Of a stretch of DNA of 64,000 bases, positions 1 to 64,000 are shown piece by piece. Position numbers and translations under genes: made by a program. The stretch's first letter is position 1. Each line of letters starts with the position of its first letter. The notes beneath the pieces are model-generated. The model saw only the letters and a program-made list of their open reading frames with translations, was not told the DNA's origin and did no database searches. Source of the stretch: Oegoconia quadripuncta (taxonomy: Eukaryota > Arthropoda > Insecta > Lepidoptera > Autostichidae); assembly GCA_949316235.1 (NCBI GenBank), contig OX438748.1:29010836-29074835 (forward strand), read 5' to 3'.

Positions 1-616
1 GTTTCCCAGTAATTAACCGATAATTAAGATAATTATCAAGTACGTCAATGTTAATAGAGTCGCTAATTTGATCTCCTAACTTCCAAACAGTACTTAGAAG
101 GAACAAGTTGCATAAATCATGGCAATCCCAGACACAGTCTGTTGAAGTACCTGTGAAATGAATATTGATTGATTCAAGTCCAGTAAACCGATTTATGGCG
201 AATTTGGTTTATACCGCTAGGGATGTTTACTGGCTTTTATTTAGAATTTAGATAGCTTTTTGTACACTGCTGTAACAAAATTTCCATCCAGATATACTAA
301 ACATAGAGGTGATTTTCAATATCTAACCTCAGCTGTGCCAACATAATATCCAACAGAAAAACATTCGAAATACATTATTGTACGAATAATAATATAATAA
401 CAAGCCCGTTCGCTAGCCCAATGACCAAAAGTGGTTTATTACGGAACTCTTATTTGCACAAGACAGATGGAGATTGATTCCGAAGTCTTTGATGCTCATA
501 CTAGCCTATAAATAGCAATGGTTATGTAAGTATGATTTGGTTCTAACAAATAATAGTGAGAGACGTTTCATTACTTATCGATTCTGGAAATAAGGGTTGT
601 GCATTCAGTGGCGAGC
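1..616. other. Spacer, nothing recognised
   Basis: AT-rich sequence with no long open frame, no convincing splice-bounded exon and no repeat shared with the rest of the window. An upstream exon of the LRR gene could hide here, but nothing supports one. Confidence 0.4.
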
Positions 617-775
617 CTTTTTTTTTTGACGGGTAACGCATGACGCGTACTGCTGCCCTGGGGGACGGCGAGACTGTTATGTGGGACTCCCCTTCCTGAC
701 GGGAGGGATACCCACTAAAACCCCGCGGCGACCTTCTTCGGCAGTAGGGAGGACCTGGGAACGCATAAGCGGCTC
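617..775. repeat. GC-rich repeat fragment
   Basis: A run of T is followed by a GC-rich stretch containing GTTATGTGGGACTC. The same phrase and similar GC-rich surroundings recur at about 36435-36535, so this looks like a piece of a dispersed repeat. Its class is unknown. The isolated GC-rich composition is unlike the flanks. Confidence 0.35.
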
Positions 776-1886
776 ATATAAGTTTCATCTATGATTTGTT
801 GCCGTGGTTTCATATTCAAGTGTGACGTTTTGTTTCTGATTTGGCAGTTATCGATTTATCAAATCGTTCAAGATCTTCGCATAATCAGCCTAGCTCTCAT
901 GAAGTCAGCTTATCGCAATTGTGCAAAATTATATTTTAATTTTATATTATTAAGGACAACAAACAGCTGCCCAATTTATATACTGAATCTAGTTTTACAT
1001 AATGATGTGGATTATTGTACAACCAGCAACGTTATCCACAGGTTATTAGTTTGAAGATATAGACAGTAATACAAAATTGGTTTAATTTTACACCAAAACT
1101 TGAATATACCTAAGTTTAACAATGTTACCTACAGTTACTACAATAAGTATCTAAATATAGTTAGTAGTATTACAAAATTAAATATAACAGTCCATTAAGG
1201 ATACATTTTAACTTCCTATAATCTTATTTGATATTGATTTTTTGCACATGGATAGAGTGTCAGTGATAAAATAAAAATGTTTTCTAACAAATCAGTAGCT
1301 TGCTTTAGATATAGTATAGGTATTTAGTAATGAACATAGACTATTAGATTAAAGTTACCACTGTGAATTTCATTGCATCGGAGAATATACTTAGAACTCC
1401 TGTAACTATTAAAAAAAAACGATCAATAACTTCTTTATATTTATTAAAAATTTCACCAACGGCAAATATTACGACTCAATAATACTGTGTGACTGGATAC
1501 AGAGACAGGCCTCTGCTTGGGAGTTTTTTTTTTATTTTTTTTTATTTTGTGACTCAACTTTAGAACAATTAATTACAATACAAATATGAATGTATGGTAA
1601 TAGGATATGCTGAGATAGGTGTATAATATCTTGGCATTACTTGTTACTGACGTAGTTTTTTAAGTTTACCAACGATGGATGGATGAACGATTTCTGAAAT
1701 GAAGAGTTTATTATTATTATATTAATAAGCTATTTTTAGAAAATATAAAGTTTATTAATTATTCAAAATGTAACAACCCTATTGGAAAGTGCATCTAGTT
1801 GCGATAATCTATTCTTTTGAGACAAGTAGTGTGTCGAATTCAACTCGGATGGGAAGATTTGTCTGTTTCAGACTGTACGTAGTAGG
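776..1886. other. Spacer, nothing recognised
   Basis: AT-rich spacer. The 87-codon open frame at 791-1054 has no domain, no splice context and biased composition, so I do not call it a gene. Short T-rich runs around 1520-1545 are the only simple-sequence feature. Confidence 0.4.
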
Positions 1887-2445
1887 TAGGGGAGAGTGTG
1901 GATGAAAGAGCCAGTTTTGAATAGTATAAAAAAAACACACTTTTATTATATTATTTTCAAATGAAACTAGGTTTTCTTATAATCACTTTAATTGGCAATG
2001 TTATAAAATGAAAAAAAAAGAGGATAACAACGCTGATAATCTCTTATATAAATAGTTATAAAAAAAAATGAAATCGGCTCTTTCATAGCAGCAGGTCAAT
2101 GAAAGAGCTACCATGTGTTATGAAAGAGCCGATACCTACTTTTGAGGTACTAAACGGTTTTTTATCAATTAAAATTATGTTAAGTATTTAAAATCAGATA
2201 AATACTAAGCTTACTTTGGTAATTCTATGAAAATCACAATTTTTAAACAGTCTCAGTAATAATTAAACATTGTCTTAATCAACAATTAAAACTTTTGAAC
2301 TTTGTCTTGGTCAAAAATTAAATAATTAATAAAAATTTGTCTAAAAACATAAAATCGAGCCCTTTTTCGTATACTCAATAACTAAAAAATAAAAACAATA
2401 TAAAAACAATTTAAAATTAAAAACATTTTTGGCAGTAGAAATTAA

Positions 2446-2688
2446 TCACCCCTTTGTGGCCACACGATTCATCATCACGATCATGGGCAACCCGTTATAT
2501 ATCTTGCACTTGTACCATACTTCTTTAGTAGAATTAAAATTGTCATTGCACACAACACAAAAGTTATGACTTTCATTTGAACTGACATTCCTTTTTTTAA
2601 ATTCTATTAAGTTAACGTCAACATCTGAACTTGTCAATGATGAATCATCATGCAATGTAATGCTTTCATTAGAGTTGCTTACTAGCAA
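2446..2688 (-). pseudogene. Transposase C-terminal fragment with Cys-rich motif
   Basis: Open frame of 80 codons inside the pogo-like element. An acidic, serine-rich stretch precedes a Cys-x2-Cys and a Trp-x-Lys-Cys, matching the small zinc-binding tail found on many insect pogo-type transposases (Cys-x2-Cys, a Trp, then Cys-x2-Cys). The second cysteine pair and the His are lost, so it is a decayed remnant. It starts at an internal ATG and lacks the DNA-binding and DDE domains. Confidence 0.5.
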
Positions 2689-2916
2689 CTCTACTCACTC
2701 TGTTCTGTTCTCACTCTGCTCACACTGTTTTTTTGTATTTAACTGCCTAATATTTTGTTCTGTTTTCATCTTCCTAGTTATAGATTTTTTTTGATTTGCA
2801 TTCAGTTTCTTTTTCATGTATTTTATCCTTTTCTGGAGTATTTGTGATAATAGCTGATACCATTTTACGAGTGTTGGGTTTCTAATACTTCCTTGGGCCT
2901 AATTTTAGAAATGGTC

Positions 2917-3120
2917 TTACCATTTCAGGACTAACAATATGCTGTGACGATGTTGATGGTGTAGGTTGGACATTTGGACTTTTAGGAGCGTCTGAAGCGT
3001 TAATATGGGTCGTGCTGGGTTGTGGTGTTCTGGGATAGCAGCTTCTGACAGTGTTGGATCAGGTTTATCAGTCACGTATGATGTTAGAAAATCATCTTCG
3101 GAAAATATTTTGGAATTTAA
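2917..3120 (-). pseudogene. Transposase fragment, frame-shifted from the previous one
   Basis: The minus-strand frame carries FSEDDFLTSYVTDKPDP, the sort of linker that follows the DDE domain in insect pogo/Tigger transposases (an EDF motif followed by acidic and proline-rich sequence). It belongs upstream of the 2446-2688 fragment in the transposase but in a different frame, and its 5' side runs into an inserted retrotransposon tail. Assignment is by pattern only. Confidence 0.4.
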
Positions 3121-3139
3121 AGGATAATAAAAAATATAA

Positions 3140-3310
3140 AGGAAGACATATCTTTCTATTCTGAAACAACTAAAATTAAAAATTTTGGACACCCCCGACT
3201 TCCATAAATATGACTGGTAGAGAATGCCATTAGGCATTAAGTCCGCCTTTTGTACATACACATTTTTTGTATTTTGTGCAATAAAGATTAAATAAATAAA
3301 TATAAATTAT
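3140..3310 (+). mobile_element. Non-LTR retrotransposon 3' end
   Basis: The 3' untranslated tail contains AAGTCCGCCTTTTGTAC and GTGCAATAAAG and ends in an AAAT microsatellite. The same 3' end recurs at 7750-7915, 33340-33480 and 50683-50815. It is 5'-truncated and sits inside the pogo-like element, so it is the younger insertion. The 5' limit is approximate. Confidence 0.55.
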
Positions 3311-3374
3311 AGCTAAGAACAATCTCCATCACATCAGTTATCAAACAAAAAAAAGAACCATCAGAATTAGTCCA

Positions 3375-3480
3375 TTGGTTTAGGAGCTACGCGGCGGCGG
3401 AGGACACACACACACACAGAGACAGACACACACGTCAAACTTATAACACCCCTCTTTCTTCGTCGGGGGTTAATTAAAAC
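3375..3480 (+). repeat. Dispersed repeat with CA-rich core
   Basis: An (AC)n/GACA-rich core is followed by CTTATAACACCCCTCTTTCT and TCGTCGGGGG. A related block with a (CA)n core followed by CATAACACCCGTCATTTTTC and GTCGGG is at about 37195-37310. This is a dispersed repeat end with a microsatellite, inserted in the transposon. Confidence 0.45.
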
Positions 3481-4139
3481 TAAACGATGTATTAAATGAG
3501 CCAGTTTTCGTGTCATGAAAGAGCCGGCTCTTTCAAAGCTTAGATAACTGGCTCTTTCAAAACACCACGCTTTTAAAAATATAACCTCCAAAAAGGGCAC
3601 TATACCAGAACGCTGATCTGATATTATTTATGCAAAACAAGGGCAAATATATAGATGCCAATACTGTATATCAGTTTTGTCAACTTATGCAATATTCTTG
3701 TTGAAAAAAAAGATGAAAGAAACACAAAGGAACTTACTTTTTGGCTTCCGAATTTTCGTAACAGTCCTGTGAGGCCATTAGTTGTCGTAGAACTGTCAAA
3801 TGTTTGTGGGTGACAGCTATCCAGTGTTGCCATTTAAGGAGTAAAATTAAACTTTGGTAGAATATCGTTAAGTAATGGAAAATCACATCGGCTCTTTCAA
3901 AGCCTGGCTCTTTCATACACACTCTCCCCTACTTAAGAATCAAATCGAATCAAATATATTTATTAATTCAAATGGCACATTGAATACATAGAATCTACAT
4001 AATAATACTGAATTGCAACTGTAACACTAGTGTCTGAACTAGGAAAATCCTGTGTTTCAGGCGAAGCTAGGCTAGGGAGAATGTCTCTGCAACTATCATA
4101 GTTAGACAGAGACACAATTTTTCAATTAGGTTCCTGGTT

Positions 4140-4477
4140 ATACACAAAATCTTCCTTTCAATAAATTTAAAGATATTAGAAAACAGAAACTTATTAAGAA
4201 AGCATATTATAAAATATCAGACTATTTAGATGATAATCATCCCTGGACATAACCAGCTCGTTCGCATGCCAGGCTATATCACTATTAATAATGAAGTATA
4301 AAAACCTTTTTGTAATATAAACCTGTTTCTAAAAGAGCAACCCCTCGAGTTTCTTGCTTGTTCTCCTCAGAGGGAAATTGCATGTTGAACAAGCAGTAGC
4401 TTAAAAAGTGTAAAATTGACTATTTTAAGTGTGCCATGTGTACCTACAAAATAAAGCATTTTCGACTTTGACTTTGA
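4140..4477 (+). mobile_element. 5'-truncated non-LTR tail (KAYYKI type)
   Basis: The forward frame from about 4158 reads a short retrotransposon C-terminus (KKAYYKISDYLDDNHPWT then stop), followed by a 3' UTR ending in AATAAAGCATTTTCGACTTT. This C-terminal peptide is typical of lepidopteran non-LTR elements. The upstream reverse transcriptase is missing, as expected from 5' truncation. A near-identical copy lies at 4815-5131. Confidence 0.6.
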
Positions 4478-4814
4478 GTACTCATCGTTACACAATCCTA
4501 AGAATACTACCTAGTATAAGATCGCCATCAAAAACTACAAACAATCAGCGGTATCAACCGCATCTGTTTTAGGGGATCGGTAAACACTTGAGCTCAACGA
4601 TTGGCACCTGGGAGGGCTGAGTTTGAGGAGGGTACGGGCCCTCCGACCTCGACGTCAATAAACGTCTGTTGTCGAACCCTTGAATGGCTTTGACCGATTA
4701 TTAGGAAGAATAGTACTAATATAGAGTGGGGTTTGGACGAGTAATTAATAAAAGTAATTCTTTTTTTACCCGATTAAAAGATAGGGATATAATTTTTAGT
4801 TTAGTTTTGTTATT

Positions 4815-5131
4815 ATCTTCCTCTCAATAAATTTAAAGATACTATAAAACAGAAACTTATTAAGAAAGCATATTATAAAATATCAGACTGTTTAGATAAT
4901 AATCATCCCTGGACATAATCAGATCGTTCGCATGCCAGGCTATTTCACAATTAATAATGAAATATAAACACCTTTATGTAAAATCAAAGCCTGATTTTAA
5001 AGAGCAACCCTTCGAGTTTCTTGCTTGTTCTTCTCAGGGGAAAATTGCATTTTGAACAAGCAATAGCTTAAAAAATGTAAAATTGACTATTTTAACTGTA
5101 CTCTGTGTACCTACACTTTGACTTTGACTTT
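4815..5131 (+). mobile_element. Second copy of the KAYYKI-type non-LTR tail
   Basis: Same peptide remnant (KKAYYKISDCLDNNHPWT then stop) and same 3' UTR as 4140-4477, ending in repeated CTTTGACTTT. The copy has lost the AATAAAGCA segment. The two copies, about 340 bp apart and in the same orientation, are independent insertions or a local duplication. Confidence 0.6.
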
Positions 5132-5139
5132 ATCGTTCG

Positions 5140-5276
5140 AACTTAGCGGGATTGGTGCGCTGAAAAAGGTCGTGGGACGTAGTTGGATGAGGCAGCTTCC
5201 CACCGATCGCCGGTCGCTGTGGAAATCTATGGTGGAGGCCTATGTACAGCAAGACGTCCTGTGGCTGATATGATTA
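5140..5276 (+). mobile_element. RTE-type retrotransposon C-terminal remnant
   Basis: A forward frame reads a phrase like KVVGRSWMRQ followed by a leucine-tryptophan-lysine segment and AYVQQDVLW, the C-terminus of RTE-clade reverse transcriptase proteins. Another copy is at 50818-50960 and a worn one at about 38125-38215. It is frame-damaged and truncated. Confidence 0.5.
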
Positions 5277-5284
5277 TGATTCAT

Positions 5285-5522
5285 AAATTGGTGAAGTGGA
5301 TAGAGATCCTGTCCTCGAAACCAATGGTTGCGGATTCGAATCCCGCGAGGTTGTAAAAATGTTTGTGTGATGAATACGAACATTTATTCTCGAGTCATGA
5401 ATGTTTATAGAAATATTTATGTATGTTTATCCGTTATCTAGTAACCATAGTACAAGCTTTGCTTTGTTTGGGACTAGATGATTTGTGCAAGTATCCGAAA
5501 TGTAAAAATAAATAAAAATAAA
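5285..5522 (+). repeat. tRNA-derived SINE, family B
   Basis: A tRNA-like head with an RNA polymerase III B box (GATTCGAATCCCGC) is followed by the body shared with 18391-18626, 28341-28565 and 58211-58567, and an A-rich AAAT tail. The family B head reads roughly GACGACCGGTTGGTGTAGTG, then AACCAACGGTTGCGGG in better copies. Confidence 0.6.
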
Positions 5523-5557
5523 TTGTTTACATAAAAAGGACAACAGTAGACCAACTT

Positions 5558-5813
5558 ATAAATAAATAAATAAATAAATATCTATCTAATCATCTAGTTC
5601 CACACTAAGCAACTAGGCTTGTATTATAGATGGTTGATAAACTACACAAATATTTTTTTTTGTAAATAAATACATGTATAAATGAAAAACATCCATAACT
5701 CGGGAACACATGTCTGTATTCGTCATACAAACATATGCCCCTAGCGGGATTCGAACCCGCGACCTTTTGGTAATAGCAGCAGAGTTTGTAACCGCTACAC
5801 CAAACAGGCCGCC
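5558..5813 (-). repeat. tRNA-derived SINE, family A
   Basis: Full-length family A copy on the minus strand. The head (GCCTGTTTGGTGTAGCGGTT) has a B box of GGGTTCGAATCCCGC, a body with GATGAATACGGACATATG-like sequence, CAACCATCTGGTATCC, ATGGCGCTGTGTG-like sequence and a (TTTA)n tail that appears at the left edge as (AAAT)n. Confidence 0.7.
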
Positions 5814-6024
5814 ATTATGATATGTTGGTCTTCAATAAGGTCAAAGAAACTGACTCGTATTAACTGCGAATCGCTTCCATCGTGTATATGGTATCTGACC
5901 TAAACAGTATAATTAATAAATGTTTTATCTTTCAATTTGTCATCTGCAGTCACCTGGTATGCTTTATTCGATAGATTGCTTGAAAACTTGTAGCTGCGAT
6001 ATCGAAGAAAATTTACTATTTTAA

Positions 6025-6142
6025 GTGCTTGTTCTTCTCAAGGGAAAATTGCCTTTGGAACAAGCTGTAGCTTTAAAAATGTAAAATCTGACTATTTTGC
6101 GTGTACCCTGTGTACCTACAAAATAAAGCATTTTTTTTTTAA
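6025..6142 (+). mobile_element. 3' UTR of KAYYKI-type non-LTR element
   Basis: Only the 3' UTR is left (TTGTTCTTCTCA, then TGTACCTACAAAATAAAGCA and a T run). It matches the 3' ends at 4140-4477 and 4815-5131. Confidence 0.55.
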
Positions 6143-6404
6143 TTTGATTTCTACGTAGAAATTTCTTAAGGACCGAGTTACGAAGAAACTCAAACAAAAA
6201 AAGAATAGGTGTCGAAGAAAATTGTCTGAAACCTAGAATTTTATTACCTAGAAATTTCTAAAGGACCGAGTTACGTCACAATTCCTTCGATATCGGGAAG
6301 ATCAAGTGTAATAGGAAGCCGATATATTGGGCTCACACAATAGTGTTATAATAATAGGTTATTTTTGTGGCATTTTTGAAGAGAAATATCTGAAATGGTA
6401 AAGA

Positions 6405-6960
6405 ATGCTGACAAGTTGAGAGTAAAAGGAAGTTGCTGTCCTGCCAAATTAAAAAGCTGTGAAGTGAGAGTCGGGCCTTCCGAAAATTATCATATACGAC
6501 GTGTGTCATGTCATGAATGCTGGGTATGGCAGAAGAAGAAATAAAATAGAATTAATGTAGTGGAAAAGAGATCATTGAGAAGTTGAGTGGGGTGACTTTG
6601 AAAGATAGAATCAGGAATAGTGCAATTAGGGAGTTAAGCGGTGTGAATGAAGACGTGGTGACAAATATTGAAAAAGGTATGCTGAGTTGGTTTTGACATG
6701 TGGAGAGGATGAATGAAAGAAGACTGTGTGGACTGGACGAATGCGGATGGTACTGTTAGTGGGGAAGACCACGGCGAACGTACCATGATCAAATCGGGGA
6801 CGTCTTAAAGGCCAAGTCGAGAGTACCCTAAACTGACAAGCATGTATGAACAACCTTATGAGAGTGAATGAAGCAAAAGAGGTGTGTCAGGATCGTAGCA
6901 AGTGGAAGTCTGTGGTTTCTGCGTATCCCTACGGGAAACAGGCATGACATTATGTTTGGT
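6405..6960 (+). pseudogene. RTE-like reverse transcriptase C-terminus, broken
   Basis: The forward reading contains DRIRNSAIRELSGV, then NIEKGMLSWF, HVERMNERRL and a glycine-arginine-rich motif, the order found at the C-terminus of RTE-type elements in insects (IR, GH-V-RM, then a basic GRPR stretch). Several stops and frame changes interrupt it. It is a decayed, truncated copy with no role for nearby genes. Confidence 0.55.
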
Positions 6961-7385
6961 ACGAGTATGTATGTCACGCCATGAGCTGTCTTTATTATTT
7001 TATTCCAAAGTTTGAACTTTTCTGTTTTTCGTTTGGTATTTGTCGACGATATCTACGAAGAGATTCGAATTTTCTTTCAAGATTTATCATATCTAAATTA
7101 TAGAACTCGAAATTTCCCAATAACTATTGTCATAGGCATCGGGAATCACAACGGTGACCAGTCCCCTCCGAAGAATAAATTATTCGCATTAAATGTGTAA
7201 TTAGCGGCGCGTCCTGCTCTTTGCATTTTTTCCTACCCACTAACACATACGGAAATACAAGGTGGGCGTCACGTTATCAGTCACTACACCTTTCCGCCCG
7301 CGGCTTCACCTTCGTGGAATAACTTTACATTTACATATGTCTTTGAAATTAATTTAAAAGTACTATTAAATATCATACATTTTTG

Positions 7386-7500
7386 TATTGTCTTGTTTCG
7401 TGCACGTGAAGAGAATAGAACATAGAGCTAACCTGTCTCTTCCCGTAGGTGTTGATTAAGAGACGTTACATCACAACATTTATATAGACTTACACGTTAC
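7386..7500 (-). repeat. Dispersed repeat E fragment
   Basis: Contains CCTGTCTCTTCCCGTAGG and the flanking phrase shared in reverse with 20404-20695 and 61584-61835 and in the same sense with 47283-47510 and 48975-49140. A second part of the same repeat (AGGTGAACCGTGGACGTTG) lies at 7925-7980, separated by a retrotransposon tail. Confidence 0.45.
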
Positions 7501-7749
7501 AAAGGCAATGCGCTTACCCCCTGTTAATTGTGCATTTATAAATAGTTTAAACTGCGTCTAAAGGAATATTATTTATCTCTTTAATGAATTCGTATATACT
7601 GTTATATATATTTATGTGTATTTTATTATTGTACTTATTTACATGGTTTGTTTATTTTAGTAAGTGTTTATCTTTGTATGTATTCTACTATACCTATGTA
7701 TTTTCTATGTATCGTATTTTTACTGCTGATATTTAAAGTTATGCACCTT

Positions 7750-7915
7750 TTACTTTGCACCATCTAACTACTTATTAAAAAGCTTCTTTAGCTGAGGTTG
7801 TATGGAAGAAATCGCTATCAGCGATAAGACCGCCTTTGTACACTTCATCATTTATGTTAAATGTTCTTTGTGTTTTATTTTTGTGTGCAATAAAGAAAAG
7901 AATTTAATAATAATC
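7750..7915 (+). mobile_element. Non-LTR retrotransposon 3' end
   Basis: Contains GCTATCAGCGATAAGACCGC, TTTGTACACTTC and TGTGTGCAATAAAGAAAAG with an A/T-rich tail. Same family as 3140-3310, 33340-33480 and 50683-50815. 5'-truncated, no coding sequence. Confidence 0.6.
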
Positions 7916-7981
7916 ATAGTTCGGAAGGTGAACCGTGGACGTTGTTTCAAGCATTAAACCTATGATTGGGATATCTCTGAC

Positions 7982-8168
7982 CAGTGGCGTGCCCCAATAT
8001 AGGCAGAAAGGCAGTGCCTACCCTAGTAAATTGTAAGCGTAACTAATGCATTGTCACGATAGCTGATTCATATTGATGTTAACAGAAATATTGTAAACAG
8101 TTGCGAAGATTCCTATAAGAGCAAGTTATTATTTTGTAATTGTATTTTTAACGCTGTGCACACCACTG
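7982..8168 (+). mobile_element. MITE with CAGTGGCGTGC ends
   Basis: A short element starting CAGTGGCGTGC and ending GTGCACACCACTG, which are imperfect inverted ends. It contains AGGCAGAAAGGCAGTGCC. Relatives lie at 44642-45110 (split by a SINE), 48150-48216 and 49390-49517. It ends about 80 bp before the first recognised LRR-gene exon. Confidence 0.6.
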
Positions 8169-8247
8169 TCTCTGACCACCACATTTGAGATAAAGATTAG
8201 ACGTTATGTATATATGTATGTCAAGATATTTTTCGCTTTCTTTACAG

Positions 8248-8464
8248 ATAATCGGCCGTCATCTTCGTGAGCAAAAAGCCAGGAACAAGAGTAGCGCTGT
8301 GTCGCTCCTCGACTGCGCTTTAAGAGGAGTATCAGCTCTAACATCTGCCTCTGTGTCAGAGCTCGCCGGAGTAGGGCTCCATGGTCTTGTGATATCGTCA
8401 GGAGACATCAGAAGGGTCCAACAGGGAGCTTTTAATACAGTTGCTGCTACATTATTGGCTTTAG
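8248..8464 (+). CDS. LRR gene, first recognised exon
   Basis: Acceptor TTTCTTTACAG just before, donor GTAGGT just after. It encodes about 72 residues with LLDCALRGV (probable end of the LRR N-cap) and the start of the repeat array (FNTVAATLLALG). The reading frame is set by the next exon. The open frame continues upstream to an ATG at 8206, but the strong polypyrimidine acceptor argues that this ATG is intronic. Confidence 0.85.
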
Positions 8465-11400
8465 GTAGGTAACAAAGGTACTGTATAACGAAATATCGTG
8501 CACTCATGGCGTAGTCATATTTGCTATTCGTTTTCGATTATCGAAATTAGCGCGGTCAGTACTTGGATGGGTGACCACTAGTGTGCTTTGGGAGCAATTT
8601 AAACAGCCGGCTCCAGTTGTTTTCAATTGACGGCAGTCATTAAACCAAGTCGATTGAAAACAATGACTCTTTGACACAAATCCACCAGCAGCACTGGGCC
8701 CGCGTGGTAGATTATGATCCTTACCATCTCCCAATGAGAGGGGCTGTGCTCTAACAGTAGGGGGATATGTTATGCTGATGGTGATGACTATGGGATGAGT
8801 AACATATGTAACAAAATATTGTGCTAAAAATATTTCTAACATTGTTTGTTTCTTATACAAAAAAATAACAAAAAAAAATAAATGGTTATATCGTCTGTGA
8901 TGAGATACAGTGTTCGGATAAAGCTATATCTAAAGTCTTGCCATACAACGTGGCAGCGGCGCTAGCCTTCTGGGTACCTTGTCACAAAGCAGTGACCTGG
9001 AACATGTGTTCTACTTATGACGTGAACTTATGTTCCAGGGTTCTTTTTTTATCTCTATTTTAGTATGTTTTTGTTAATATCTTTACATTTTGATATAATA
9101 ATGAAATAAATAACGTTTCAATGGTTAAACGACGACGACCTGTTTGGTGTAGTGGCATAACTTATTAGTAATCTGTGGTAGTGGTTAGAAACTCTGCTGC
9201 TATACCAAAGGGTCGCGGGTTCGAATCCCGCTAGGGGCATATGTTTGTATGATGAATACGGACATATGTTCCCGAGTTATGGATGTTTCTCATTTATATA
9301 TGTATTTATTTACAAAAAAAATGTATATGTGTAGTTTATCAACCATCTGGTATCCATAATACAAGCCTAGTTTCTTAGTGTGGAACTAAATGGCGCTGTG
9401 TGTATGTGCAAAGATATTTATTATTATTATTATTATTTAAACCTATATCTTACAAGTAAATATATATTTGTGGGTTTTTGAATCAATGAATAGGTGCAAT
9501 ATAATATTTTGAGTATGTAACATTGTTTCATGATTTCCAGGTCTACCGAATAATCAGCTGCCATCAGTGCCAACAGAAGCGTTAACTCGTCTCTGGAATC
9601 TGGACCGTCTGGATTTATCTAACAATAAGATTCACACACTGGACCCGAATTCGTTTAAGGTAAGCTTTACGAGGTCCTAGGGGTGGGTAATAAAATTTAC
9701 AGGTCAAAAGGGTCAAATGTACGGGAAGCAATATCGCAGTAAATCGTTGCGATTTAATTAACAGTATCATTCACAAGGCCTCAATGTTGCGACTCCGTTT
9801 CGTTTTGTGTTGCAGAGCGTTGCACTATTATTGTTAATAATTTATTTATTTACAAAGTCTAATACACTGTTATACATGAATTGTCAAGTGCAATATAGGT
9901 ACCTAAGGCTGAGATACACAACGTGAATCTTTGGACCTCCAAAATAGATATAATCAGAGTTATGGTGGTTAGTATTCTTCCGTGCGGTTACTCCACGGCC
10001 TTGGGTATGTAAAAATATACAAAGAAAAATATATGCTTTTCATGTTGACAATTAGATTGTGTGTATGTGTGTATCTGTATTGTGCAGTGCCAGTTGTATA
10101 TGGTAGGTATTCAGACTCTCCTCTATTCAGTAATACCTTAGGCACGTATTTTTGAAAATCATCTGTCGCAGCTGGATACTTGATGTACTCGTATTGTTCA
10201 TGGGATGGTGGTAGAAGTATTGGATATTTTGGGCAGCGAAATGGATTCTTCATTTTAATGAATCGATGACAAAAATATAAATTTTTTGAGGACCGAAACG
10301 CAACGTGTACAGCATTATCAGTAGCATCATAGCGGTCCCACACGCAGTGTAGCATAGAAGATGCCCTATAATGTTTGTGGTGTGATATCATACAAGCATC
10401 GTCCATGTTCAGATATAGTAAATGTCGGCAATGAGAACTCTTCCAACATTTGGACGCGAGAGTTGGGTGTATTATTCAATGAAATAAGGATTAAAAAACG
10501 GTTCGTTTAACTGGAATTTCGTTTCCGAAACGGAAATTCGTTTAAATGGATTCAATCATATTCAAAATTACTTTCAAAATTTAAACAAATATGAATTATT
10601 GTGCAGTACAGCTTACTACATAAGAGTTTTACTCGAGAGATACTTGCCTTAAAAATATACATATATGTGCTCACGATTGTTCCCGTTGGGTTGGGCAGAT
10701 ACTATTGATTTCTACTTGCAAGGATCATCACACTTTTGATTCTTCCACTCTCATCAAATGCTTCATATACGCAAAAGGTCCCCTTTTGTACGTCACGTTG
10801 ACGTCCTTCTGGGTCGACCTTCACTGACTCTTCCATTCACGCTTTCTTTATATCTATGTTGTCTTCGTTTTGGATGTATCATTCATTCGTTCAAAAAAAA
10901 AAGGTTGCAACATGAACTTTTGAACTGTTGTACTGAATTATTGTAGATATGAATTGAATAATCAATAATGTTATGATAATATATTTAGTAGATAGAATGT
11001 TTAAGATTATCAGCATTATGGGGACATTACGCGACCAGTGGCGCGATTACGTTAGGTGTGTTTTCAACGCCAAGGGTGGTTAAAATAGAGATTAGTGAGG
11101 GTTACCGAGAGATAACAGTTAACGTTGTCTAGACGATAAACATAATAGTAATTATTTACTGAACATGAGCATTGAACAATTAACTGCAAGGGTCCCAGTG
11201 AAAATTGTATAAATACTTATGTGTAGGTATTTAGGTACGAGTATTAGGTATGTATTACAATATTCAAAATTTTACTATTGTCATGGGCATTAGTGCTATT
11301 TTATTTGCAGAATTTCAGATTCTCAAATCACCAGATAATAGAAACAACAAATTCCATAAAATCCAACAAATATCAGTTTTCAATAACTGAATTCGGAATA

Positions 11401-14400
11401 GCAGCTTGTAAACACACCAAATTTTCAATATTGTAGATTCTGGAACCAATAATACAGTCATAATGGCCGCTCACATTTTTTTTATGCACGACGAGTTCGT
11501 TAGTCCTTCACGAAAAATACTTGAAAACAAGCTTTCAATACTCCATCATGATTTTTGGCAGCCTCCGTGGCTCAATGTAAACAACTTAGGGTTTACGAAT
11601 CGGAGGTCGCGGGTTCAATTCCCAGCGGGGTACATGTTTGGTACTCGGTTTGGCTAGTGGTAGAGCATTTTAAATGTAAGCCTGGCTCGCTACCACCATC
11701 TTATCTAAGTTTGCTGCCAAACAGCAACGTTAATAGCATGGTTGCTCTGATTGGAAGAGATAAGATAGCCAGTCCCGCAAATAAGATGCGGTTTCTGGGT
11801 CAGTACGCTTCCACCTTCGGCTTCATCTTCACTTAACAACAAGTGTGATTGTGGTCAAGTGCTAACCCTCAACGGGTTAGCGTAGACAAAAAAAAGATTA
11901 TAACATATTATTCTAATATACCATGTGTGCAAAATTGCTATTAACCGTTAAGGAGTTCTTCTCGTCAAGAGACGATCTTGGCTGCAGCATCAGTTCATGT
12001 TTATCATAAACTATATTTTCATCAAAACTGAACGAGTGTACAACATTTAATTTCCTTACATAAACAAAAAATCTTTCTAATTTGACTTCCAAATTTTGAA
12101 CGGACACAGTTATATACACACATACCTAAGAAGCAAGTTAAATAAAAGCTTGTAAAAATTAGACGTAACTGTCGCTACCTTTCTCTATTACAAGAACAAA
12201 TAAAAATCTTTGTTTAGAAAAAATACTTACGGTATTAAATTGTTTCAGGGTATCAAGAATTTGACTTATTTGGACATCAGTGATAACCAGCTTACTAACA
12301 TATCGCCTAATGCCTTCAAACCCTTGATAAAGTTAGCAGTTTTAAAGTTACGGGGTAACCTACTGAACGTACCTGCCTTGGCGTCAATAAAGGTAAGACA
12401 TGAACGAACAATAATCTCATCCACATCGATGACTTGCTTTCGGGTTACCAAATTTATGTTTTTAGGAAGCCCACATGTTAAGAGACCTGGATTTATCGAG
12501 CAATGCGTTGGAAGGCCCGCTAGGTCCAACAACGGTGCCCACTCTGGTACATCTGGCAACTCTACAATTATCTGACAACACCTTCGCTAGCATCAGACGC
12601 GGGGCGTTAGCCGGTAAGTCACTTTCCGTGTAGACAACTACATTTCTAACGCATTTAACGCACGCATTATTAACGAGTCTAGGTTGCTGTTGGGGTTGCC
12701 TCGATTCTGCAGCGCATCAGATATGTTTCCGTAGGCACTAACAGATTTTTCACGTTATCGTACCCAATAGAGAAGCATCCCTGTTGCATCGCGTGAAGGG
12801 CAGCCCTAAAAGCATTTCAAAAATATTGACGGGTAAATGGGAGTGTCCTATATACTGGCACTGGACCTCTATCCACGTGGAGTTCAGCAGTCAGACTGCC
12901 TAGCTCAATTGCTATGGAAATTGTTAGTATTTATGACGTCAATGCATCATCAATCCTTGTCATATCGTAACAAGTTTGAGTTAAGCTTGCACATAATCCA
13001 CCCTATGAATTTCATCGTAAGACAAAACACATTAAACTGAAACACTTCTAGATAAGACAATTGTGTGTCAGAAGATGATTTAAAAATAGAACAAGTGCTT
13101 ACACAAGAACAATTAGCGGATATGTTTATAAAGCCAATGTATAAACCTAGACTGCTAAAGCTTTGTGAATAGTTAGGTTTAAAAAAGATGAGGAAATGTT
13201 AAGGATTCGGAATCACTTCCAGTATAGATTTACTGGAAGTTCTAATCCAGTCAACCTATATTTGGGTATGTTGCTATGGCATTTAGGTTGATAGATTCTC
13301 TTATTAAAGTTGTAAAATGACAAATGTAAATTTTCTAATTTATTTCACTTATTTACATTAATAGATACAAATTAAAAATAGAGTTTTCTAAAAAGTAAGC
13401 GCTCGTTTTTTTAGGCTTAATATTCAAAATTACATCTCTAATATACTTCTATGAGATAGCAATTAGATATATAAGCCGGTTCAGAATTATGTCTAGCTAA
13501 GCTAATTTTTACCGTATTTTCCCTGGGCTATTAGTGATGGGTAGAGTACCAGAGTATCCTTCTACAAAAAATCAGGATTAAGTTTAAGATTATAGGAAGT
13601 TACACCACAAAAATTGCGTATTTTTACTGGTTTTTTTTATGCACAACGGGTTGGTACTTGACCTCAATCACACCTGATATTAAGTGAAGATGAGGTCGAA
13701 GGTGGAAGCGTACTAACCCGGAAACCCCAACACATTTGGGGGACTGGCTATCTTATCTCTGACAACCGGAACACAACAATGCTATTAACATTGCTGCTTG
13801 GCAGCAGATTTAAATAAGATGGTAGTAGCTAGCCAGGCGGGCATTTAAAATGCCCTACCACCAACCAACGGTAAGGATTAGTAGGAATTGAATTTATATT
13901 GTTTTCGAACTCGAATCTTTGTTTAACCGAATCTAAATTGTTTCAGGTCTAACCAACTTAACTAATCTGAACTTACACAACAATCAGATTGACGTGCTTG
14001 AGGATTACGCCTTCAGGCACTTGATCAACTTGACGCATTTGGTGCTGTCACATAATGAAATTGTGGCGGTCTCAGGTGAGAAATCTGTTCCAATACTAGT
14101 GAGGGGTTTAACTTTAACACGTTCAGAGATACAATCAGTCTGGATGCGTTGTAACAATATTGCTTCTAATAATTCTGGTGTTTTGTTTTTTATGCACAAC
14201 GGGTTAGCACTTGACCTCAATCACACTTGATGTCAAGTGTAGATGAGGCCGAAGGTGAACCCGGAAACCCCATCTTATTTGAGGGACTGGCTATGTTATC
14301 TCAGACAACCGGAACAAAACAATGCATTGCTGTTTGGTCGCTGACTTAGATTAGATGGTGGTAGCTAGCCAGGCGGACATTTAAAATGCCCTACCACCAA

Positions 14401-17400
14401 CCAAACTGAATACTAAACATGTAACCCGCCGGGAATCGAACCCGCGACCTCCGATTCGTAAACCCTATGTTGTTCACATTGAGCCACGGAGGCGGTTACA
14501 ACGTTTGTGACGTGATGAAATGAGTGGACCTAGGGGTCCTTCCAGCGCATTATTCGATAAATCCAGGTCTCTTAACATGTGGGCATAAAGTTGGTAACTG
14601 GAAAACAAGGCGTGCCTAGGGTTTCAAAATAGGGCACAAGCCGGACAATGTTTTTGTGGTTTTCACACAGCTAGTGAAATTTGACGACGACGTTTCGGTT
14701 TAACAAGTGCGAACGGATAACCGTTCTTTGGTATAAACCAAAGATTTCCTATATTGTTTTTAGTCCCAATCGAGTATTTAGTAAGGCAAGCCGGTCTTTT
14801 GAGTTTATATGAAGGTACCGCCACTGGGCACGGCTAGAGATTATTCCCATTATCAAAACCTATAAAAGTCAACTAGTGCGCCTATCCACTCCCATGGCGA
14901 AACCTTTATATAAATAATAACAATAAATAAATATCCTTAGACATACACACAGCGCCATCTAGTTCCACAGTAAGCAACTATATGCTTGTGTTGTGGATAC
15001 CAGATGGTTGATACTACATACATGATATAAATACATTTTTTTTTGTAAATAAATACTTATTATAAATGAAAACCTCCATAACTCGGGTACACATGTCCGT
15101 ATTCATCACACAAACATATGCCCCTAGCGGGATTCGAAGCCGCAACCTTTTGGTATACTTTTGGTACACTACACCAAACAGGTCGTCAAAGTGGCCCAGT
15201 AGTAGTGATGGTTTCATTATCTTTATCATATCAGCTACCAGACGTCCACAGCTGAACCTATGTTCAGCAATGCCTATGCTTCCCGTATAAATTTCCAGAT
15301 TGTGGAAAATGGCCCATACCCTATCCCAATGAGAGGACTCTATGCCCCAACAGTGGGACGTGTAATGGGATGCTGATGAGGATCAATACTATTCCATAAT
15401 AATTACAAATCCAGCAGAAATCAACCATTTAACGATTAACTCGAATGGATTATTCGTTACACAACTTTAATTGCTTATTCAGCACTCACATTTCGCTAAT
15501 GTCCTTACCTGCAATTTCCCAGACAAAACTGGCAAAAGTTCGCAAAACATTAAAATTAAGTTGGAAAACAATCATTAACGTTTTAAGGATATACTTTCTC
15601 TTTTTCCTTTCCTGCTTTCCTTTCCGACGTTTTTCTGTGACGGAAATTAAAAACGTCACGGATTTGTCGGACAAAAAGCCTTTTCACAATGGACATTTAG
15701 TCCGCTAATCACGCCGTCTGATTTCACTTTAAATTGATCTAGTGAAAAAAGAAGCCTACGTGTAGGACTGTCGCTTCAATATCCTTCAAAGAGACGTTTG
15801 TCTCTTTGAGGAACAATAGTCGCTTAATGTAAAATCTCCGATTTGTGTCTTTGTGAAATTCAAAGCCCCGTGATAATCATTGTCGGAGGGTAGCTGTGAA
15901 TATTTTCACGTAGAGACTGATTGGCTGTTTTTGTTGACGAGAACTAATCGGCTCTGTCATCCTCCGATTTAGTATCAACTTTTCTTCAATAGGAAATACT
16001 CATCAGGAGAGTGTTTGCGCAATAGGATACTAGGTTATGGGCCAAAACTCACCACGTGTTTCCACCAATGTACAGAAACCCTGAAGTCGTTAACACAATA
16101 TTAATAGAATTCTAACTCAAAAAAACCACGAGGAACTGCTGGACATAAAGGGCCCAGGGCCACTTGAGGTGGCAGTCCTTAAGGTATGCTTATTTTGAGC
16201 AGTGGACAATGCATGGCAAAGATGACGATGCTTAATTTTGCGGTAAAACGAGAATGGTAAAACTAAAACTACATCGTTATAGTTTTATATAAAATTAATT
16301 TTCCTGGGTGGAAATTACGTTTTTTTTTTACTGTTGCAGGAGCGTCCCTAGCTCAGCTCACCAACTTAATTCACTTGGATCTGTCTCACAACTTCCTGCG
16401 GTCACTGTCGGCTGAGCCGCTCAAATCTCTGAGTGGCCTGAGTGAGCTGCTCCTCCACGATAATGACATATCGATGGTCGATGACGGCGCGTTGGCGCAG
16501 CACCGCGGCTTGGCGCGTTTCACAGTCGAAGGTAATGGCGGCGCGATGAGTCGCGTTTTGTTAATACACACTGATCTAGTGAATAACGAACCCAGGCTAG
16601 TATAAATCCACTCCGTTTTAATGCGGTAACGTTATAGAACGTGTAACCAAAAGGTATATCAAGCCGAAAGGGTCGTCTTATTCAGAGCCTCTGTGAGTGC
16701 AGACCAAACGCGATTACTTTAGGTACATCAAAATAAACATCGCGGTCATTGAACTTGGAACAGATTCCGTCGTACTGAGTTGATATTAGTGTTGTGCAGA
16801 TATCGATATAAAACTAATTATGTCAACAAAATTTTCTCGATACGCTTACGAACGACAGTAGTCGTAGAGATTCGTGCTACGCTCATTCGATGAAACGTTC
16901 ATTTTATTATTCCAAAAACCTATTGGAACCATCGAATCTAAAGGAGTTAGTCAAAGGATAAATTTTTTTATGGATGCCTTAGAGTTCCTAACGGAAAATA
17001 TTTTGAAATATTACTTAGACATTTTATTCAGTGCCACAATACATTGTACAGAACCACAAATATAATATTACATAAGTTTAGTATAATATAGGTATGTCTA
17101 ATTCGTTGCCGTTGAAACTGTATATACACACATAAATCCGATTGTACATAAGAATCTCTAGCACAGTTGCGGTGGAATTTTCTGGTGAAATTTCATAGAG
17201 AGTAACTTAAACTAATTCTAGTAATGATAGTCTGTTGAACGCTGCGTCACTGTGTTCAGTAGTATTCGTCGATTCAACGTTTTGTGTGCGGCGACGGCGT
17301 AACCTCTTTGTTCGGGCGTCGAGACGCCACCCGATGCTATTGTGGCCTGACTTCACTATTCACGCCACCGGCACCGTGGCCGTTTTATGGGATATTTCTT

Positions 17401-20400
17401 TGTAAGAAATACTCTTTTGTAACATTACACGTTAAAATGTAAGAGGTTATTATTGAAATATTCTAAAACCCAAGGAGAAATCTTGTGATTTCAATTTTGC
17501 AAAGTTATACTCTTCATCCGAACACTATTTAATTAATACCTTCAGTTCCGTAATAGGAATTTCACAGAGGAGTTTTCGTTTGTATTATTATTTAAAACGT
17601 TCAATGCAGCTGAGAAAACCAAGAGGTAGAAATAGGGGCATCATAATTCTCTGTACATCTTAACTGTTTTTAACGTGGAAATTACCATGGGGTCCAGAGG
17701 CTCCCTCTAATTACAAGGAGCTTTCAGAGGTTGGTTGAAGTTACTACAGCGATCTACGTGCTAGCATTTTACCTCGCTCAAATGATTTTAATAGCCATTC
17801 AGCAAGGTAACATCGCCAGCATCCATTTTCCACGTTCACTCCATCACGGATCCTATTTACATCAGTAACCTTCCAATCAAAGCCTTATGTGGTAAATATA
17901 TTTTTTCCAGATAATCCACTGAACTGCGACTGTCTGATGGCCGGTTTTGCTCGCTGGCTTCGCGAAGCTGAACATCTCTCACAAACCGACAAAGCTGCGG
18001 CAGTTTGTGCCACACCACCACATTTAGAAGGGGCTCTCATATCAAGACTATCTAAGAACAAACTCTGCGACGACTTCGAACATATTGACACAAAAACCAA
18101 CGATATTAACCCAAACGATGATTATAATAAAGTATTGGAGACTATAGACGTGCAAGAGAAGATTCTCGGTTCAAATGTGGGTGTGGATGATATGTATGTT
18201 GATAAAGATGGTTTGGATGATGATTTATACGATGAAGAATTAGATGTACCATCGGAAGAGGATTTACCTATTTCTAAATCAAAGGTATTACAAAGCTTTT
18301 ACATTTTATCTAAACTGTTAATTTGGGCTACATCTTTTTACTTCCAGATCACATTCCGTGTTTTTTAAAAAACTATTTTTTAAAGAATATTTGGACAATT
18401 ACACCAATTATCTAGGCAAAGTCTGTACCATAGATACTAGATAATATAAATATTTATATAAACAATCATGACTGAGGATTATATATAATATATTTATATA
18501 AACATCCAAGACTCTGGAATAAATGTTCGTATTAATCACACAAACGCATCACACAAACGCGGGATTCGAACTCGCAACCGTTGGTTTCGCCGATAGGGTC
18601 ACTATCCACTACACCAATCGGTCGTCATTATTTATAGAAATGGATATGAATTTCCGTGTTCATTTTAGAAACGCTTTAATTTTACTGACCAAAATATTTT
18701 TACTCTCAATTTTGATATAATAGTTATAATCTTCCAGGTTCGTCTTTTAGACACGTGGTACGATGATGAAGAGGTCCATTTATCTTGGTCATTGGATCCT
18801 CCATCGACGCGTCTATACAGGTGCACTGGAGTTACAGTAACGAGGGTTGGTGGCCTCAACAAACACGTTGCTTGTCATAGAGCTCCACCTGCTAATGTGG
18901 TGCTAAGGGGTTTGAAGGTTGATCCAGCAGAGCTATACACGTAAGTTTTTAAATGCGACATTGATGATCAATTAAGTACTATATGTTGAAAATTCTAAAG
19001 GCAATGGTTAAAATAGAGATCTAATGCTTTCTTGTGGTCATAATTTAAGTCGTATAATGTACAAGTTATACAAATTAAATTGCACCGAATCGCCAACGCC
19101 CTATGCAGGGAGCAGGGAAAATACGGTTTGACCTCGGAAAAACGAATAACCGCGATTTTCTTGAAACATTTAATAAATGTTGTAAATGTAGTAACAATTG
19201 CTAAATTTTAATAAGCATTTGTAAGAAACGCAAGTACTAAGTAACTAAATAAGCTAAAGTAGAAAAATGTGTTTCTTTAAAAAAAAAATGCTCAATTTGA
19301 TGGGTATTTCTTTAAATTCAAAACATTTAGGGAAATTATCATTACAAAATATTAGTTCTCATTTTTATTTCTTAAGCAATGCAGCTCGACCACATTTACA
19401 GCTAAAACACATGTATGTTAAGTATAACATGCTTAGTTTTTTCCATCAATAAGTTTACTGTGTTTAACAAAAGTCTACCTAATGAAAAATCAGTTAGTAT
19501 TTATTGTTATTAAGATACAAATTAAAAATAGAGTTTTCTAAATAAATCTAGACTAAGCGCTCGTTATTTTAGGCTTAATTATTCAAAATTACATCTCTAA
19601 TATATATCTATAAGATATCAATTATATAAGTCGGTTCTGAATTATGTCTAGCTAGGCTAATTTTTTACCGTATTTGCCCTGGGCTATTACCTTACTTATA
19701 AGGGTCACTTTGTTTTCCGTCTGTCTGTTTGTCCGTGTGTCAAGCCCATTTATTAACCCCTGCCATAAAGTGAGTAGGTAAAATGACATTAAAACAACGT
19801 CATGTAAACGAATCAAAATAAGAGGATAACGTACAACAGAATTTAAATGTAATCAATGGTTTTAATCAGTTTGCAAAATTCCTGAATTTAAATTACATAC
19901 TTCCAAAATAATTCTAACTCATAAATTACATTAAAGTAAACTTACCCAAGTAATCTAATAAAATTAATTATGTGCTAAATGCGAGCTTATGATGTGAAAC
20001 AAACTTTAATATGAACGGACAAAAAATTTCGTTTAACCACGAAATCCGTTTAAAAAGTTAGAGTAAATATGACCCTCTCAAAGTTGGATATCGCGGACGG
20101 GCATTAGAATAATATACTGGGAGAGAAGAGGTCACTTGAAACAATTTAGTCGAAATTAAGTGAGTCATTTTAGGCTTTTGTGAAGAGAAATGTAAATTAG
20201 ATCGGAATAAAATTGCTAGAAAATTTTACAAGGGTTTAATAAATTCAAATTTTCAAGCTTAGTTTCTGATCCTGCAAAGGAGTGACCGAATTTGTTGACA
20301 TTTAATTTTATGCCTTAAAATTTTATTTTAGATGTCATTTGCCAAAGCTTTAGAGAAATAACAAGCTACTAATTGTATAACATACATACCAATATATCGT

Positions 20401-22026
20401 CACGATCTTTATCCCAGATGGGGTGTTCAGAGAAATCCCAAACATTAGCCTTTGGGTGTTCCAAACATTAAAAGTTTAATGCTTGAATCAATACCCATGG
20501 TTCACATTTCGTAATTTACAGAAAGGCACACGTGACCGGGTGAGCTTATCGATTGACGTTAAAATGTACAAATCTAGAGATATTTTTTCGGTGGATAGTC
20601 CATTTGGAAAGTTGCCTCTTAAGACACCCACGGGAAGAGACGGGTTGGGTCTATTCCTTTACGTGCCGAAACCACACAGTCTACTAATTAAGACTTTTTT
20701 TTACAGATTCTGTATAGCGCTAGAAGAGATGGATAACACCGATACTCCTCTGGCACTAGTATTAGGGTGTGCAAAACCACAAATAATCAGACAACGTGCT
20801 GCGTTCGGAACTGTCATACCAGTTGCTGTCACTCATGCACCTACTGTGGAGTCTTTGAGGTGAGAAAGATGACGAGATTCTGTTGATGTTTCTTCCATTA
20901 CAATTGAGACTAACTTCAATTGTGTATAACTGAGGTGAACCGAAGCCAAAACCTAGAACTTTACTCTTCAAAAAATTATTAGGCTCTGAATAATGGACCA
21001 TGATAGCCATGAGCCAAGAGAATCACGATTGTTCGAATCACCATATGCTTATGCTTATATAGCAATTGACTTGCTTATTTTCTCAAGTTGTTTACATATT
21101 TAACCTGCTCCATGTTTTCGTGGTCTAAGCATTCTTATTTCAGAGCAAAGTTTACTTGACCCACATTTTGATAGGTGTGATGAAAATATTTATTTATTTA
21201 TTTATCATTTATTGCACACAAGAAAAAAATATTTTTATTGTTTTTTTAAGGGTTTTAGTGGTAGTCCTGTCCTTTATGGTGATTTTATTATTGTCCTTTA
21301 TGATAAAACGTAATTAGGCGTTTTATCATAAATTCGGATTTATCGCCGTGCTCTTTTCATTATATTTTACCTTTTTACTCCGGGTATATTAAGTGAATTT
21401 CATTCTGTTGTAACTATTGATATAATTTAAATGGAATATGTGTTTATTCTTGTTTCAGAGTCTCCGAAGTTCGCTCCAACGTCACTAGCGATGGAGTCTT
21501 GACAGTACGTATTTCTGTCACGGGACTTACACCTAAAAGACAACAATATGTGTTAACTCGCACTCAAAGACTCTCCGCTCCAGATGTCAGATATATTCCC
21601 TTCAACAACTGTTACGTTGTGGTTGCAATACTATCTAGAAATTCTTTAGTAGCTCAGAAAGATACTCCGTGCCAATCGACTCTTGATATATCCATGGAAG
21701 GCTTCCTACGAGGGCCTTATGAAGTCTGTGCAACTTTATCAAAGTATAAAATCGATGAAATGCGTCCAATATGCGTCGTACCACAATTATTAGAACCGAT
21801 CGGCTCTATGGAAATGAAAGCTGGTTTTAAAGGTTTGAACACAGCGTTAGTCGGAGTGGCCCTTGGTTTGATGGTTATAGTTGTTGGTCTGGTTTGGTTT
21901 GTGAGGAAGATGCTGAAGAAACCAGCAGATTTTGAGACGCATCATAGATGCTTTAGGCAGGAGCCTGTGCCGGAGGAGACTCCAAGAGCTAGTTATGTTA
22001 TGTTGACAGCTACATCTAAGTTGTAA
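8248..22026 (+). CDS. LRR / FN3-like single-pass membrane protein, 5' partial
   Basis: Ten exons join in frame: 8248-8464, 9541-9659, 12249-12392, 12466-12613, 13947-14075, 16340-16531, 17911-18284, 18738-18940, 20707-20859, 21459-22026. They give 748 residues plus a TAA stop. Order (numbered from the first residue seen): possible LRR N-cap Cys at 23, about ten 24-residue LRRs at 68-316 (LxxLxLxxNxL), an LRR C-terminal cap with Cys 322, 324, 349 and 369, an acidic linker at 376-436, an FN3-like ectodomain at about 442-680, a membrane helix at about 686-708 with RKMLKK as stop-transfer, and a 40-residue tail. Such proteins act in cell adhesion or as co-receptors at the surface; that role is inferred from architecture. 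I do not recognise the orthologue. The signal peptide exon is missing and should lie upstream. All junctions are GT-AG. Confidence 0.9.
8500..8790 (+). repeat. 5S rRNA-derived SINE
   Basis: The head carries AGTACTTGGATGGGTGACC (inside 8550-8577), the conserved 3' internal part of 5S rRNA, after a GGCGTAGTCATATTTGCTAT stretch also found at 25665-25745 and 38719-38800. The body holds CCCGCGTGGTAGATTATG, CCCAATGAGAGG, a CCCAACAGTGGG-like stretch and a GATGATG-like end, shared with 39130-39392. Located in the first recognised intron of the LRR gene. Confidence 0.65.
9131..9437 (+). repeat. SINE family A
   Basis: Near full-length plus-strand copy ending in (TTA)n. The tRNA-like head has an extra segment of about 28 nt between GTTTGGTGTAGTGG and a second AGTGGTTAGAAACTCTGC, so the A-box region is duplicated or interrupted. 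The B box GGTTCGAATCCCGC is intact. Intronic. Confidence 0.7.
9541..9659 (+). CDS. LRR gene exon, repeat 2
   Basis: Acceptor TGATTTCCAG, donor GTAAGC. Encodes two LRR half-modules with NLDRLDLSNNKIHTLDPNSF, a textbook LRR. Phase 1 in, phase 0 out. Confidence 0.9.
9969..10406 (-). CDS. Unassigned antisense ORF in LRR intron
   Basis: A 145-codon open frame on the strand opposite the host gene, the longest frame in the window that no known exon or repeat explains. The frame stays open upstream of this ATG to about 10465. Its middle (about residues 50-105) is rich in Pro, Tyr and Lys and not low-complexity, with PFRCPKYPILLPPSHEQY. The last 40 residues look like chance translation. I recognise no family, signal peptide or membrane segment, and no splice sites mark it. 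It may be a retrocopy fragment or a chance frame. Confidence 0.2.
   Translation of the reverse strand: MDDACMISHHKHYRASSMLHCVWDRYDATDNAVHVAFRSSKNLYFCHRFIKMKNPFRCPKYPILLPPSHEQYEYIKYPAATDDFQKYVPKVLLNRGESEYLPYTTGTAQYRYTHTHNLIVNMKSIYFSLYIFTYPRPWSNRTEEY
10407..11560. other. LRR-gene intron, nothing recognised
   Basis: AT-rich intronic sequence. No shared repeat, no hairpin above background and no coding frame with domain support. Confidence 0.4.
11561..11895 (+). repeat. tRNA-derived SINE, family C
   Basis: Full-length family C copy. tRNA-like head GCCTCCGTGGCTCAATGTAA with B box GCGGGTTCAATTCCC, then GCATTTTAAATG, CTAGCTACCACCATC-like, GAGATAAGATAGCCAGTCCC, TCAGTACGCTTCCACCTTCG and CACTTAACA, ending in an A run. 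Family C is the commonest repeat here (about 17 pieces). Intronic. Confidence 0.75.
12249..12392 (+). CDS. LRR gene exon, two repeats
   Basis: Exactly 144 nt, that is two 24-codon LRRs, phase 0 at both ends. Encodes KNLTYLDISDNQLTNISPN and a second repeat with LAVLKLRGNLL. Acceptor TTGTTTCAG, donor GTAAGA. NLT is a potential N-glycosylation site. Confidence 0.92.
12466..12613 (+). CDS. LRR gene exon, two repeats
   Basis: Separated from the previous exon by a 73-nt intron (12393-12465), the only short intron of the gene. Encodes MLRDLDLSSNALEGPLGP and LATLQLSDNTFASIRRGAL. Acceptor GTTTTTAG, donor GTAAGT, phase 1 out. Confidence 0.92.
13059..13197 (+). pseudogene. Ty1/copia polyprotein C-terminus
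   Basis: The forward frame reads a QEQLADMFIKPMY motif, then LLKLCE-stop-LGL, the end of the RNase H region of copia-type retrotransposons (consensus QxADxxTKPL then LGL). An in-frame TAG and the lack of upstream pol show that it is dead. The purine-rich AAAAAAGATGAGGAAA at its end looks like a polypurine tract, followed by TGTTAAGG as a possible 3' LTR start. Intronic. Confidence 0.6.
13197..13360 (+). mobile_element. Possible copia LTR remnant
   Basis: Begins TGTTAAGG directly after a polypurine-like tract and contains the hairpin-like pair CACTTCCAGTATAG and TTTACTGGAAGT. No second LTR is present to fix its end; the 3' limit is where a different repeat begins. Confidence 0.35.
13361..13525 (+). 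mobile_element. Partial copy of TIR element H
   Basis: Matches the right-hand part of the 569-bp element at 19113-19681 (GATACAAATTAAAAATAGAG, then ATTATGTCTAGCTAAGC and the end ACCGTATTTTCCCTG). The left half is missing. Confidence 0.6.
13630..13870 (-). repeat. SINE family C, head missing
   Basis: Minus-strand copy from the A tail (TTTTTTTTATGCACAACGGG on the plus strand) to the CTACCACCAACCAA segment. The tRNA-like head is truncated. Intronic. Confidence 0.7.
13947..14075 (+). CDS. LRR gene exon, two repeats
   Basis: Acceptor ATTGTTTCAG, donor GTGAGA. Encodes NLTNLNLHNNQIDVLEDYAF and NLTHLVLSHNEIVAVSG. Two NLT glycosylation sequons. Phase 1 in and out. Confidence 0.92.
14181..14497 (-). 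repeat. SINE family C, full length
   Basis: Minus-strand copy from the A-tail side (GTTTTTTATGCACAACGG) to the tRNA-like head (GTGGCTCAATG reversed near 14483). B box reversed as GGGAATCGAACCCGC. Starts about 105 bp downstream of a coding exon. Confidence 0.75.
14911..15187 (-). repeat. SINE family A
   Basis: Minus-strand copy. Reversed B box is GGGATTCGAAGCCGC (one change from the functional consensus), and the head contains a small duplication (TTTTGGTATACTTTTGGTAC). Ends GACGACCTG. Intronic. Confidence 0.7.
15215..15392 (+). repeat. Fragment of 5S-SINE or RTE-tail repeat body
   Basis: Contains TATCAGCTACCAGACGTCCA and then CCCAATGAGAGG, GCCCCAACAGTGGGACGTGT and GATGCTGATGA, the body seen in the 5S-derived repeats at 8500-8790 and 39130-39392. 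No 5S-like head is present. Confidence 0.45.
15786..15809. other. Perfect 10-bp hairpin in intron
   Basis: Arms TCAAAGAGAC and GTCTCTTTGA around a GTTT loop. No terminator or RNA-gene context. It may be the core of a short inverted-repeat element. Confidence 0.4.
16340..16531 (+). CDS. LRR gene exon, last repeats
   Basis: 192 nt, that is 64 codons' worth, phase 1 in and out. Encodes NLIHLDLSHNFLRSLSAE, GLSELLLHDNDISMVDDG and the start of the cap (RGLARFTVE). Its third positions are more GC-rich than in the neighbouring exons. Acceptor CTGTTGCAG, donor GTAATG. Confidence 0.92.
16532..17910. other. LRR-gene intron, nothing recognised
   Basis: No repeat shared within the window. A moderately GC-rich patch near 17280-17385 (GGGCGTCGAGACGCCACCC) is the only compositional feature. 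Confidence 0.4.
17911..18284 (+). CDS. LRR gene exon, C-cap and acidic linker
   Basis: Acceptor TTTTTTCCAG, donor GTATTA. Encodes the LRR C-terminal cap (NPLNCDC, then VCATPP and NKLCDDF, four Cys) followed by about 60 residues dominated by Asp and Glu. Phase 1 in, phase 0 out. This is the largest internal exon of the gene. Confidence 0.92.
18391..18626 (-). repeat. SINE family B
   Basis: Minus-strand copy starting about 110 bp after the exon end. Reversed B box GGGATTCGAACTCGC and a head ending GACGACCGATTGG. A short internal duplication of the ATATTTATATAAACA segment is present. Confidence 0.65.
18738..18940 (+). CDS. LRR gene exon, FN3-like part 1
   Basis: Acceptor AATCTTCCAG, donor GTAAGT. 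Encodes EEVHLSWSLDPPSTRLYRC and ELYT at the junction, the usual start of a fibronectin-III fold (a Trp in strand B, a Tyr near strand F). Phase 0 in, phase 2 out. Confidence 0.9.
19113..19681 (+). mobile_element. TIR element H, full length
   Basis: A 569-bp element with 15-bp imperfect inverted ends (CAGGGAAAATACGGT and ACCGTATTTGCCCTG). No coding sequence of note. A full-length inverted copy lies at 22879-23415 and a partial one at 13361-13525. CAGGG-type ends suggest a hAT-like MITE, but no 8-bp duplication is visible. Confidence 0.65.
20404..20695 (+). repeat. Dispersed repeat E
   Basis: About 290 bp starting ACGATCTTTATCCCAGATGG and ending TACGTGCCGAAACCACAC. Matches 61584-61835 along its whole length and parts of 33537-33735. 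Opposite-strand relatives are at 7386-7500 and 7925-7980, 47283-47510 and 48975-49140. It stops only about 12 nt before the LRR-gene exon at 20707. Confidence 0.6.
20707..20859 (+). CDS. LRR gene exon, FN3-like part 2
   Basis: Acceptor CTTTTTTTTACAG, donor GTGAGA. Encodes FCIALEEMDNTDTPLALVLG, the end of the FN3-like strand pattern, and a linker. Phase 2 in and out. The acceptor lies right at the edge of a dispersed repeat. Confidence 0.9.
21186..21235 (-). mobile_element. Non-LTR 3' tail fragment
   Basis: (ATTT)n followed by CATTTATTGCACACAAGA; reversed, this is the TGTGTGCAATAAATG end typical of the family at 7750-7915. Only the last 50 bp remain. Confidence 0.4.
21459..22026 (+). CDS. LRR gene last exon, membrane helix and tail
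   Basis: Acceptor TCTTGTTTCAG. Encodes the membrane-proximal ectodomain with paired Cys, the hydrophobic helix LVGVALGLMVIVVGLVWFV, basic RKMLKK and a cytoplasmic tail ending ASYVMLTATSKL, then TAA at 22024-22026. The SYVML stretch offers a tyrosine-based sorting or phosphorylation site (inference). Confidence 0.93.
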
Positions 22027-22331
22027 CTTTGTAAGTTCCAAGTCTAGTCTACGAGATGGAGAAAGATTTGTATAACGTTATTGTGGAGATAATAATATTT
22101 TCTAAATATAACTTCCGTCTATAAATTAGATTAATATAAATTAAATCAGTCATCAAGTTATCATAGATAGCAAGAATATTTTATGTAATGTAAATTTTAT
22201 GTAGCACTGAGAATTTTTACATTTCCAAACGGTTTTGGTATGTTTTGTTTATCTTTTGACCTACAGCTATCAATATCATAAACTCTGGTCTAAATACCTA
22301 TTCCGGTTACGCTCTTTTTAATGTAAATAAA
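22027..22331 (+). other. LRR gene 3' UTR with poly(A) signal
   Basis: AT-rich downstream sequence with an AATAAA at 22326-22331, about 300 nt after the stop. It is the first canonical polyadenylation hexamer on this strand after the gene. Confidence 0.5.
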
Positions 22332-22534
22332 CTTTAATTGCCTAAAATCACTATTATTATAACTCTGTTCTCCGAAGTGATTGATTACTTGATTAGGTAG
22401 AATAATGATGGCTGTCATTCTTAAAGAAGATGGGGCAAAAAGGCTTGACTTAATTTTATTCAATTTTGATATTTTACAGAGATATTTTGTTACACAAAAT
22501 TCAAATACATAAAAATCAAACTTAAAATAATGAA

Positions 22535-22670
22535 AAATGCGTACAAAGACGTACGTGATGCTCGAATACACAAAGTTAATTTCACCTATTTTGATAATGT
22601 CAAAAAATTTAGTTAAAATAGTGCCAAATAGTGCCTAAATAAAAAAATTGTGCCACTACAGTTTAAGAAT
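22535..22670. repeat. Half copy of the fold-back element
   Basis: Contains ACGTACGTGATGCT, TATTTTGATAATGTCAAAAA and AATAGTGCCAAATAGTGCC, matching one arm of the fold-back element at 23634-23903. Only one arm is present. Confidence 0.55.
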
Positions 22671-22878
22671 TATTCAATATTTTAAGTGAGCATTCTGTCG
22701 TCACGTGTTTTACCTATGATTATTATAACTTTTTTATTTAAAGATTTATTTGAAATTACAGTCATAATTACAAATTTAAAATATACCTTATACATTTAGA
22801 AGCCCAAATTATATGGCAAAGAACTGTATGTACGAGTAAATAATGCCACCGAAATATACAAAATCCAAATCGGACAAT

Positions 22879-23415
22879 CGGAAAATATGGTAAAAAATTA
22901 GCTTAGCTAGACATAATTCAGAACCGACTTATATAATTGCTATCATATAGAGGTATATTAGAGACGTAAATTTGAATAATTAAGCCCAAAAAAAACGAGC
23001 GCGTAGTCTAGATGTTTTTAGAAAACCCTATTTTTAATTTGTATCTTAACAACAATTAATACGAACTGATATTCAATTAGGTAGACTTTTGTTAAACACA
23101 GTTAACTTATTGATGGATAAAAAACTAAGCATGTTATAGTTAGACATGCATGTGTTTTAGCTGAAAATGTCGTCGAGCTGCATTGCTTAAGAAATAACCT
23201 AAATGTTTTGAATTTAAAGAAATACCCATCAAAAGAGCATTTTTTTAAAAGAAACACAAATTTCGACTTTATCTTATTTAGTTACTTACTTAGTACTTGC
23301 GTTTCTTACAAATGCTTAAATTTTAGCAATTATTACTACATTTGCAACACTTTATTAAATGTTTCAAGAAAATCGCGGTTATTCGTTTTTCCGAGGTCAA
23401 AGCGTATTTGCCCTG
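22879..23415 (-). mobile_element. TIR element H, inverted copy
   Basis: Reverse-oriented relative of 19113-19681. The 23411-23415 end is well kept (CGTATTTGCCCTG on the plus strand); the other end has drifted (CGGAAAATATGGT). About 540 bp, with small deletions. Confidence 0.6.
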
Positions 23416-23633
23416 GACTATTAAATAACTTAGTAGTTGTATTTGGGAGTTGTGTTTAGGAACTTGTATATTTCGGTAGCACAATTTATGCACAGTTTTA
23501 GGGGATATAAATTATAATGATAGCTAAAGCAGTCCCTGCGTATGAGAAGTGAGGACTCCAGTAGCACGTAATGCTGAAATGCTTACTTAAAATATTGAAT
23601 GACTCTTAAATTAAACGTTAATTTTAAATCTTA

Positions 23634-23903
23634 AACGTGCATTATACACGTGCGTGATGCTATACACAAAGTGTAATTCAGCTATTTTGATAATGTCAAA
23701 AAATTTTGCTGAAATAGTGCCAAATTGTGTCCAATAGTGACACAATTTGGCACTAAAGGAAATTTTTGCACACAATTTTTGTCCAAAATTTGGCACTGGT
23801 CTTTGGACACAATTTGGCACTATTTTAGCAAAATTTTTTGACATTATCAAAATAGCTGAATAACACTTTGTGTATAGCATCACGTACGTGTATAATGCAC
23901 GTT
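23634..23903. mobile_element. Large fold-back (palindromic) element
   Basis: Two arms of about 100 nt form a near-perfect inverted repeat (outer ends AACGTGCATTATACACG and CGTGTATAATGCACGTT). The centre holds further inverted copies of GACACAATTTGGCAC. No coding potential. The minus-strand frame across it is a by-product of the palindrome. Confidence 0.75.
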
Positions 23904-24173
23904 AAAATTCATTGAGGAACTATTGTATAAACTTTGCCTTATCTCTTTTCGAATAATATTGAATTGGCGTACTAATAAAGTTATATTAGTGTACAAAATG
24001 ACTGAATGAGATTAGGTATTCACTGTTCTTTTGGTTTTCTATAAAATTACTAAAACTTTATCTTCTGTGAAGATTTTATATTTTTATACTAATAGATTAA
24101 CAGGAGGCTCTAATTTGATGATGTTTTGTTGATATTAAGTTGAAGTCATGGAAACTTGTTTATTGTTATTAAT

Positions 24174-24267
24174 ACAGGATGTGAGATTAAGTAAGAAAAT
24201 GGAAGAAATTTAAATATTTGTTTTTTAAAAAAAAACAAAAAAGATTAGAAAAATTCTCGCACCCTGT
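24174..24267. mobile_element. Very short MITE
   Basis: 94-bp element with inverted ends ACAGGATGTGAGA and TTCTCGCACCCTGT around an A/T-rich core. No target duplication is obvious. Confidence 0.45.
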
Positions 24268-25664
24268 AAATATCGTTTAAATTCTATAGCAAGTGTTGGA
24301 TGTTTAGGAGTTATTTAAGCTTTATTATTTTAAATTTTAATCCGCCATTTTGTGAATGTTTCTACAAGAACTTTGGTTCTGCTTTAATTAGTTTAAACAA
24401 CTTATGTAAATAATAATTTATGAGTCGCCATTAAATAAAATTTAACAATTTCGTCTTTTATTGTCTTTCATATAAACCTATACCCAGATACAATATTATA
24501 TTGATACAATGTTTATTTACGGTAGATTAATGGCTGGCACAGGGTAATTTGTATAAATTGTTCGTTCACAAACGGCATAGTCAGTTTGCAAACGCTCATT
24601 GCTTAGTACAACGTCGAAGGGAGCTTAGAAAATCCCCCAACATTATCTAAACTCTGAGAAACCTATGATGATTCAAATGTCTTTTACTAAATACTGCGAG
24701 AAATAATTAAATCTCATAATTCTCATCAGTCTTAAACATCCCCACTGCTGGGGCACAGCTTCCTGTCTCTGGGAGAAGGTATGGCCCGTAATCCATCAAG
24801 CGGGCCCAGTGTGTATTGAAAAAAGAAAAGAAAAAGTATTTATTCACTGTCTTAAGCTATCATTTCCATAGTGCTTACCAAAATATTGTAGGCTTCAGCC
24901 AAACCTCGTGTAGGAGAGGTAGACCGAACCATAATATGTTAAAGAGAATTTTGGAGTTTGTTAAAATACCAAACGCATCAAAATTTATAGAATTTAAATA
25001 ATATAAACCTACGCAATAGCGAGGAGTTCCACATGCATTATTGAAATGTTAGCGTCTAATCTAAATTTTATATAATATGAGCCTGCTTGAGGGTCAAACT
25101 TGGATGCTCTTGACCCACTGGTATCTTTAGAACTATCAGTATATATTTGATAAAAACCAGGATTCGCCATCTAAATATTGACTATTACTATAATGTCTTC
25201 TATCTTGTAGATTATAGTGTTTATTACATCTGTAACATGAATATTATTGACCCAACAACCAAATGAATAATTAAATTCTCCAACTCCGAATGAAATCAGT
25301 CGAGTAAAAGTTTCATTTAATGAGCGAAAATGCTTGCTGCCTCAATGACTTCGTAATAAGCCGTTCGATGAAAAGTATTAATTTTAATAACAGTAGAAAT
25401 GGTCCGAGCGATTCGAGAATCTTTTCCTAGTATTCAGAATGAGGCGTCCATTAGTAAATAGTAGTCATAGAGATGGATCAATCCAAATTCAAATAATGTG
25501 ATATAATAATGGAATTTAATGTGTACTTCTTGGAATGTATTGATTCGAAATTCCCCTCCCGCCGCGTAGTCCGACAACGTTGTCCGACATGTAGGACAAC
25601 GAGAAATTGTAATTCCTTGCTGTCCGACATTCGAGTCAATATTAAGTAGGTCGTAAGTCGTAGT
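24268..25664. other. Spacer with one repeat fragment
   Basis: At 24735-24810 there is a minus-strand body fragment of the 5S-type repeat (CCCACTGCTGGGGCACAGC, then AAGCGGGCCCAGTG). The perfect palindrome GACAACGTTGTC lies near 25572. No gene is seen in the rest. Confidence 0.4.
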
Positions 25665-25745
25665 GAGAACTCGTGGCGCAGTCGCATTCGCTATTCGATT
25701 CCGATTAACGAAGTTAAGCAATGTCTCACAAAAACCTCACTATAT
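25665..25745 (+). repeat. 5S-like SINE head, truncated
   Basis: GTGGCGCAGTCGCATTCGCT followed by a CGATT-like stretch and GAAGTTAAGCAA, the 5' half of the head seen at 8500 and 38719. GAAGTTAAGCAA corresponds to a conserved internal 5S rRNA segment. Confidence 0.5.
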
Positions 25746-26793
25746 TTCCTGGTGACTTCAAATTAGCTTTCCAATTAATTTTCTGGCTTCTAATTGGGGA
25801 GGTATTGGCAACATTTCAAAGGATTTTTGAGAAAACGATTTTATGTAGATTTTATGGTATCTTACAAATCAAATCTTGTGAATTTCTTTCTTTGTGATAT
25901 TTAAAATATAAATAATTCATTTATACCGTTAGGCCTTTACTTGGCGTATACTTATTTATATATTATATTGGGTATCTTTCTCAGTTTCAATTATTATTAT
26001 CGTTCAGCCGGTAGATGCGCACATATTACTACACATATTAATACAATACTCCCGATTAACTGGTTCTGAAAAGTGTCGTTTGCCATATTTTATCAAGTTT
26101 TTAAAAGCAGAATGGGCTGGGAGGTTCCGATGGGACAGGTCCAGGAGGTCGTTAAGAGCCAGAGTTGCTTGGCCGTTTCTCCAATTCTGTTGAAATGGTG
26201 AATCCATTGCCCGGAGTGAACTGCAAGGAATTAGGCTCCGACTAATTCCTACCAATGATGCTGCTGCCTATCACTGAACTTTATCATCCTGCTGCGATCA
26301 TGGCAAATCCTCCTTTGAGAAATCGATCAAGTCGCTCTATGGAAGAGACTTATGTCCAGTATTAAAGCTAAGTAAACCAAATGTGAAATGCGACTTAACA
26401 TTTTGTAGGATGTTGATGTGAATTTTCATCGCAATTCTTACCTTTGGAGGTATGACATATCATGAGTGCAGTACATGCGCGCGGGTCGAAGACGTCACGG
26501 TCTCTTAGCTACACCTGATGGACTGCGAACTGAACACATCAGAAACTCACCCTCCGTTAGATCTACGACATCATTACCAATTTTACAAAAGAGATCCAAT
26601 GTTGCTGTTTGTGAATGTTGTTAATCTTTGCTTTATTTGTCAAATAATTTAGATGTGTTTTAGTTTAAAATTGTAAACTTATAAATTGTAAATCCTAAAT
26701 AAATTAATCATTTCGTGTGAGTATACCAGTAAATCTGTAACAGAATAAGTATAACCACAGTGACAAATATCAATCACGAACTGCGTTTACGCA
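25746..26793. other. Spacer and upstream region of the lysozyme-like gene
   Basis: No repeat is recognised. I looked for GGGRNNYYCC-type kappaB and for GATA sites in the last 400 bp before the TATA box and saw no convincing one. Confidence 0.4.
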
Positions 26794-26824
26794 TATAAAT
26801 ATTAGAAATCACAATTCATTCAGT
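26794..26824 (+). promoter_or_regulatory. TATA box and initiator of the lysozyme-like gene
   Basis: TATAAAT at 26794-26800 and TCAGT at 26820-26824, the arthropod initiator consensus. With the A of TCAGT as +1 the TATA box starts at -28, the usual spacing. This leaves a 5' UTR of only about 18 nt before the ATG at 26840. Confidence 0.7.
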
Positions 26825-26839
26825 CTAACCGTTGCCGTT

Positions 26840-26975
26840 ATGGAGTTCGGACGTGTCGTTCATTGTGTTATTTTGGCTTTATCACTAACGATAATAGAGT
26901 CAAAAGTTTACGACCGTTGTCATTTGGCGCGGGAACTGGAAAAACTCCACTTTTCAAGGACCTTTATCAGCAATT
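26840..26975 (+). CDS. Lysozyme-like exon 1
   Basis: ATG, signal peptide with the hydrophobic core VILALSLTII, then KVYDRCHLARELEKLHF and FISN. Donor GTGAGT after the first base of the Trp codon. The split inside Asn-Trp is the classic first intron position of c-type lysozyme genes. Confidence 0.9.
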
Positions 26976-29900
26976 GTGAGTGCGTTTTTCTTTTATTTTG
27001 GTTACTGACGGACTAAAATCTCACCTGATTACCATGACGAAGGTAACTGGATGTTTTGTATTTTCCTTTGGCCAGACAAAGAAATGGGTCCAATAGCGAA
27101 TACAGGTCTCATAATGAGTATAGATTTTACGGGCTTCATGAGCTTGGGCACAGCATCGTCTCACTAGAGAGGGCGTGGGCCAAAATCCACCACTGGGGCC
27201 AGTCTAGTGGCCACCTGACAGTCAATGTTTTCAAGTCGATCCTGTGAACTTGCCTGCCTAAAAATGCCACCAATTGGTGTTTATTCTTAATAATTGACCA
27301 GATTGGGTATGCGACTGCCATTCCTTCTGTAATCAAGATGGCCTTGTCGAAGGAATGTCGATGGTCGCCGTGGCTGCCAACGGCCAGCCACTGGAAGCAC
27401 GCTTGAATATTTCATCAGGACAACGAATTTAGTCCTTAAGCCATTTAATGTATGGGAAAAAATCCAAGTATATTTATTGTACACGGAGTAACAAGAAAAA
27501 GGTAAAAATAAACATGAACACTGAAACAGATCCGAATACCCCTCTACTCTCCATAACTATGAAATGTGTTTGAGGTCCGAACCGTGATGGGGGTGCCTAA
27601 AAGACAGGCAGCATTACCCTGTTAAATGGCAAAGGTAATTCGCTGCCCGATAGCTGTCAGCGCTTTCGTCACCTGTCATCTTTAAAAAATCGTCAACTGT
27701 CAACTCAAACTCGAAGTCAATCTTGCCTCTTCAAACACCAGTATTTGTCAGAATTACTACAAAGTAGTTAGTTGCCATTAGTTAAAAAAGTTAGGTGAGA
27801 TCGATTTGCTAATATAGGCCTAAGATTAACATTCATTTGTTTGCTGTTGTGAATGATATTAAATTGTAGGTGATTAGTAATACACACACACATATACCTA
27901 CGTCTCGGTTATGCATTGTATTGTATCATGTAGTCTATTGTGTTGGCTGTCAATAGATTTAATGTGCCATGTGTATTTTTTACGAAGTTTCCTGTTACTA
28001 ATCAGAGTGCCAGATGTTTCATGGGTTTTTACATTCAACGGTAAGGAAATAATATACTTGGAAATTTTCAAAAGCTATTTTTAAGCGTGGTGAGTAGCAC
28101 GTCACCTCAACAACACCTGATTAAGATGACGCTACAGGTGGAGGAGCGCTCACTAAAACCCTCAACTTATTTTGATAGCCGATCGACGGTCTGCTGCTCT
28201 CCACTGATGTATGCTCTTACGCTGTTTTACGACATCCACGGGGAAGAGATGTGTTGGTCTACTCTGCGGGATGGTTCCCGGAAGAAAAACAGCTTGTATA
28301 ATTGGTTGATACTATTAAATTATTATACATATATATATTATTTCGGACACTTACACCAATAATCTAGTTCCAAACTAAGCAAAGCTTGTACTATGGATAC
28401 TTGATAACGGATAAACATACATAAATATTTATATAAAAATCCATGACTCCGGGATAAATGTTCGTACCTATTCATCACAAAAACCTTTACCCGTCACGGG
28501 ATCCGAACCCGCAACCGTTGGTTTCGCTGACAAGATCACTATCCACTACACCAACCGGTCGTCGATTGTTTTGTTCATAGTTTCTTGGGGTCTTCCTTTT
28601 ATAAACACGCTTTTCGTTATTATTAGCTCCACTTCCTTTGGAAGTCAATTTTAACCTATTTGTAATTGTCGTATAGAAATGAAACTTAGTACGTATATAT
28701 AGTTTGGATGACAATATTATAATTTGGTATCTTAGGGTAGATCTGATAATGGACCCAGGAGGTGGTTGGTGGAACTCTTCTTTGTCTACTGGTAAACCCC
28801 TTGAACTGATAATAAAATATAATTCGATTTGACGAGTCCAATATATTGCACTTGGTGTCAACTGTCTGATGATGGAGCCAGGAGGGAGGGAGTTTTTTGT
28901 TTTTTTTTATTACCTATTTGTATATAAGTAATAAAAAAATCTCACTAAGACACCAGTCGCGGCGCAACCAGTCGCACTACCAACAAAATATAACGAATGA
29001 GTTTTTTTTTTATATTAGAGAGAAGTGGTCATTACTTCATCGACAAGAGCATAGCTCTTAAATTGAAGAATGTATATTACTCATGTTACAATTATAGTCT
29101 ATATAGGTTAGGATCCAAAATAAATCTGTATACACTAATCTATCTGTTTGATGTAGGTGTCATGTTTACATCGAATATGTTGGTGAAGATCGAAAGTCAT
29201 GCATATTAAAGGCCGTCCCCATTACACCTGCCTGACGACCGTATCGGCTTATAAAAACTTTTCGGCGAAACCTTTCCCAGTTGGATGAAAAAGTTGGTAA
29301 TTCGATGCTTCACATTAAACGCTCAAGTTCATACCAATATAGCATTTATTTCATCGAGTTACGGGCTAGATCATCATGTATTGAATATGGGAGGGTGTTA
29401 ACTTTATATACATTGCTATATGTAAATAGACAGTTGCCGTTTTTGATTTCCGAGACTGAAAAGGTAAAACGGAACCCTTTGGCCCATATCTCAGTGGAAC
29501 TCCATGGCGGCACCACCGGTCTTGAACTTCCTTACGATTAACACCAAAAATTTCACAATTTCAAAATTAACAGCTCCAGCTGTACATCATCAGGGTCAGT
29601 ACGGGTCCACCTTCGGCCTCATCTTCACTTAACATCAGGTGTGATTGAGGTCAAGTACTAATCCGTTGTGCATAAAAAAAAAACATCATCAGCCCGTAAA
29701 CATCCCACTGCAGAGATATAGGACTTCCCTCGTATAATTTCCAGCTGTACGTAAATGCATAATGTGTTGTATTTGTTTGTTGCTCAATCACGGCAAAACG
29801 GATGAACGGATTTGGATAAAATTTGGTATATAGGTAGACCATACCCTGGATTAAAACATAGGATACTTTTTATCCCGATAATGTGAACAGTTCCCGAGGG

Positions 29901-32900
29901 ATAAACAATTTTCCGCGATAAAGCTATTTAACGCAGGCGAAGCCGCGGGCGGAAAGTTAGTTACTTATAACTAACTTTAGGGCCAACTTACTTAATTTTT
30001 CGGGATACATGTTCGTTTACGGCACTCTGCCTGAACCACATATAGGACTAGCCCACTCTAGTAATTTTCCTCCTACCTTTCAGTCCTCGAATTCAAATTA
30101 ATTCAAATTTATTCAATGGTTTCTTCAGGGGTGTGCCTGATAGAGAAAGTAAGTGAGAAAAACACCTCGGCGCTAGAAGTTAAATCGTCGAGAAAGAAAT
30201 ATTACGGACTATTTCAGGTGAGACGTATTTTAATTTTTTTATTTTAATTTTTTTCCGCTTCGGATTCGAATTGATGTTCGAATCACGCGTTTATATGAAG
30301 AATACAGACATGTGTTCACGAGTTATGGATGTTTTTCATTTAGCTTTAAATGTATTTATTTACTAAAATCTATTTGTGTAGTTTATTAACCATCTGGTAT
30401 TATGGATACCAGGCCTAGATGCTTACTGTGGACCTAGATGGCGCTGTGTGTATATGCAAAGATATTTATTTATTATTCCAAATATATTACGTCAAGTAAT
30501 TTGTAATATTATGTATATCTAATGACTTATTTATAATTAGCTTTTAGATTGCTGGAGTGCAGGGCAGAGTGATTTTTTGATTTATTCTGTATTTAAAAAG
30601 ATATCTTAATTTATCCAACGAGGGCGACACTGGACGGATTTGCTTGACGGAAACATCCCACTGCAGGGATATACCTAGGCGTTCCCTCGTATAATGAGGG
30701 AGGGGGCCATTGTCCACCAAGCTGGCCCATTGCGGAATGAGGACTATATTAGGAGCCCATACTGTCCCACTGCTGGGCAAAGGCCTCCCTCCTTCCTCAC
30801 CACGGCTCTCTATTGCAGGCCTCCTCCGACCAGTTAGTTAGGACTACACATGCCTTAGAATTTTTATTTCTCCGGCATAAATGATTTTCCTTCACCGTTT
30901 AAAAGCAGTCGAATAAATGCATTAATACTGGACGGAATAAACTCGCTCAATGATTTTTCTTTCTTTCAAGATATAATCGCGGTATTCGTCCCCATCTCCG
31001 CACTCACACACCATCATCTTCATGCAGTATTATATCAACTAATCGCTAAGGATCCATTTAACAGTATTCCAGCCGTGACTTTTATTATTTGGCAAAATAA
31101 AATAGTCAATTTAAAGTTTGTCCTATAGCAAAAGTGATACCTTTTTAATTTGACCACCATAAACCACGGTAAAATTTTCTCAAGTAATATCAGACTTGCA
31201 AGATGGTGATATAGGTGTAGATATTGGGTTATCAGTGTGAAGATGTGACGTCATTGTGTATATATAAATGTGTATCTAATGTGTTGATTAAAATTTAACT
31301 AATGATAATGTCTGAATTAATTACAGATAGGAAGTGAGTGGTGTAAAGAAGGTCGGAAAGGTGGCAAATGTGACATTAAATGTGAAGGTGAGTAATTTTA
31401 CGTGATTGTAAAGCGGTCTACCTTTATAATGCTGCCCGTCCACGACAGTTTTTTTGTAGCACCGATAATGTTTGGTGTGGCGGTTACCAACTCTGGCCAC
31501 TATACTGAAAAGTTGCGGGTTCGAATCCCGCTAGGGGCATAAAGTTTGTGTGATGAATACGGACATTTGTACCCGAGTTATGGATGTTTTCATTTATAAT
31601 AAGTATTTATGTAGTATTTCAACCATTTGGTATCCATAACGCACAGTTGCTTACTGTGGAACTATGTAGATGGCGCTGTGTGTATGTCTAAGATATTTTT
31701 TTTTGTTATTTTATAATCGGGCCGATTTTTTCGTCAATATTTTTATCACTGATATTGTGACCGACGTTTTGTAGGACATGAGCATTGAAATATTGCAATG
31801 AGTACGTTCCATTTTTCTCGTACAAAAAATCGGTCACCGATTGTCGGTTGTGGGCGGGCAGCCTTATGTTTATATTGAAGTTATGTTTATATGTATGTAA
31901 GTTGTCCGTTTCAAAATTACTTAAGTATTTTTCAAACAATTGCTCGTATATGAGCGAGCTGAAATTTGGCGTATTTATCCCTCCGGTTGGGTTGGAACAA
32001 TGGAGACTATGGAATAGACAATAAAGAGTTTACTAATCATTTGCGAGAGATCCACTGATATTGGAACAAAGCTTTTAGAAATTTTCTTATTTAGATCCTG
32101 TAGACATCTAACCAAAATTATAAATGCGAAAGTTTGGATGTTTGTTTGTTTGTTACTCAATCACGGCGAAACAGCTGAACGGATTTGGTATGTAGGTAGA
32201 ATATACCCTGGATAAAGACAGACTGTTTATTCCGATGGAGTGAGTAGTTCCCGCGGGATAAACAAATTAAACATATCCGCGGTGAACTTTTCTTTAAATA
32301 CATTTATAATTACCATAAAAGGGAAACTATGTATGTGAAGTTATTACAACTTTTCTGACACATCATATCACCAGGCGCTGGACGTCCACTACTGAATAGG
32401 GAAAATGGAGTGGGTGGAAAATTTCTGACTATTACACGATAAGCAAGGATGGACATGAACCGCTCGGAGAATACCCCGTCTAATTATAATATATTTTCTT
32501 TTGGTCAATTTCAAAGTTTCTCGCCCGTTCATTTGTGGGCAGTCAAGTGAAGGATGGTGATTGTATGATGAAGATTTGTGATGTTATTATGGGCGTAGCC
32601 AGCCATAGGCTCAGAGTCGGGCAGCAGTCTAAAATAATATATAACTAGCATACTATATCCGCGGTCTTACCTTTATTAAAAAAAAAATGTATTTATACAT
32701 AAATACATTTTTTTGTAAATAAATACTGTGGATACTACAGTATCCACAACACAAGCCTAATAGTGGCTTACTGTGGATGGCGCTGTGTGTATGTCTAATG
32801 ATATTTATTTATATTTATTTAAATATTTTAAATTTAAGATTTGCTGAATGAGGACATCAGGGATGATGCAGTGTGCGCAACCAAAATATTTGAGCAGGAA

Positions 32901-35617
32901 GGGTTCAAATACTGGCCGAAATGGGAGGCTAGGTGCAAGGGTCACACGCTACCTGACATTGAAAAGTAAGTGTTAAGTTTGTATAGCAAATTACTGGTCT
33001 AGCGAGATTTTATGGCATTGTATGGTATTAATGTTTTCTCGCTCGACCAATGTAGTTGATTTGGAATTATATGTCAAAAGCAAACACCCTAAAATAGTGA
33101 GTATAAACATCTTATTTATTACGTAAATCAAACAATTTCATTGATTGAAGGACAAAGATATAGTATTCCTCAGATATAGTAGACCTCAGTATTATAGTAA
33201 TTGATAATGTATATACTTGTTGATACTTCGTACTATATATATGTATATTGGATAGGTTATGTGGTGTATTTATTTATAGATATATTATTTTATTTTTTAA
33301 TAAAATTATTTTCAATTGTTGTGTACACTATTTTCTGCCCAATCTAATAAACACGATGTATCTCTAAGGTTTGCTGGTAGCAAAACTCTATCGGAGTTAA
33401 GCTCGCCTTTGTACATTTTATAAACAATGCATATTTCTGTAACAATTTAGTGTACAATAAAGATATTAAGATAAGATAAGATATTAAGAATTAGGGCACA
33501 GTTTAATAAAGAGTTGAGTGGTCGCCATGGAAACCCTTCACTCTGTGGTCTGAGGCAACAAACCTTTCGACAGATGTGTACCGTGACAGGGGTGAGCCCA
33601 TCGCCATAGTGTAAATCTATATATGTTTTTTACACCTAAAAAACTATGGAACTTTCCTCCGAAAGTTCCATAGTATTCTTTTACGACATCACGGGAAGAG
33701 GCAGGTTGGTTCTATTCTTTTTGAGTGCAGAAACCAGACAACACGTGCATAAAAATTATTAAATAATATAAAGACAATTGTGGTGACATGTGCCTCTAGT
33801 CCATCTCATAAAAAAGATTACGTTTGAAATAAGCGTAATAATCGTTTATTTGAACCATTTAATGACACACACACATGCATGCGTGAATGTGTAAATAACA
33901 AACGAACACAGTGAAATTGGGAGATAAAAATATACGGTTCTTAACCGCCTCCGTGGCTCAATGTAAACTACATTGGGTTTACGTTTCGGAGGTCGCGGGT
34001 TCGATCGGGGTACATATTTAGTACTTGGTTTAGTTATATTAAATGCCCGCCTGGCTAGCTACCACCATCTTATCTATATCTGCTGCCAAACAGCAATGTT
34101 GATAGCATTGTTGTGTTCCGGTTGTCAGAGATAAGATAGCCAGTCGCCCAAATAAGATGGGGTTTCCGGGTCAGTACGCTTCCACCTTCGACCTCATCTT
34201 CACTTAACTTCAGGTGTGATTGAGGTCAAGTACGAACCCGTCGTGCTAAAAATAAAAACAAGGAATTCCTTAAATGCTAAATTAATGTATTGCCTTTTTT
34301 AGAATAAAGCGTTTACAAATAAACTGCTATCAAGTGTTTATAAAAAACCACCATTAAACGGAAACTATGTGCCCACTATTATAAAATTTCTGACTATCTA
34401 GATGCGTGGACATGAACCTTTCGGCGATATCCAGTATATACCTAGTATTTTTTTATGATTGTCTGGATTTGCATTTGACCACAATTTCACCTGATAGAAA
34501 GTGACGATGTGGTCGAAGATGAAGCACGCGATCCCAGTAAATGCCTATTCACTCTACTCTTGAAGATCCCAAGGTTGTAGGATTCAGGAAAAACTGACAT
34601 ACATACCGCCCCTAGCTTCATGCCAAAAGAGTTATTATCCATAGGAAAAGTCATAACTTGTTAATTATCCCCTCCTAAATGCCCCCCCTTCCGCCTCCAT
34701 TTAAATAGATTTTGTCCACAATAAGGGTCTTTCATAATTGGTCGAAGTTTGACTTAAAACTTTTATGGGGTTAATGTTGAAATTCGAATCATTAAGTTAA
34801 TGACGTCCTATTTGGTTAACCGCCTTTGTGGGATTTGGCGCTGGTTTAAAATTATTTGATTGTATTTTCCAGTAACATGCGATAACTTACTATATTTATA
34901 CTAGTTGTTGCCAGCGACTTCGTCCACGTATGTTACTGGTAGCCTACTGTCGAAATTGGAACATCGCTAGCCTTCTGCACCCTGTCTCCAAGCTGCGACC
35001 TGGAACATGTACTATCTAAGACGTGAACTTATATTCCAGGGCTTGTTTTTCTTAAAATAATATAGTTTATTGCCATAGTGTTGATTATGAAGTTGATATA
35101 AACGTATGCAGTATAGAAACCGACAGTGTACTGTGTACTGCAGGGGCTTTCCCTCGTATACTGAAGGAGTATGGGCTATAGTCCACCATGCTGGCCCAAT
35201 GCGAGTTGGAGACTTCACGTACCTTAGAATTTTTATTTCTCAGGCATGAAGGTATCCTCACGATGTTATCCTTCACCGTTTAATACCGATAGACATACAA
35301 GAGCACAATACTGTAACCTATTGTATAGACCTCCTTGCCGCAAATACGTTTATGAAAATAATGTTTATAACATGTGTATAATATTATATAACAATCTGCC
35401 TGACGAAATAAAATTGGTTAATGACAAAATGTTTAAAATTCGATTGTTACAATGGCTTTAGGCAAAGTGTTTCTATGATATTAAGGAATATTTAAATTAT
35501 CAGAATGCTATGTAAAGTGTCACAAATCATATTTTGCACATCTGCATGCAGATTGAATACATGATTCCTAAATTTCTTACCAGACCTTGTAAACTGTACT
35601 CTGGCAATTAAATAATT

Positions 35618-35657
<40 letters not shown>

Positions 35658-36116
35658 AAGAGCAGTCGCATAAATGCACATAAGTAATATAAATAAATTT
35701 AAGAACACATTGGTACATGGCCTGCCTGGGAATCGAACCTGGATCTCTCAAATTGGGAGACCTTATCTTAACCGCTGAGCCACCGATGCTCATGATTTGT
35801 GTAACTGGATTATATTCTTCTTCTTTGCGGGGTACCAGTAAAGGTGTTAAATTTCTGGAGGTAATGACAATTCCAATGACAATGCTATTCACGTGGACGG
35901 ATAATATTATTACAATGTTTAGTTCCTCGGATCGTTTCAAAATTTTCCATTTATGATGAATGAGTTTATCATTTTTTTCTTTATTCTAGATGTGCAGACT
36001 GGCAGCATCCACCTAGCAGAGCGTCACCTGCCAGGGATAAGAGGACATTACATGAAAAAATTTCTTTTCCCAGAAGATTTAAAAGATTCATTTTCAAAAG
36101 GTTACATAAAGATTAG
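26840..36116 (+). CDS. Non-catalytic c-type lysozyme-like protein with cationic tail
   Basis: Exons 26840-26975, 30129-30217, 31327-31387, 32839-32965 and 35990-36116 join to 540 nt, 179 residues. Residues 1-21 are a signal peptide; the mature protein starts KVYDRC, the usual c-type start. All eight lysozyme cysteines are present (27, 48, 81, 90, 94, 108, 128, 139), with NWVC, YYGLFQI and LPDI landmarks. The catalytic Glu position (after NWVCLIEK) is Val 53 and the catalytic Asp position (before YGLFQ) is Tyr 70, so hydrolysis is not expected. Non-catalytic lysozyme-like proteins are known in Lepidoptera, where they bind bacteria or peptidoglycan in immunity; that role is inferred here. The last Cys and a 40-residue basic tail come from exon 5. 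It is secreted, probably to hemolymph or gut. Confidence 0.9.
27000..28085. other. Lysozyme intron 1, part without recognised repeats
   Basis: No coding or repeat structure seen. A few TGTCA words cluster near 27655-27710 but not densely enough to call a regulatory site. Confidence 0.35.
28341..28565 (-). repeat. SINE family B
   Basis: Well-kept minus-strand copy with reversed head CTACACCAACCGGTCGTCG and reversed B box GGGATCCGAACCCGC. It begins with CGGACACTTACACCAATAAT and lies in lysozyme intron 1. Confidence 0.7.
29593..29682 (+). repeat. SINE family C, 3' part
   Basis: Only the last 90 bp remain, GGGTCAGTACGGGTCCACC to GTTGTGCATAAAAAAAAAA. 5'-truncated, as expected of incomplete reverse transcription. 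Confidence 0.65.
29755..29965 (+). repeat. Dispersed repeat D
   Basis: About 210 bp with CTCAATCACGGCAAAACGG, TGGTATATAGGTAGACCATA, GGGATAAACAA and the end GGCGAAGCCGCGGGCGG. Copies at 32113-32285, 47933-48150 and 61905-62050. No TIRs and no coding sequence; its class is not clear. Confidence 0.6.
30129..30217 (+). CDS. Lysozyme-like exon 2
   Basis: Acceptor GTTTCTTCAG, donor GTGAGA. Completes Trp 46 and reads VCLIEKVSEKN, then KKYYGLFQ. This exon carries both positions that hold the catalytic acids in active lysozymes; here they are Val 53 and Tyr 70. Confidence 0.92.
30250..30475 (+). repeat. SINE family A, degenerate
   Basis: The tRNA-like head is scrambled (ATTCGAATTGATGTTCGAAT), but the body is clear (ATGTGTTCACGAGTTATGGA, AACCATCTGGTA, GATGGCGCTGTGTGTAT) with a TTTA tail. 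It starts about 30 bp after exon 2. Confidence 0.6.
30640..30925. repeat. Dispersed repeat fragments in lysozyme intron 2
   Basis: Contains GTCCACCAAGCTGGCCCATT, CCCACTGCTGGGCAAAGGCC, CCTTAGAATTTTTATTTCTC and CTTCACCGTTTAA. The first and last blocks recur at 35125-35285. These phrases are common in lepidopteran RTE-tail repeats. Confidence 0.45.
31327..31387 (+). CDS. Lysozyme-like exon 3
   Basis: A 61-nt exon; acceptor AATTACAG, donor GTGAGT. Encodes IGSEWCKEGRKGGKCDIKCE with three of the eight cysteines. Phase 0 in, phase 1 out, the usual lysozyme pattern. Confidence 0.9.
31468..31706 (+). repeat. SINE family A
   Basis: Plus-strand copy with B box GCGGGTTCGAATCCCGC, a body with TGATGAATACGGACATTTG and GATGGCGCTGTGTG. 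In lysozyme intron 3. Confidence 0.7.
31720..31865 (+). repeat. Repeat block shared with 45530-45665
   Basis: Contains ATCACTGATATTGTGACCGA, GTTTTGTAGGACATGAGC, AGTACGTTCCATTTTTCTCG and TACAAAAAATCGGTCACCGA. The block at 45530-45665 matches it nearly base for base in the same orientation. No TIR is recognised. Confidence 0.55.
32113..32285 (+). repeat. Dispersed repeat D
   Basis: Second copy of repeat D (GTTACTCAATCACGGCGAAA, TATGTAGGTAGAATATACCC, CCGCGGGATAAACAA), 3' end shortened. In lysozyme intron 3. Confidence 0.6.
32690..32825 (+). repeat. SINE family A, 3' part
   Basis: Body fragment with GTGGCTTACTGTGGATGGCG and CTGTGTGTATGTCTA and a (TTTA)n end. At its middle lies a near-palindrome, TGTGGATACT-AC-AGTATCCACA, that replaces the normal sequence. 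It ends just before exon 4. Confidence 0.6.
32839..32965 (+). CDS. Lysozyme-like exon 4
   Basis: Acceptor TTTAAATTTAAG (AAG is a weaker acceptor), donor GTAAGT. Encodes DLLNEDIRDDAVCATKIFEQ, then YWPKWEARCKG and TLPDIEK. The donor overlaps a TAA that would end the frame at Lys 138. Splicing instead leads to the last cysteine. Phase 2 out. Confidence 0.88.
33340..33480 (+). mobile_element. Non-LTR 3' end
   Basis: GTTAAGCTCGCCTTTGTACA and GTGTACAATAAAGATATTAA, followed by a (GATAA)n-like tail. Same family as 7750-7915. Confidence 0.55.
33537..33735 (+). repeat. Dispersed repeat E with internal hairpin
   Basis: Contains GTGACAGGGGTGAGCCCATC and CACGGGAAGAGGCAGGTTGG as in 20404-20695. At 33643-33674 there is a perfect 13-bp hairpin (ACTATGGAACTTT, loop CCTCCG) not found in the other copies. 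Confidence 0.5.
33941..34260 (+). repeat. SINE family C
   Basis: Near full-length copy in lysozyme intron 4. Head ACCGCCTCCGTGGCTCAATG, B box shortened (GCGGGTTCGATCGGGG), A-rich end AAAATAAAAACA. Confidence 0.7.
34330..34445 (+). mobile_element. KAYYKI-type non-LTR fragment
   Basis: The frame reads HYYKISDYLDAWT then stop, the same C-terminal peptide as at 4140-4477, with a shortened 3' UTR. Confidence 0.45.
34448..34545 (-). repeat. SINE family C, degenerate 3' part
   Basis: TTTTTTATGATTGTCTGGAT then GCATTTGACCACAATTTCAC and AGTGACGATGTGGTCGAAGA, a worn copy of the family C tail. Confidence 0.45.
35125..35290. repeat. Dispersed repeat, same phrases as 30640-30925
   Basis: GTCCACCATGCTGGCCCAAT, ACGTACCTTAGAATTTTTAT and CCTTCACCGTTTAATACCGA. 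In lysozyme intron 4. Confidence 0.45.
35300..35660 (+). mobile_element. 5'-truncated non-LTR tail with (TTTC)n end
   Basis: The frame to the stop near 35461 reads ILYNNLPDEIKLVNDKMF, the conserved C-terminal YN-LP motif of insect non-LTR reverse transcriptases. The 3' UTR (TTTTGCACATCTGCATGCAG, TACTCTGGCAATTAAATAA) matches 42290-42440. A (TTTC)n microsatellite at about 35615-35657 forms the tail. Confidence 0.6.
35712..35800 (-). repeat. tRNA-like repeat head
   Basis: Reversed, it reads GGTGGCTCAGCGGTTAAGAT and GGTTCGATTCCCAGGCAGG, good A and B boxes of a polymerase III promoter. It lacks a proper acceptor-stem pairing, so it is a SINE head rather than a tRNA gene. Confidence 0.5.
35990..36116 (+). 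CDS. Lysozyme-like exon 5, eighth cysteine and basic tail
   Basis: Acceptor TTCTTTATTCTAG. The first base completes Lys 138; then come Cys 139, ADWQHPPSRASPARDKRTLH and a last segment rich in Arg, Lys and Phe ending at TAG 36114-36116. The phase (2) fits the exon 4 donor and restores the fourth disulfide, which is the main support for this exon. About 8 Lys or Arg against one Asp fall in the final 19 residues. Confidence 0.8.
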
Positions 36117-36138
36117 GTTTGCAAAGTGTTTTATTAAA
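36117..36138 (+). other. Possible poly(A) signal of the lysozyme-like gene
   Basis: ATTAAA at 36133-36138, a common variant of AATAAA, 17 nt after the stop. An AATAAA at about 36417-36422 is the alternative, on the far side of a SINE head. Confidence 0.4.
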
Positions 36139-36183
36139 CAATAGAAGTATAATTTTATTTCTGATTAATTGTCGCAATCTTGA

Positions 36184-36300
36184 CTACCGTTTAGTGTAAC
36201 GGATTGTTGGATGGTGACCATGCGCTTCGGAACCAACGGTTGCGGGTTTCAATTCCGTTAGGGGTAAATGGTGTGGTGAATATGAACAAGTTCTGTGTGG
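36184..36300 (+). repeat. SINE family B head
   Basis: CCGTTTAGTGTAACGGATTG, then AACCAACGGTTGCGGGTTTC and GTGAATATGAACAAG. Truncated after about 115 bp. Confidence 0.5.
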
Positions 36301-36434
36301 TGTCCGGCACGTCAAAAGAATTACTACTACTACACCAAAACATCTATATAGGTTACCTACACGTTTCAATGACCAAAGGCGTCACCTGTTACGTGTGCAT
36401 TTCTGAATATTTAGAAAAATAAATCGTCCATAAT

Positions 36435-36535
36435 CCTTCAAGCAGTCCTCGGGGGGGATCTACGCAGTTATGTGGGACTCTAAAAATCCAGCGATGAACC
36501 CTCTTCGTCTATGAAGGGCGGTGCAGCCCGCAACC
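36435..36535. repeat. GC-rich repeat fragment
   Basis: Shares GTTATGTGGGACTC and similar GC-rich surroundings with 617-775. Confidence 0.3.
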
Positions 36536-36854
36536 TTCCTGGACGTCCGTCCACTCTCCACTCGAGACTTTAATGCTCCACCGGTAGACACTTCTTCGAG
36601 CTATGTGCCTTGCATATTGCCACTCCAACTTACTAATCTAGCTAAGTCAGTGAATTTCGTTCTCCTACGGATTTCTTCATTCCCGATTCGATCACGTAGT
36701 AAAACGCCGAGCATCGCCCTCATCTATAATTCGATAGCATTACCACAAACACAAGGATACAATTCTAATTATTTTAATTAGAATAACTATAAATTGACAG
36801 TTTGAAAACCCCCGAGAACATTGATGGTACAAATGATTATATCCGTATCAGCTC

Positions 36855-36940
36855 ATAATGACAACTTCTCAAAATGACAACCGCTCGCTAACTCCAACTT
36901 CTCGGAATGACAAGTTCTCGGAATGACAACTTGAATTGAT
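36855..36940. repeat. Degenerate short tandem repeat
   Basis: Four to five imperfect copies of a word like AATGACAACTTCTCGG (ATGACAACTTCTCAAA, ATGACAACCGCTCGC, CTTCTCGGAATGACAAG, TTCTCGGAATGACAAC). Confidence 0.5.
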
Positions 36941-37194
36941 TAATTAAATTGTAATTGATTGAAGGTAATCCATAAGCTTTTTACAATATATATGGAATCA
37001 TCATATGATAACCAATTTCCATCAAACATGGCTAAGAACGTCTCCGGGTTTAACCTTAGATATTTAAAAAACTATGATACCGTTAAAATGCCCAAAAAAC
37101 CGTGTTAAAGCTAAATATCTTCGAAATGGCAAGAAAGATTTTCACCCAACATGGTTAAGAATTTGTCCCCTCATTTAATCTTTCATATAAAAAA

Positions 37195-37310
37195 AAACTG
37201 CAGAGACCACGCTTTACTAAGATACGTCTGGGCAATGGCTATACACACACACACAACAATGCCGTGAAACACATAACACCCGTCATTTTTCGTCGGGATT
37301 AATAACAAAG
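37195..37310 (+). repeat. Dispersed repeat with (CA)n core
   Basis: CACACACACACAACA, then CATAACACCCGTCATTTTTC and GTCGGGATTAA. Related to 3375-3480. Confidence 0.45.
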
Positions 37311-37318
37311 CTTTGGTC

Positions 37319-37388
37319 GGGTTTGATTGAACCTGCGTGCTTCCAATCCGTGGTGCCGCTGCTACCAACTGAGCTATGCGGGTGGTGG
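37319..37388 (-). repeat. tRNA-like repeat head
   Basis: Reversed, reads CCGCATAGCTCAGTTGGTAG, a perfect A box, then GCAGGTTCAATCAAACC as B box. Cloverleaf pairing of the ends is poor, so I do not call a functional tRNA. Confidence 0.45.
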
Positions 37389-38124
37389 AATTGATGAAAA
37401 TTCAGCAAGTACTATCGTCACGCATGATTTGTTACATATTAATTTTAACCAGTTATTGGTGGCCACCGTAACATTCGCGTGTCCCACAAATCACGTTTTC
37501 CGAAAATTAATATTGGAGAATGTTCTAGTACTTATGGAATTTCATTTTTGGAAACGAGGTAGGATCACTTTATTCAGCTCTATTCGCATTGTTATTGCAA
37601 GTACGGGTTCTAGTGCAGCCGCTTTTATAACAATAATTGTATTGTAATTAGATTTGCACTCATACAAGATATCACCATTCCATGACGAAGAGATGGATTT
37701 TGCTATTTCTTTGAAGCCTTAAATTACACTGTATACCAGAAAATCAGCAACCCCAACATAAATGTGATAATACCACATAGGTACCTCCAGTTAGAATAGT
37801 TAAGTGATTTTAGTTGTAAATTTGACAACTTATGGAGTATTTTTATGTGTATAGGAATTTCTCAAAAATAGCAGAAAAACTCTGATTATGGCGAAAAATG
37901 TTTTACACTTACATATACGAGTATGTAATATCGCTTTTACAGTTTTATTAGTGATCGCTCCTACTTATACTTTTCACGTATTGTTTGTTTCATGTTTTCT
38001 TTGTAGTAACTGAAAGAAACGGGACACTTTCAGGGCCTCGGGTGGGATAAATTATTGACTCTAAGAAATGCATCCTGATAGTTAAAGTACTCCATTATTA
38101 TTTTCCCAAATTTATGACTGATAA

Positions 38125-38215
38125 CTCTCACGGAAGTTGATGAATGCAGGGCACTACCAACTGGTCACTCTGGAAAGCTATGGGGCCTATTGGATGTCCT
38201 ATGGCTGATATGGTG
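38125..38215 (+). mobile_element. Worn RTE-type tail
   Basis: GGAAGTTGATGAATGCAGGG, CTGGTCACTCTGGAAAGCTA and GTCCTATGGCTGATATGG follow the order of the RTE tails at 5140-5276 and 50818-50960. Confidence 0.4.
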
Positions 38216-38718
38216 GTGGTTACTCTCGTTGCCCAATAGGAAGCGTTAATATAATCGTACTCAAAGATATTATACCTTGATGAACAAATATACAATCGAG
38301 TTTTTACAGTTGGGGCCAGGTGAGTGATTTACTAACGACGCCGGAATGTCTTGATTAAACCCATAAAATAAGCTCCACTGTGTCTCGATCGAGAACTCGT
38401 TCAGGGCGGCCAGTCGAAAGCGCTCCAAGCGTAGGGGATATGTATTAGAAAAATTCTTATTCAACCTCCAAGTTCCAAATTTAAATCTTGGTTTTGTTCC
38501 AAGCTTGACTTCGAAGTTATGGGGTAAGTAAGAACTATCGAAATATATTTGATCCTTACGCGGTTCCAATTTAATCAGAGTTGTGTTTTACTCTTTGGAG
38601 GAAACTTGGATTTTACTATAAAAATATTAAAGATGCCCATAGGAAATGTGTGATTTGTATTGTTTTATTTATAGGCCGTGCAGGAATTGACTTGACTACT
38701 ATATTGTATACAGAAGCA

Positions 38719-38900
38719 TTCGTGGCGCAGTCGCATTCGCTATTTATTTTCGATTAGCGAAGTTAAGCAATATCTGTCGCGATTAGTCATGTGTCTACTA
38801 CATATTAGTGGTACTTTAAAATTAGTATTTTAGTGCTTGGATACGTTAAATAGTAGGCCCCGGTTGTTCAGTATAGAACCTCGCCTGTCGCTGTCGGCAC
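38719..38900 (+). repeat. 5S rRNA-derived SINE, head part
   Basis: CGTGGCGCAGTCGCATTCGC, GATTAGCGAAGTTAAGCAAT and a CTTGGATACGTT remnant of the 5S box. The body resumes near 39130, after about 230 bp of unrelated sequence. Confidence 0.55.
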
Positions 38901-39129
38901 AAAAATGTAAAGACTGGCGCCATCTATCGGCGAACCAGTGAACCCATCACTAATCGATTTATTCACGTCAATAGGTACAAGTGTACCTTTCTCACGGGTT
39001 CCAGGACAATCCAATAGATGGCGCAAATCTAAATGTATATATACTGGCGCGCGGCCAGTTTTGCTTTCTTTTCCAATCGGTGCAATATTCCAATAATAAA
39101 TCGACGAAGAGACCGCAACTGGCGTTTAT
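38901..39129. other. Insert inside the 5S-derived SINE, possible solo LTR
   Basis: It splits the 5S-type repeat. It contains ATAGATGGCGC twice (once inverted as GCGCCATCTAT), a TATATATA element and an AATAAA-type hexamer downstream, the order of promoter and poly(A) signal in an LTR. Clear TG..CA ends and a target duplication were not secured. Confidence 0.3.
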
Positions 39130-39392
39130 CTTCTCCCAACACCGGTCGTTTTCAAATGGAGACAGTCATTAAGCGAAGTTGCTGGCTAGACTAATACAAA
39201 AACTTTATAATAAAGAAAAACCGACTTCACTGAATAAAAAAAATTACAAACGGCCGAATTGAGAACCTCCTTGTTTTTAAAGTCGGTTAAAAACAACCAA
39301 TTCATAGGCCCGCGTGGTTCTGACCCATACCCTCTCCCAGTGATACAAGGTCGCCCCAACAGTGGGGTCGTGTGACGTTGATGATGATGATA
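39130..39392 (+). repeat. 5S rRNA-derived SINE, body part
   Basis: GTCGTTTTCAAATGGAGACA, CCCGCGTGGTTCTGACCC, CCCCAACAGTGGGGTC and GTTGATGATGATGATAC, matching the body of 8500-8790. Confidence 0.5.
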
Positions 39393-40220
39393 CACCATAC
39401 ACCAAACAAATCAAACCCAAATTAACACAACTACCTACTAAAAATATTTCTGATCAAATAAATTTCAACTCAATTTGCAATTCGTGTAACCGCAAAACCT
39501 TACTTTCGGGCAAAACATGCCACGTCACGCCCGGAAGGTTTAATGAAACGGATTATATCCGAAAAGTTTCTCGCAGAGAGGTCGCGTCGGCCTCGACTTA
39601 TTTATTTAGTATAATCCCTTACGCAGCTTTCCACTTCGGTGTTGATTTTAAATATGTGCATGTTGCCGTAGGTCAGGGAAATCGGATATTTATATGTTTG
39701 ACTAAGTAACTGTTTCATGAATTTCTAATTGTTTTCATATGTAATATTTCGGTGTTTATATTTGGAAATGGAACTGAAACGTGGTCGCTCACTGTGGGCC
39801 TCATAAGAAGGCTCAAAGTTACCGAAAGGGCAATGGAAAGAGCTATGCTCCCTGAGGGATCTAATCAGAAATAAGGAGATCCGCAGGTGAACCAAGGTGA
39901 CCGAATAGCCCAAAGAATTGTCAAACTTTAGTGGTAGTGTACATTGCTCGTTGGACCGACTTTCTGCTGATGATGATTACAAAAATCTGCGAAAGTTGTT
40001 TTATTCTTTTTTTTTAAAGCACAGCGGATTAGCGTTTGTCCTTAGTCCCACATGGGGACCAATCGCGCTGTTTTACAACGGTTTTTGGTTTAGTTTTATA
40101 TTTGGTTTAGCTGATAAAAATGGTATTGCGTAATTAACCCGTTGACTTAAAACCTAATGTAAAACTTTTTGAGCTTACCGGGAGCATTAAAAAATACTAG
40201 GCCAATTTCCGTTCAAATGA

Positions 40221-40470
40221 TTTTCTTTATGTGCAACGGGTTAGTATTTACGTCAATCACACCTGATGTTAAGTGAAGATGAAGTCGAAGGTGGAAGCGT
40301 ACTGACCCGGAAAACCCATCTTACTCGTATTTGGGGGACATTTTTATTTATAGTTAAGTTTTGGTATGATCGTTCGTTTGGCCCCCCAATAAGTGAAGAT
40401 GAGGCTGATGATGGAAACGCACTCACCCGGAATCCTCAATTTATTGGGATACTAGCTATCTTAAACTGTT
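40221..40470 (-). repeat. SINE family C fragments, two pieces
   Basis: One piece at 40221-40345 (TTATGTGCAACGGGTTAGTA to ATTTGGGGGACAT) and a second at 40390-40470 repeating the GTGAAGATGAGG-to-CCGGAA segment. The second may be a separate insertion or a local duplication. Confidence 0.55.
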
Positions 40471-40579
40471 ACACTATCCTATTCGTAGGAAATCTAATTA
40501 GGACATAGGAAGGTGTGATCGAAATTAGAACAGTTAGATTCCGATTTAGTGGATTGGAAGGTCCCGACCGCTCTACTTC

Positions 40580-40695
40580 CATCCTAAATGCAGAGATTAA
40601 TTCGGCATTCATTGTTGGGAGGCTTGTTTCTGTTAATTCATATACCTTTACTTCAACCAGAAATGTATGCCGAATTAGTCTCTGTATTTAGGATG
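40580..40695. mobile_element. Fold-back MITE
   Basis: Arms of 33 nt at 40580-40612 and 40663-40695 pair at 30 positions (start CATCCTAAATGCAGAG, end CTCTGTATTTAGGATG), with a 50-nt loop. No coding sequence. Confidence 0.6.
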
Positions 40696-41379
40696 ATGTA
40701 ATAAGCGCTTCCTGCCTTCTGATTTACTAAAAATAGGATAGTGTATTCGCTTTATCTGAAACAGGCAGAAGGCAACAATACAATCAACATTGTTGCCTGG
40801 CGGAAGACTTAGCTAAGATAAATAAATAAAAATATATTTATTCATCTCAAAATTCAGAAAATTAATTACCAAAGTAAGAGTTTACTAGAACTAGAACAAC
40901 AACAACAGTTGAGATGAAAAGGTAGAACTCGGCAAAGCTGCTGATTTTCAGTCCCCGCTGGCATAGTAGTTGCTGCCAAAGAATTTATTTAAGGCAGATG
41001 GTGCCCTACCAATGAAACTATGATTAAATTTAAAGTTTTATATAATAACTCGAAATTTATTGATATTTATCGTTTTCGTCTAGTTCTCAACAAATTCAAA
41101 AAGTTTTATTTCGTATAATAAAATTATCATTTGAAAACGTCACATTTTTTAATTTAATATTAAAATTATTGACGTTACTGCTCATTCACAAAACTGACTG
41201 CCCAGAGTAGACCGAGCAAGAAACTCAATTTCAAGTTGTACTTTTTAAATAAGTTTTGTGTTACAATTATATTATATTGTATAATTAGACTGAATATCGC
41301 CTAGTGGTCATATTCATGCTTGCTTATCAACCAGATAGTCAGAAATTATATAATAGCCTTTTGTAAATAATGTCTGTTT

Positions 41380-41760
41380 TAATTCAAATTCAAATTATTT
41401 ATTTTGCCAGAATATAGGTACACAATGGTGTATTCGTATTAAAAATAAGGCCCATTACATTCATTACATTACAAGATGGTTTTGAATTTATTTAAAGGCA
41501 GATTTGGAATGTCAACTGGAACTTTATTATAAAAGCATATACATTGCCCCTAAATAACTTTGTGTAAACGGCTGACATGAACAGCAAGTTTATTTTTATA
41601 TCTTGTATAACATTATGTATATCACTATTTTTCTTAAACGATTCTAGATTTTTTCTTACATACAACAAATAACATTATTTATTAAAAGGTTTTTCCGAAA
41701 GAATAAAGGACCTAATTTCCCATCCGTATGAAGACTGGCGAGCATAACTAGCTACGTTGA
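41380..41760 (-). mobile_element. 5'-truncated non-LTR tail, minus strand
   Basis: The reverse frame reads a worn retrotransposon C-terminus (MSAVYTKLFRGNVYAFI). The plus strand shows ATTATTTATTTTGCCAG at the 3' end and a CTTGTATAACATTATG segment parallel to 43107-43433. Confidence 0.45.
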
Positions 41761-42289
41761 AGGCAGGTGAGCATACCATGGCACGTTTATTATGTTTATT
41801 TAGGATCGTTTACTCGAGCCACCGATTTTATTGCTTCGGGTAAATAAATATTTTTACGCGCCCAACTGCCGCGAGGAAATCCTGGACATGTTTTAAGTGG
41901 AACAGATTTTTACAATGGCTGCAACACTGTTTTATATATGCAGAATTATTATAATTGAATTCGTTCCTATCTCGGAGGTTTTTACATCTTTTTTGGAGTT
42001 TGCAAATGTTTTTTCGTTGTAACGTCATTTCCATGCATAATGTGGACTGTCTGTGTACCTTTTAACACCATAACAAATTTTACTTATTTAATTTAATAAA
42101 GCGTCGTGTAATGGTTTTCTATATTTTGTAAATTTCTTCTTTCCAAAAATTAATAAGATCGTGGCTTAAACCCCAACTTTTTTAAAACGATCTATTGCTG
42201 ATATCATTTGAATAATAATATGGAACAGTGACATAGCGAAATAATTTTATTAATTGTATCTTATATATAATTTTTCTAATATTTAATGT

Positions 42290-42440
42290 ACCTAAATAAA
42301 TAAAATGTCGAATAATTTGAATAGTAGGTAATATTGTAAAATTTGCACATCTTCATGCAGGTTGACTACATGTAAGTACTTAAAGTAACAGTAACATTCA
42401 TCATAACTGTATTCTGGCAAATAAATAATAATAATAAAGG
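42290..42440 (+). mobile_element. Non-LTR 3' UTR
   Basis: TTTGCACATCTTCATGCAGG, TGACTACATG and TGTATTCTGGCAAATAAATA with a (TAA)n end. Same 3' end as 35300-35660. Confidence 0.6.
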
Positions 42441-42867
42441 TGGGGACTCGAACGTCAAGTTAGTGCGTTGCAGGAGGAAAAGAAATGTAAACACTATGGT
42501 TTCGTAATAAGTCAGAAATGTAACAATGCAAGAAATTCTCTCACACAAATTTAGAATTTTGAAAATAGAGACCTGTAGTGTAGCGCGTTAGTGAATATAG
42601 CCAACACGACTAGATGCTACATCTAGTGGGCCCGTGTAACGTATTTGCCCTCCCCGATGTCGGAGATGCTTAAACCCAATTGCTGATAATTAATTACAGT
42701 TACTTTTCCTATATACAGGGTGAATTTGAATTCGTGTAATTCCTATTTACTGGTGATTCCACTCCTGATTACGAACAACTTTCCCCAAGGAACCATAGTC
42801 GAAATCGATCAATAATTTTTCGATTACCCATACAAAGTAAACCATTCTGAACCATCTTAACTTCAAA

Positions 42868-43433
42868 CTTCAAACTTCAAACTTCATACGTTTATTTCAA
42901 CGTAAGATACATGTATCATTTGTTGAATGTCAATTTAAATCTACTGGAAATAAAAAAGGTTTATTGCATTTATCTGTCAGTTGGTATGTGCAAGCTACTA
43001 CCGCTTCGGAAAGGGAAATCATCTGTGGGAAAAGAAGCGGCGCAAGAAACCCACAGGATCATTGTTGTCCTCTTTTTTTTAAATAAAATATATAACTAAT
43101 ACAATTTTATAATTTTGGGGAGCTGGTCGAAGTACAACAAGCGTGTTTGTCATTCAGGTAGTCACTAATTTTATAATAACCTTTTTTTGCTAATGTTATT
43201 TTGATATGATCTTTAAATTTTTTCTCAGTTACATTAATGATATTCTCAGGTATAAGGTTATAAAAGCATATACAGTGTCCCACAAATGATGTATTAACTT
43301 TGCTTAGTCTGAACATAGGGGTAGCCAATTTGTTCTTATATCTCAAATTTAAATTATGCTTGTCACTATTTTTCGGGAACGCAGAGATATTTTGGAACCA
43401 TGGAAGTCCAACAATTTCGGTAGAATTTGGCAA
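42868..43433 (-). mobile_element. 5'-truncated non-LTR element with readable tail
   Basis: The minus-strand frame 43433-43107 (108 codons) ends in a non-LTR C-terminus: FVGHCICFYNLIPENIINVT, then HIKITLAKKGYYKISDYLND. The F-G-x-YN-LP and KxYYKI-DYL motifs identify it. The 3' UTR runs to a (TTTGAAG)n tail seen on the plus strand as CTTCAAACTTCAAACTTC at about 42868-42890. The domain upstream is lost by truncation. Confidence 0.65.
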
Positions 43434-43561
43434 TGGTTCCTACTGGAAAGTTGTAGGTAATCAGGAGTGGAGTCACCAGCTGAAAATTATTGGATTTCCA
43501 CACAAAAGGTGGTTTCAGAATGGTTTTTTGTATGGGTATGTGGGATTTTTTATCATAAAAT

Positions 43562-43585
43562 GTAGGATAGGATAGGATAGTAGGA
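43562..43585. repeat. Short (GGATA)n microsatellite
   Basis: GTAGGATAGGATAGGATAG directly upstream of a family A SINE tail. Confidence 0.5.
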
Positions 43586-43587
43586 TA

Positions 43588-43656
43588 GTTGCTTACTGTG
43601 GAACTAGATGGCGCTGTGTGTAGGTCTAAGTATATTTATTTATTTATACATACTTA
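43588..43656 (+). repeat. SINE family A, last 70 bp
   Basis: GTTGCTTACTGTGGAACTAG, then ATGGCGCTGTGTGTAGG and a (TTTA)n tail. Confidence 0.6.
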
Positions 43657-43664
43657 CATACATA

Positions 43665-43800
43665 CATACATACTATCTGGGGATCAAGACGAATCGTCAC
43701 CGTGCACTTCAAAATCGGTCGAGGCGTTTAGGCTACAGGAGGTAACATACAAATCTACATTCATAATCATATACTCGAAAAACATTACCCTCCTTCCTGG
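43665..43800. repeat. Dispersed repeat G
   Basis: GGGGATCAAGACGAATCGTC, TGCACTTCAAAATCGGTCGA and GGCTACAGGAGG. Copies at 55025-55165 (same sense) and 57965-58110 (opposite sense). Confidence 0.5.
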
Positions 43801-44181
43801 AGGAGTCGCGTAAAAAGAAATATTTCAAAAGCTTCAAAAGATTTCCATCCTATTATCGTTTCTAACTTTTAATAACGACCGAGCAACCTTTGGGTGAATG
43901 AAGTTTTTTTTTGTCATCCACAGGGTTTTTTCTCCTCTATCGGAAGCGTTGGAAATAAAATCGGGCCACTTTAATGAGAGGTTGGAAAAATCCAGAATTT
44001 TTAAAGACGGTTGGGAATAGTGGTTTCCTCATTTGTTCTTTCACCAATGTACTTTATTAGATAGTTGTGCTTATTTTGTGTTATTTATTGCATTCAGATT
44101 GAGAAACTTCCAAGATAATGTTATCCTGTGGGAACTGATATACTTCTTTTAATACCGACCGAAGTCTGTGATTCTGTTTTT

Positions 44182-44242
44182 TCTTAAGCACAGCGAGTTT
44201 GCACTTGCCCTCAATCACACCCTGATGTTAAGTGAAGAAGAA
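44182..44242 (-). repeat. SINE family C, 3' end only
   Basis: TTTTTTCTTAAGCACAGCGA to CCTGATGTTAAGTGAAGAA, with a short GAA expansion at the break. Confidence 0.5.
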
Positions 44243-44641
44243 GAAGTGGATTTGTAGAGTCAAAACGACTAAATCGATTTGATAGCGGTTTTTAGGTGTT
44301 TTCTTTTCGCTCTTACATTTAACCGGGTTATTAAGGTTTTAGGAAGCGCTCCTATTTTGAACGTGTGCCGAGTGAAATCTTTTCTAAAATCCGGTATAAC
44401 ACCTATTTACTGCTACTTTCGAAACCGGTTAGAAGCCCAGGATTGTACAGAATACGAAGAAGGGGAATAGCGCTTGGGAAGGATCAAGATTGTGAAGGAT
44501 GTGAATAGGAAGAAACGTTATCATGAACAATCGAGATTGCACAGTATGCGAATTATCTCCCTATTCAAGATCAGATGACAGCTGAGTAACGTTCCGTAGT
44601 GTCTACGAGCGTCAATGAGGCGCATATGTTGCAACAATACA

Positions 44642-45110
44642 ATCAGTGGTGTGCGCTCCATAAATAGGCAGAAAGGCAGGGCCTGACCTTGTAAATTGCA
44701 AGCATTCTCGAAATGCATTGACAAGACGACTGATTTCTTTTTATGCACAACATGAGGTCAAGTGATAACCTCACTTAACCTCAAACACACCTAATGTTTA
44801 GTGAAGATGAGGCCGAAGGTGGAAGTACTGGCTATCTTATCTCTGACGACCGGAACACAACAATGCTATTAACATTGCTGTTTTGGCGACTGACTGAGAT
44901 AATGATGGTGGTAGCTAGCTAGGCGGACATTTAAAATGCCCGACCTCCAACCAAACCGGGTACATTATGTACCCCGCAGGGGATCGAACCCACGACCTCC
45001 GATTCGTGAACCCTATGTTATTTACTTTGAAAACTCATACTGATGTGAAAAGAAATATTTTAAATTGTTGAGAGCATTGCTATAAGAGTAAGTTAATTAT
45101 TGTTATGTAT
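44642..45110 (+). mobile_element. CAGTGGCGTGC MITE split by a SINE
   Basis: Left part 44642-44734 (CAGTGGTGTGCGCTCC, ATAGGCAGAAAGGCAGGGCC) and right part about 45036-45110 (ACTGATGTGAAAAGAAATAT, TGCTATAAGAGTAAGTTA) are the two halves of the element seen intact at 7982-8168. The family C SINE at 44735-45035 lies between them. Confidence 0.55.
44735..45035 (-). repeat. SINE family C
   Basis: Full-length minus copy from CTTTTTATGCACAACATGAG to the head region (GTAAACAACATAG-like reversed). The 3' part has a duplication of the CCTCACTTAACCTCA segment. Confidence 0.65.
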
Positions 45111-45529
45111 TTTTTCTCATTTAATAGCAAACTTTACCATTCTGCTCACCTTGTGACAAAACTCTGTGCACCTCACAGGATAGGTTCAATTATAGCCCAT
45201 ATTTGCAGCTTTTCCTTCTTCATCATTAACAGCCCGTATCAACCCAATGCTGGGTGTCGGCATCCTTCCCATTATGTAATTTCTAACAAAATGCTAATTG
45301 CGTAAATCGGTAATTAGCAGCTATTAAACTGATACACACAGAGGTTTCGCTTGACGAATAAAAAACACTGATTATTGAAACCTCCGATGAAAAACGACGC
45401 GTTATGTGTTTGATGTCGATGTGTGTATGTGTCCAGTGTTTGTCTGGACGTATCTCAGTAACGTGTGGTCATATTTATATGAAATACTAAGTGTGCCCGC
45501 CCGACCGATTGACGACGACCGACTTTTTA

Positions 45530-45665
45530 AAGAGCCGACTTTTTCCTCAAAACTTTTATCACCGATATTGTGACCGAAGTTTTGTAGGACGTGGGGCGTT
45601 GAAACATTGCAATCAGTACGTTCCATTTTTCTCCTACAAAAAATCGGTCACCAATTGTCGCCCGT
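45530..45665 (+). repeat. Repeat block shared with 31720-31865
   Basis: TTATCACCGATATTGTGACC, TTTTGTAGGACGTGGGGCG and CTACAAAAAATCGGTCACCA. The sense frames across both copies are open and similar, but no family was recognised. Confidence 0.5.
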
Positions 45666-45819
45666 GGGCGACCTGCCTAAGGAGGGGACAGGTTTTCAAA
45701 ATTTTTTTAATATTTAAAATTAAATCCGGAGATACATTCTTAGCCATGTTTGATGGAATTCGGAGATTTAGCTTTTAACACCATATTTTGGTATGATCCA
45801 CCTTGACGATCCGGCCGAT

Positions 45820-45990
45820 GTATTGGGTTTTTACCTATGAAATTGGAGGTTTTTTTCTTCATTAATCATATGTACCAATTCCTGCGATTTTCGAAGCTAT
45901 ATCCAAATTTGTTTTTTATTTGGAAAATGGAATATTAATTCAAGGTTTCACATGAAATATTTTTTAATTTCTGATCTACATCACATGATA
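45820..45990 (+). repeat. Repeat block shared with 56325-56485
   Basis: TTACCTATGAAATTGGAGG, TTCCTGCGATTTTCGAAGC, TCCAAATTTGTTTTTTATTT and ATGAAATATTTTTTAATTT. Same orientation in both copies. Confidence 0.5.
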
Positions 45991-46104
45991 AAAAAAATTT
46001 GAACAGAGTTCATTTCATGTGCTTCCCATAATCATTTCTTAGATTCGCTGAAACTTTTATAAAGCTGTTACTTTTAAATATTAACGCAGCCTATACTTAA
46101 TTTA

Positions 46105-46300
46105 GTGTTATCCGATAATACACACAAAGTTTAGCTTAATTTGGATTTGCCGTTCCCAAAAAAAAATCAAATATGTTTGTATGGATGTGTTATCCATACA
46201 AACATATTTGTGTTATCCGATAATACACATAAAGTTTTACTAAATTTGGATTGGCCGTTTCCAAAAAAAAAAATCAAAAATGTTTGTATGGAGAAAACAG
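46105..46300. repeat. Tandem duplication with internal palindrome
   Basis: Two imperfect copies of a unit of about 105 bp (TTATCCGATAATACACA, AAGTTT, TTTGGATT, GCCGTT, CCAAAAAAAAA, ATGTTTGTATGGA). At the junction, about 46167-46209, CAAATATGTTTGTATGGAT and ATCCATACAAACATATTTG form a perfect 19-bp stem. Confidence 0.6.
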
Positions 46301-46462
46301 TCTTAATGAAATTCTTCATACAAGAAGCCAATTTCATAGGTAAGGCTATTTTGTTACATCGGAGATGTTATTTTCATTATGGTTACTATATGAGAGATAG
46401 GGTCTGAAACGAGGAGATTATATGTGAACTAAATAGTCGTAATTGCTTTGAAGATGTAAACA

Positions 46463-46600
46463 AGGCTCAATGTAAACAACATATGGTTTACGTATCGGAG
46501 GTCGCGGGTTCGATCCCCAGCGGGGTACATGTTTAGTAGGTACTCGGTTTAGTTGGTGGTAGAGCATTTTAAATGTCTGCCTGCCAGCTACCATACACAC
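46463..46600 (+). repeat. SINE family C, 5' part
   Basis: AGGCTCAATGTAAACAACAT, B box GCGGGTTCGATCCCCAGCG and GCATTTTAAATGTCTGCC, then it stops at the CAGCTACCATAC block. Confidence 0.65.
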
Positions 46601-46664
46601 ACATACACTAAATGTCTTTAAACTTTATGTCCACACTGTCTCACGATTTAAGACGCCACTGCTA

Positions 46665-46996
46665 CTTTTTTTTAATGCATAACATGTTAGCACTTGACCT
46701 CAATCACACCTGATGTTAAGTGAAGATGACACCGAAGATGGAAGCGGACTGACCCGGAAACCTCATTTATTTGGCGTACTCACTCTCTTATCTCAGACAT
46801 CCGGAACACAACAGTTCTATTAATATTGCTGTCTGGCGGCGGACATTTAAAATGCCCTACTACCACCCAAACCGTAAACTAACTGTACCTCGGTAGGGAT
46901 CGATCCCTATCAGATCAGATCAGAGGTCTTGAGTTCGAACTCACGACCTCTGATTCGTAAAACCTATGTTGTTTATATTGAGCCACCGAGACGGTC
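46665..46996 (-). repeat. SINE family C with a rearranged head
   Basis: Minus copy. Between the body and the head the B-box region is partly duplicated (GATCGATCCCTATCAGATCA then GAGTTCGAACTCACGACCTC), so the tRNA-like part is not clean. Confidence 0.6.
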
Positions 46997-47282
46997 AAAA
47001 ATATACCTCTAGATCGGCAGATTTGTGGGTAGAGATCTCTCAGCAGTAACGTTCAATATGCGGCGATCTGCGTAGGGTTGTTGTTACATTTTTTCCATAA
47101 ATACATACACTATGTAATGTTTTTAAATAAATGGCATGTAAGATTCTTAATACTAGTGTTTTACTATACTTCTCATATTAACTTGCATTTCCCTATATAA
47201 TTCGTATGTTGGAAATCTTTGTCCTAGCGTATCGTCGTTCATCTAAGGTGCATTATTTATGCAGCATGAATAGAATCAACCA

Positions 47283-47510
47283 GTCTCGTCCCGTGGGTAT
47301 CGTAAAAAGGGGCTAAGGGACTTTGCACCTAAAAACGTCTATCGATTGGTACGTTTTAACGGCGATGGGTTCACTTCTTGTCACGTGTGCATTTTTATAT
47401 ACTTCAAAGGGTGAACCGTGGATGTTGCGTCAAACATTGCTAATATTTGAAACACGCAAACGCTAATGTTTGGGATATCTCTACCATTACCTATTTGAGA
47501 TATAAGTCAA
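47283..47510 (-). repeat. Dispersed repeat E, opposite sense
   Basis: GTCTCGTCCCGTGGGTATCG, AAGGGGCTAAGGGACTTTGC, GTGAACCGTGGATGTTGCG and GGGATATCTCTACCATTACC, the reverse complement order of 20404-20695. Confidence 0.55.
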
Positions 47511-47932
47511 GATGTTAAGTATGTAACTTTTGGGCTCTAATAATAAACCTCTTTAAAGCAACTTTACGCCTTTTGAGAGGCTTAACTGCGTTCTTTGTTT
47601 GCAGATCGTAACGTTAATGTGTCCCTAATAGGTCTAGGTACACTCGTCGCCAAATTGCGTATCATTAACACGATCTAATCAATTTGCACACCGCACTCGT
47701 TTGTTATGTAGGCACGTTTACAACACAGCTGTGGGACTCGACATGTTTTCTTTTACTAATTCCAACATTGGTAAACATCCTTGGGACAGATGGAATGCTA
47801 ATTTCAGATCACCAACTTTCTTTTGTTTTTTCTAAAATTTTTAGCAAGGTATGGAGCACACATCTATTGCTCATATCAGCCTCATAGGTACACATGTTTA
47901 GTATATAAGGACCTGAGATCTTACTAATATCT

Positions 47933-48150
47933 AATCTAACTACGAAAGTTTGGATGTTGGTTTGTTTGTTACTCAATCACGGCGAAACGGATGAACGGAT
48001 TTGGATGAAATTTGGTATATAGGTAGAACATACCCTGGATTAACTTATAGGATTTTTTATCCCGTTTAAGTGAGTAGATCCCGCGGGATAAACAACATAT
48101 CCGCGATAAAGTTATTCCACGTAGGCGAAGCCGCGGGCGGTAAGCTAGTA
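47933..48150 (+). repeat. Dispersed repeat D, longest copy
   Basis: CTACGAAAGTTTGGATGTTG, TTACTCAATCACGGCGAAAC, CATACCCTGGATTAAC, CCCGCGGGATAAACAAC and GCGAAGCCGCGGGCGGTAAG, then a CAGTGGCGTGC-type MITE fragment (minus) at 48150-48216. Confidence 0.65.
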
Positions 48151-48248
48151 AAGCTTACAATTTGCTAACGTAGGTGCTGCCTTTCTGCTTGCATGGAGGA
48201 CACGCCACTGCACACAATAATACATAATATAAAAGCTTACATACTAAA

Positions 48249-48272
48249 ATATGTATATATATATATATATAC
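48249..48272. repeat. (TA)n microsatellite
   Basis: About ten TA units. Confidence 0.6.
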
Positions 48273-48600
48273 TTCGAGAATTTAATATTCAAAGACTGCT
48301 CTAAGAATCTATTTACCTACCTAAAATCAGTTAGGAAGTTGAAGGTTACCTAATAATTATAATTACAGCAATACTGAAAGTCAATTACGTACCAAAACCA
48401 ATTAATGGAAAATCACTTCAATATTAATTGAGTGCCAATGTTATTTTGGATCTCATTTAAAGACATGACACGAGAGATAGTTATACCAGTATAGTTACTA
48501 TAACAATTTCTGTGCTTTATTGTAGACTAGCTTCCCGCCCGCGACTTCGTCCGCGTGGACGATTTTATCAAAATCGGTTGAGCATAAAAATTTTGCCTAT

Positions 48601-48864
48601 ATGTTAATATATAATATATGTATAAAGGGAGTAATTGAGAATAGACGATGGAAAATGCTGGGGCACCTTATACGACACGATGATTTCATCAAAACCATAA
48701 TAGAAGGAAGAATAGAGGGGAAAAGAAAAAGAGGAAGACCGAGAATAAGCTACATGCAGCAAATAAAAGAGAAGTTGAACGTCGTGTCGTATCAGGAGGT
48801 CAAGAGGAAGGCGGAGAGCAGAGAGATATGGAAAAATCTCCACCGACAAGAGCATGGCTCTTAA
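48601..48864 (+). pseudogene. RTE-type reverse transcriptase C-terminus, open frame
   Basis: An 87-codon open frame with RRWKMLGHLIRHDDFIKTII, GKRKRGRPRISYMQQIKEKL and AESREIWKNLHRQEHGS. The W-LGH-RH--F and basic GRPR motifs are the standard C-terminal end of RTE and related non-LTR proteins. No stop interrupts it, suggesting a fairly recent 5'-truncated copy. It is inserted within a repeat D-like element whose ends lie at about 48525 and 48960. Confidence 0.65.
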
Positions 48865-48974
48865 ATCATGATGATGGTGATGTTAATCCAGGTTAGGACC
48901 TGGATTAACATATAGGCAAATACTTTTTGAATGAAATTTGATGGGTAGATATACACACAAACTTTCGCATTTAT

Positions 48975-49140
48975 AAACCTGTCTCTTCCAGTGGATGTCA
49001 TAAAAGGAGATTAAGGGATTTTCCACCAATCTGTAGACTTGCACGCTTCAACGGAGGCCTTGCGCCCAGCCCCTGTCACGTGTGCATTTCTCTATTTCGA
49101 AAGGTGAACAGTGGATGGTTTTTCAAGCACTCTTAATGTT
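48975..49140 (-). repeat. Dispersed repeat E, opposite sense
   Basis: CTGTCTCTTCCAGTGGATG, AAGGAGATTAAGGGATTTTC, CCTGTCACGTGTGCATTTC and AGGTGAACAGTGGATGG. Confidence 0.5.
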
Positions 49141-49203
49141 TTTTTTTTATGCTCGACGGGTTCATACTTGACCTCAATCACACTTGTTGTTAAGTGAAGA
49201 TAC
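49141..49203 (-). repeat. SINE family C, 3' end only
   Basis: TTTTTTTTATGCTCGACGGG to TTGTTAAGTGAAGATA. Confidence 0.55.
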
Positions 49204-49389
49204 TAGGTACTATGCCTCACGGAAGCGAGTTGGACGGCGTATTTTTTCTATAAGATATAGGTATTTTTAATTGTGTTTTATAAATTTGTTGTTTCATGTA
49301 CATACTTAATTATGTATTATCATTATTTTTTATTGCTTCAAAATCCTTACTTACTTTTTTAGCAAATTTCGCAACTGTTTAGAATATTG

Positions 49390-49517
49390 TCGGTTCATAT
49401 AGCGTAAATCAGCTGTCTTGATAATGCATTTCGAGGAAAACTTACAATTTTCTAGGGCAGGCCAGGGCTAGGCAGAAAGGCAATCCTTTTTGCCTGTATG
49501 GAAGGCACGCCACTGGC
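49390..49517 (-). mobile_element. CAGTGGCGTGC MITE, reversed
   Basis: Ends AAGGCACGCCACTG and contains GGCTAGGCAGAAAGGCAAT. The far end is truncated. Confidence 0.5.
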
Positions 49518-50339
49518 AACGTTACGTCCCTACACGTGTTAACTTCAGTTTCGTTCATGAGTGATTTCTAAAACAAAGCAGTGCGAAATGCAACGATTAT
49601 ATAATTTTAAATAGGAATAGAGGCAGACTTGCCCGGGATATATGTACAGAGGTATACGTCTTTGAGGTTGTACATGATTTCATAGAGGTGCCGTAGAGTA
49701 GGTAAAAAATCAGAGAGGTGTAATGACGAGAAACTGAACGTGTATTTACAACAGATTTATTTGGCGAAGAAATTAAAATGTAGCTTTAAATTTTGATTAG
49801 TCAATTATAATATCATCCAGGTAAATATAACATCTGTCTTAAAAGTTATAAGTTTAAAGCCTATTCTGTATCTGGCTGAGGCAATGTAGCGTCAAATTTA
49901 AAATGGTTTTTATTTTCGAAAGGAGTTTGTGAGTTATTATCATTTAGTCATATTTGATGCAAATAAAATTACCGTTTCGAATATCTGAAATAAAAAAAAG
50001 TCTTTAAGCACTTTAAGACTTCAGACATTTTGTATAAGAGACGGTGCCCAGTTTCCCGAACGCTACCCATCCAAGTTGGACACGACGATTGGTCTCTTTT
50101 TCGAAGCGTTACGCCTCTAATACAGTATATTTATTATACATACATACAGTATATATAATAAGTATGATAATTACAGTATGATACAAGCCGTGACATTATG
50201 TATGTTATTATATAATTTCGATTAATAGACGAACGAAAGTCACGGATTAGTAAGTTGAAAATGGGCAAGGTGCATACTGCTGATGGCCGGCCGGTGCAGC
50301 ATTAAAGTTGGAGTGGAGACCACCCACCGGCAAGCGCAG

Positions 50340-50680
50340 CCTAGGACGTCCACTCACAAGGTGACGTCAGCTTTACTCCTTCTCCATGTATGCAGTCAAA
50401 TTATGGAATGCACTTCCCACTAATATACGCGATAGCCAATCCCTACCCATTTTTAAAACTCGACTAAAGGAATACTATCTCAAGCCTATTTATATATATT
50501 CAGGCATTTATATTCAGTCAGCCTATTTATAGATATATATTATACGTAAGTATTTATTATTATTTATTTTAAATTGTGTATGTATTGTCTTTTGTAAATT
50601 GTGTTCCTATAACAGTGATGTTTTGTTAATGTATTGTTCTATATTTTAAGTATCGCTCTTTGTGTGCAATAAAAACTTTA
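50340..50680 (+). mobile_element. Non-LTR tail, coding end plus 3' UTR
   Basis: The frame reads YAVKLWNALPTNIRDSQSL, then FKTRLKEYYL, the LWN-LP-IR motif at the end of jockey-type reverse transcriptases. The 3' UTR ends TTTGTGTGCAATAAAAACTT. Confidence 0.6.
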
Positions 50681-50682
50681 AA

Positions 50683-50960
50683 TTGGTTTCTTCCTTCCGA
50701 GGGTTTGCTGGAAGAAATTACAGAGATAAGCTCGCCTTTTGTGTATTGTAATTTCTGTCCTATCTTTGTTCAATGTATGTTTGTATACTTCTATGCAATA
50801 AAGTGTAAAAATAAAATTAGGTGGACGGACGACCTGAAGGTCGCGGGAAGTCGCTGGATGCAGGCCGTCTCTAACCAGTCGCTCTGGAAACCAGTGGGGA
50901 AGACCTATGCTCACCAGTGGACGTCCTGTGCCTGTTTTGATTATGATGATATAATGTCTC
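50683..50960 (+). mobile_element. Non-LTR 3' end followed by an RTE-type tail
   Basis: 50683-50815 is the GATAAGCTCGCCTTTTGTGT to GCAATAAAGTG 3' end. 50818-50960 reads RWTDDLKVAGSRWMQA, then SLWKPVGKTYAHQWTSC, an RTE C-terminus. The head-to-tail order suggests insertion of one at the tail of the other. Confidence 0.6.
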
Positions 50961-51387
50961 CTCCCTTATATTCAAGCTACTCTACTCTGTTCCTGCGCAC
51001 AATTCCACCCACATGTAGTTAACCATGTCTCCCAGTTCACAATGGATTTCCGTTAACCCAAAGAGCTATGGAGTCTAATATCAAAGGCGGTTCTACAGGT
51101 CACAATGCATTAACCGTTTGAGTATCAAGTGACTAGGTATAAACTGTTTTAACCGTAAATCAATCATACACTCAGCTAACTCTCTGTAGAGTAAGGAGAT
51201 AAAGTGTGAACTGGCTGAACAGTTTTACAATCATGAATATTAGTGGACAGATAAATGCGCACGATATGTACTGGATAACTTTATAAAACAAAGTGTCCTT
51301 TTTATTTTTCGAACTGCGAGCGGAAACTTAAAATATACAGGATCGGTTTTTTTACAGAAATGTTTTCACAGAAATTTTTACAAAAAT

Positions 51388-51429
51388 TTACCTAATATGC
51401 CCCATATTTTTATAGGGCATATTAGGTAA
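51388..51429. other. Perfect 15-bp hairpin
   Basis: TTACCTAATATGCCC and GGGCATATTAGGTAA around a 12-nt A/T loop. Its right arm is also part of a longer inverted repeat with 51940-52005. Confidence 0.55.
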
Positions 51430-52005
51430 GTGAAATAGAAGGTAATGTCATAGGTAGTTTTTTTAAGATCATCATCGAATAGAGTTTTGTGTCATTTGAT
51501 GGTCGTGTTTGTAGCCCAATCCAAATAATTACAGCATTAACGACGACCTGTTTGGTGTAGTGGTTAGAAACTCTGCTACTATACCAACTGGTCGCGGGTT
51601 CGAATCCCGCTAGGGGCATATGTTTGTATGATGAATACAGACATGTGTTCCCGAGTTATGGATGTTTTTCATTTATACATGTATTTATTTACAAAAAAAA
51701 AATGTATTTGTGTAGTTTATCAACCATCTGGTATCCATAACACAAGCCTAGATGCTTACTGTGGACCTAGATGGCGCTGTGTGTTTGTGCAAAGACATTT
51801 ATTATTATTATTATTAAATATAAAAATTTGGTGAAAGTTTATGAGATTCAAATACATTTCGCATGATAGGAACCCTACGAATCCCGCCATTCGCATATCA
51901 ATCTCTGGCCGGCGCATGAGATGATGATGGTTTTGGAAAAAAAATTAAACTACCTATGCCAATAACTTCTATTTCACTTACCTACTTAATATGCCCTATT
52001 TTTTT
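51412..52005. mobile_element. Inverted-repeat element carrying a SINE
   Basis: About 50 nt at 51412-51463 (ATAGGGCATATTAGGTAAGT, GAAATAGAAGG, CATAGGTAGTTT) pair with 51940-52005, apart from a 4-nt indel and a few changes. The family A SINE at 51541-51816 sits between the arms. Confidence 0.5.
51541..51816 (+). repeat. SINE family A, best-kept copy
   Basis: Head CGACGACCTGTTTGGTGTAG, TGGTTAGAAACTCTGC, B box GCGGGTTCGAATCCCGC, then TGATGAATACAGACATGTG, CAACCATCTGGTATCC, GATGGCGCTGTGTG and a (TTA)n tail. It has no disruption in the head and can serve as the reference for this family. Confidence 0.75.
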
Positions 52006-52127
52006 TCCTTACGGTAAAAAGCTCATCCGGTATAAATTGAATCGAACTAGAAGAACATGTGGGAAGTACACTCCTAAATAACATTCAATTATAAATTGTG
52101 ACATTCTTTTATATTTGTCTTTGGAAT

Positions 52128-52210
52128 AGCCAAAATAGTTAGGTAACTATTTTGGCTGTTTTCAAGTGTTAAAATTCAAGTTGTTAGTAGGTACTAACAA
52201 CTTGAATTTT
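52128..52210. other. Two adjacent perfect hairpins with GG loops
   Basis: 52128-52157: 14-bp stem AGCCAAAATAGTTA and its complement. 52171-52210: 19-bp stem AAAATTCAAGTTGTTAGTA and its complement. Both have only GG as loop, and the two lie 13 nt apart. Confidence 0.75.
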
Positions 52211-53873
52211 AAAATCATTCGTATTCGCGCATAACTATTTGACTGAACTCACCACACGAAACAGAATTGAATGGAAGGTCTCGCGTAAAAATTTCCAAAT
52301 CTACGAGTGCGTTGTAAAGTAGGATAGGACATAAAAAATCCGTAAAATTGACGCAGACCGTGTAAACCAGTAAAGCTCCAAAAACATGGGTAACAAGATT
52401 CAATTTTCATATTTCAGAGGTTCGCCTGCAGCGAACCGAGTGCGGGCGTGGCGCCGACTGCCAAACGCGTGATAAAACTACGTGCGATAATACAGCGATG
52501 GTGTGGAGTCGTTATTAGTAAAAAAAATTATATTTAGTAAATCTCCGAAACTTGATATTAGAAATAATAAAATGCCTGTTTCGACATTAGATTTTTTTCT
52601 TTAGTCGGTCTACTTGTTCATATATATTAGTAAAAACTGTTAGTTTTTTTCACAAAAAAATCACAGGATTTAAAATCGTTTTTCATGCAAGAATATGTTT
52701 TCATCGCTTAATATCAAGTAACTACGCAGTCCATTATTGTAGTGCCCAATAGACGAGCACATGAGAGTGTTTTGCATGTTAAATAGTCGAAACCAGTGAT
52801 TTCGCCAATCTACCTGGTATGGTAAGGTGGATTTATGGTCCATAGAGTATGCTAAGTGAGAAGAGACTGTTCCACAACATTGGGAATGTGAGTCTGTTAA
52901 TGGTGGCGTTCTTGGTCAAAAAGAAACTCGCTAATGTAAATGAAAAATCTAATTATATTCTACAAGGAACTGTTTTATCAATTGCACATATTGCTAGATA
53001 TAACTATATTTACGTAAAGTAATCATGTTATCTAATTAATATTTTATCATAATTATCAATTACAATATGTTTGTAATATAGTTCTATTGAAAACTAAATA
53101 TTAATCTACTCCACGGATTTCTCAATTCTCTTTGTCACCTAATATTATTGTAAGGTCAAAAATTCTTCGAGCAATAACAGACTCTATTTCCAAGCACTTA
53201 AGTATATTCGAACTTTATTTCTTTACCTTTTGTTCTAAGACTAGAATCGAGTCGCCTTGAGAATAGAAAATCAAAATTAAGAAGAGCCCCAACTAACCAT
53301 TTTTGTCGAAGAAAATACGTACTTTCAGTTAGTTCTCGTAGAAAACCAGGGTTCAAATGGTACTGGTTAACATTTGCTCCAGTTGGTACTTAAGCAAATA
53401 CTAGCTGTTAACTTTTATGGAACTATTACATATATTCGGTATAATAAAGTTATGTTTGCATTTCTGTACCAGGTCCAGAGCATTACGACATTAACCCGTT
53501 TAAGAGAAGTGAAATTTTCTGCTGTTTTTCGAGAGTTCAAATTAAAAAAGATAGATTGATAGATAAACTTTTATTTGTTTATCCAGCCATATGATAGATT
53601 ATAGGGAAAATGGAAGAGGCTGATTCGATTGACTCGGATTTAATATTTTCGTTTCTTTTACACGACACAGGTAATTCGTCATATATCAGACGACACAGAG
53701 AGAGAGAGCCAAACGTCATCAAACAATAACAGCTGATATTTTCGTTCACAAACTACTTTACATCAATAATTGTCCTACGTTTAGAAATACTGTTCCAATA
53801 CCACACAGGGTACATGCAGTATTACAAAACATATTAAACTACAATACAGTAATAAAAGCCAAATAAAGGTAGC
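52211..53873. other. Spacer, nothing recognised
   Basis: AT-rich with no shared repeat and no frame with domain support. A short GC-rich patch at 52425-52470 (GGGCGTGGCGCCGAC) stands out but has no further support. Confidence 0.4.
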
Positions 53874-54147
53874 TTTTTTTATGCACGACGGGTTGGTACT
53901 TGACCTCAATCACACCTGATGTTAAGTGAAGATGAGGTCGAAGATGGAAGCGTACTGACCCGGAATCCCCAACACATTTGGGGGACTGGCTATCTTATCT
54001 CTGACAACCGGAACATAACAATGCTATTAACTTTGTTGCTTTTCGGCAGATTTAAATAAGATGATGGTAGCTAGCCAGGCGGACATTTAAAATGCCCTAC
54101 CACCAACCAAACCGAGTACTTAAACATGTTAAATACTGGGTAACGCT
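53874..54147 (-). repeat. SINE family C, head truncated
   Basis: TTTTTTTATGCACGACGGGT to CCACCAACCAAACCGAGTAC; stops before the B box. Confidence 0.7.
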
Positions 54148-54559
54148 ACAAAAAAAAATGGAAAATAAATATACCCAATATTATGTTAATGGTTTCATTA
54201 TCTGTAAAGATATAAATAAAATCAAATAAATAATATGCAAATAACATTTTCAGCAAGTAACGAGCCCACCGGAATCACGACGCGAATCCCTCGAAGAATT
54301 CTCACCAATCAAAACTTGTCAAACTCATTTTTGGAAAGTTTATTGAAAATTTATTCAAAAGACAGAGGTTCCAAAACTTCGGGCATAACTTATCTCTCAG
54401 AACTCTGTCAAACTAAATTAGACTTGTTACGATGATCATTCGATAGCCCTTTCCTGATTAAGTAGCCTTTCGGAATTATTAAAGACGCTTTACGACTTAA
54501 TGAGCCGTAATTTGGTAATTATAGGATATTTTATAAAAATTATAAAAAGCGGCCTCTTT

Positions 54560-54814
54560 TTCTTTTTATGCTATTTTCAGGAAACATAACTTTATTGATT
54601 GTGAGATAAGGGCCGAAGGTGGAAGCGTACTGACTCGGAAACCCCATTGTTGTTTGGCGGCAGACTTAGATAAGATGATGATAGCTAGCCAAGCGTACAT
54701 TTAAAATGCCCTAACACCAACCAAACCGAGTACTAAACATGTATCCCGCTAGGGATCGAACCCGCGACCTCCGCTTCGTAAACCCTATGTTGTTTACATT
54801 GAGACACGGAGGAT
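54560..54814 (-). repeat. SINE family C, tail disrupted
   Basis: The head and body are good (reversed B box GGGATCGAACCCGC, then TTTACATTGAGACACGGAGG). The tail side is replaced by TATGCTATTTTCAGGAAACA. Confidence 0.65.
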
Positions 54815-55024
54815 AGATATACTTAAGTTAACACTTGAGACCTTAGGGTTTTAATACATCTGTAGGACACTGTATATTTTATAACCTACTTGAAAATATC
54901 ACTAATCTGAGAAAAAATAATGTCAAAACAACATTACTAAATAACAATATGATAATTTAAAAACCTAAAATTATTGTGCAATACATTTTGCAGGTGCCAT
55001 ATTGGATTTTTCACCTTACAATGT

Positions 55025-55165
55025 ATCCTATAACACTGGGGATCAAAACGAATTTTACGACACCTTGCATTTCGAAATCGGTCAAGCCGTCTATAGGCTA
55101 CAGGAAGAAATCTATACAAAAATATGAGTACATAAAAACACCCGAAAAACATTACCAAGGGTTCC
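55025..55165. repeat. Dispersed repeat G
   Basis: TATCCTATAACACTGGGGAT, TTGCATTTCGAAATCGGTCA and TAGGCTACAGGAAGAAA. Confidence 0.5.
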
Positions 55166-55207
55166 AAGTAAGTTACTTACATATACCTAAATACTTACAT
55201 ACACATT

Positions 55208-55474
55208 AATAAATATCCTTGGACATACACACAATGCCATCTAGTTCCACATTAAGCAACTATGGGCTTGTGTTGTAGATACCAGATGGTCGATATACCA
55301 CATAAACACATTTTTTTTTTGGAAATAAATGCTTATCAGAAATCAAAACATCCATAACTCGGGTGCACATGTCCGTATTCATCATAGAAAAATGTGCCCC
55401 TAGCGGGATTCGAACCCGCGACCTTTTGATGTAGTGGTCAGAGTTTCTCACCACTACATCAAACAGGTCGTCGT
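55208..55474 (-). repeat. SINE family A
   Basis: Minus copy; reversed B box GGGATTCGAACCCGC. The head has a self-complementary change (TGATGTAGTGGTCAGAGTTT then CACTACATCA). Confidence 0.7.
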
Positions 55475-55592
55475 ATCACGAAAGATGAGAGAGATGATCT
55501 TTTAACCTTTTCTTAAACACTGCAATTGAGGGTCTGTCCTGAATTAAACTTGTCAGTTTATTCCACTTTATAGCGGCATCATCATTATATAA

Positions 55593-56023
55593 GGTCTAAC
55601 AAAATTAACCCGACAAACGTTGCAGAGTGCATGTGTAGGATGTACTTATTAAAAAAAAAATTTGAAATTTAAATTTTGTGAGTTGGACTGCGGCGGTATC
55701 TTTGAAGACGCCGAAAGGCGACCACTCGCCGCTCGCCGCCGGCGCTTGCCCCGGCACCGCCGCGACTTGCTGTGATTGGTTGCGCTCTGTGTCCCGTCAC
55801 CCCCTTTGGCGTGTTCCATATGAACGTTGCCTTCTTTTTCTGATTGATAAAATGAGGTACAATTGAAATGAAGTAATTCTGTTATTTGTATTTTAATTTC
55901 CACTTACATTTAATTTTTTACTCGGAAACAAAACTTTTAAGGCAAGTTTTTTTAATGAATATATATTTTTTTATTGTCATGTACGTGCAATTGCCAAAGT
56001 TTGTCGGGTGATTTTGTTAGACC
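55593..56023. mobile_element. TIR element with GC-rich core
   Basis: 431 bp. Inverted ends start GGTCTAACAAAAT and continue CCCGACAAAC; they differ by one indel and one or two changes over about 29 nt. A GC-rich block (about 55683-55810) with GGCGACCACTCGCCGCTCGC sits inside A/T-rich flanks. Open frames on both strands there reflect GC richness, and I see no domain. No target duplication is clear. Confidence 0.6.
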
Positions 56024-56324
56024 ACCTTCCGAGTATATTCAAAGAACACAACTTTAAAAAGAATCATTTGAGACATCCCCCTCAAGTACTGGATTGTCCG
56101 TCCGGTCTGTTCTGTGGACTTCGCAGCTCAATACTCTCGGTCAATATTTGAACAAGCCAGCAAATAGTGCCGGGAATTAAAAAGATTTCTTATATATAGG
56201 GCGAGAAGAAAGAGGCAGCATAAAAATGGTCGTTCAAAAGGCTGGAGAGAAGACCTATTCACACTTTAGTAATTGTTATTGGTAGATGGAAGGAAATAAT
56301 AGAAATAGGCCTATAAGAGGATTT

Positions 56325-56485
56325 ATATTGGGTCTTTACCTATGAAATCGGAGTTTTTTTCTCCGTTAATCATAGATACTCGTACCAAATCCTGCGATTG
56401 TCAAAGATCCAAATTTGTTTTTGGAATATTTGAAAAATGGAATATTATTTCAAGGTTTCAAATGAAATATTTTTTAATTTAACTA
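56325..56485 (+). repeat. Repeat block shared with 45820-45990
   Basis: TTACCTATGAAATCGGAG, AATCCTGCGATTGTCAAAG, ATGAAATATTTTTTAATTT. Confidence 0.5.
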
Positions 56486-56769
56486 TATTAAGTATTATTT
56501 AACACAATAAAATGTGATAAAATATTAGCTAAACAATATAAAACAATAACATCGTCTCATATTAATGACTACATTAAGACAATTCTAAAAGTTTATGTAA
56601 ATAATGTTATTTTAAAAATATTAGAATAATTTATCATTGCTATTTAAGTGGAATTTTTTTAAAGTAGACAATTTTTTTAGTTCAATGAACAAGGAAAAAA
56701 AATCATGGTACAGATAAACATACAACTCTATTATAAGTTGTAACAGTTGTATTTAATTTTAGTTTTTAT

Positions 56770-56898
56770 TTTTATTACTGTGAAATAAGGCTACATTGTG
56801 TAAGAATAACACCAAGCAAAATTATTGTTGCGTCGAATATTTTTGTATGTGTTTCTGTAATATGCAAATAAACGCTTTATCTATCTATCTATCTATCA
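56770..56898 (+). mobile_element. Non-LTR 3' end with (ATCT)n tail
   Basis: TGTTGCGTCGAATATTTTTG, TATGCAAATAAACGCTTT and about five ATCT units. No coding sequence remains. Confidence 0.5.
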
Positions 56899-57330
56899 TT
56901 TAATAATAATAGAGGCAGGTATTCTGCTCTACATGTAAGAAAAGAAATAATTAGGAACCTACCACACAAAACTGAAATAATATTTGACCCACCTATGCAC
57001 CCATCCAAAACTTTCTTCGTTTCCGCTCAAACAAACGATTTGCTATTTGAAATATACTTGGGTTTTCGTAAAAACTATATCTGTAAGTTATGAACTACTC
57101 ACTCAACACAAAGACCCTAAGAATGGAACGGGAAAAACAGTGGCAATATTCATCTTAGGTGACAGTTTCTCATATGAGAAATTGGAACGGTTTCTTGCTT
57201 TTGTGAAAATATCATACGGTAGTAGTGTCTGAACGACAACGGGAACTGGACGAAAATTAACGAGAACAGACTGGTGCGTTGTTTCCAATTATCCGGCATC
57301 ATTACCCGACTGTCCAAGGAAGGAGGGTAA

Positions 57331-57680
57331 AACCGCCTCCGTGGCTCAATGTAAACAACAATGGGTTTACGATTCGGAGGTTGCGGATTCGATCCCCAGC
57401 GGGGTACATGTTTAAGTACTCGGTTTGGTTGATGGTAGTGCATTTTAAATGTCTGCCTGGTTAGCTACCACCATCTTATGAAAACCAGCGTTGTAGTGAA
57501 CAGCTACAACCCATGCTGAGTTGTGCTGCTGTTGTGTTCCGGTTGTCCGAGATAAGATAGCCAGCCCCCCAAATGTGTTGGGGTTTCCGGTTCAATACGC
57601 TTTCACCTTCGACTTCATCTTCACTTAACATCAGGTGTGATTGAGGTCAAGTAAGAACCCGTCGTGCATAAAAAAAAAAG
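57331..57680 (+). repeat. SINE family C, full length
   Basis: CCGCCTCCGTGGCTCAATG, B box GCGGATTCGATCCCCAGCG, body and the A-run end GTGCATAAAAAAAAA. A small insert of about 20 nt lies at 57483-57505. A family A SINE begins 25 bp further on. Confidence 0.75.
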
Positions 57681-57705
57681 TAATGTTTTTCGAGTGTTAT
57701 AATTA

Positions 57706-57962
57706 TAATAAATATCTTTGCACATACTCACAGCGCCATCTAGTTCCACACTAAGCAACTAGGCTTGTATTATGGATACCAGATGGTTGATAAACTACAC
57801 AAATACATTTTTTTTTGTAAATAAATACATAAATAAATAAAAAACATCCATAACTCGTGAACACATGTCTGTATTCATCATACAAACATATGCCCCTAGC
57901 GGGATTCGAACCCGCGACCTTTAGTCCGAATTTTTAACCACTACACCAAACAGATCGTCGTC
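57706..57962 (-). repeat. SINE family A
   Basis: Minus copy; reversed B box GGGATTCGAACCCGC and head end CCAAACAGATCGTCG. Confidence 0.7.
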
Positions 57963-57964
57963 GT

Positions 57965-58110
57965 TATGTATGTATGTCCATTCCTTTGGCGCATCTTGTA
58001 ACCTAAACGGCTTGACCGATTTCGAAGTGCATAGTGTCGTTAGATTCGTCTTGGTAGCCCGAGTGTCAAAGAATACATTTTATGGTAATCCAACATGGCG
58101 TCCGCAAAAC
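57965..58110. repeat. Dispersed repeat G, opposite sense
   Basis: GGCTTGACCGATTTCGAAGT, GTTAGATTCGTCTTGG and CATGGCGTCCGC. Confidence 0.45.
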
Positions 58111-58210
58111 ACAAAATATGCTGTCGGGTTTTTGGTTTTTAAATATTTACTAAAGTAGTTTCGGCTGTTAAAAGAGAATCAACTTTCTTTTCAATTCTCC
58201 ACAACAATAA

Positions 58211-58567
58211 ATAAATAAAAATAAATATTTCGGACACTTACACCAATCGTCTAGTCTCAAACTAAGCCTTATTGGATGCTAGATAACGGATAAATATACA
58301 TAAATATTTATATAAACATCTGTGACTTTATTTATAATAAGTATTTATTTACAAAAATTAAATATGTATTTATGTAGTATATCAACCATCTGGCATCCAC
58401 ACCACAAGCCTATAGTTGCTTACTGTGGAACTAGATGGCGCTGTGTGTATGTGTAAGGATATTTATTATTATTATTATGACTCGGGAATAAATGTTCGTA
58501 TTCAACACACAAACATTTACTTCTCGCGGGATTCGACTGACAGAATCACTATCCACTACACCAATAA
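58211..58567 (-). repeat. SINE family B interrupted by a family A SINE
   Basis: Family B parts at 58211-58323 and 58477-58567 flank a 5'-truncated family A copy (58324-58476, plus strand). TGACT is found at both junctions. The family B head is also shortened, lacking the CGCAACCGTTGG block. Confidence 0.7.
58324..58476 (+). repeat. SINE family A, nested in family B
   Basis: Body and tail only (TATATCAACCATCTGGCATC, GATGGCGCTGTGTGTATG, TTATTATTATTA). Confidence 0.7.
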
Positions 58568-58789
58568 TTATTCTTGCGCCGTGTCTTTTCTCGCAGATGT
58601 ATTCCCTCGCCAAAGCGGCAGTAGCTTGCTCATCTGACTGACAGATAAATACAATATGCCTTTTTGTTATTAAAAGTTGATTGAAATTTTATGTCATATA
58701 TTTGTTTATAAGTGTACAGTGAAATTTGTATATATATATACAAAAACGAAATAAATACTTATTTACAAATAAAAATTGACATTCAACAA

Positions 58790-58843
58790 ATATTGAAATA
58801 AATGCTTGAACATTTATCACTATCCACTATACAATCGGTCGTC
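58790..58843 (-). repeat. SINE family B head remnant
   Basis: TATCACTATCCACTATACAA then TCGGTCGTC. Only the reversed head end remains. Confidence 0.4.
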
Positions 58844-59240
58844 TAATATAGGACAACAGTTAGGTCCATTATTTTTTAGACCATTTCTAAGTCAACGTCA
58901 CTTCTTTCCCACCCACCGAAATTATATTTCAAACAAACCAAACAACATCTGAACACACGGCGCCAGAAACGTCATATTCCCTGCGACATCCAACAGCCAC
59001 CGAAAAGAAAGGCAATATTTCCTGTCAAGGGAGAAGTATCAAAAACTAGATGGTGTAGCAAGTCCTAAATCATTTTCGCGCATGTTGAATATTAATAATG
59101 CGGGCCACATCGGAAAACGAGAGGGTGAGTTACATATTGGTGGCGATCACCAATATCGAACGATAGAAAAAGTATTACGTCCATAGATTTATATATTACT
59201 GTGTATGGATCGAGTCGTTCAAACAATCAAAATGGTACCA

Positions 59241-59550
59241 CTTTTTTTTATGCACAACGGGTTGGCACTTGACCTCAATCACACCTGATGTTAAGTGAAG
59301 ATGAGGTCGAAGGTGGAAGCGTACTGACCCGGAAACCCCAACACATCTGGGGGACTGGCTATCTTAATGCTATTAACATTGCTGCTTGGCGGCAGATTTA
59401 GATAAGATGGTGGTAGCTAGCCAGGCGGACATTTAAAATGCCCTACCACCAACCAAACCGAGTACTTAAACATGTACTCCGCTGGGGATCGAACCCGCGA
59501 CCTCCGAATCGTAAACCCAATGTTGTTTACATTGAGCCACGGAGGCGGTT
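59241..59550 (-). repeat. SINE family C, nearly full length
   Basis: Minus copy with an A tail, all body blocks, reversed B box GGGATCGAACCCGC and head GCCTCCGTGGCTCAATG reversed. A deletion of about 28 nt removes the GATAAGATAGCCAG to GGTTGTC region. Confidence 0.75.
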
Positions 59551-60381
59551 AACTTCATTGGTGTTAAAACGGGAGTTTTGAACCAATGGGCACTCAGTCA
59601 CACGCCGACTTCGTTCGCGAATTGTTGTATCCAACGCTGATTTATTTTGTAAATATTGACCACTGACCACAGAAAAGGAACCAAAAAACATCCTTTTTTA
59701 TTCTTTATCCTTTTTTAGTATAACAACCATTTATTACGCCTAAAACACATATTTTTAATCAAATTGTAATTGTTTCTTGCACTTTTTTGACAGATTTACA
59801 TGTTGAGAGCACAGACAGACAAAATTTGGTTGGGCGCATTGGTTTTGGCGTTGGACCATCTCTTATGTATCACAATACGGAACGTACGAATGGGATTATT
59901 TCTTACGCATTATGGCGGGAGAGCAGTCCAGTTGCTGGCCAAGATGGCCTGGTGCTGTTAGTGCTACCCCGAACTTGACGTAACAGGGATTATTTCTTTC
60001 GCATTGTGGAGTGGGAACAGTCCAGCCCAGGGAGAAAATAACTGCGCCGCGCTGCACCTATCTTACTCAGGTAAACATCCCTGACGCAATAGTGGCCTTT
60101 TTCATTATTTCTACAAGAGTGACATAGCGTATAACAACGTCACTTTTAAATTTAATATAGCTGACGCTGTGCCCTGCTCTATGTTGTCGTTTTATAATAT
60201 TTATATTAAATTCTATTTTATCAACGTTAACTCGTCGTTCGTTCGTAATATTGCATATTCAACATCATCACAGATATTTTATTGGCAATCCAAGTACCTG
60301 ATGACGTACTTAAATAACGTTAAAATAACAAACTAAATATAAAAAAAACATTATTTTAATGTGTACCTACCTACGAATATA

Positions 60382-60487
60382 CGTCATTTGACATTATCGA
60401 CGTTTAACATTTGACTTTGTCTAAAATGTCAAACGTCAATAACGTCAAATGTGAAACGTCACAAATGTCACAAATGTCAAAAACGAA
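60382..60487. promoter_or_regulatory. Cluster of GTCA/TGAC words
   Basis: Seven GTCA and two TGAC words within about 105 bp (for example ATGTCAAACGTCAATAACGT). TGACA-type clusters are common near insect promoters, but no gene start, TATA box or initiator was secured downstream. The overlapping 64-codon frame (60411-60605) starts inside it. Confidence 0.3.
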
Positions 60488-60630
60488 AACGCCATCAAGT
60501 TTTCATCGAACCGGCTTATATGCAAATCGTGGTATCGGCGACACATTTGTTATTTTTAAAGTTATTTCGGCGAATCGAGCTATCGGTATACAAGGGGTCG
60601 GCTGAAAAAATTTTCTTTCTACCCATGAAC

Positions 60631-60866
60631 GTGTAAATATCCGCCTGGCTAGCTAGAATATTATCTAAATCTGCCGCCAAGCAAGCAATGTTACTAGCAT
60701 TGTTGTGTTCCGGTTGTCAGAGATAAGATAGCCAGTCCCCCAAATGTGTTGGGGTTTTCGGGTCAGTATATACGCTTACACCTTCGACCTCATCTCCACT
60801 TAACATCAGGTGTGATTGTGGTCAAGTACGAACCCGTCGTGCATAAAAAAGAAAAAAAAAAGAAAA
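60631..60866 (+). repeat. SINE family C, 5'-truncated
   Basis: CCGCCTGGCTAGCTAGAATA to GTCGTGCATAAAAAAGAAA. Confidence 0.7.
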
Positions 60867-61583
60867 ACGACAAACAGTGATTTCTATGTATAATTGTACC
60901 GATCAAGGGTAATTCTATATGTAGTACGGGACTCCTCTGACTAACCTATTTGGGATAAAGGTGGTGGCATTATATACTCGTATGTATGTATTGAAGGTCA
61001 ATCTTTCTCAGTGCATCTCTCAAATAACTCGCACGATATTCGAATAATATTTTTCTATCATTTCCCGTTTGAATATCGAGCGGTTATAAGGATAGCCCGC
61101 CAGCGAGACGACGAATGATTTATCATGTTTGCCTGCGTTTGTCTCCCGATGATATCGGGATTTCTTGGACAAAATAGAGATGTGTTTGTTGGATATATTG
61201 ACTCCATATAGATGCCCGCCTTTTGTGTTTAGCGTCGTAACAATGGAACGAATGTTTGCGAGGAAATGGGACTGGTTTGTATTTGTTTATTTTAACAAGT
61301 ATTTTTATATATGAATAGTCAAAAAGCGTCACACTTAAAGAAATGTTGAGAAGATTGTAGCAAAATTTTTTTTTAATTACAGACAAGTGATATCTGGACT
61401 GTTAGAGATTTGTAACTATTTTATTTGTTTCATTAATTGTAAGTTCCGTGTTATTAATAATTGTAGGCCAAGTTCGTTACAATGAACAATTTCGCTCCCA
61501 AAAATGTTTCATTAATAATAATCGCAATTATTTGTAATGAAATCAGAATATATTTGCTGTGGTATGCAATCACATAACTACAG

Positions 61584-61835
61584 TCACGACCTTTATCCCA
61601 AATGAGGTTGTCAGAGATATCCCAAACTAAAGCGGTTCCAAACATTAAAAGATTAATGCTTGAAACACATCCGAAATATACAGAAATGCACACGAGACAG
61701 GGGTGAGCTCATCACCGTTAAAACTTGCAAGTCATGTTTTTTGGTGGAAAGTCCCTTAGTCGCCTTTAGCCACACCCACGGAAAGTGATGGGTTATTCTA
61801 TTCTATTTACGTACCGAAACCATATGGAAATGCTT
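61584..61835 (+). repeat. Dispersed repeat E
   Basis: ACGACCTTTATCCCAAATGA, AACATTAAAAGATTAATGCT, GTGAGCTCATCACCGTTAAA and TTACGTACCGAAACCATA. Same orientation as 20404-20695. Confidence 0.6.
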
Positions 61836-61904
61836 ATAGTTTTATCTGATCCAAACCTATTTCTAGTCTCTAAAAAATATTGTAAATGAAAAAGATTGGA
61901 AATA

Positions 61905-62050
61905 TGTTTATCCATTTGCTGCTCAACACGTCGAAGTGAACGAACGGATTCGGATGAAATTTCGTATATAGGTAAAACATACCCTGGGTTAAAACATAGG
62001 ATATTTATTAGCATGATAAGTGAATAGTTCCTGTCGGACAAACAAATTAA
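61905..62050 (+). repeat. Dispersed repeat D, worn
   Basis: GAACGGATTCGGATGAAATT, CATACCCTGGGTTAAAACAT and CGGACAAACAAAT. Confidence 0.5.
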
Positions 62051-63502
62051 TATATTGCAGACTCACGTCCATAAATAATGAGTCTTGTTTTCTAAAAACT
62101 TAGTTAGTAAATTTTGTCAACAAAAAAAAAAAACACTACATTGGATACAGTGCCCTGTCCCACATTATTTTATATACTTTATTGAGACACCGGATGCATG
62201 TGTATTGATCCAGTGCCTCAGTATTGGACAGTCCACCTTATCAGCTATTGTGTTTAGATAACTGCAGCTAATAGCAGCTAAGTTTTTCGTTAACTTCAAA
62301 CCACCATCTAGATTTTCTTCCATTGAACCGGTCGTTCGAAGATTCAAATATTTCATGCGTCAACTGACTCATCGACTCCCAGTCCAAGTGTAACAAGGTC
62401 ATAATTTTCAACTGAAGGCAACCATTTCTGGATCTACGAATCACGTTAACCTCTGTTGGTTTTTGCATTGGCTGATACACCCTTAGTATTATTATTTATA
62501 CTTGCCTATCAAATTTTAATAATGTCATATACATTTTTTTTACGGTGACTACGTACAATCAGTCTATAAGTTGAGTCGTCACATTCAAACTAAAATTGCT
62601 TAAACAGTAACAAAACTTTTGACCCACTGTTCACGCTTTATGTACGTATAAAACATTGACACATCCCGTTTACATACATTTGGCTGGAACCCAAAAGGGG
62701 TCGGAATGGAATCGAAAAACGAATTAACCACCAAAACATACAGGGGGATTGTGAGAATATTTTTATAGTGCAACATTTTCCTCCGCCCCCTGTAGAGATG
62801 AGGGCTCGTTGCAATAACAAGACACTCTTGGCAATCTCTTGAACATAGTGAAAATAAAAATATTACTAGAGATGTCTGTTTATTGCGGATCTGTATAAAG
62901 TTGATGTACTACCTATTCTATATCGTCGTAATCGTCGAACAAAGGCGGATCTGCAAACTGTCAAGTTTCCAGGAGAGCGTTTTGAAGGTTAGAAACCGGT
63001 TTTTTTGCAACTGTCAAAAATCGACTGAGCCGATATATTTCAAATTTGGGAATATTATTAACGTTGAGATCTATTTTTATATGAACTACGAAATGTTCTC
63101 CTGAAATGCTCAGTTTCTGCAGAAAATCACATGCGTCATTGTTCTGTAGACAACTCGGGTATGTATGTGATAATACGTCGTTGTTCTGCGTTTTCTTTCT
63201 ATCTATACTGAGACGTATGTCTCTTTAAGTCAGTATTCTACGGAACCTCTGCAATGACTTTTTGTCGGATGTTGAAGAAAGATGGAGGAATTAAATAAAA
63301 TAATGTTATATTTATGTCTAATAATTATGTATTTATCAAAAGGAAAACCTTTGTCTTCTTATCTAGGCATAATATCAAAGGATATTATGAAAAAATTAAC
63401 AGTACTAGCTTCTTGGTATAATAACATATCTTTCCATACAAGCTAAAATAAAAAAAGCAACAAACAAAGATTAAACATTTATCATCTCCTCGACAACACT
63501 AA
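62051..63502. other. Spacer, nothing recognised
   Basis: No shared repeat, hairpin or domain-bearing frame was seen. Confidence 0.4.
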
Positions 63503-63640
63503 GGACCGTATTTCCCAATGTTGCTCAAGCGTAGATCTGCGCTTGAGCATAGTTAGAGAGAAATGCCGATGTGCAAGCTACATAAAGCTGTCCCTTTTTA
63601 ACTATTCTCTCTGCTTGAGTAACATTCTGTAATAAGGGCC
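63503..63640. mobile_element. Short MITE
   Basis: Inverted ends GGACCGTATTTCCCAATGTT and its partner at 63613-63640 (both running into GCTCAAGC and GCTTGAGT) agree at about 22 of 28 positions. A second inverted pair lies inside. Confidence 0.45.
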
Positions 63641-64000
63641 CTAAGTGTAATTCGTAGCACAGTTTCAAAATGTTGACATAGGCTATCTAATGTAAATACC
63701 TACAAAAACCTATAGACCGCCTTAAACGTTTATTATTGTATTTTTGACAACCTAATGTAATACAATAACTATAAAATAGACGACTCGACTCATCATAATC
63801 CAATTCCATCTCTGCAACCCGACCATGCGGCAACCCTTGGAAAAAGTTGTGATTTCTGCTGGGTATGATACCCGAATGTGCAAGAATACGCTTTATCTAT
63901 AACGATATTATTATCGCCACGGTTTCTCGTTTTCTTACCAATGACCAGGGTCATGGGCTCCTCGTCCAGACCATACTTGTATTGTAGATTTTAGTTGTAT
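63641..64000. other. Spacer, nothing recognised
   Basis: No repeat or coding feature seen to the end of the window. Confidence 0.4.

What the first reader, a model, noticed from the sequence alone, without database searches (positions are those of the whole stretch)
35990..36116. Separate last exon fuses an antimicrobial-peptide-like tail to a lysozyme fold
Exon 5 gives Cys 139 and then 40 residues not found in standard c-type lysozymes, which end about one residue after this Cys. The last 19 residues hold eight Lys or Arg, one Asp and five aromatic residues, with the run FPRRFKRFIFKRLHK. A dead lysozyme that binds bacteria, linked to a membrane-active cationic segment, would be a two-part immune effector. 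An RDKR stretch at 153-156 could be a furin-like cleavage site releasing the tail.
Basis: partly seen in the sequence, partly recalled or inferred. Interest (0 to 1): 0.88.

Follow-up and report, generated by a model that had tools for sequence, protein, structure and literature searches.

The report
Lepidopteran lysozyme-like protein with basic tail
This is a moth or butterfly version of a known antibacterial lysozyme look-alike whose end carries a positively charged tail with a conserved, probably protease-cut site; the gene is real and of a known kind, but the "antimicrobial peptide" stretch seen here is not conserved between species.

Summary
A five-exon gene (26840-36116, +) encodes a 179-residue c-type lysozyme-like protein; exon 5 (35990-36116) gives Cys139, the eighth domain cysteine, and a 40-residue tail. 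It groups with Antheraea mylitta lysozyme-like protein 1, of a named class of antibacterial proteins reported to lack muramidase activity. Hen-lysozyme Glu35 is kept; Asp52 is Tyr or Phe in all 28 informative clade rows.

The tail is the clade's normal structure, not a private fusion: 27 of 30 rows keep S-P-x-R followed at once by x-[K/R]-R, x varying (D, F, M, L, K) while the furin-type R-x-[K/R]-R stays. Identity is 0.80 in the domain, 0.75 in the proximal and 0.27 in the distal tail. Distally, basic charge (median +7) and a modest helical amphipathicity (mean z 0.8) persist.

Best reading: a secreted, catalytically impaired, wall-binding protein with a convertase-processable basic extension. 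An antimicrobial tail is possible, not shown. My ten literature searches listed no paper on this site.

The parts
26793..26800 (+). TATA-like element ATATAAAT
   Evidence: pattern found; function inferred
26820..26824 (+). TCAGT, initiator-like element 27 bases downstream of the TATA-like element
   Evidence: sequence; motif meaning recalled
26840..26975 (+). exon 1: start codon, presumed signal peptide (about residues 1-21) and first residues of the lysozyme domain
   Evidence: gene model; Pfam Lys starts at residue 22; signal peptide inferred, no predictor run
30129..30217 (+). exon 2: holds both catalytic positions
   Evidence: gene model
30143..30145 (+). Glu51, equivalent of hen lysozyme Glu35, retained
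30200..30202 (+). Tyr70 in place of catalytic Asp52
31327..31387 (+). exon 3
   Evidence: gene model
32839..32965 (+). exon 4, ends inside the codon for Lys138; reading on into intron 4 gives a stop at once
35990..36116 (+). exon 5: last base of codon 138, Cys139, 40-residue tail, stop
36018..36044 (+). conserved tail core RASPARDKR (residues 148-156)
   Evidence: 27 of 30 clade rows keep SPxR, all 27 followed by x-[KR]-R
36033..36044 (+). furin-type motif R153-D-K-R156
36133..36138 (+). ATTAAA, possible polyadenylation signal, starting 17 bases after the last base of the stop codon
   Evidence: function inferred

Best explanation
The gene is the window species' member, most likely the orthologue, of lepidopteran lysozyme-like protein 1 (A. 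mylitta LLP1 clade): a secreted c-type lysozyme fold that keeps the catalytic Glu and groove tryptophans but has Tyr for the catalytic Asp, so it probably binds cell-wall glycan without cutting it efficiently. Its last exon supplies the eighth domain cysteine and a flexible basic extension. The conserved part of that extension ends in a furin-type site (R-x-[K/R]-R), at which a secretory-pathway proprotein convertase probably trims the variable basic distal peptide; whether the trimmed peptide or the untrimmed basic tail adds antibacterial or surface-binding activity is open. Shown: gene structure, fold family, residue changes, tail conservation, conserved motif. Inferred: secretion, loss of catalysis, wall binding, cleavage, any activity of the tail.
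For: Pfam Lys E=1.8e-26 over residues 22-139. Homologue search: 86 proteins at E up to 0.001 among 96 candidates; the best 13 rows are 65-71% identical over 84-99% of the query, all lepidopteran by name, P0005 being A. mylitta lysozyme-like protein 1. Quick tree: window inside a 27-row clade with P0005 (SH-aLRT 92), beside a 43-row clade (98); both together 99. Glu35 equivalent kept, and Asp52 equivalent Tyr (20) or Phe (8), in 28 informative rows of 30; P0047 and P0076 lack that exon, and the letters that one search shows for P0047 there come from unrelated sequence. 27 of 30 rows keep SPxR and all 27 continue with x-[K/R]-R: DKR 21, FKR 2, MKR, LKR, FRR, KRR 1 each; with the rest of the tail shuffled, mean 2.2, maximum 8 of 27 in 2000 rounds. 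Further R-x-[K/R]-R sites distally in 21 of 27 rows: 29 sites, 7.2 expected from shuffles. AlphaFold2 model of P0005: domain blocks pLDDT 95-98, residues 151-179 about 55-57; top Foldseek match in the PDB is B. mori lysozyme 1gd6. Exon 5 in Danaus: P0063's odd end is a frame-shifted reading of the same tail exon, 29 of 32 residues recoverable against at most 16 in 300 shuffles.
Against: No transcript, proteomic or biochemical data for this species. Shared descent inflates motif conservation and the shuffles do not correct for it; some rows are near-duplicates in the tail (P0002 and P0035). Three of 30 rows lack the SPxR site: Battus P0021 (tail ends PPRD), Papilio machaon P0022 (6-residue tail), and P0024, a short-contig row from an unnamed source (an RGKR elsewhere). 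P0063 and P0086, damaged gene models of the same kind of protein, were left out of that count. In the sister clade 0 of 45 rows have the site at this position. R-x-[K/R]-R also arises by chance in very basic sequence (the 7.2), and cleavage was not tested. The tree has few columns and many open forks. The own-genome search for paralogues did not run, so strict orthology is not proven.
Confidence: 0.7

Rival explanations
1. The tail stays attached and acts as a disordered polybasic arm that holds the protein on anionic bacterial surfaces (LPS, teichoic acid) or on heparan sulfate; no cleavage needed.
For: Basic charge is retained distally: net 0 to +10, median +7, in the 22 full rows (5 of the 27 rows with SPxR, P0025, P0026, P0035, P0047, P0076, were left out there as partial, odd or near-duplicate; one search gives them +3 to +8). 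Distal lengths are 15-34 in all 27. The tail is modelled at low confidence, as expected of a flexible stretch. Sister-clade tails are mostly basic too.
Against: Charge alone would not need a fixed R-x-[K/R]-R next to SPxR in 27 of 27 rows; Euphydryas P0017 has distal net 0 and Leptidea P0018 +3.
Confidence: 0.35
2. One reading: a convertase frees an antimicrobial peptide from the tail, giving a two-part immune effector.
For: Conserved furin-type site; basic distal peptide; weak helix 156-173 in the P0005 model at pLDDT about 55; a modest amphipathic excess that is largest at the helical angle: mean z 0.79 over 27 rows, 17 positive, at 100 degrees, against 0.40 at 120, 0.23 at 80, and negative at 140 and 160; 5 of 27 rows reach z 2 and 4 of 27.
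Against: Distal sequence barely conserved (0.27, shuffled about 0.16); per-row helical moments spread from z -1.6 to 3.0, window 1.5, and rows are related; further R-x-[K/R]-R sites inside the peptide in 21 of 27 rows would fragment it.
Confidence: 0.25
3. The distal tail is a spacer or pro-segment with no activity of its own, removed during secretion; selection acts on the cut site and on length only.
For: Conserved site followed by fast-evolving, length-variable sequence; truncated tails in Papilio machaon P0022 and Battus P0021, though P. machaon also has a tailed relative (P0076).
Against: Distal identity is above shuffles (0.27 against 0.16), basic charge is retained, and there is a modest helical amphipathicity; an RGKR/RGRR element recurs.
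Confidence: 0.27
4. Mis-joined gene model: exon 5 belongs to another gene or the tail is a translation artefact.
For: Intron 4 is about 3 kb with a TTTC repeat, and there is no RNA evidence here.
Against: Related proteins carry the same tail in frame; exon 4 alone lacks the eighth domain Cys; the Danaus tail exon can be recovered from a faulty model.
Confidence: 0.02

Closest known systems
Antheraea mylitta lysozyme-like protein 1 (A5A142; P0005)
   Same: Probable orthologue: same fold, same Asp-to-Tyr change, same Cys139 and SPxRDKR, same length 179
   Different: Distal tail differs: TAMARGKRHITRRVRRGRRSVRY against TLHEKISFPRRFKRFIFKRLHKD
Sister clade of lepidopteran lysozyme-like proteins (Manduca 'lysozyme isoform X1' P0038, Plutella P0039 and others)
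   Same: No Asp at the catalytic position in 43 informative rows of 45; tail after the last Cys, SPxR in 27 of 45 rows
   Different: Tail starts PDL or PGL, not PDW; no x-[K/R]-R straight after SPxR (0 of 45); 20 of 45 hold a Y-[YF]-G motif
Tail-less lepidopteran lysozyme-like proteins (B. mori 'lysozyme-like protein 1 precursor', P0073)
   Same: Catalytic Asp replaced (Ser)
   Different: Ends at the last Cys, no tail
Classical lepidopteran c-type lysozyme (B. mori lysozyme 1gd6)
   Same: Fold: TM-score 0.94 on the target length, rmsd 1.2, for the P0005 model
   Different: Has the catalytic Asp; no tail
Drosophilid lysozyme-like proteins such as P0069 (D. simulans)
   Same: Short tail with SPxR after the last Cys in 12 rows; catalytic Asp replaced by Asn
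   Different: Those 12 tails have 14-20 residues and no long basic part

Membership tests
c-type lysozyme / alpha-lactalbumin fold family (PF00062) | profile match and eight cysteines | tested here: met
   93.2 bits against cut-off 27; eight Cys in the domain (27, 48, 81, 90, 94, 108, 128, 139), a ninth, Cys9, in the presumed signal peptide
c-type lysozyme, enzymatically active | catalytic Glu35 and Asp52 | tested here: not met
   Glu kept, Asp replaced by Tyr70
lepidopteran lysozyme-like proteins (LLP), A. mylitta LLP1 clade | phylogenetic placement with P0005 | tested here: met
   27-row clade, SH-aLRT 92 (below the tool's starred level of 95), inside the tailed clade, SH-aLRT 99; quick tree, few columns, many forks open
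lepidopteran lysozyme-like proteins (LLP), A. mylitta LLP1 clade | lack of muramidase activity, antibacterial activity, immune induction | not testable with these tools
   reported for ALLP1/BLLP1 in passages that cite Gandhe 2007; that paper is not held
proprotein-convertase substrate | R-x-[K/R]-R in an exposed segment | tested here: met
   motif conserved; the segment lies after the last domain Cys and is modelled at low confidence in P0005; exposure inferred
proprotein-convertase substrate | actual cleavage | not testable with these tools
   needs mass spectrometry
linear cationic antimicrobial peptide | segment conserved between orthologues | tested here: not met
   distal identity 0.27 against about 0.16 in shuffles
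linear cationic antimicrobial peptide | cationic, amphipathic helix | tested here: inconclusive
   cationic: met (median +7); helical moment mean z 0.79 over 27 rows, per-row spread wide

The most novel reading that the evidence does not exclude
A lepidopteran family of catalytically crippled lysozymes serves as carrier for a secreted, convertase-released, fast-evolving cationic peptide: the cut site is kept while the peptide itself diversifies, as expected of an immune effector in an arms race; the reported antibacterial activity of lysozyme-like proteins without muramidase would then rest partly on this tail.
Probability: 0.22. Interest if true: 0.6.

Novelty: new member of a known kind. Interest (0 to 1): 0.33.

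Why it matters
Lysozyme-like proteins are reported to act on bacteria without cutting peptidoglycan. A basic tail with a conserved, probably used, cut site gives a concrete part to test: compare full-length, domain-only and tail-only proteins. It also means that recombinant work with and without the last part of the protein may not agree.

Tried and rejected
Tail-only homologue search (residues 140-179): no candidate shared three words with the query, so it says nothing about tails in other proteins. First AlphaFold2 run on a 31-row alignment gave a poor model (mean pLDDT 53) and was dropped for an alignment of 111 of the 139 proteins. NF-kappaB-type pattern in the 1 kb upstream: one site against 0.37 expected from mononucleotide shuffles and 0.66 per kb over the window; GATA pattern: three against 3.4 per kb over the window; no sign of induction either way. 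Own-genome search for other lysozymes: four requests unanswered, so paralogues in this genome were not counted. Gandhe 2007 and Chapelle 2009 are not held. Ten literature searches listed no paper that by its title and start of abstract is about this tail or its cleavage site; the library is open-access only, one search showed 20 of 25 papers, and I opened passages of five papers. Fusion artefact and pseudogene were considered and rejected (open frame, GT-AG introns, same tail in related proteins). No dN/dS was computed, as no DNA of close relatives was at hand.

Full report
Gene model. The five exons 26840-26975, 30129-30217, 31327-31387, 32839-32965 and 35990-36116 join in frame with GT-AG introns (phases 1, 0, 1, 2) to a 179-residue protein. 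Pfam finds a c-type lysozyme domain over residues 22-139. Exon 4 read into intron 4 stops straight after Lys138, so the eighth domain cysteine, Cys139, comes from exon 5; the exon is part of the gene, not an optional add-on.

Relatives. The first homologue search gave 86 proteins; the alignment-based search found 296 and listed 120; 139 distinct proteins in all were in hand. P0005 is A. mylitta lysozyme-like protein 1. A quick maximum-likelihood tree of 124 domains (of 140 rows, 13 odd or damaged ones left out by hand and 3 as too short) puts the window in a 27-row clade with P0005 (SH-aLRT 92), next to Diatraea and Scirpophaga (88), and this clade beside a 43-row clade (98); the two together have 99. 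Many forks are open, and the window has a long branch (0.21 against a median of 0.093), so the family of the source species is not settled.

Catalysis. The tail counts use 30 rows (window, P0001-P0026, P0035, P0047, P0076: the 27 of the tree, P0007 among them, plus P0025, P0047 and P0076). In the 28 of them that hold the exon, the Glu35 equivalent is kept and the Asp52 equivalent is Tyr (20) or Phe (8); P0076 lacks the stretch, and the Glu and His that one search shows for P0047 come from unrelated sequence. Trp108 and Trp111 equivalents are kept in 29 of 30, the exception being P0035. The groove is thus largely kept while the Asp is lost: binding without efficient cutting is the likely outcome, by inference.

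Tail. Of the 30 rows (P0063 and P0086, damaged gene models, not counted), 27 hold SPxR and all 27 go on with x-[K/R]-R: DKR 21, FKR 2, and one each of MKR, LKR, FRR and KRR. Shuffling what follows SPxR gives a mean of 2.2 and at most 8 of 27. Misses are P0021, P0022 and P0024. Beyond this site, 21 of 27 rows have at least one more R-x-[K/R]-R (29 sites; 7.2 expected by shuffling). In the 22 full rows (P0025, P0026, P0035, P0047, P0076 left out) mean pairwise identity is 0.80 (domain), 0.75 (proximal tail) and 0.27 (distal; about 0.16 when shuffled), and distal net charge runs from 0 to +10, median +7 (all). Shuffles do not correct for shared descent.

Amphipathicity, for and against. Helical moments of the distal parts give per-row z-scores from -1.6 to 3.0, window 1.5, with 5 of 27 at 2 or more. 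A rerun over angles gives a mean z of 0.79 at 100 degrees (17 of 27 positive, 4 at 2 or more; 0.65 in the 22 full rows), 0.40 at 120, 0.23 at 80, -0.33 at 140 and -0.29 at 160. So there is a modest, helix-specific excess, which favours a membrane-active or surface-binding helix to some degree, though the rows are related and single rows vary widely. Selection is plain on the proximal core with the cut motif and on basic charge; on the peptide itself it is weak.

Sister clade and flies. Of 45 sister-clade rows, 27 hold SPxR, 0 have the adjacent cut motif, 29 have an R-x-[K/R]-R somewhere, 27 have three basic residues in a row, and 20 have a Y-[YF]-G motif. Twelve drosophilid rows have a short tail with SPxR. 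The SPxR element may therefore be older than Lepidoptera; homology of such short pieces is not proven.

Exon boundary elsewhere. The Danaus chrysippus model P0063 lacks Cys139 and ends in an unrelated-looking peptide. Read one base over, that peptide can encode 29 of 32 residues of the D. plexippus tail (300 shuffled targets: mean 10, maximum 16). It is a frame-shifted reading of the same exon; the residues before it look by eye like the end of an intron, which would put the acceptor at the same place. Chilo P0086 also departs right after exon 4 and was not examined.

Structure. AlphaFold2 on P0005 with 111 rows: mean pLDDT 87, blocks of residues 21-140 at 95-98, 141-150 at 70, 151-179 at 55-57, helix 156-173 at low confidence. 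The top Foldseek match is B. mori lysozyme 1gd6. The window's own protein was not folded.

Literature, passages only. [quoted passage not shown] PMC3011828 says such proteins of B. mori and A. [quoted passage not shown] PMC1559613 reports a lysozyme-like transcript lacking one or both catalytic residues from bacteria-challenged A. mylitta; whether it is the P0005 transcript is not said in the passages seen. PMC4436361 reports two LLPs of S. exigua raised in midgut after Bt toxins. PMC11447326 was seen only in its reference list, which names a 2018 paper on IMD control of LLPs. Gandhe 2007 and Chapelle 2009 are not held, so whether they discuss the tail is unknown. The ten searches listed nothing that by title and start of abstract is on this tail or site.

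Verdict. A real, apparently intact gene and a member of a known antibacterial class. The detail worth following is the conserved convertase-type site at the border between a conserved and a fast-evolving basic segment. The two-part effector idea remains possible but is not favoured over a trimmed or surface-binding tail.

Noticed in passing
window 12204-22023 (+): Exons of a leucine-rich-repeat protein: LRR_8 in 12204-12572 and 16267-16602; 17811-18365 and 21421-22023 gave no Pfam match, the latter with a membrane-helix-like stretch by eye; that all belong to one gene is a guess.
   Followed up: partly
sister-clade tails, e.g. P0029, P0034, P0051: 20 of 45 tails hold a Y-[YF]-G motif (such as SYYGLRWL, near the end by eye) that resembles the domain's own KYYGLYQI strand; chance, or a self-mimic that fills the groove?
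   Followed up: no
P0022 (Papilio machaon), P0021 (Battus philenor): Two papilionid rows that group together (SH-aLRT 97) have a 6- and a 12-residue tail; tailed rows exist in Papilio (P0023, P0076): a natural tail-loss comparison, if the gene models are right.
   Followed up: partly
P0063 (Danaus chrysippus), P0086 and P0047 (Chilo suppressalis): Public gene models that appear wrong at exon boundaries; P0063 is a frame-shifted tail exon, the other two were not examined.
   Followed up: partly
clade rows, positions 51 and 70: The catalytic Asp is replaced by Tyr or Phe while Glu35 is kept in all 28 informative rows; why Glu stays is unexplained.
   Followed up: no
window 48526-48861 (+) and 35228-35458 (+, in intron 4): Open frames that look by eye like ends of LINE reverse transcriptases; no Pfam match.
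   Followed up: no
window 36852-36932: Five 16-base tandem copies downstream of the gene.
   Followed up: no
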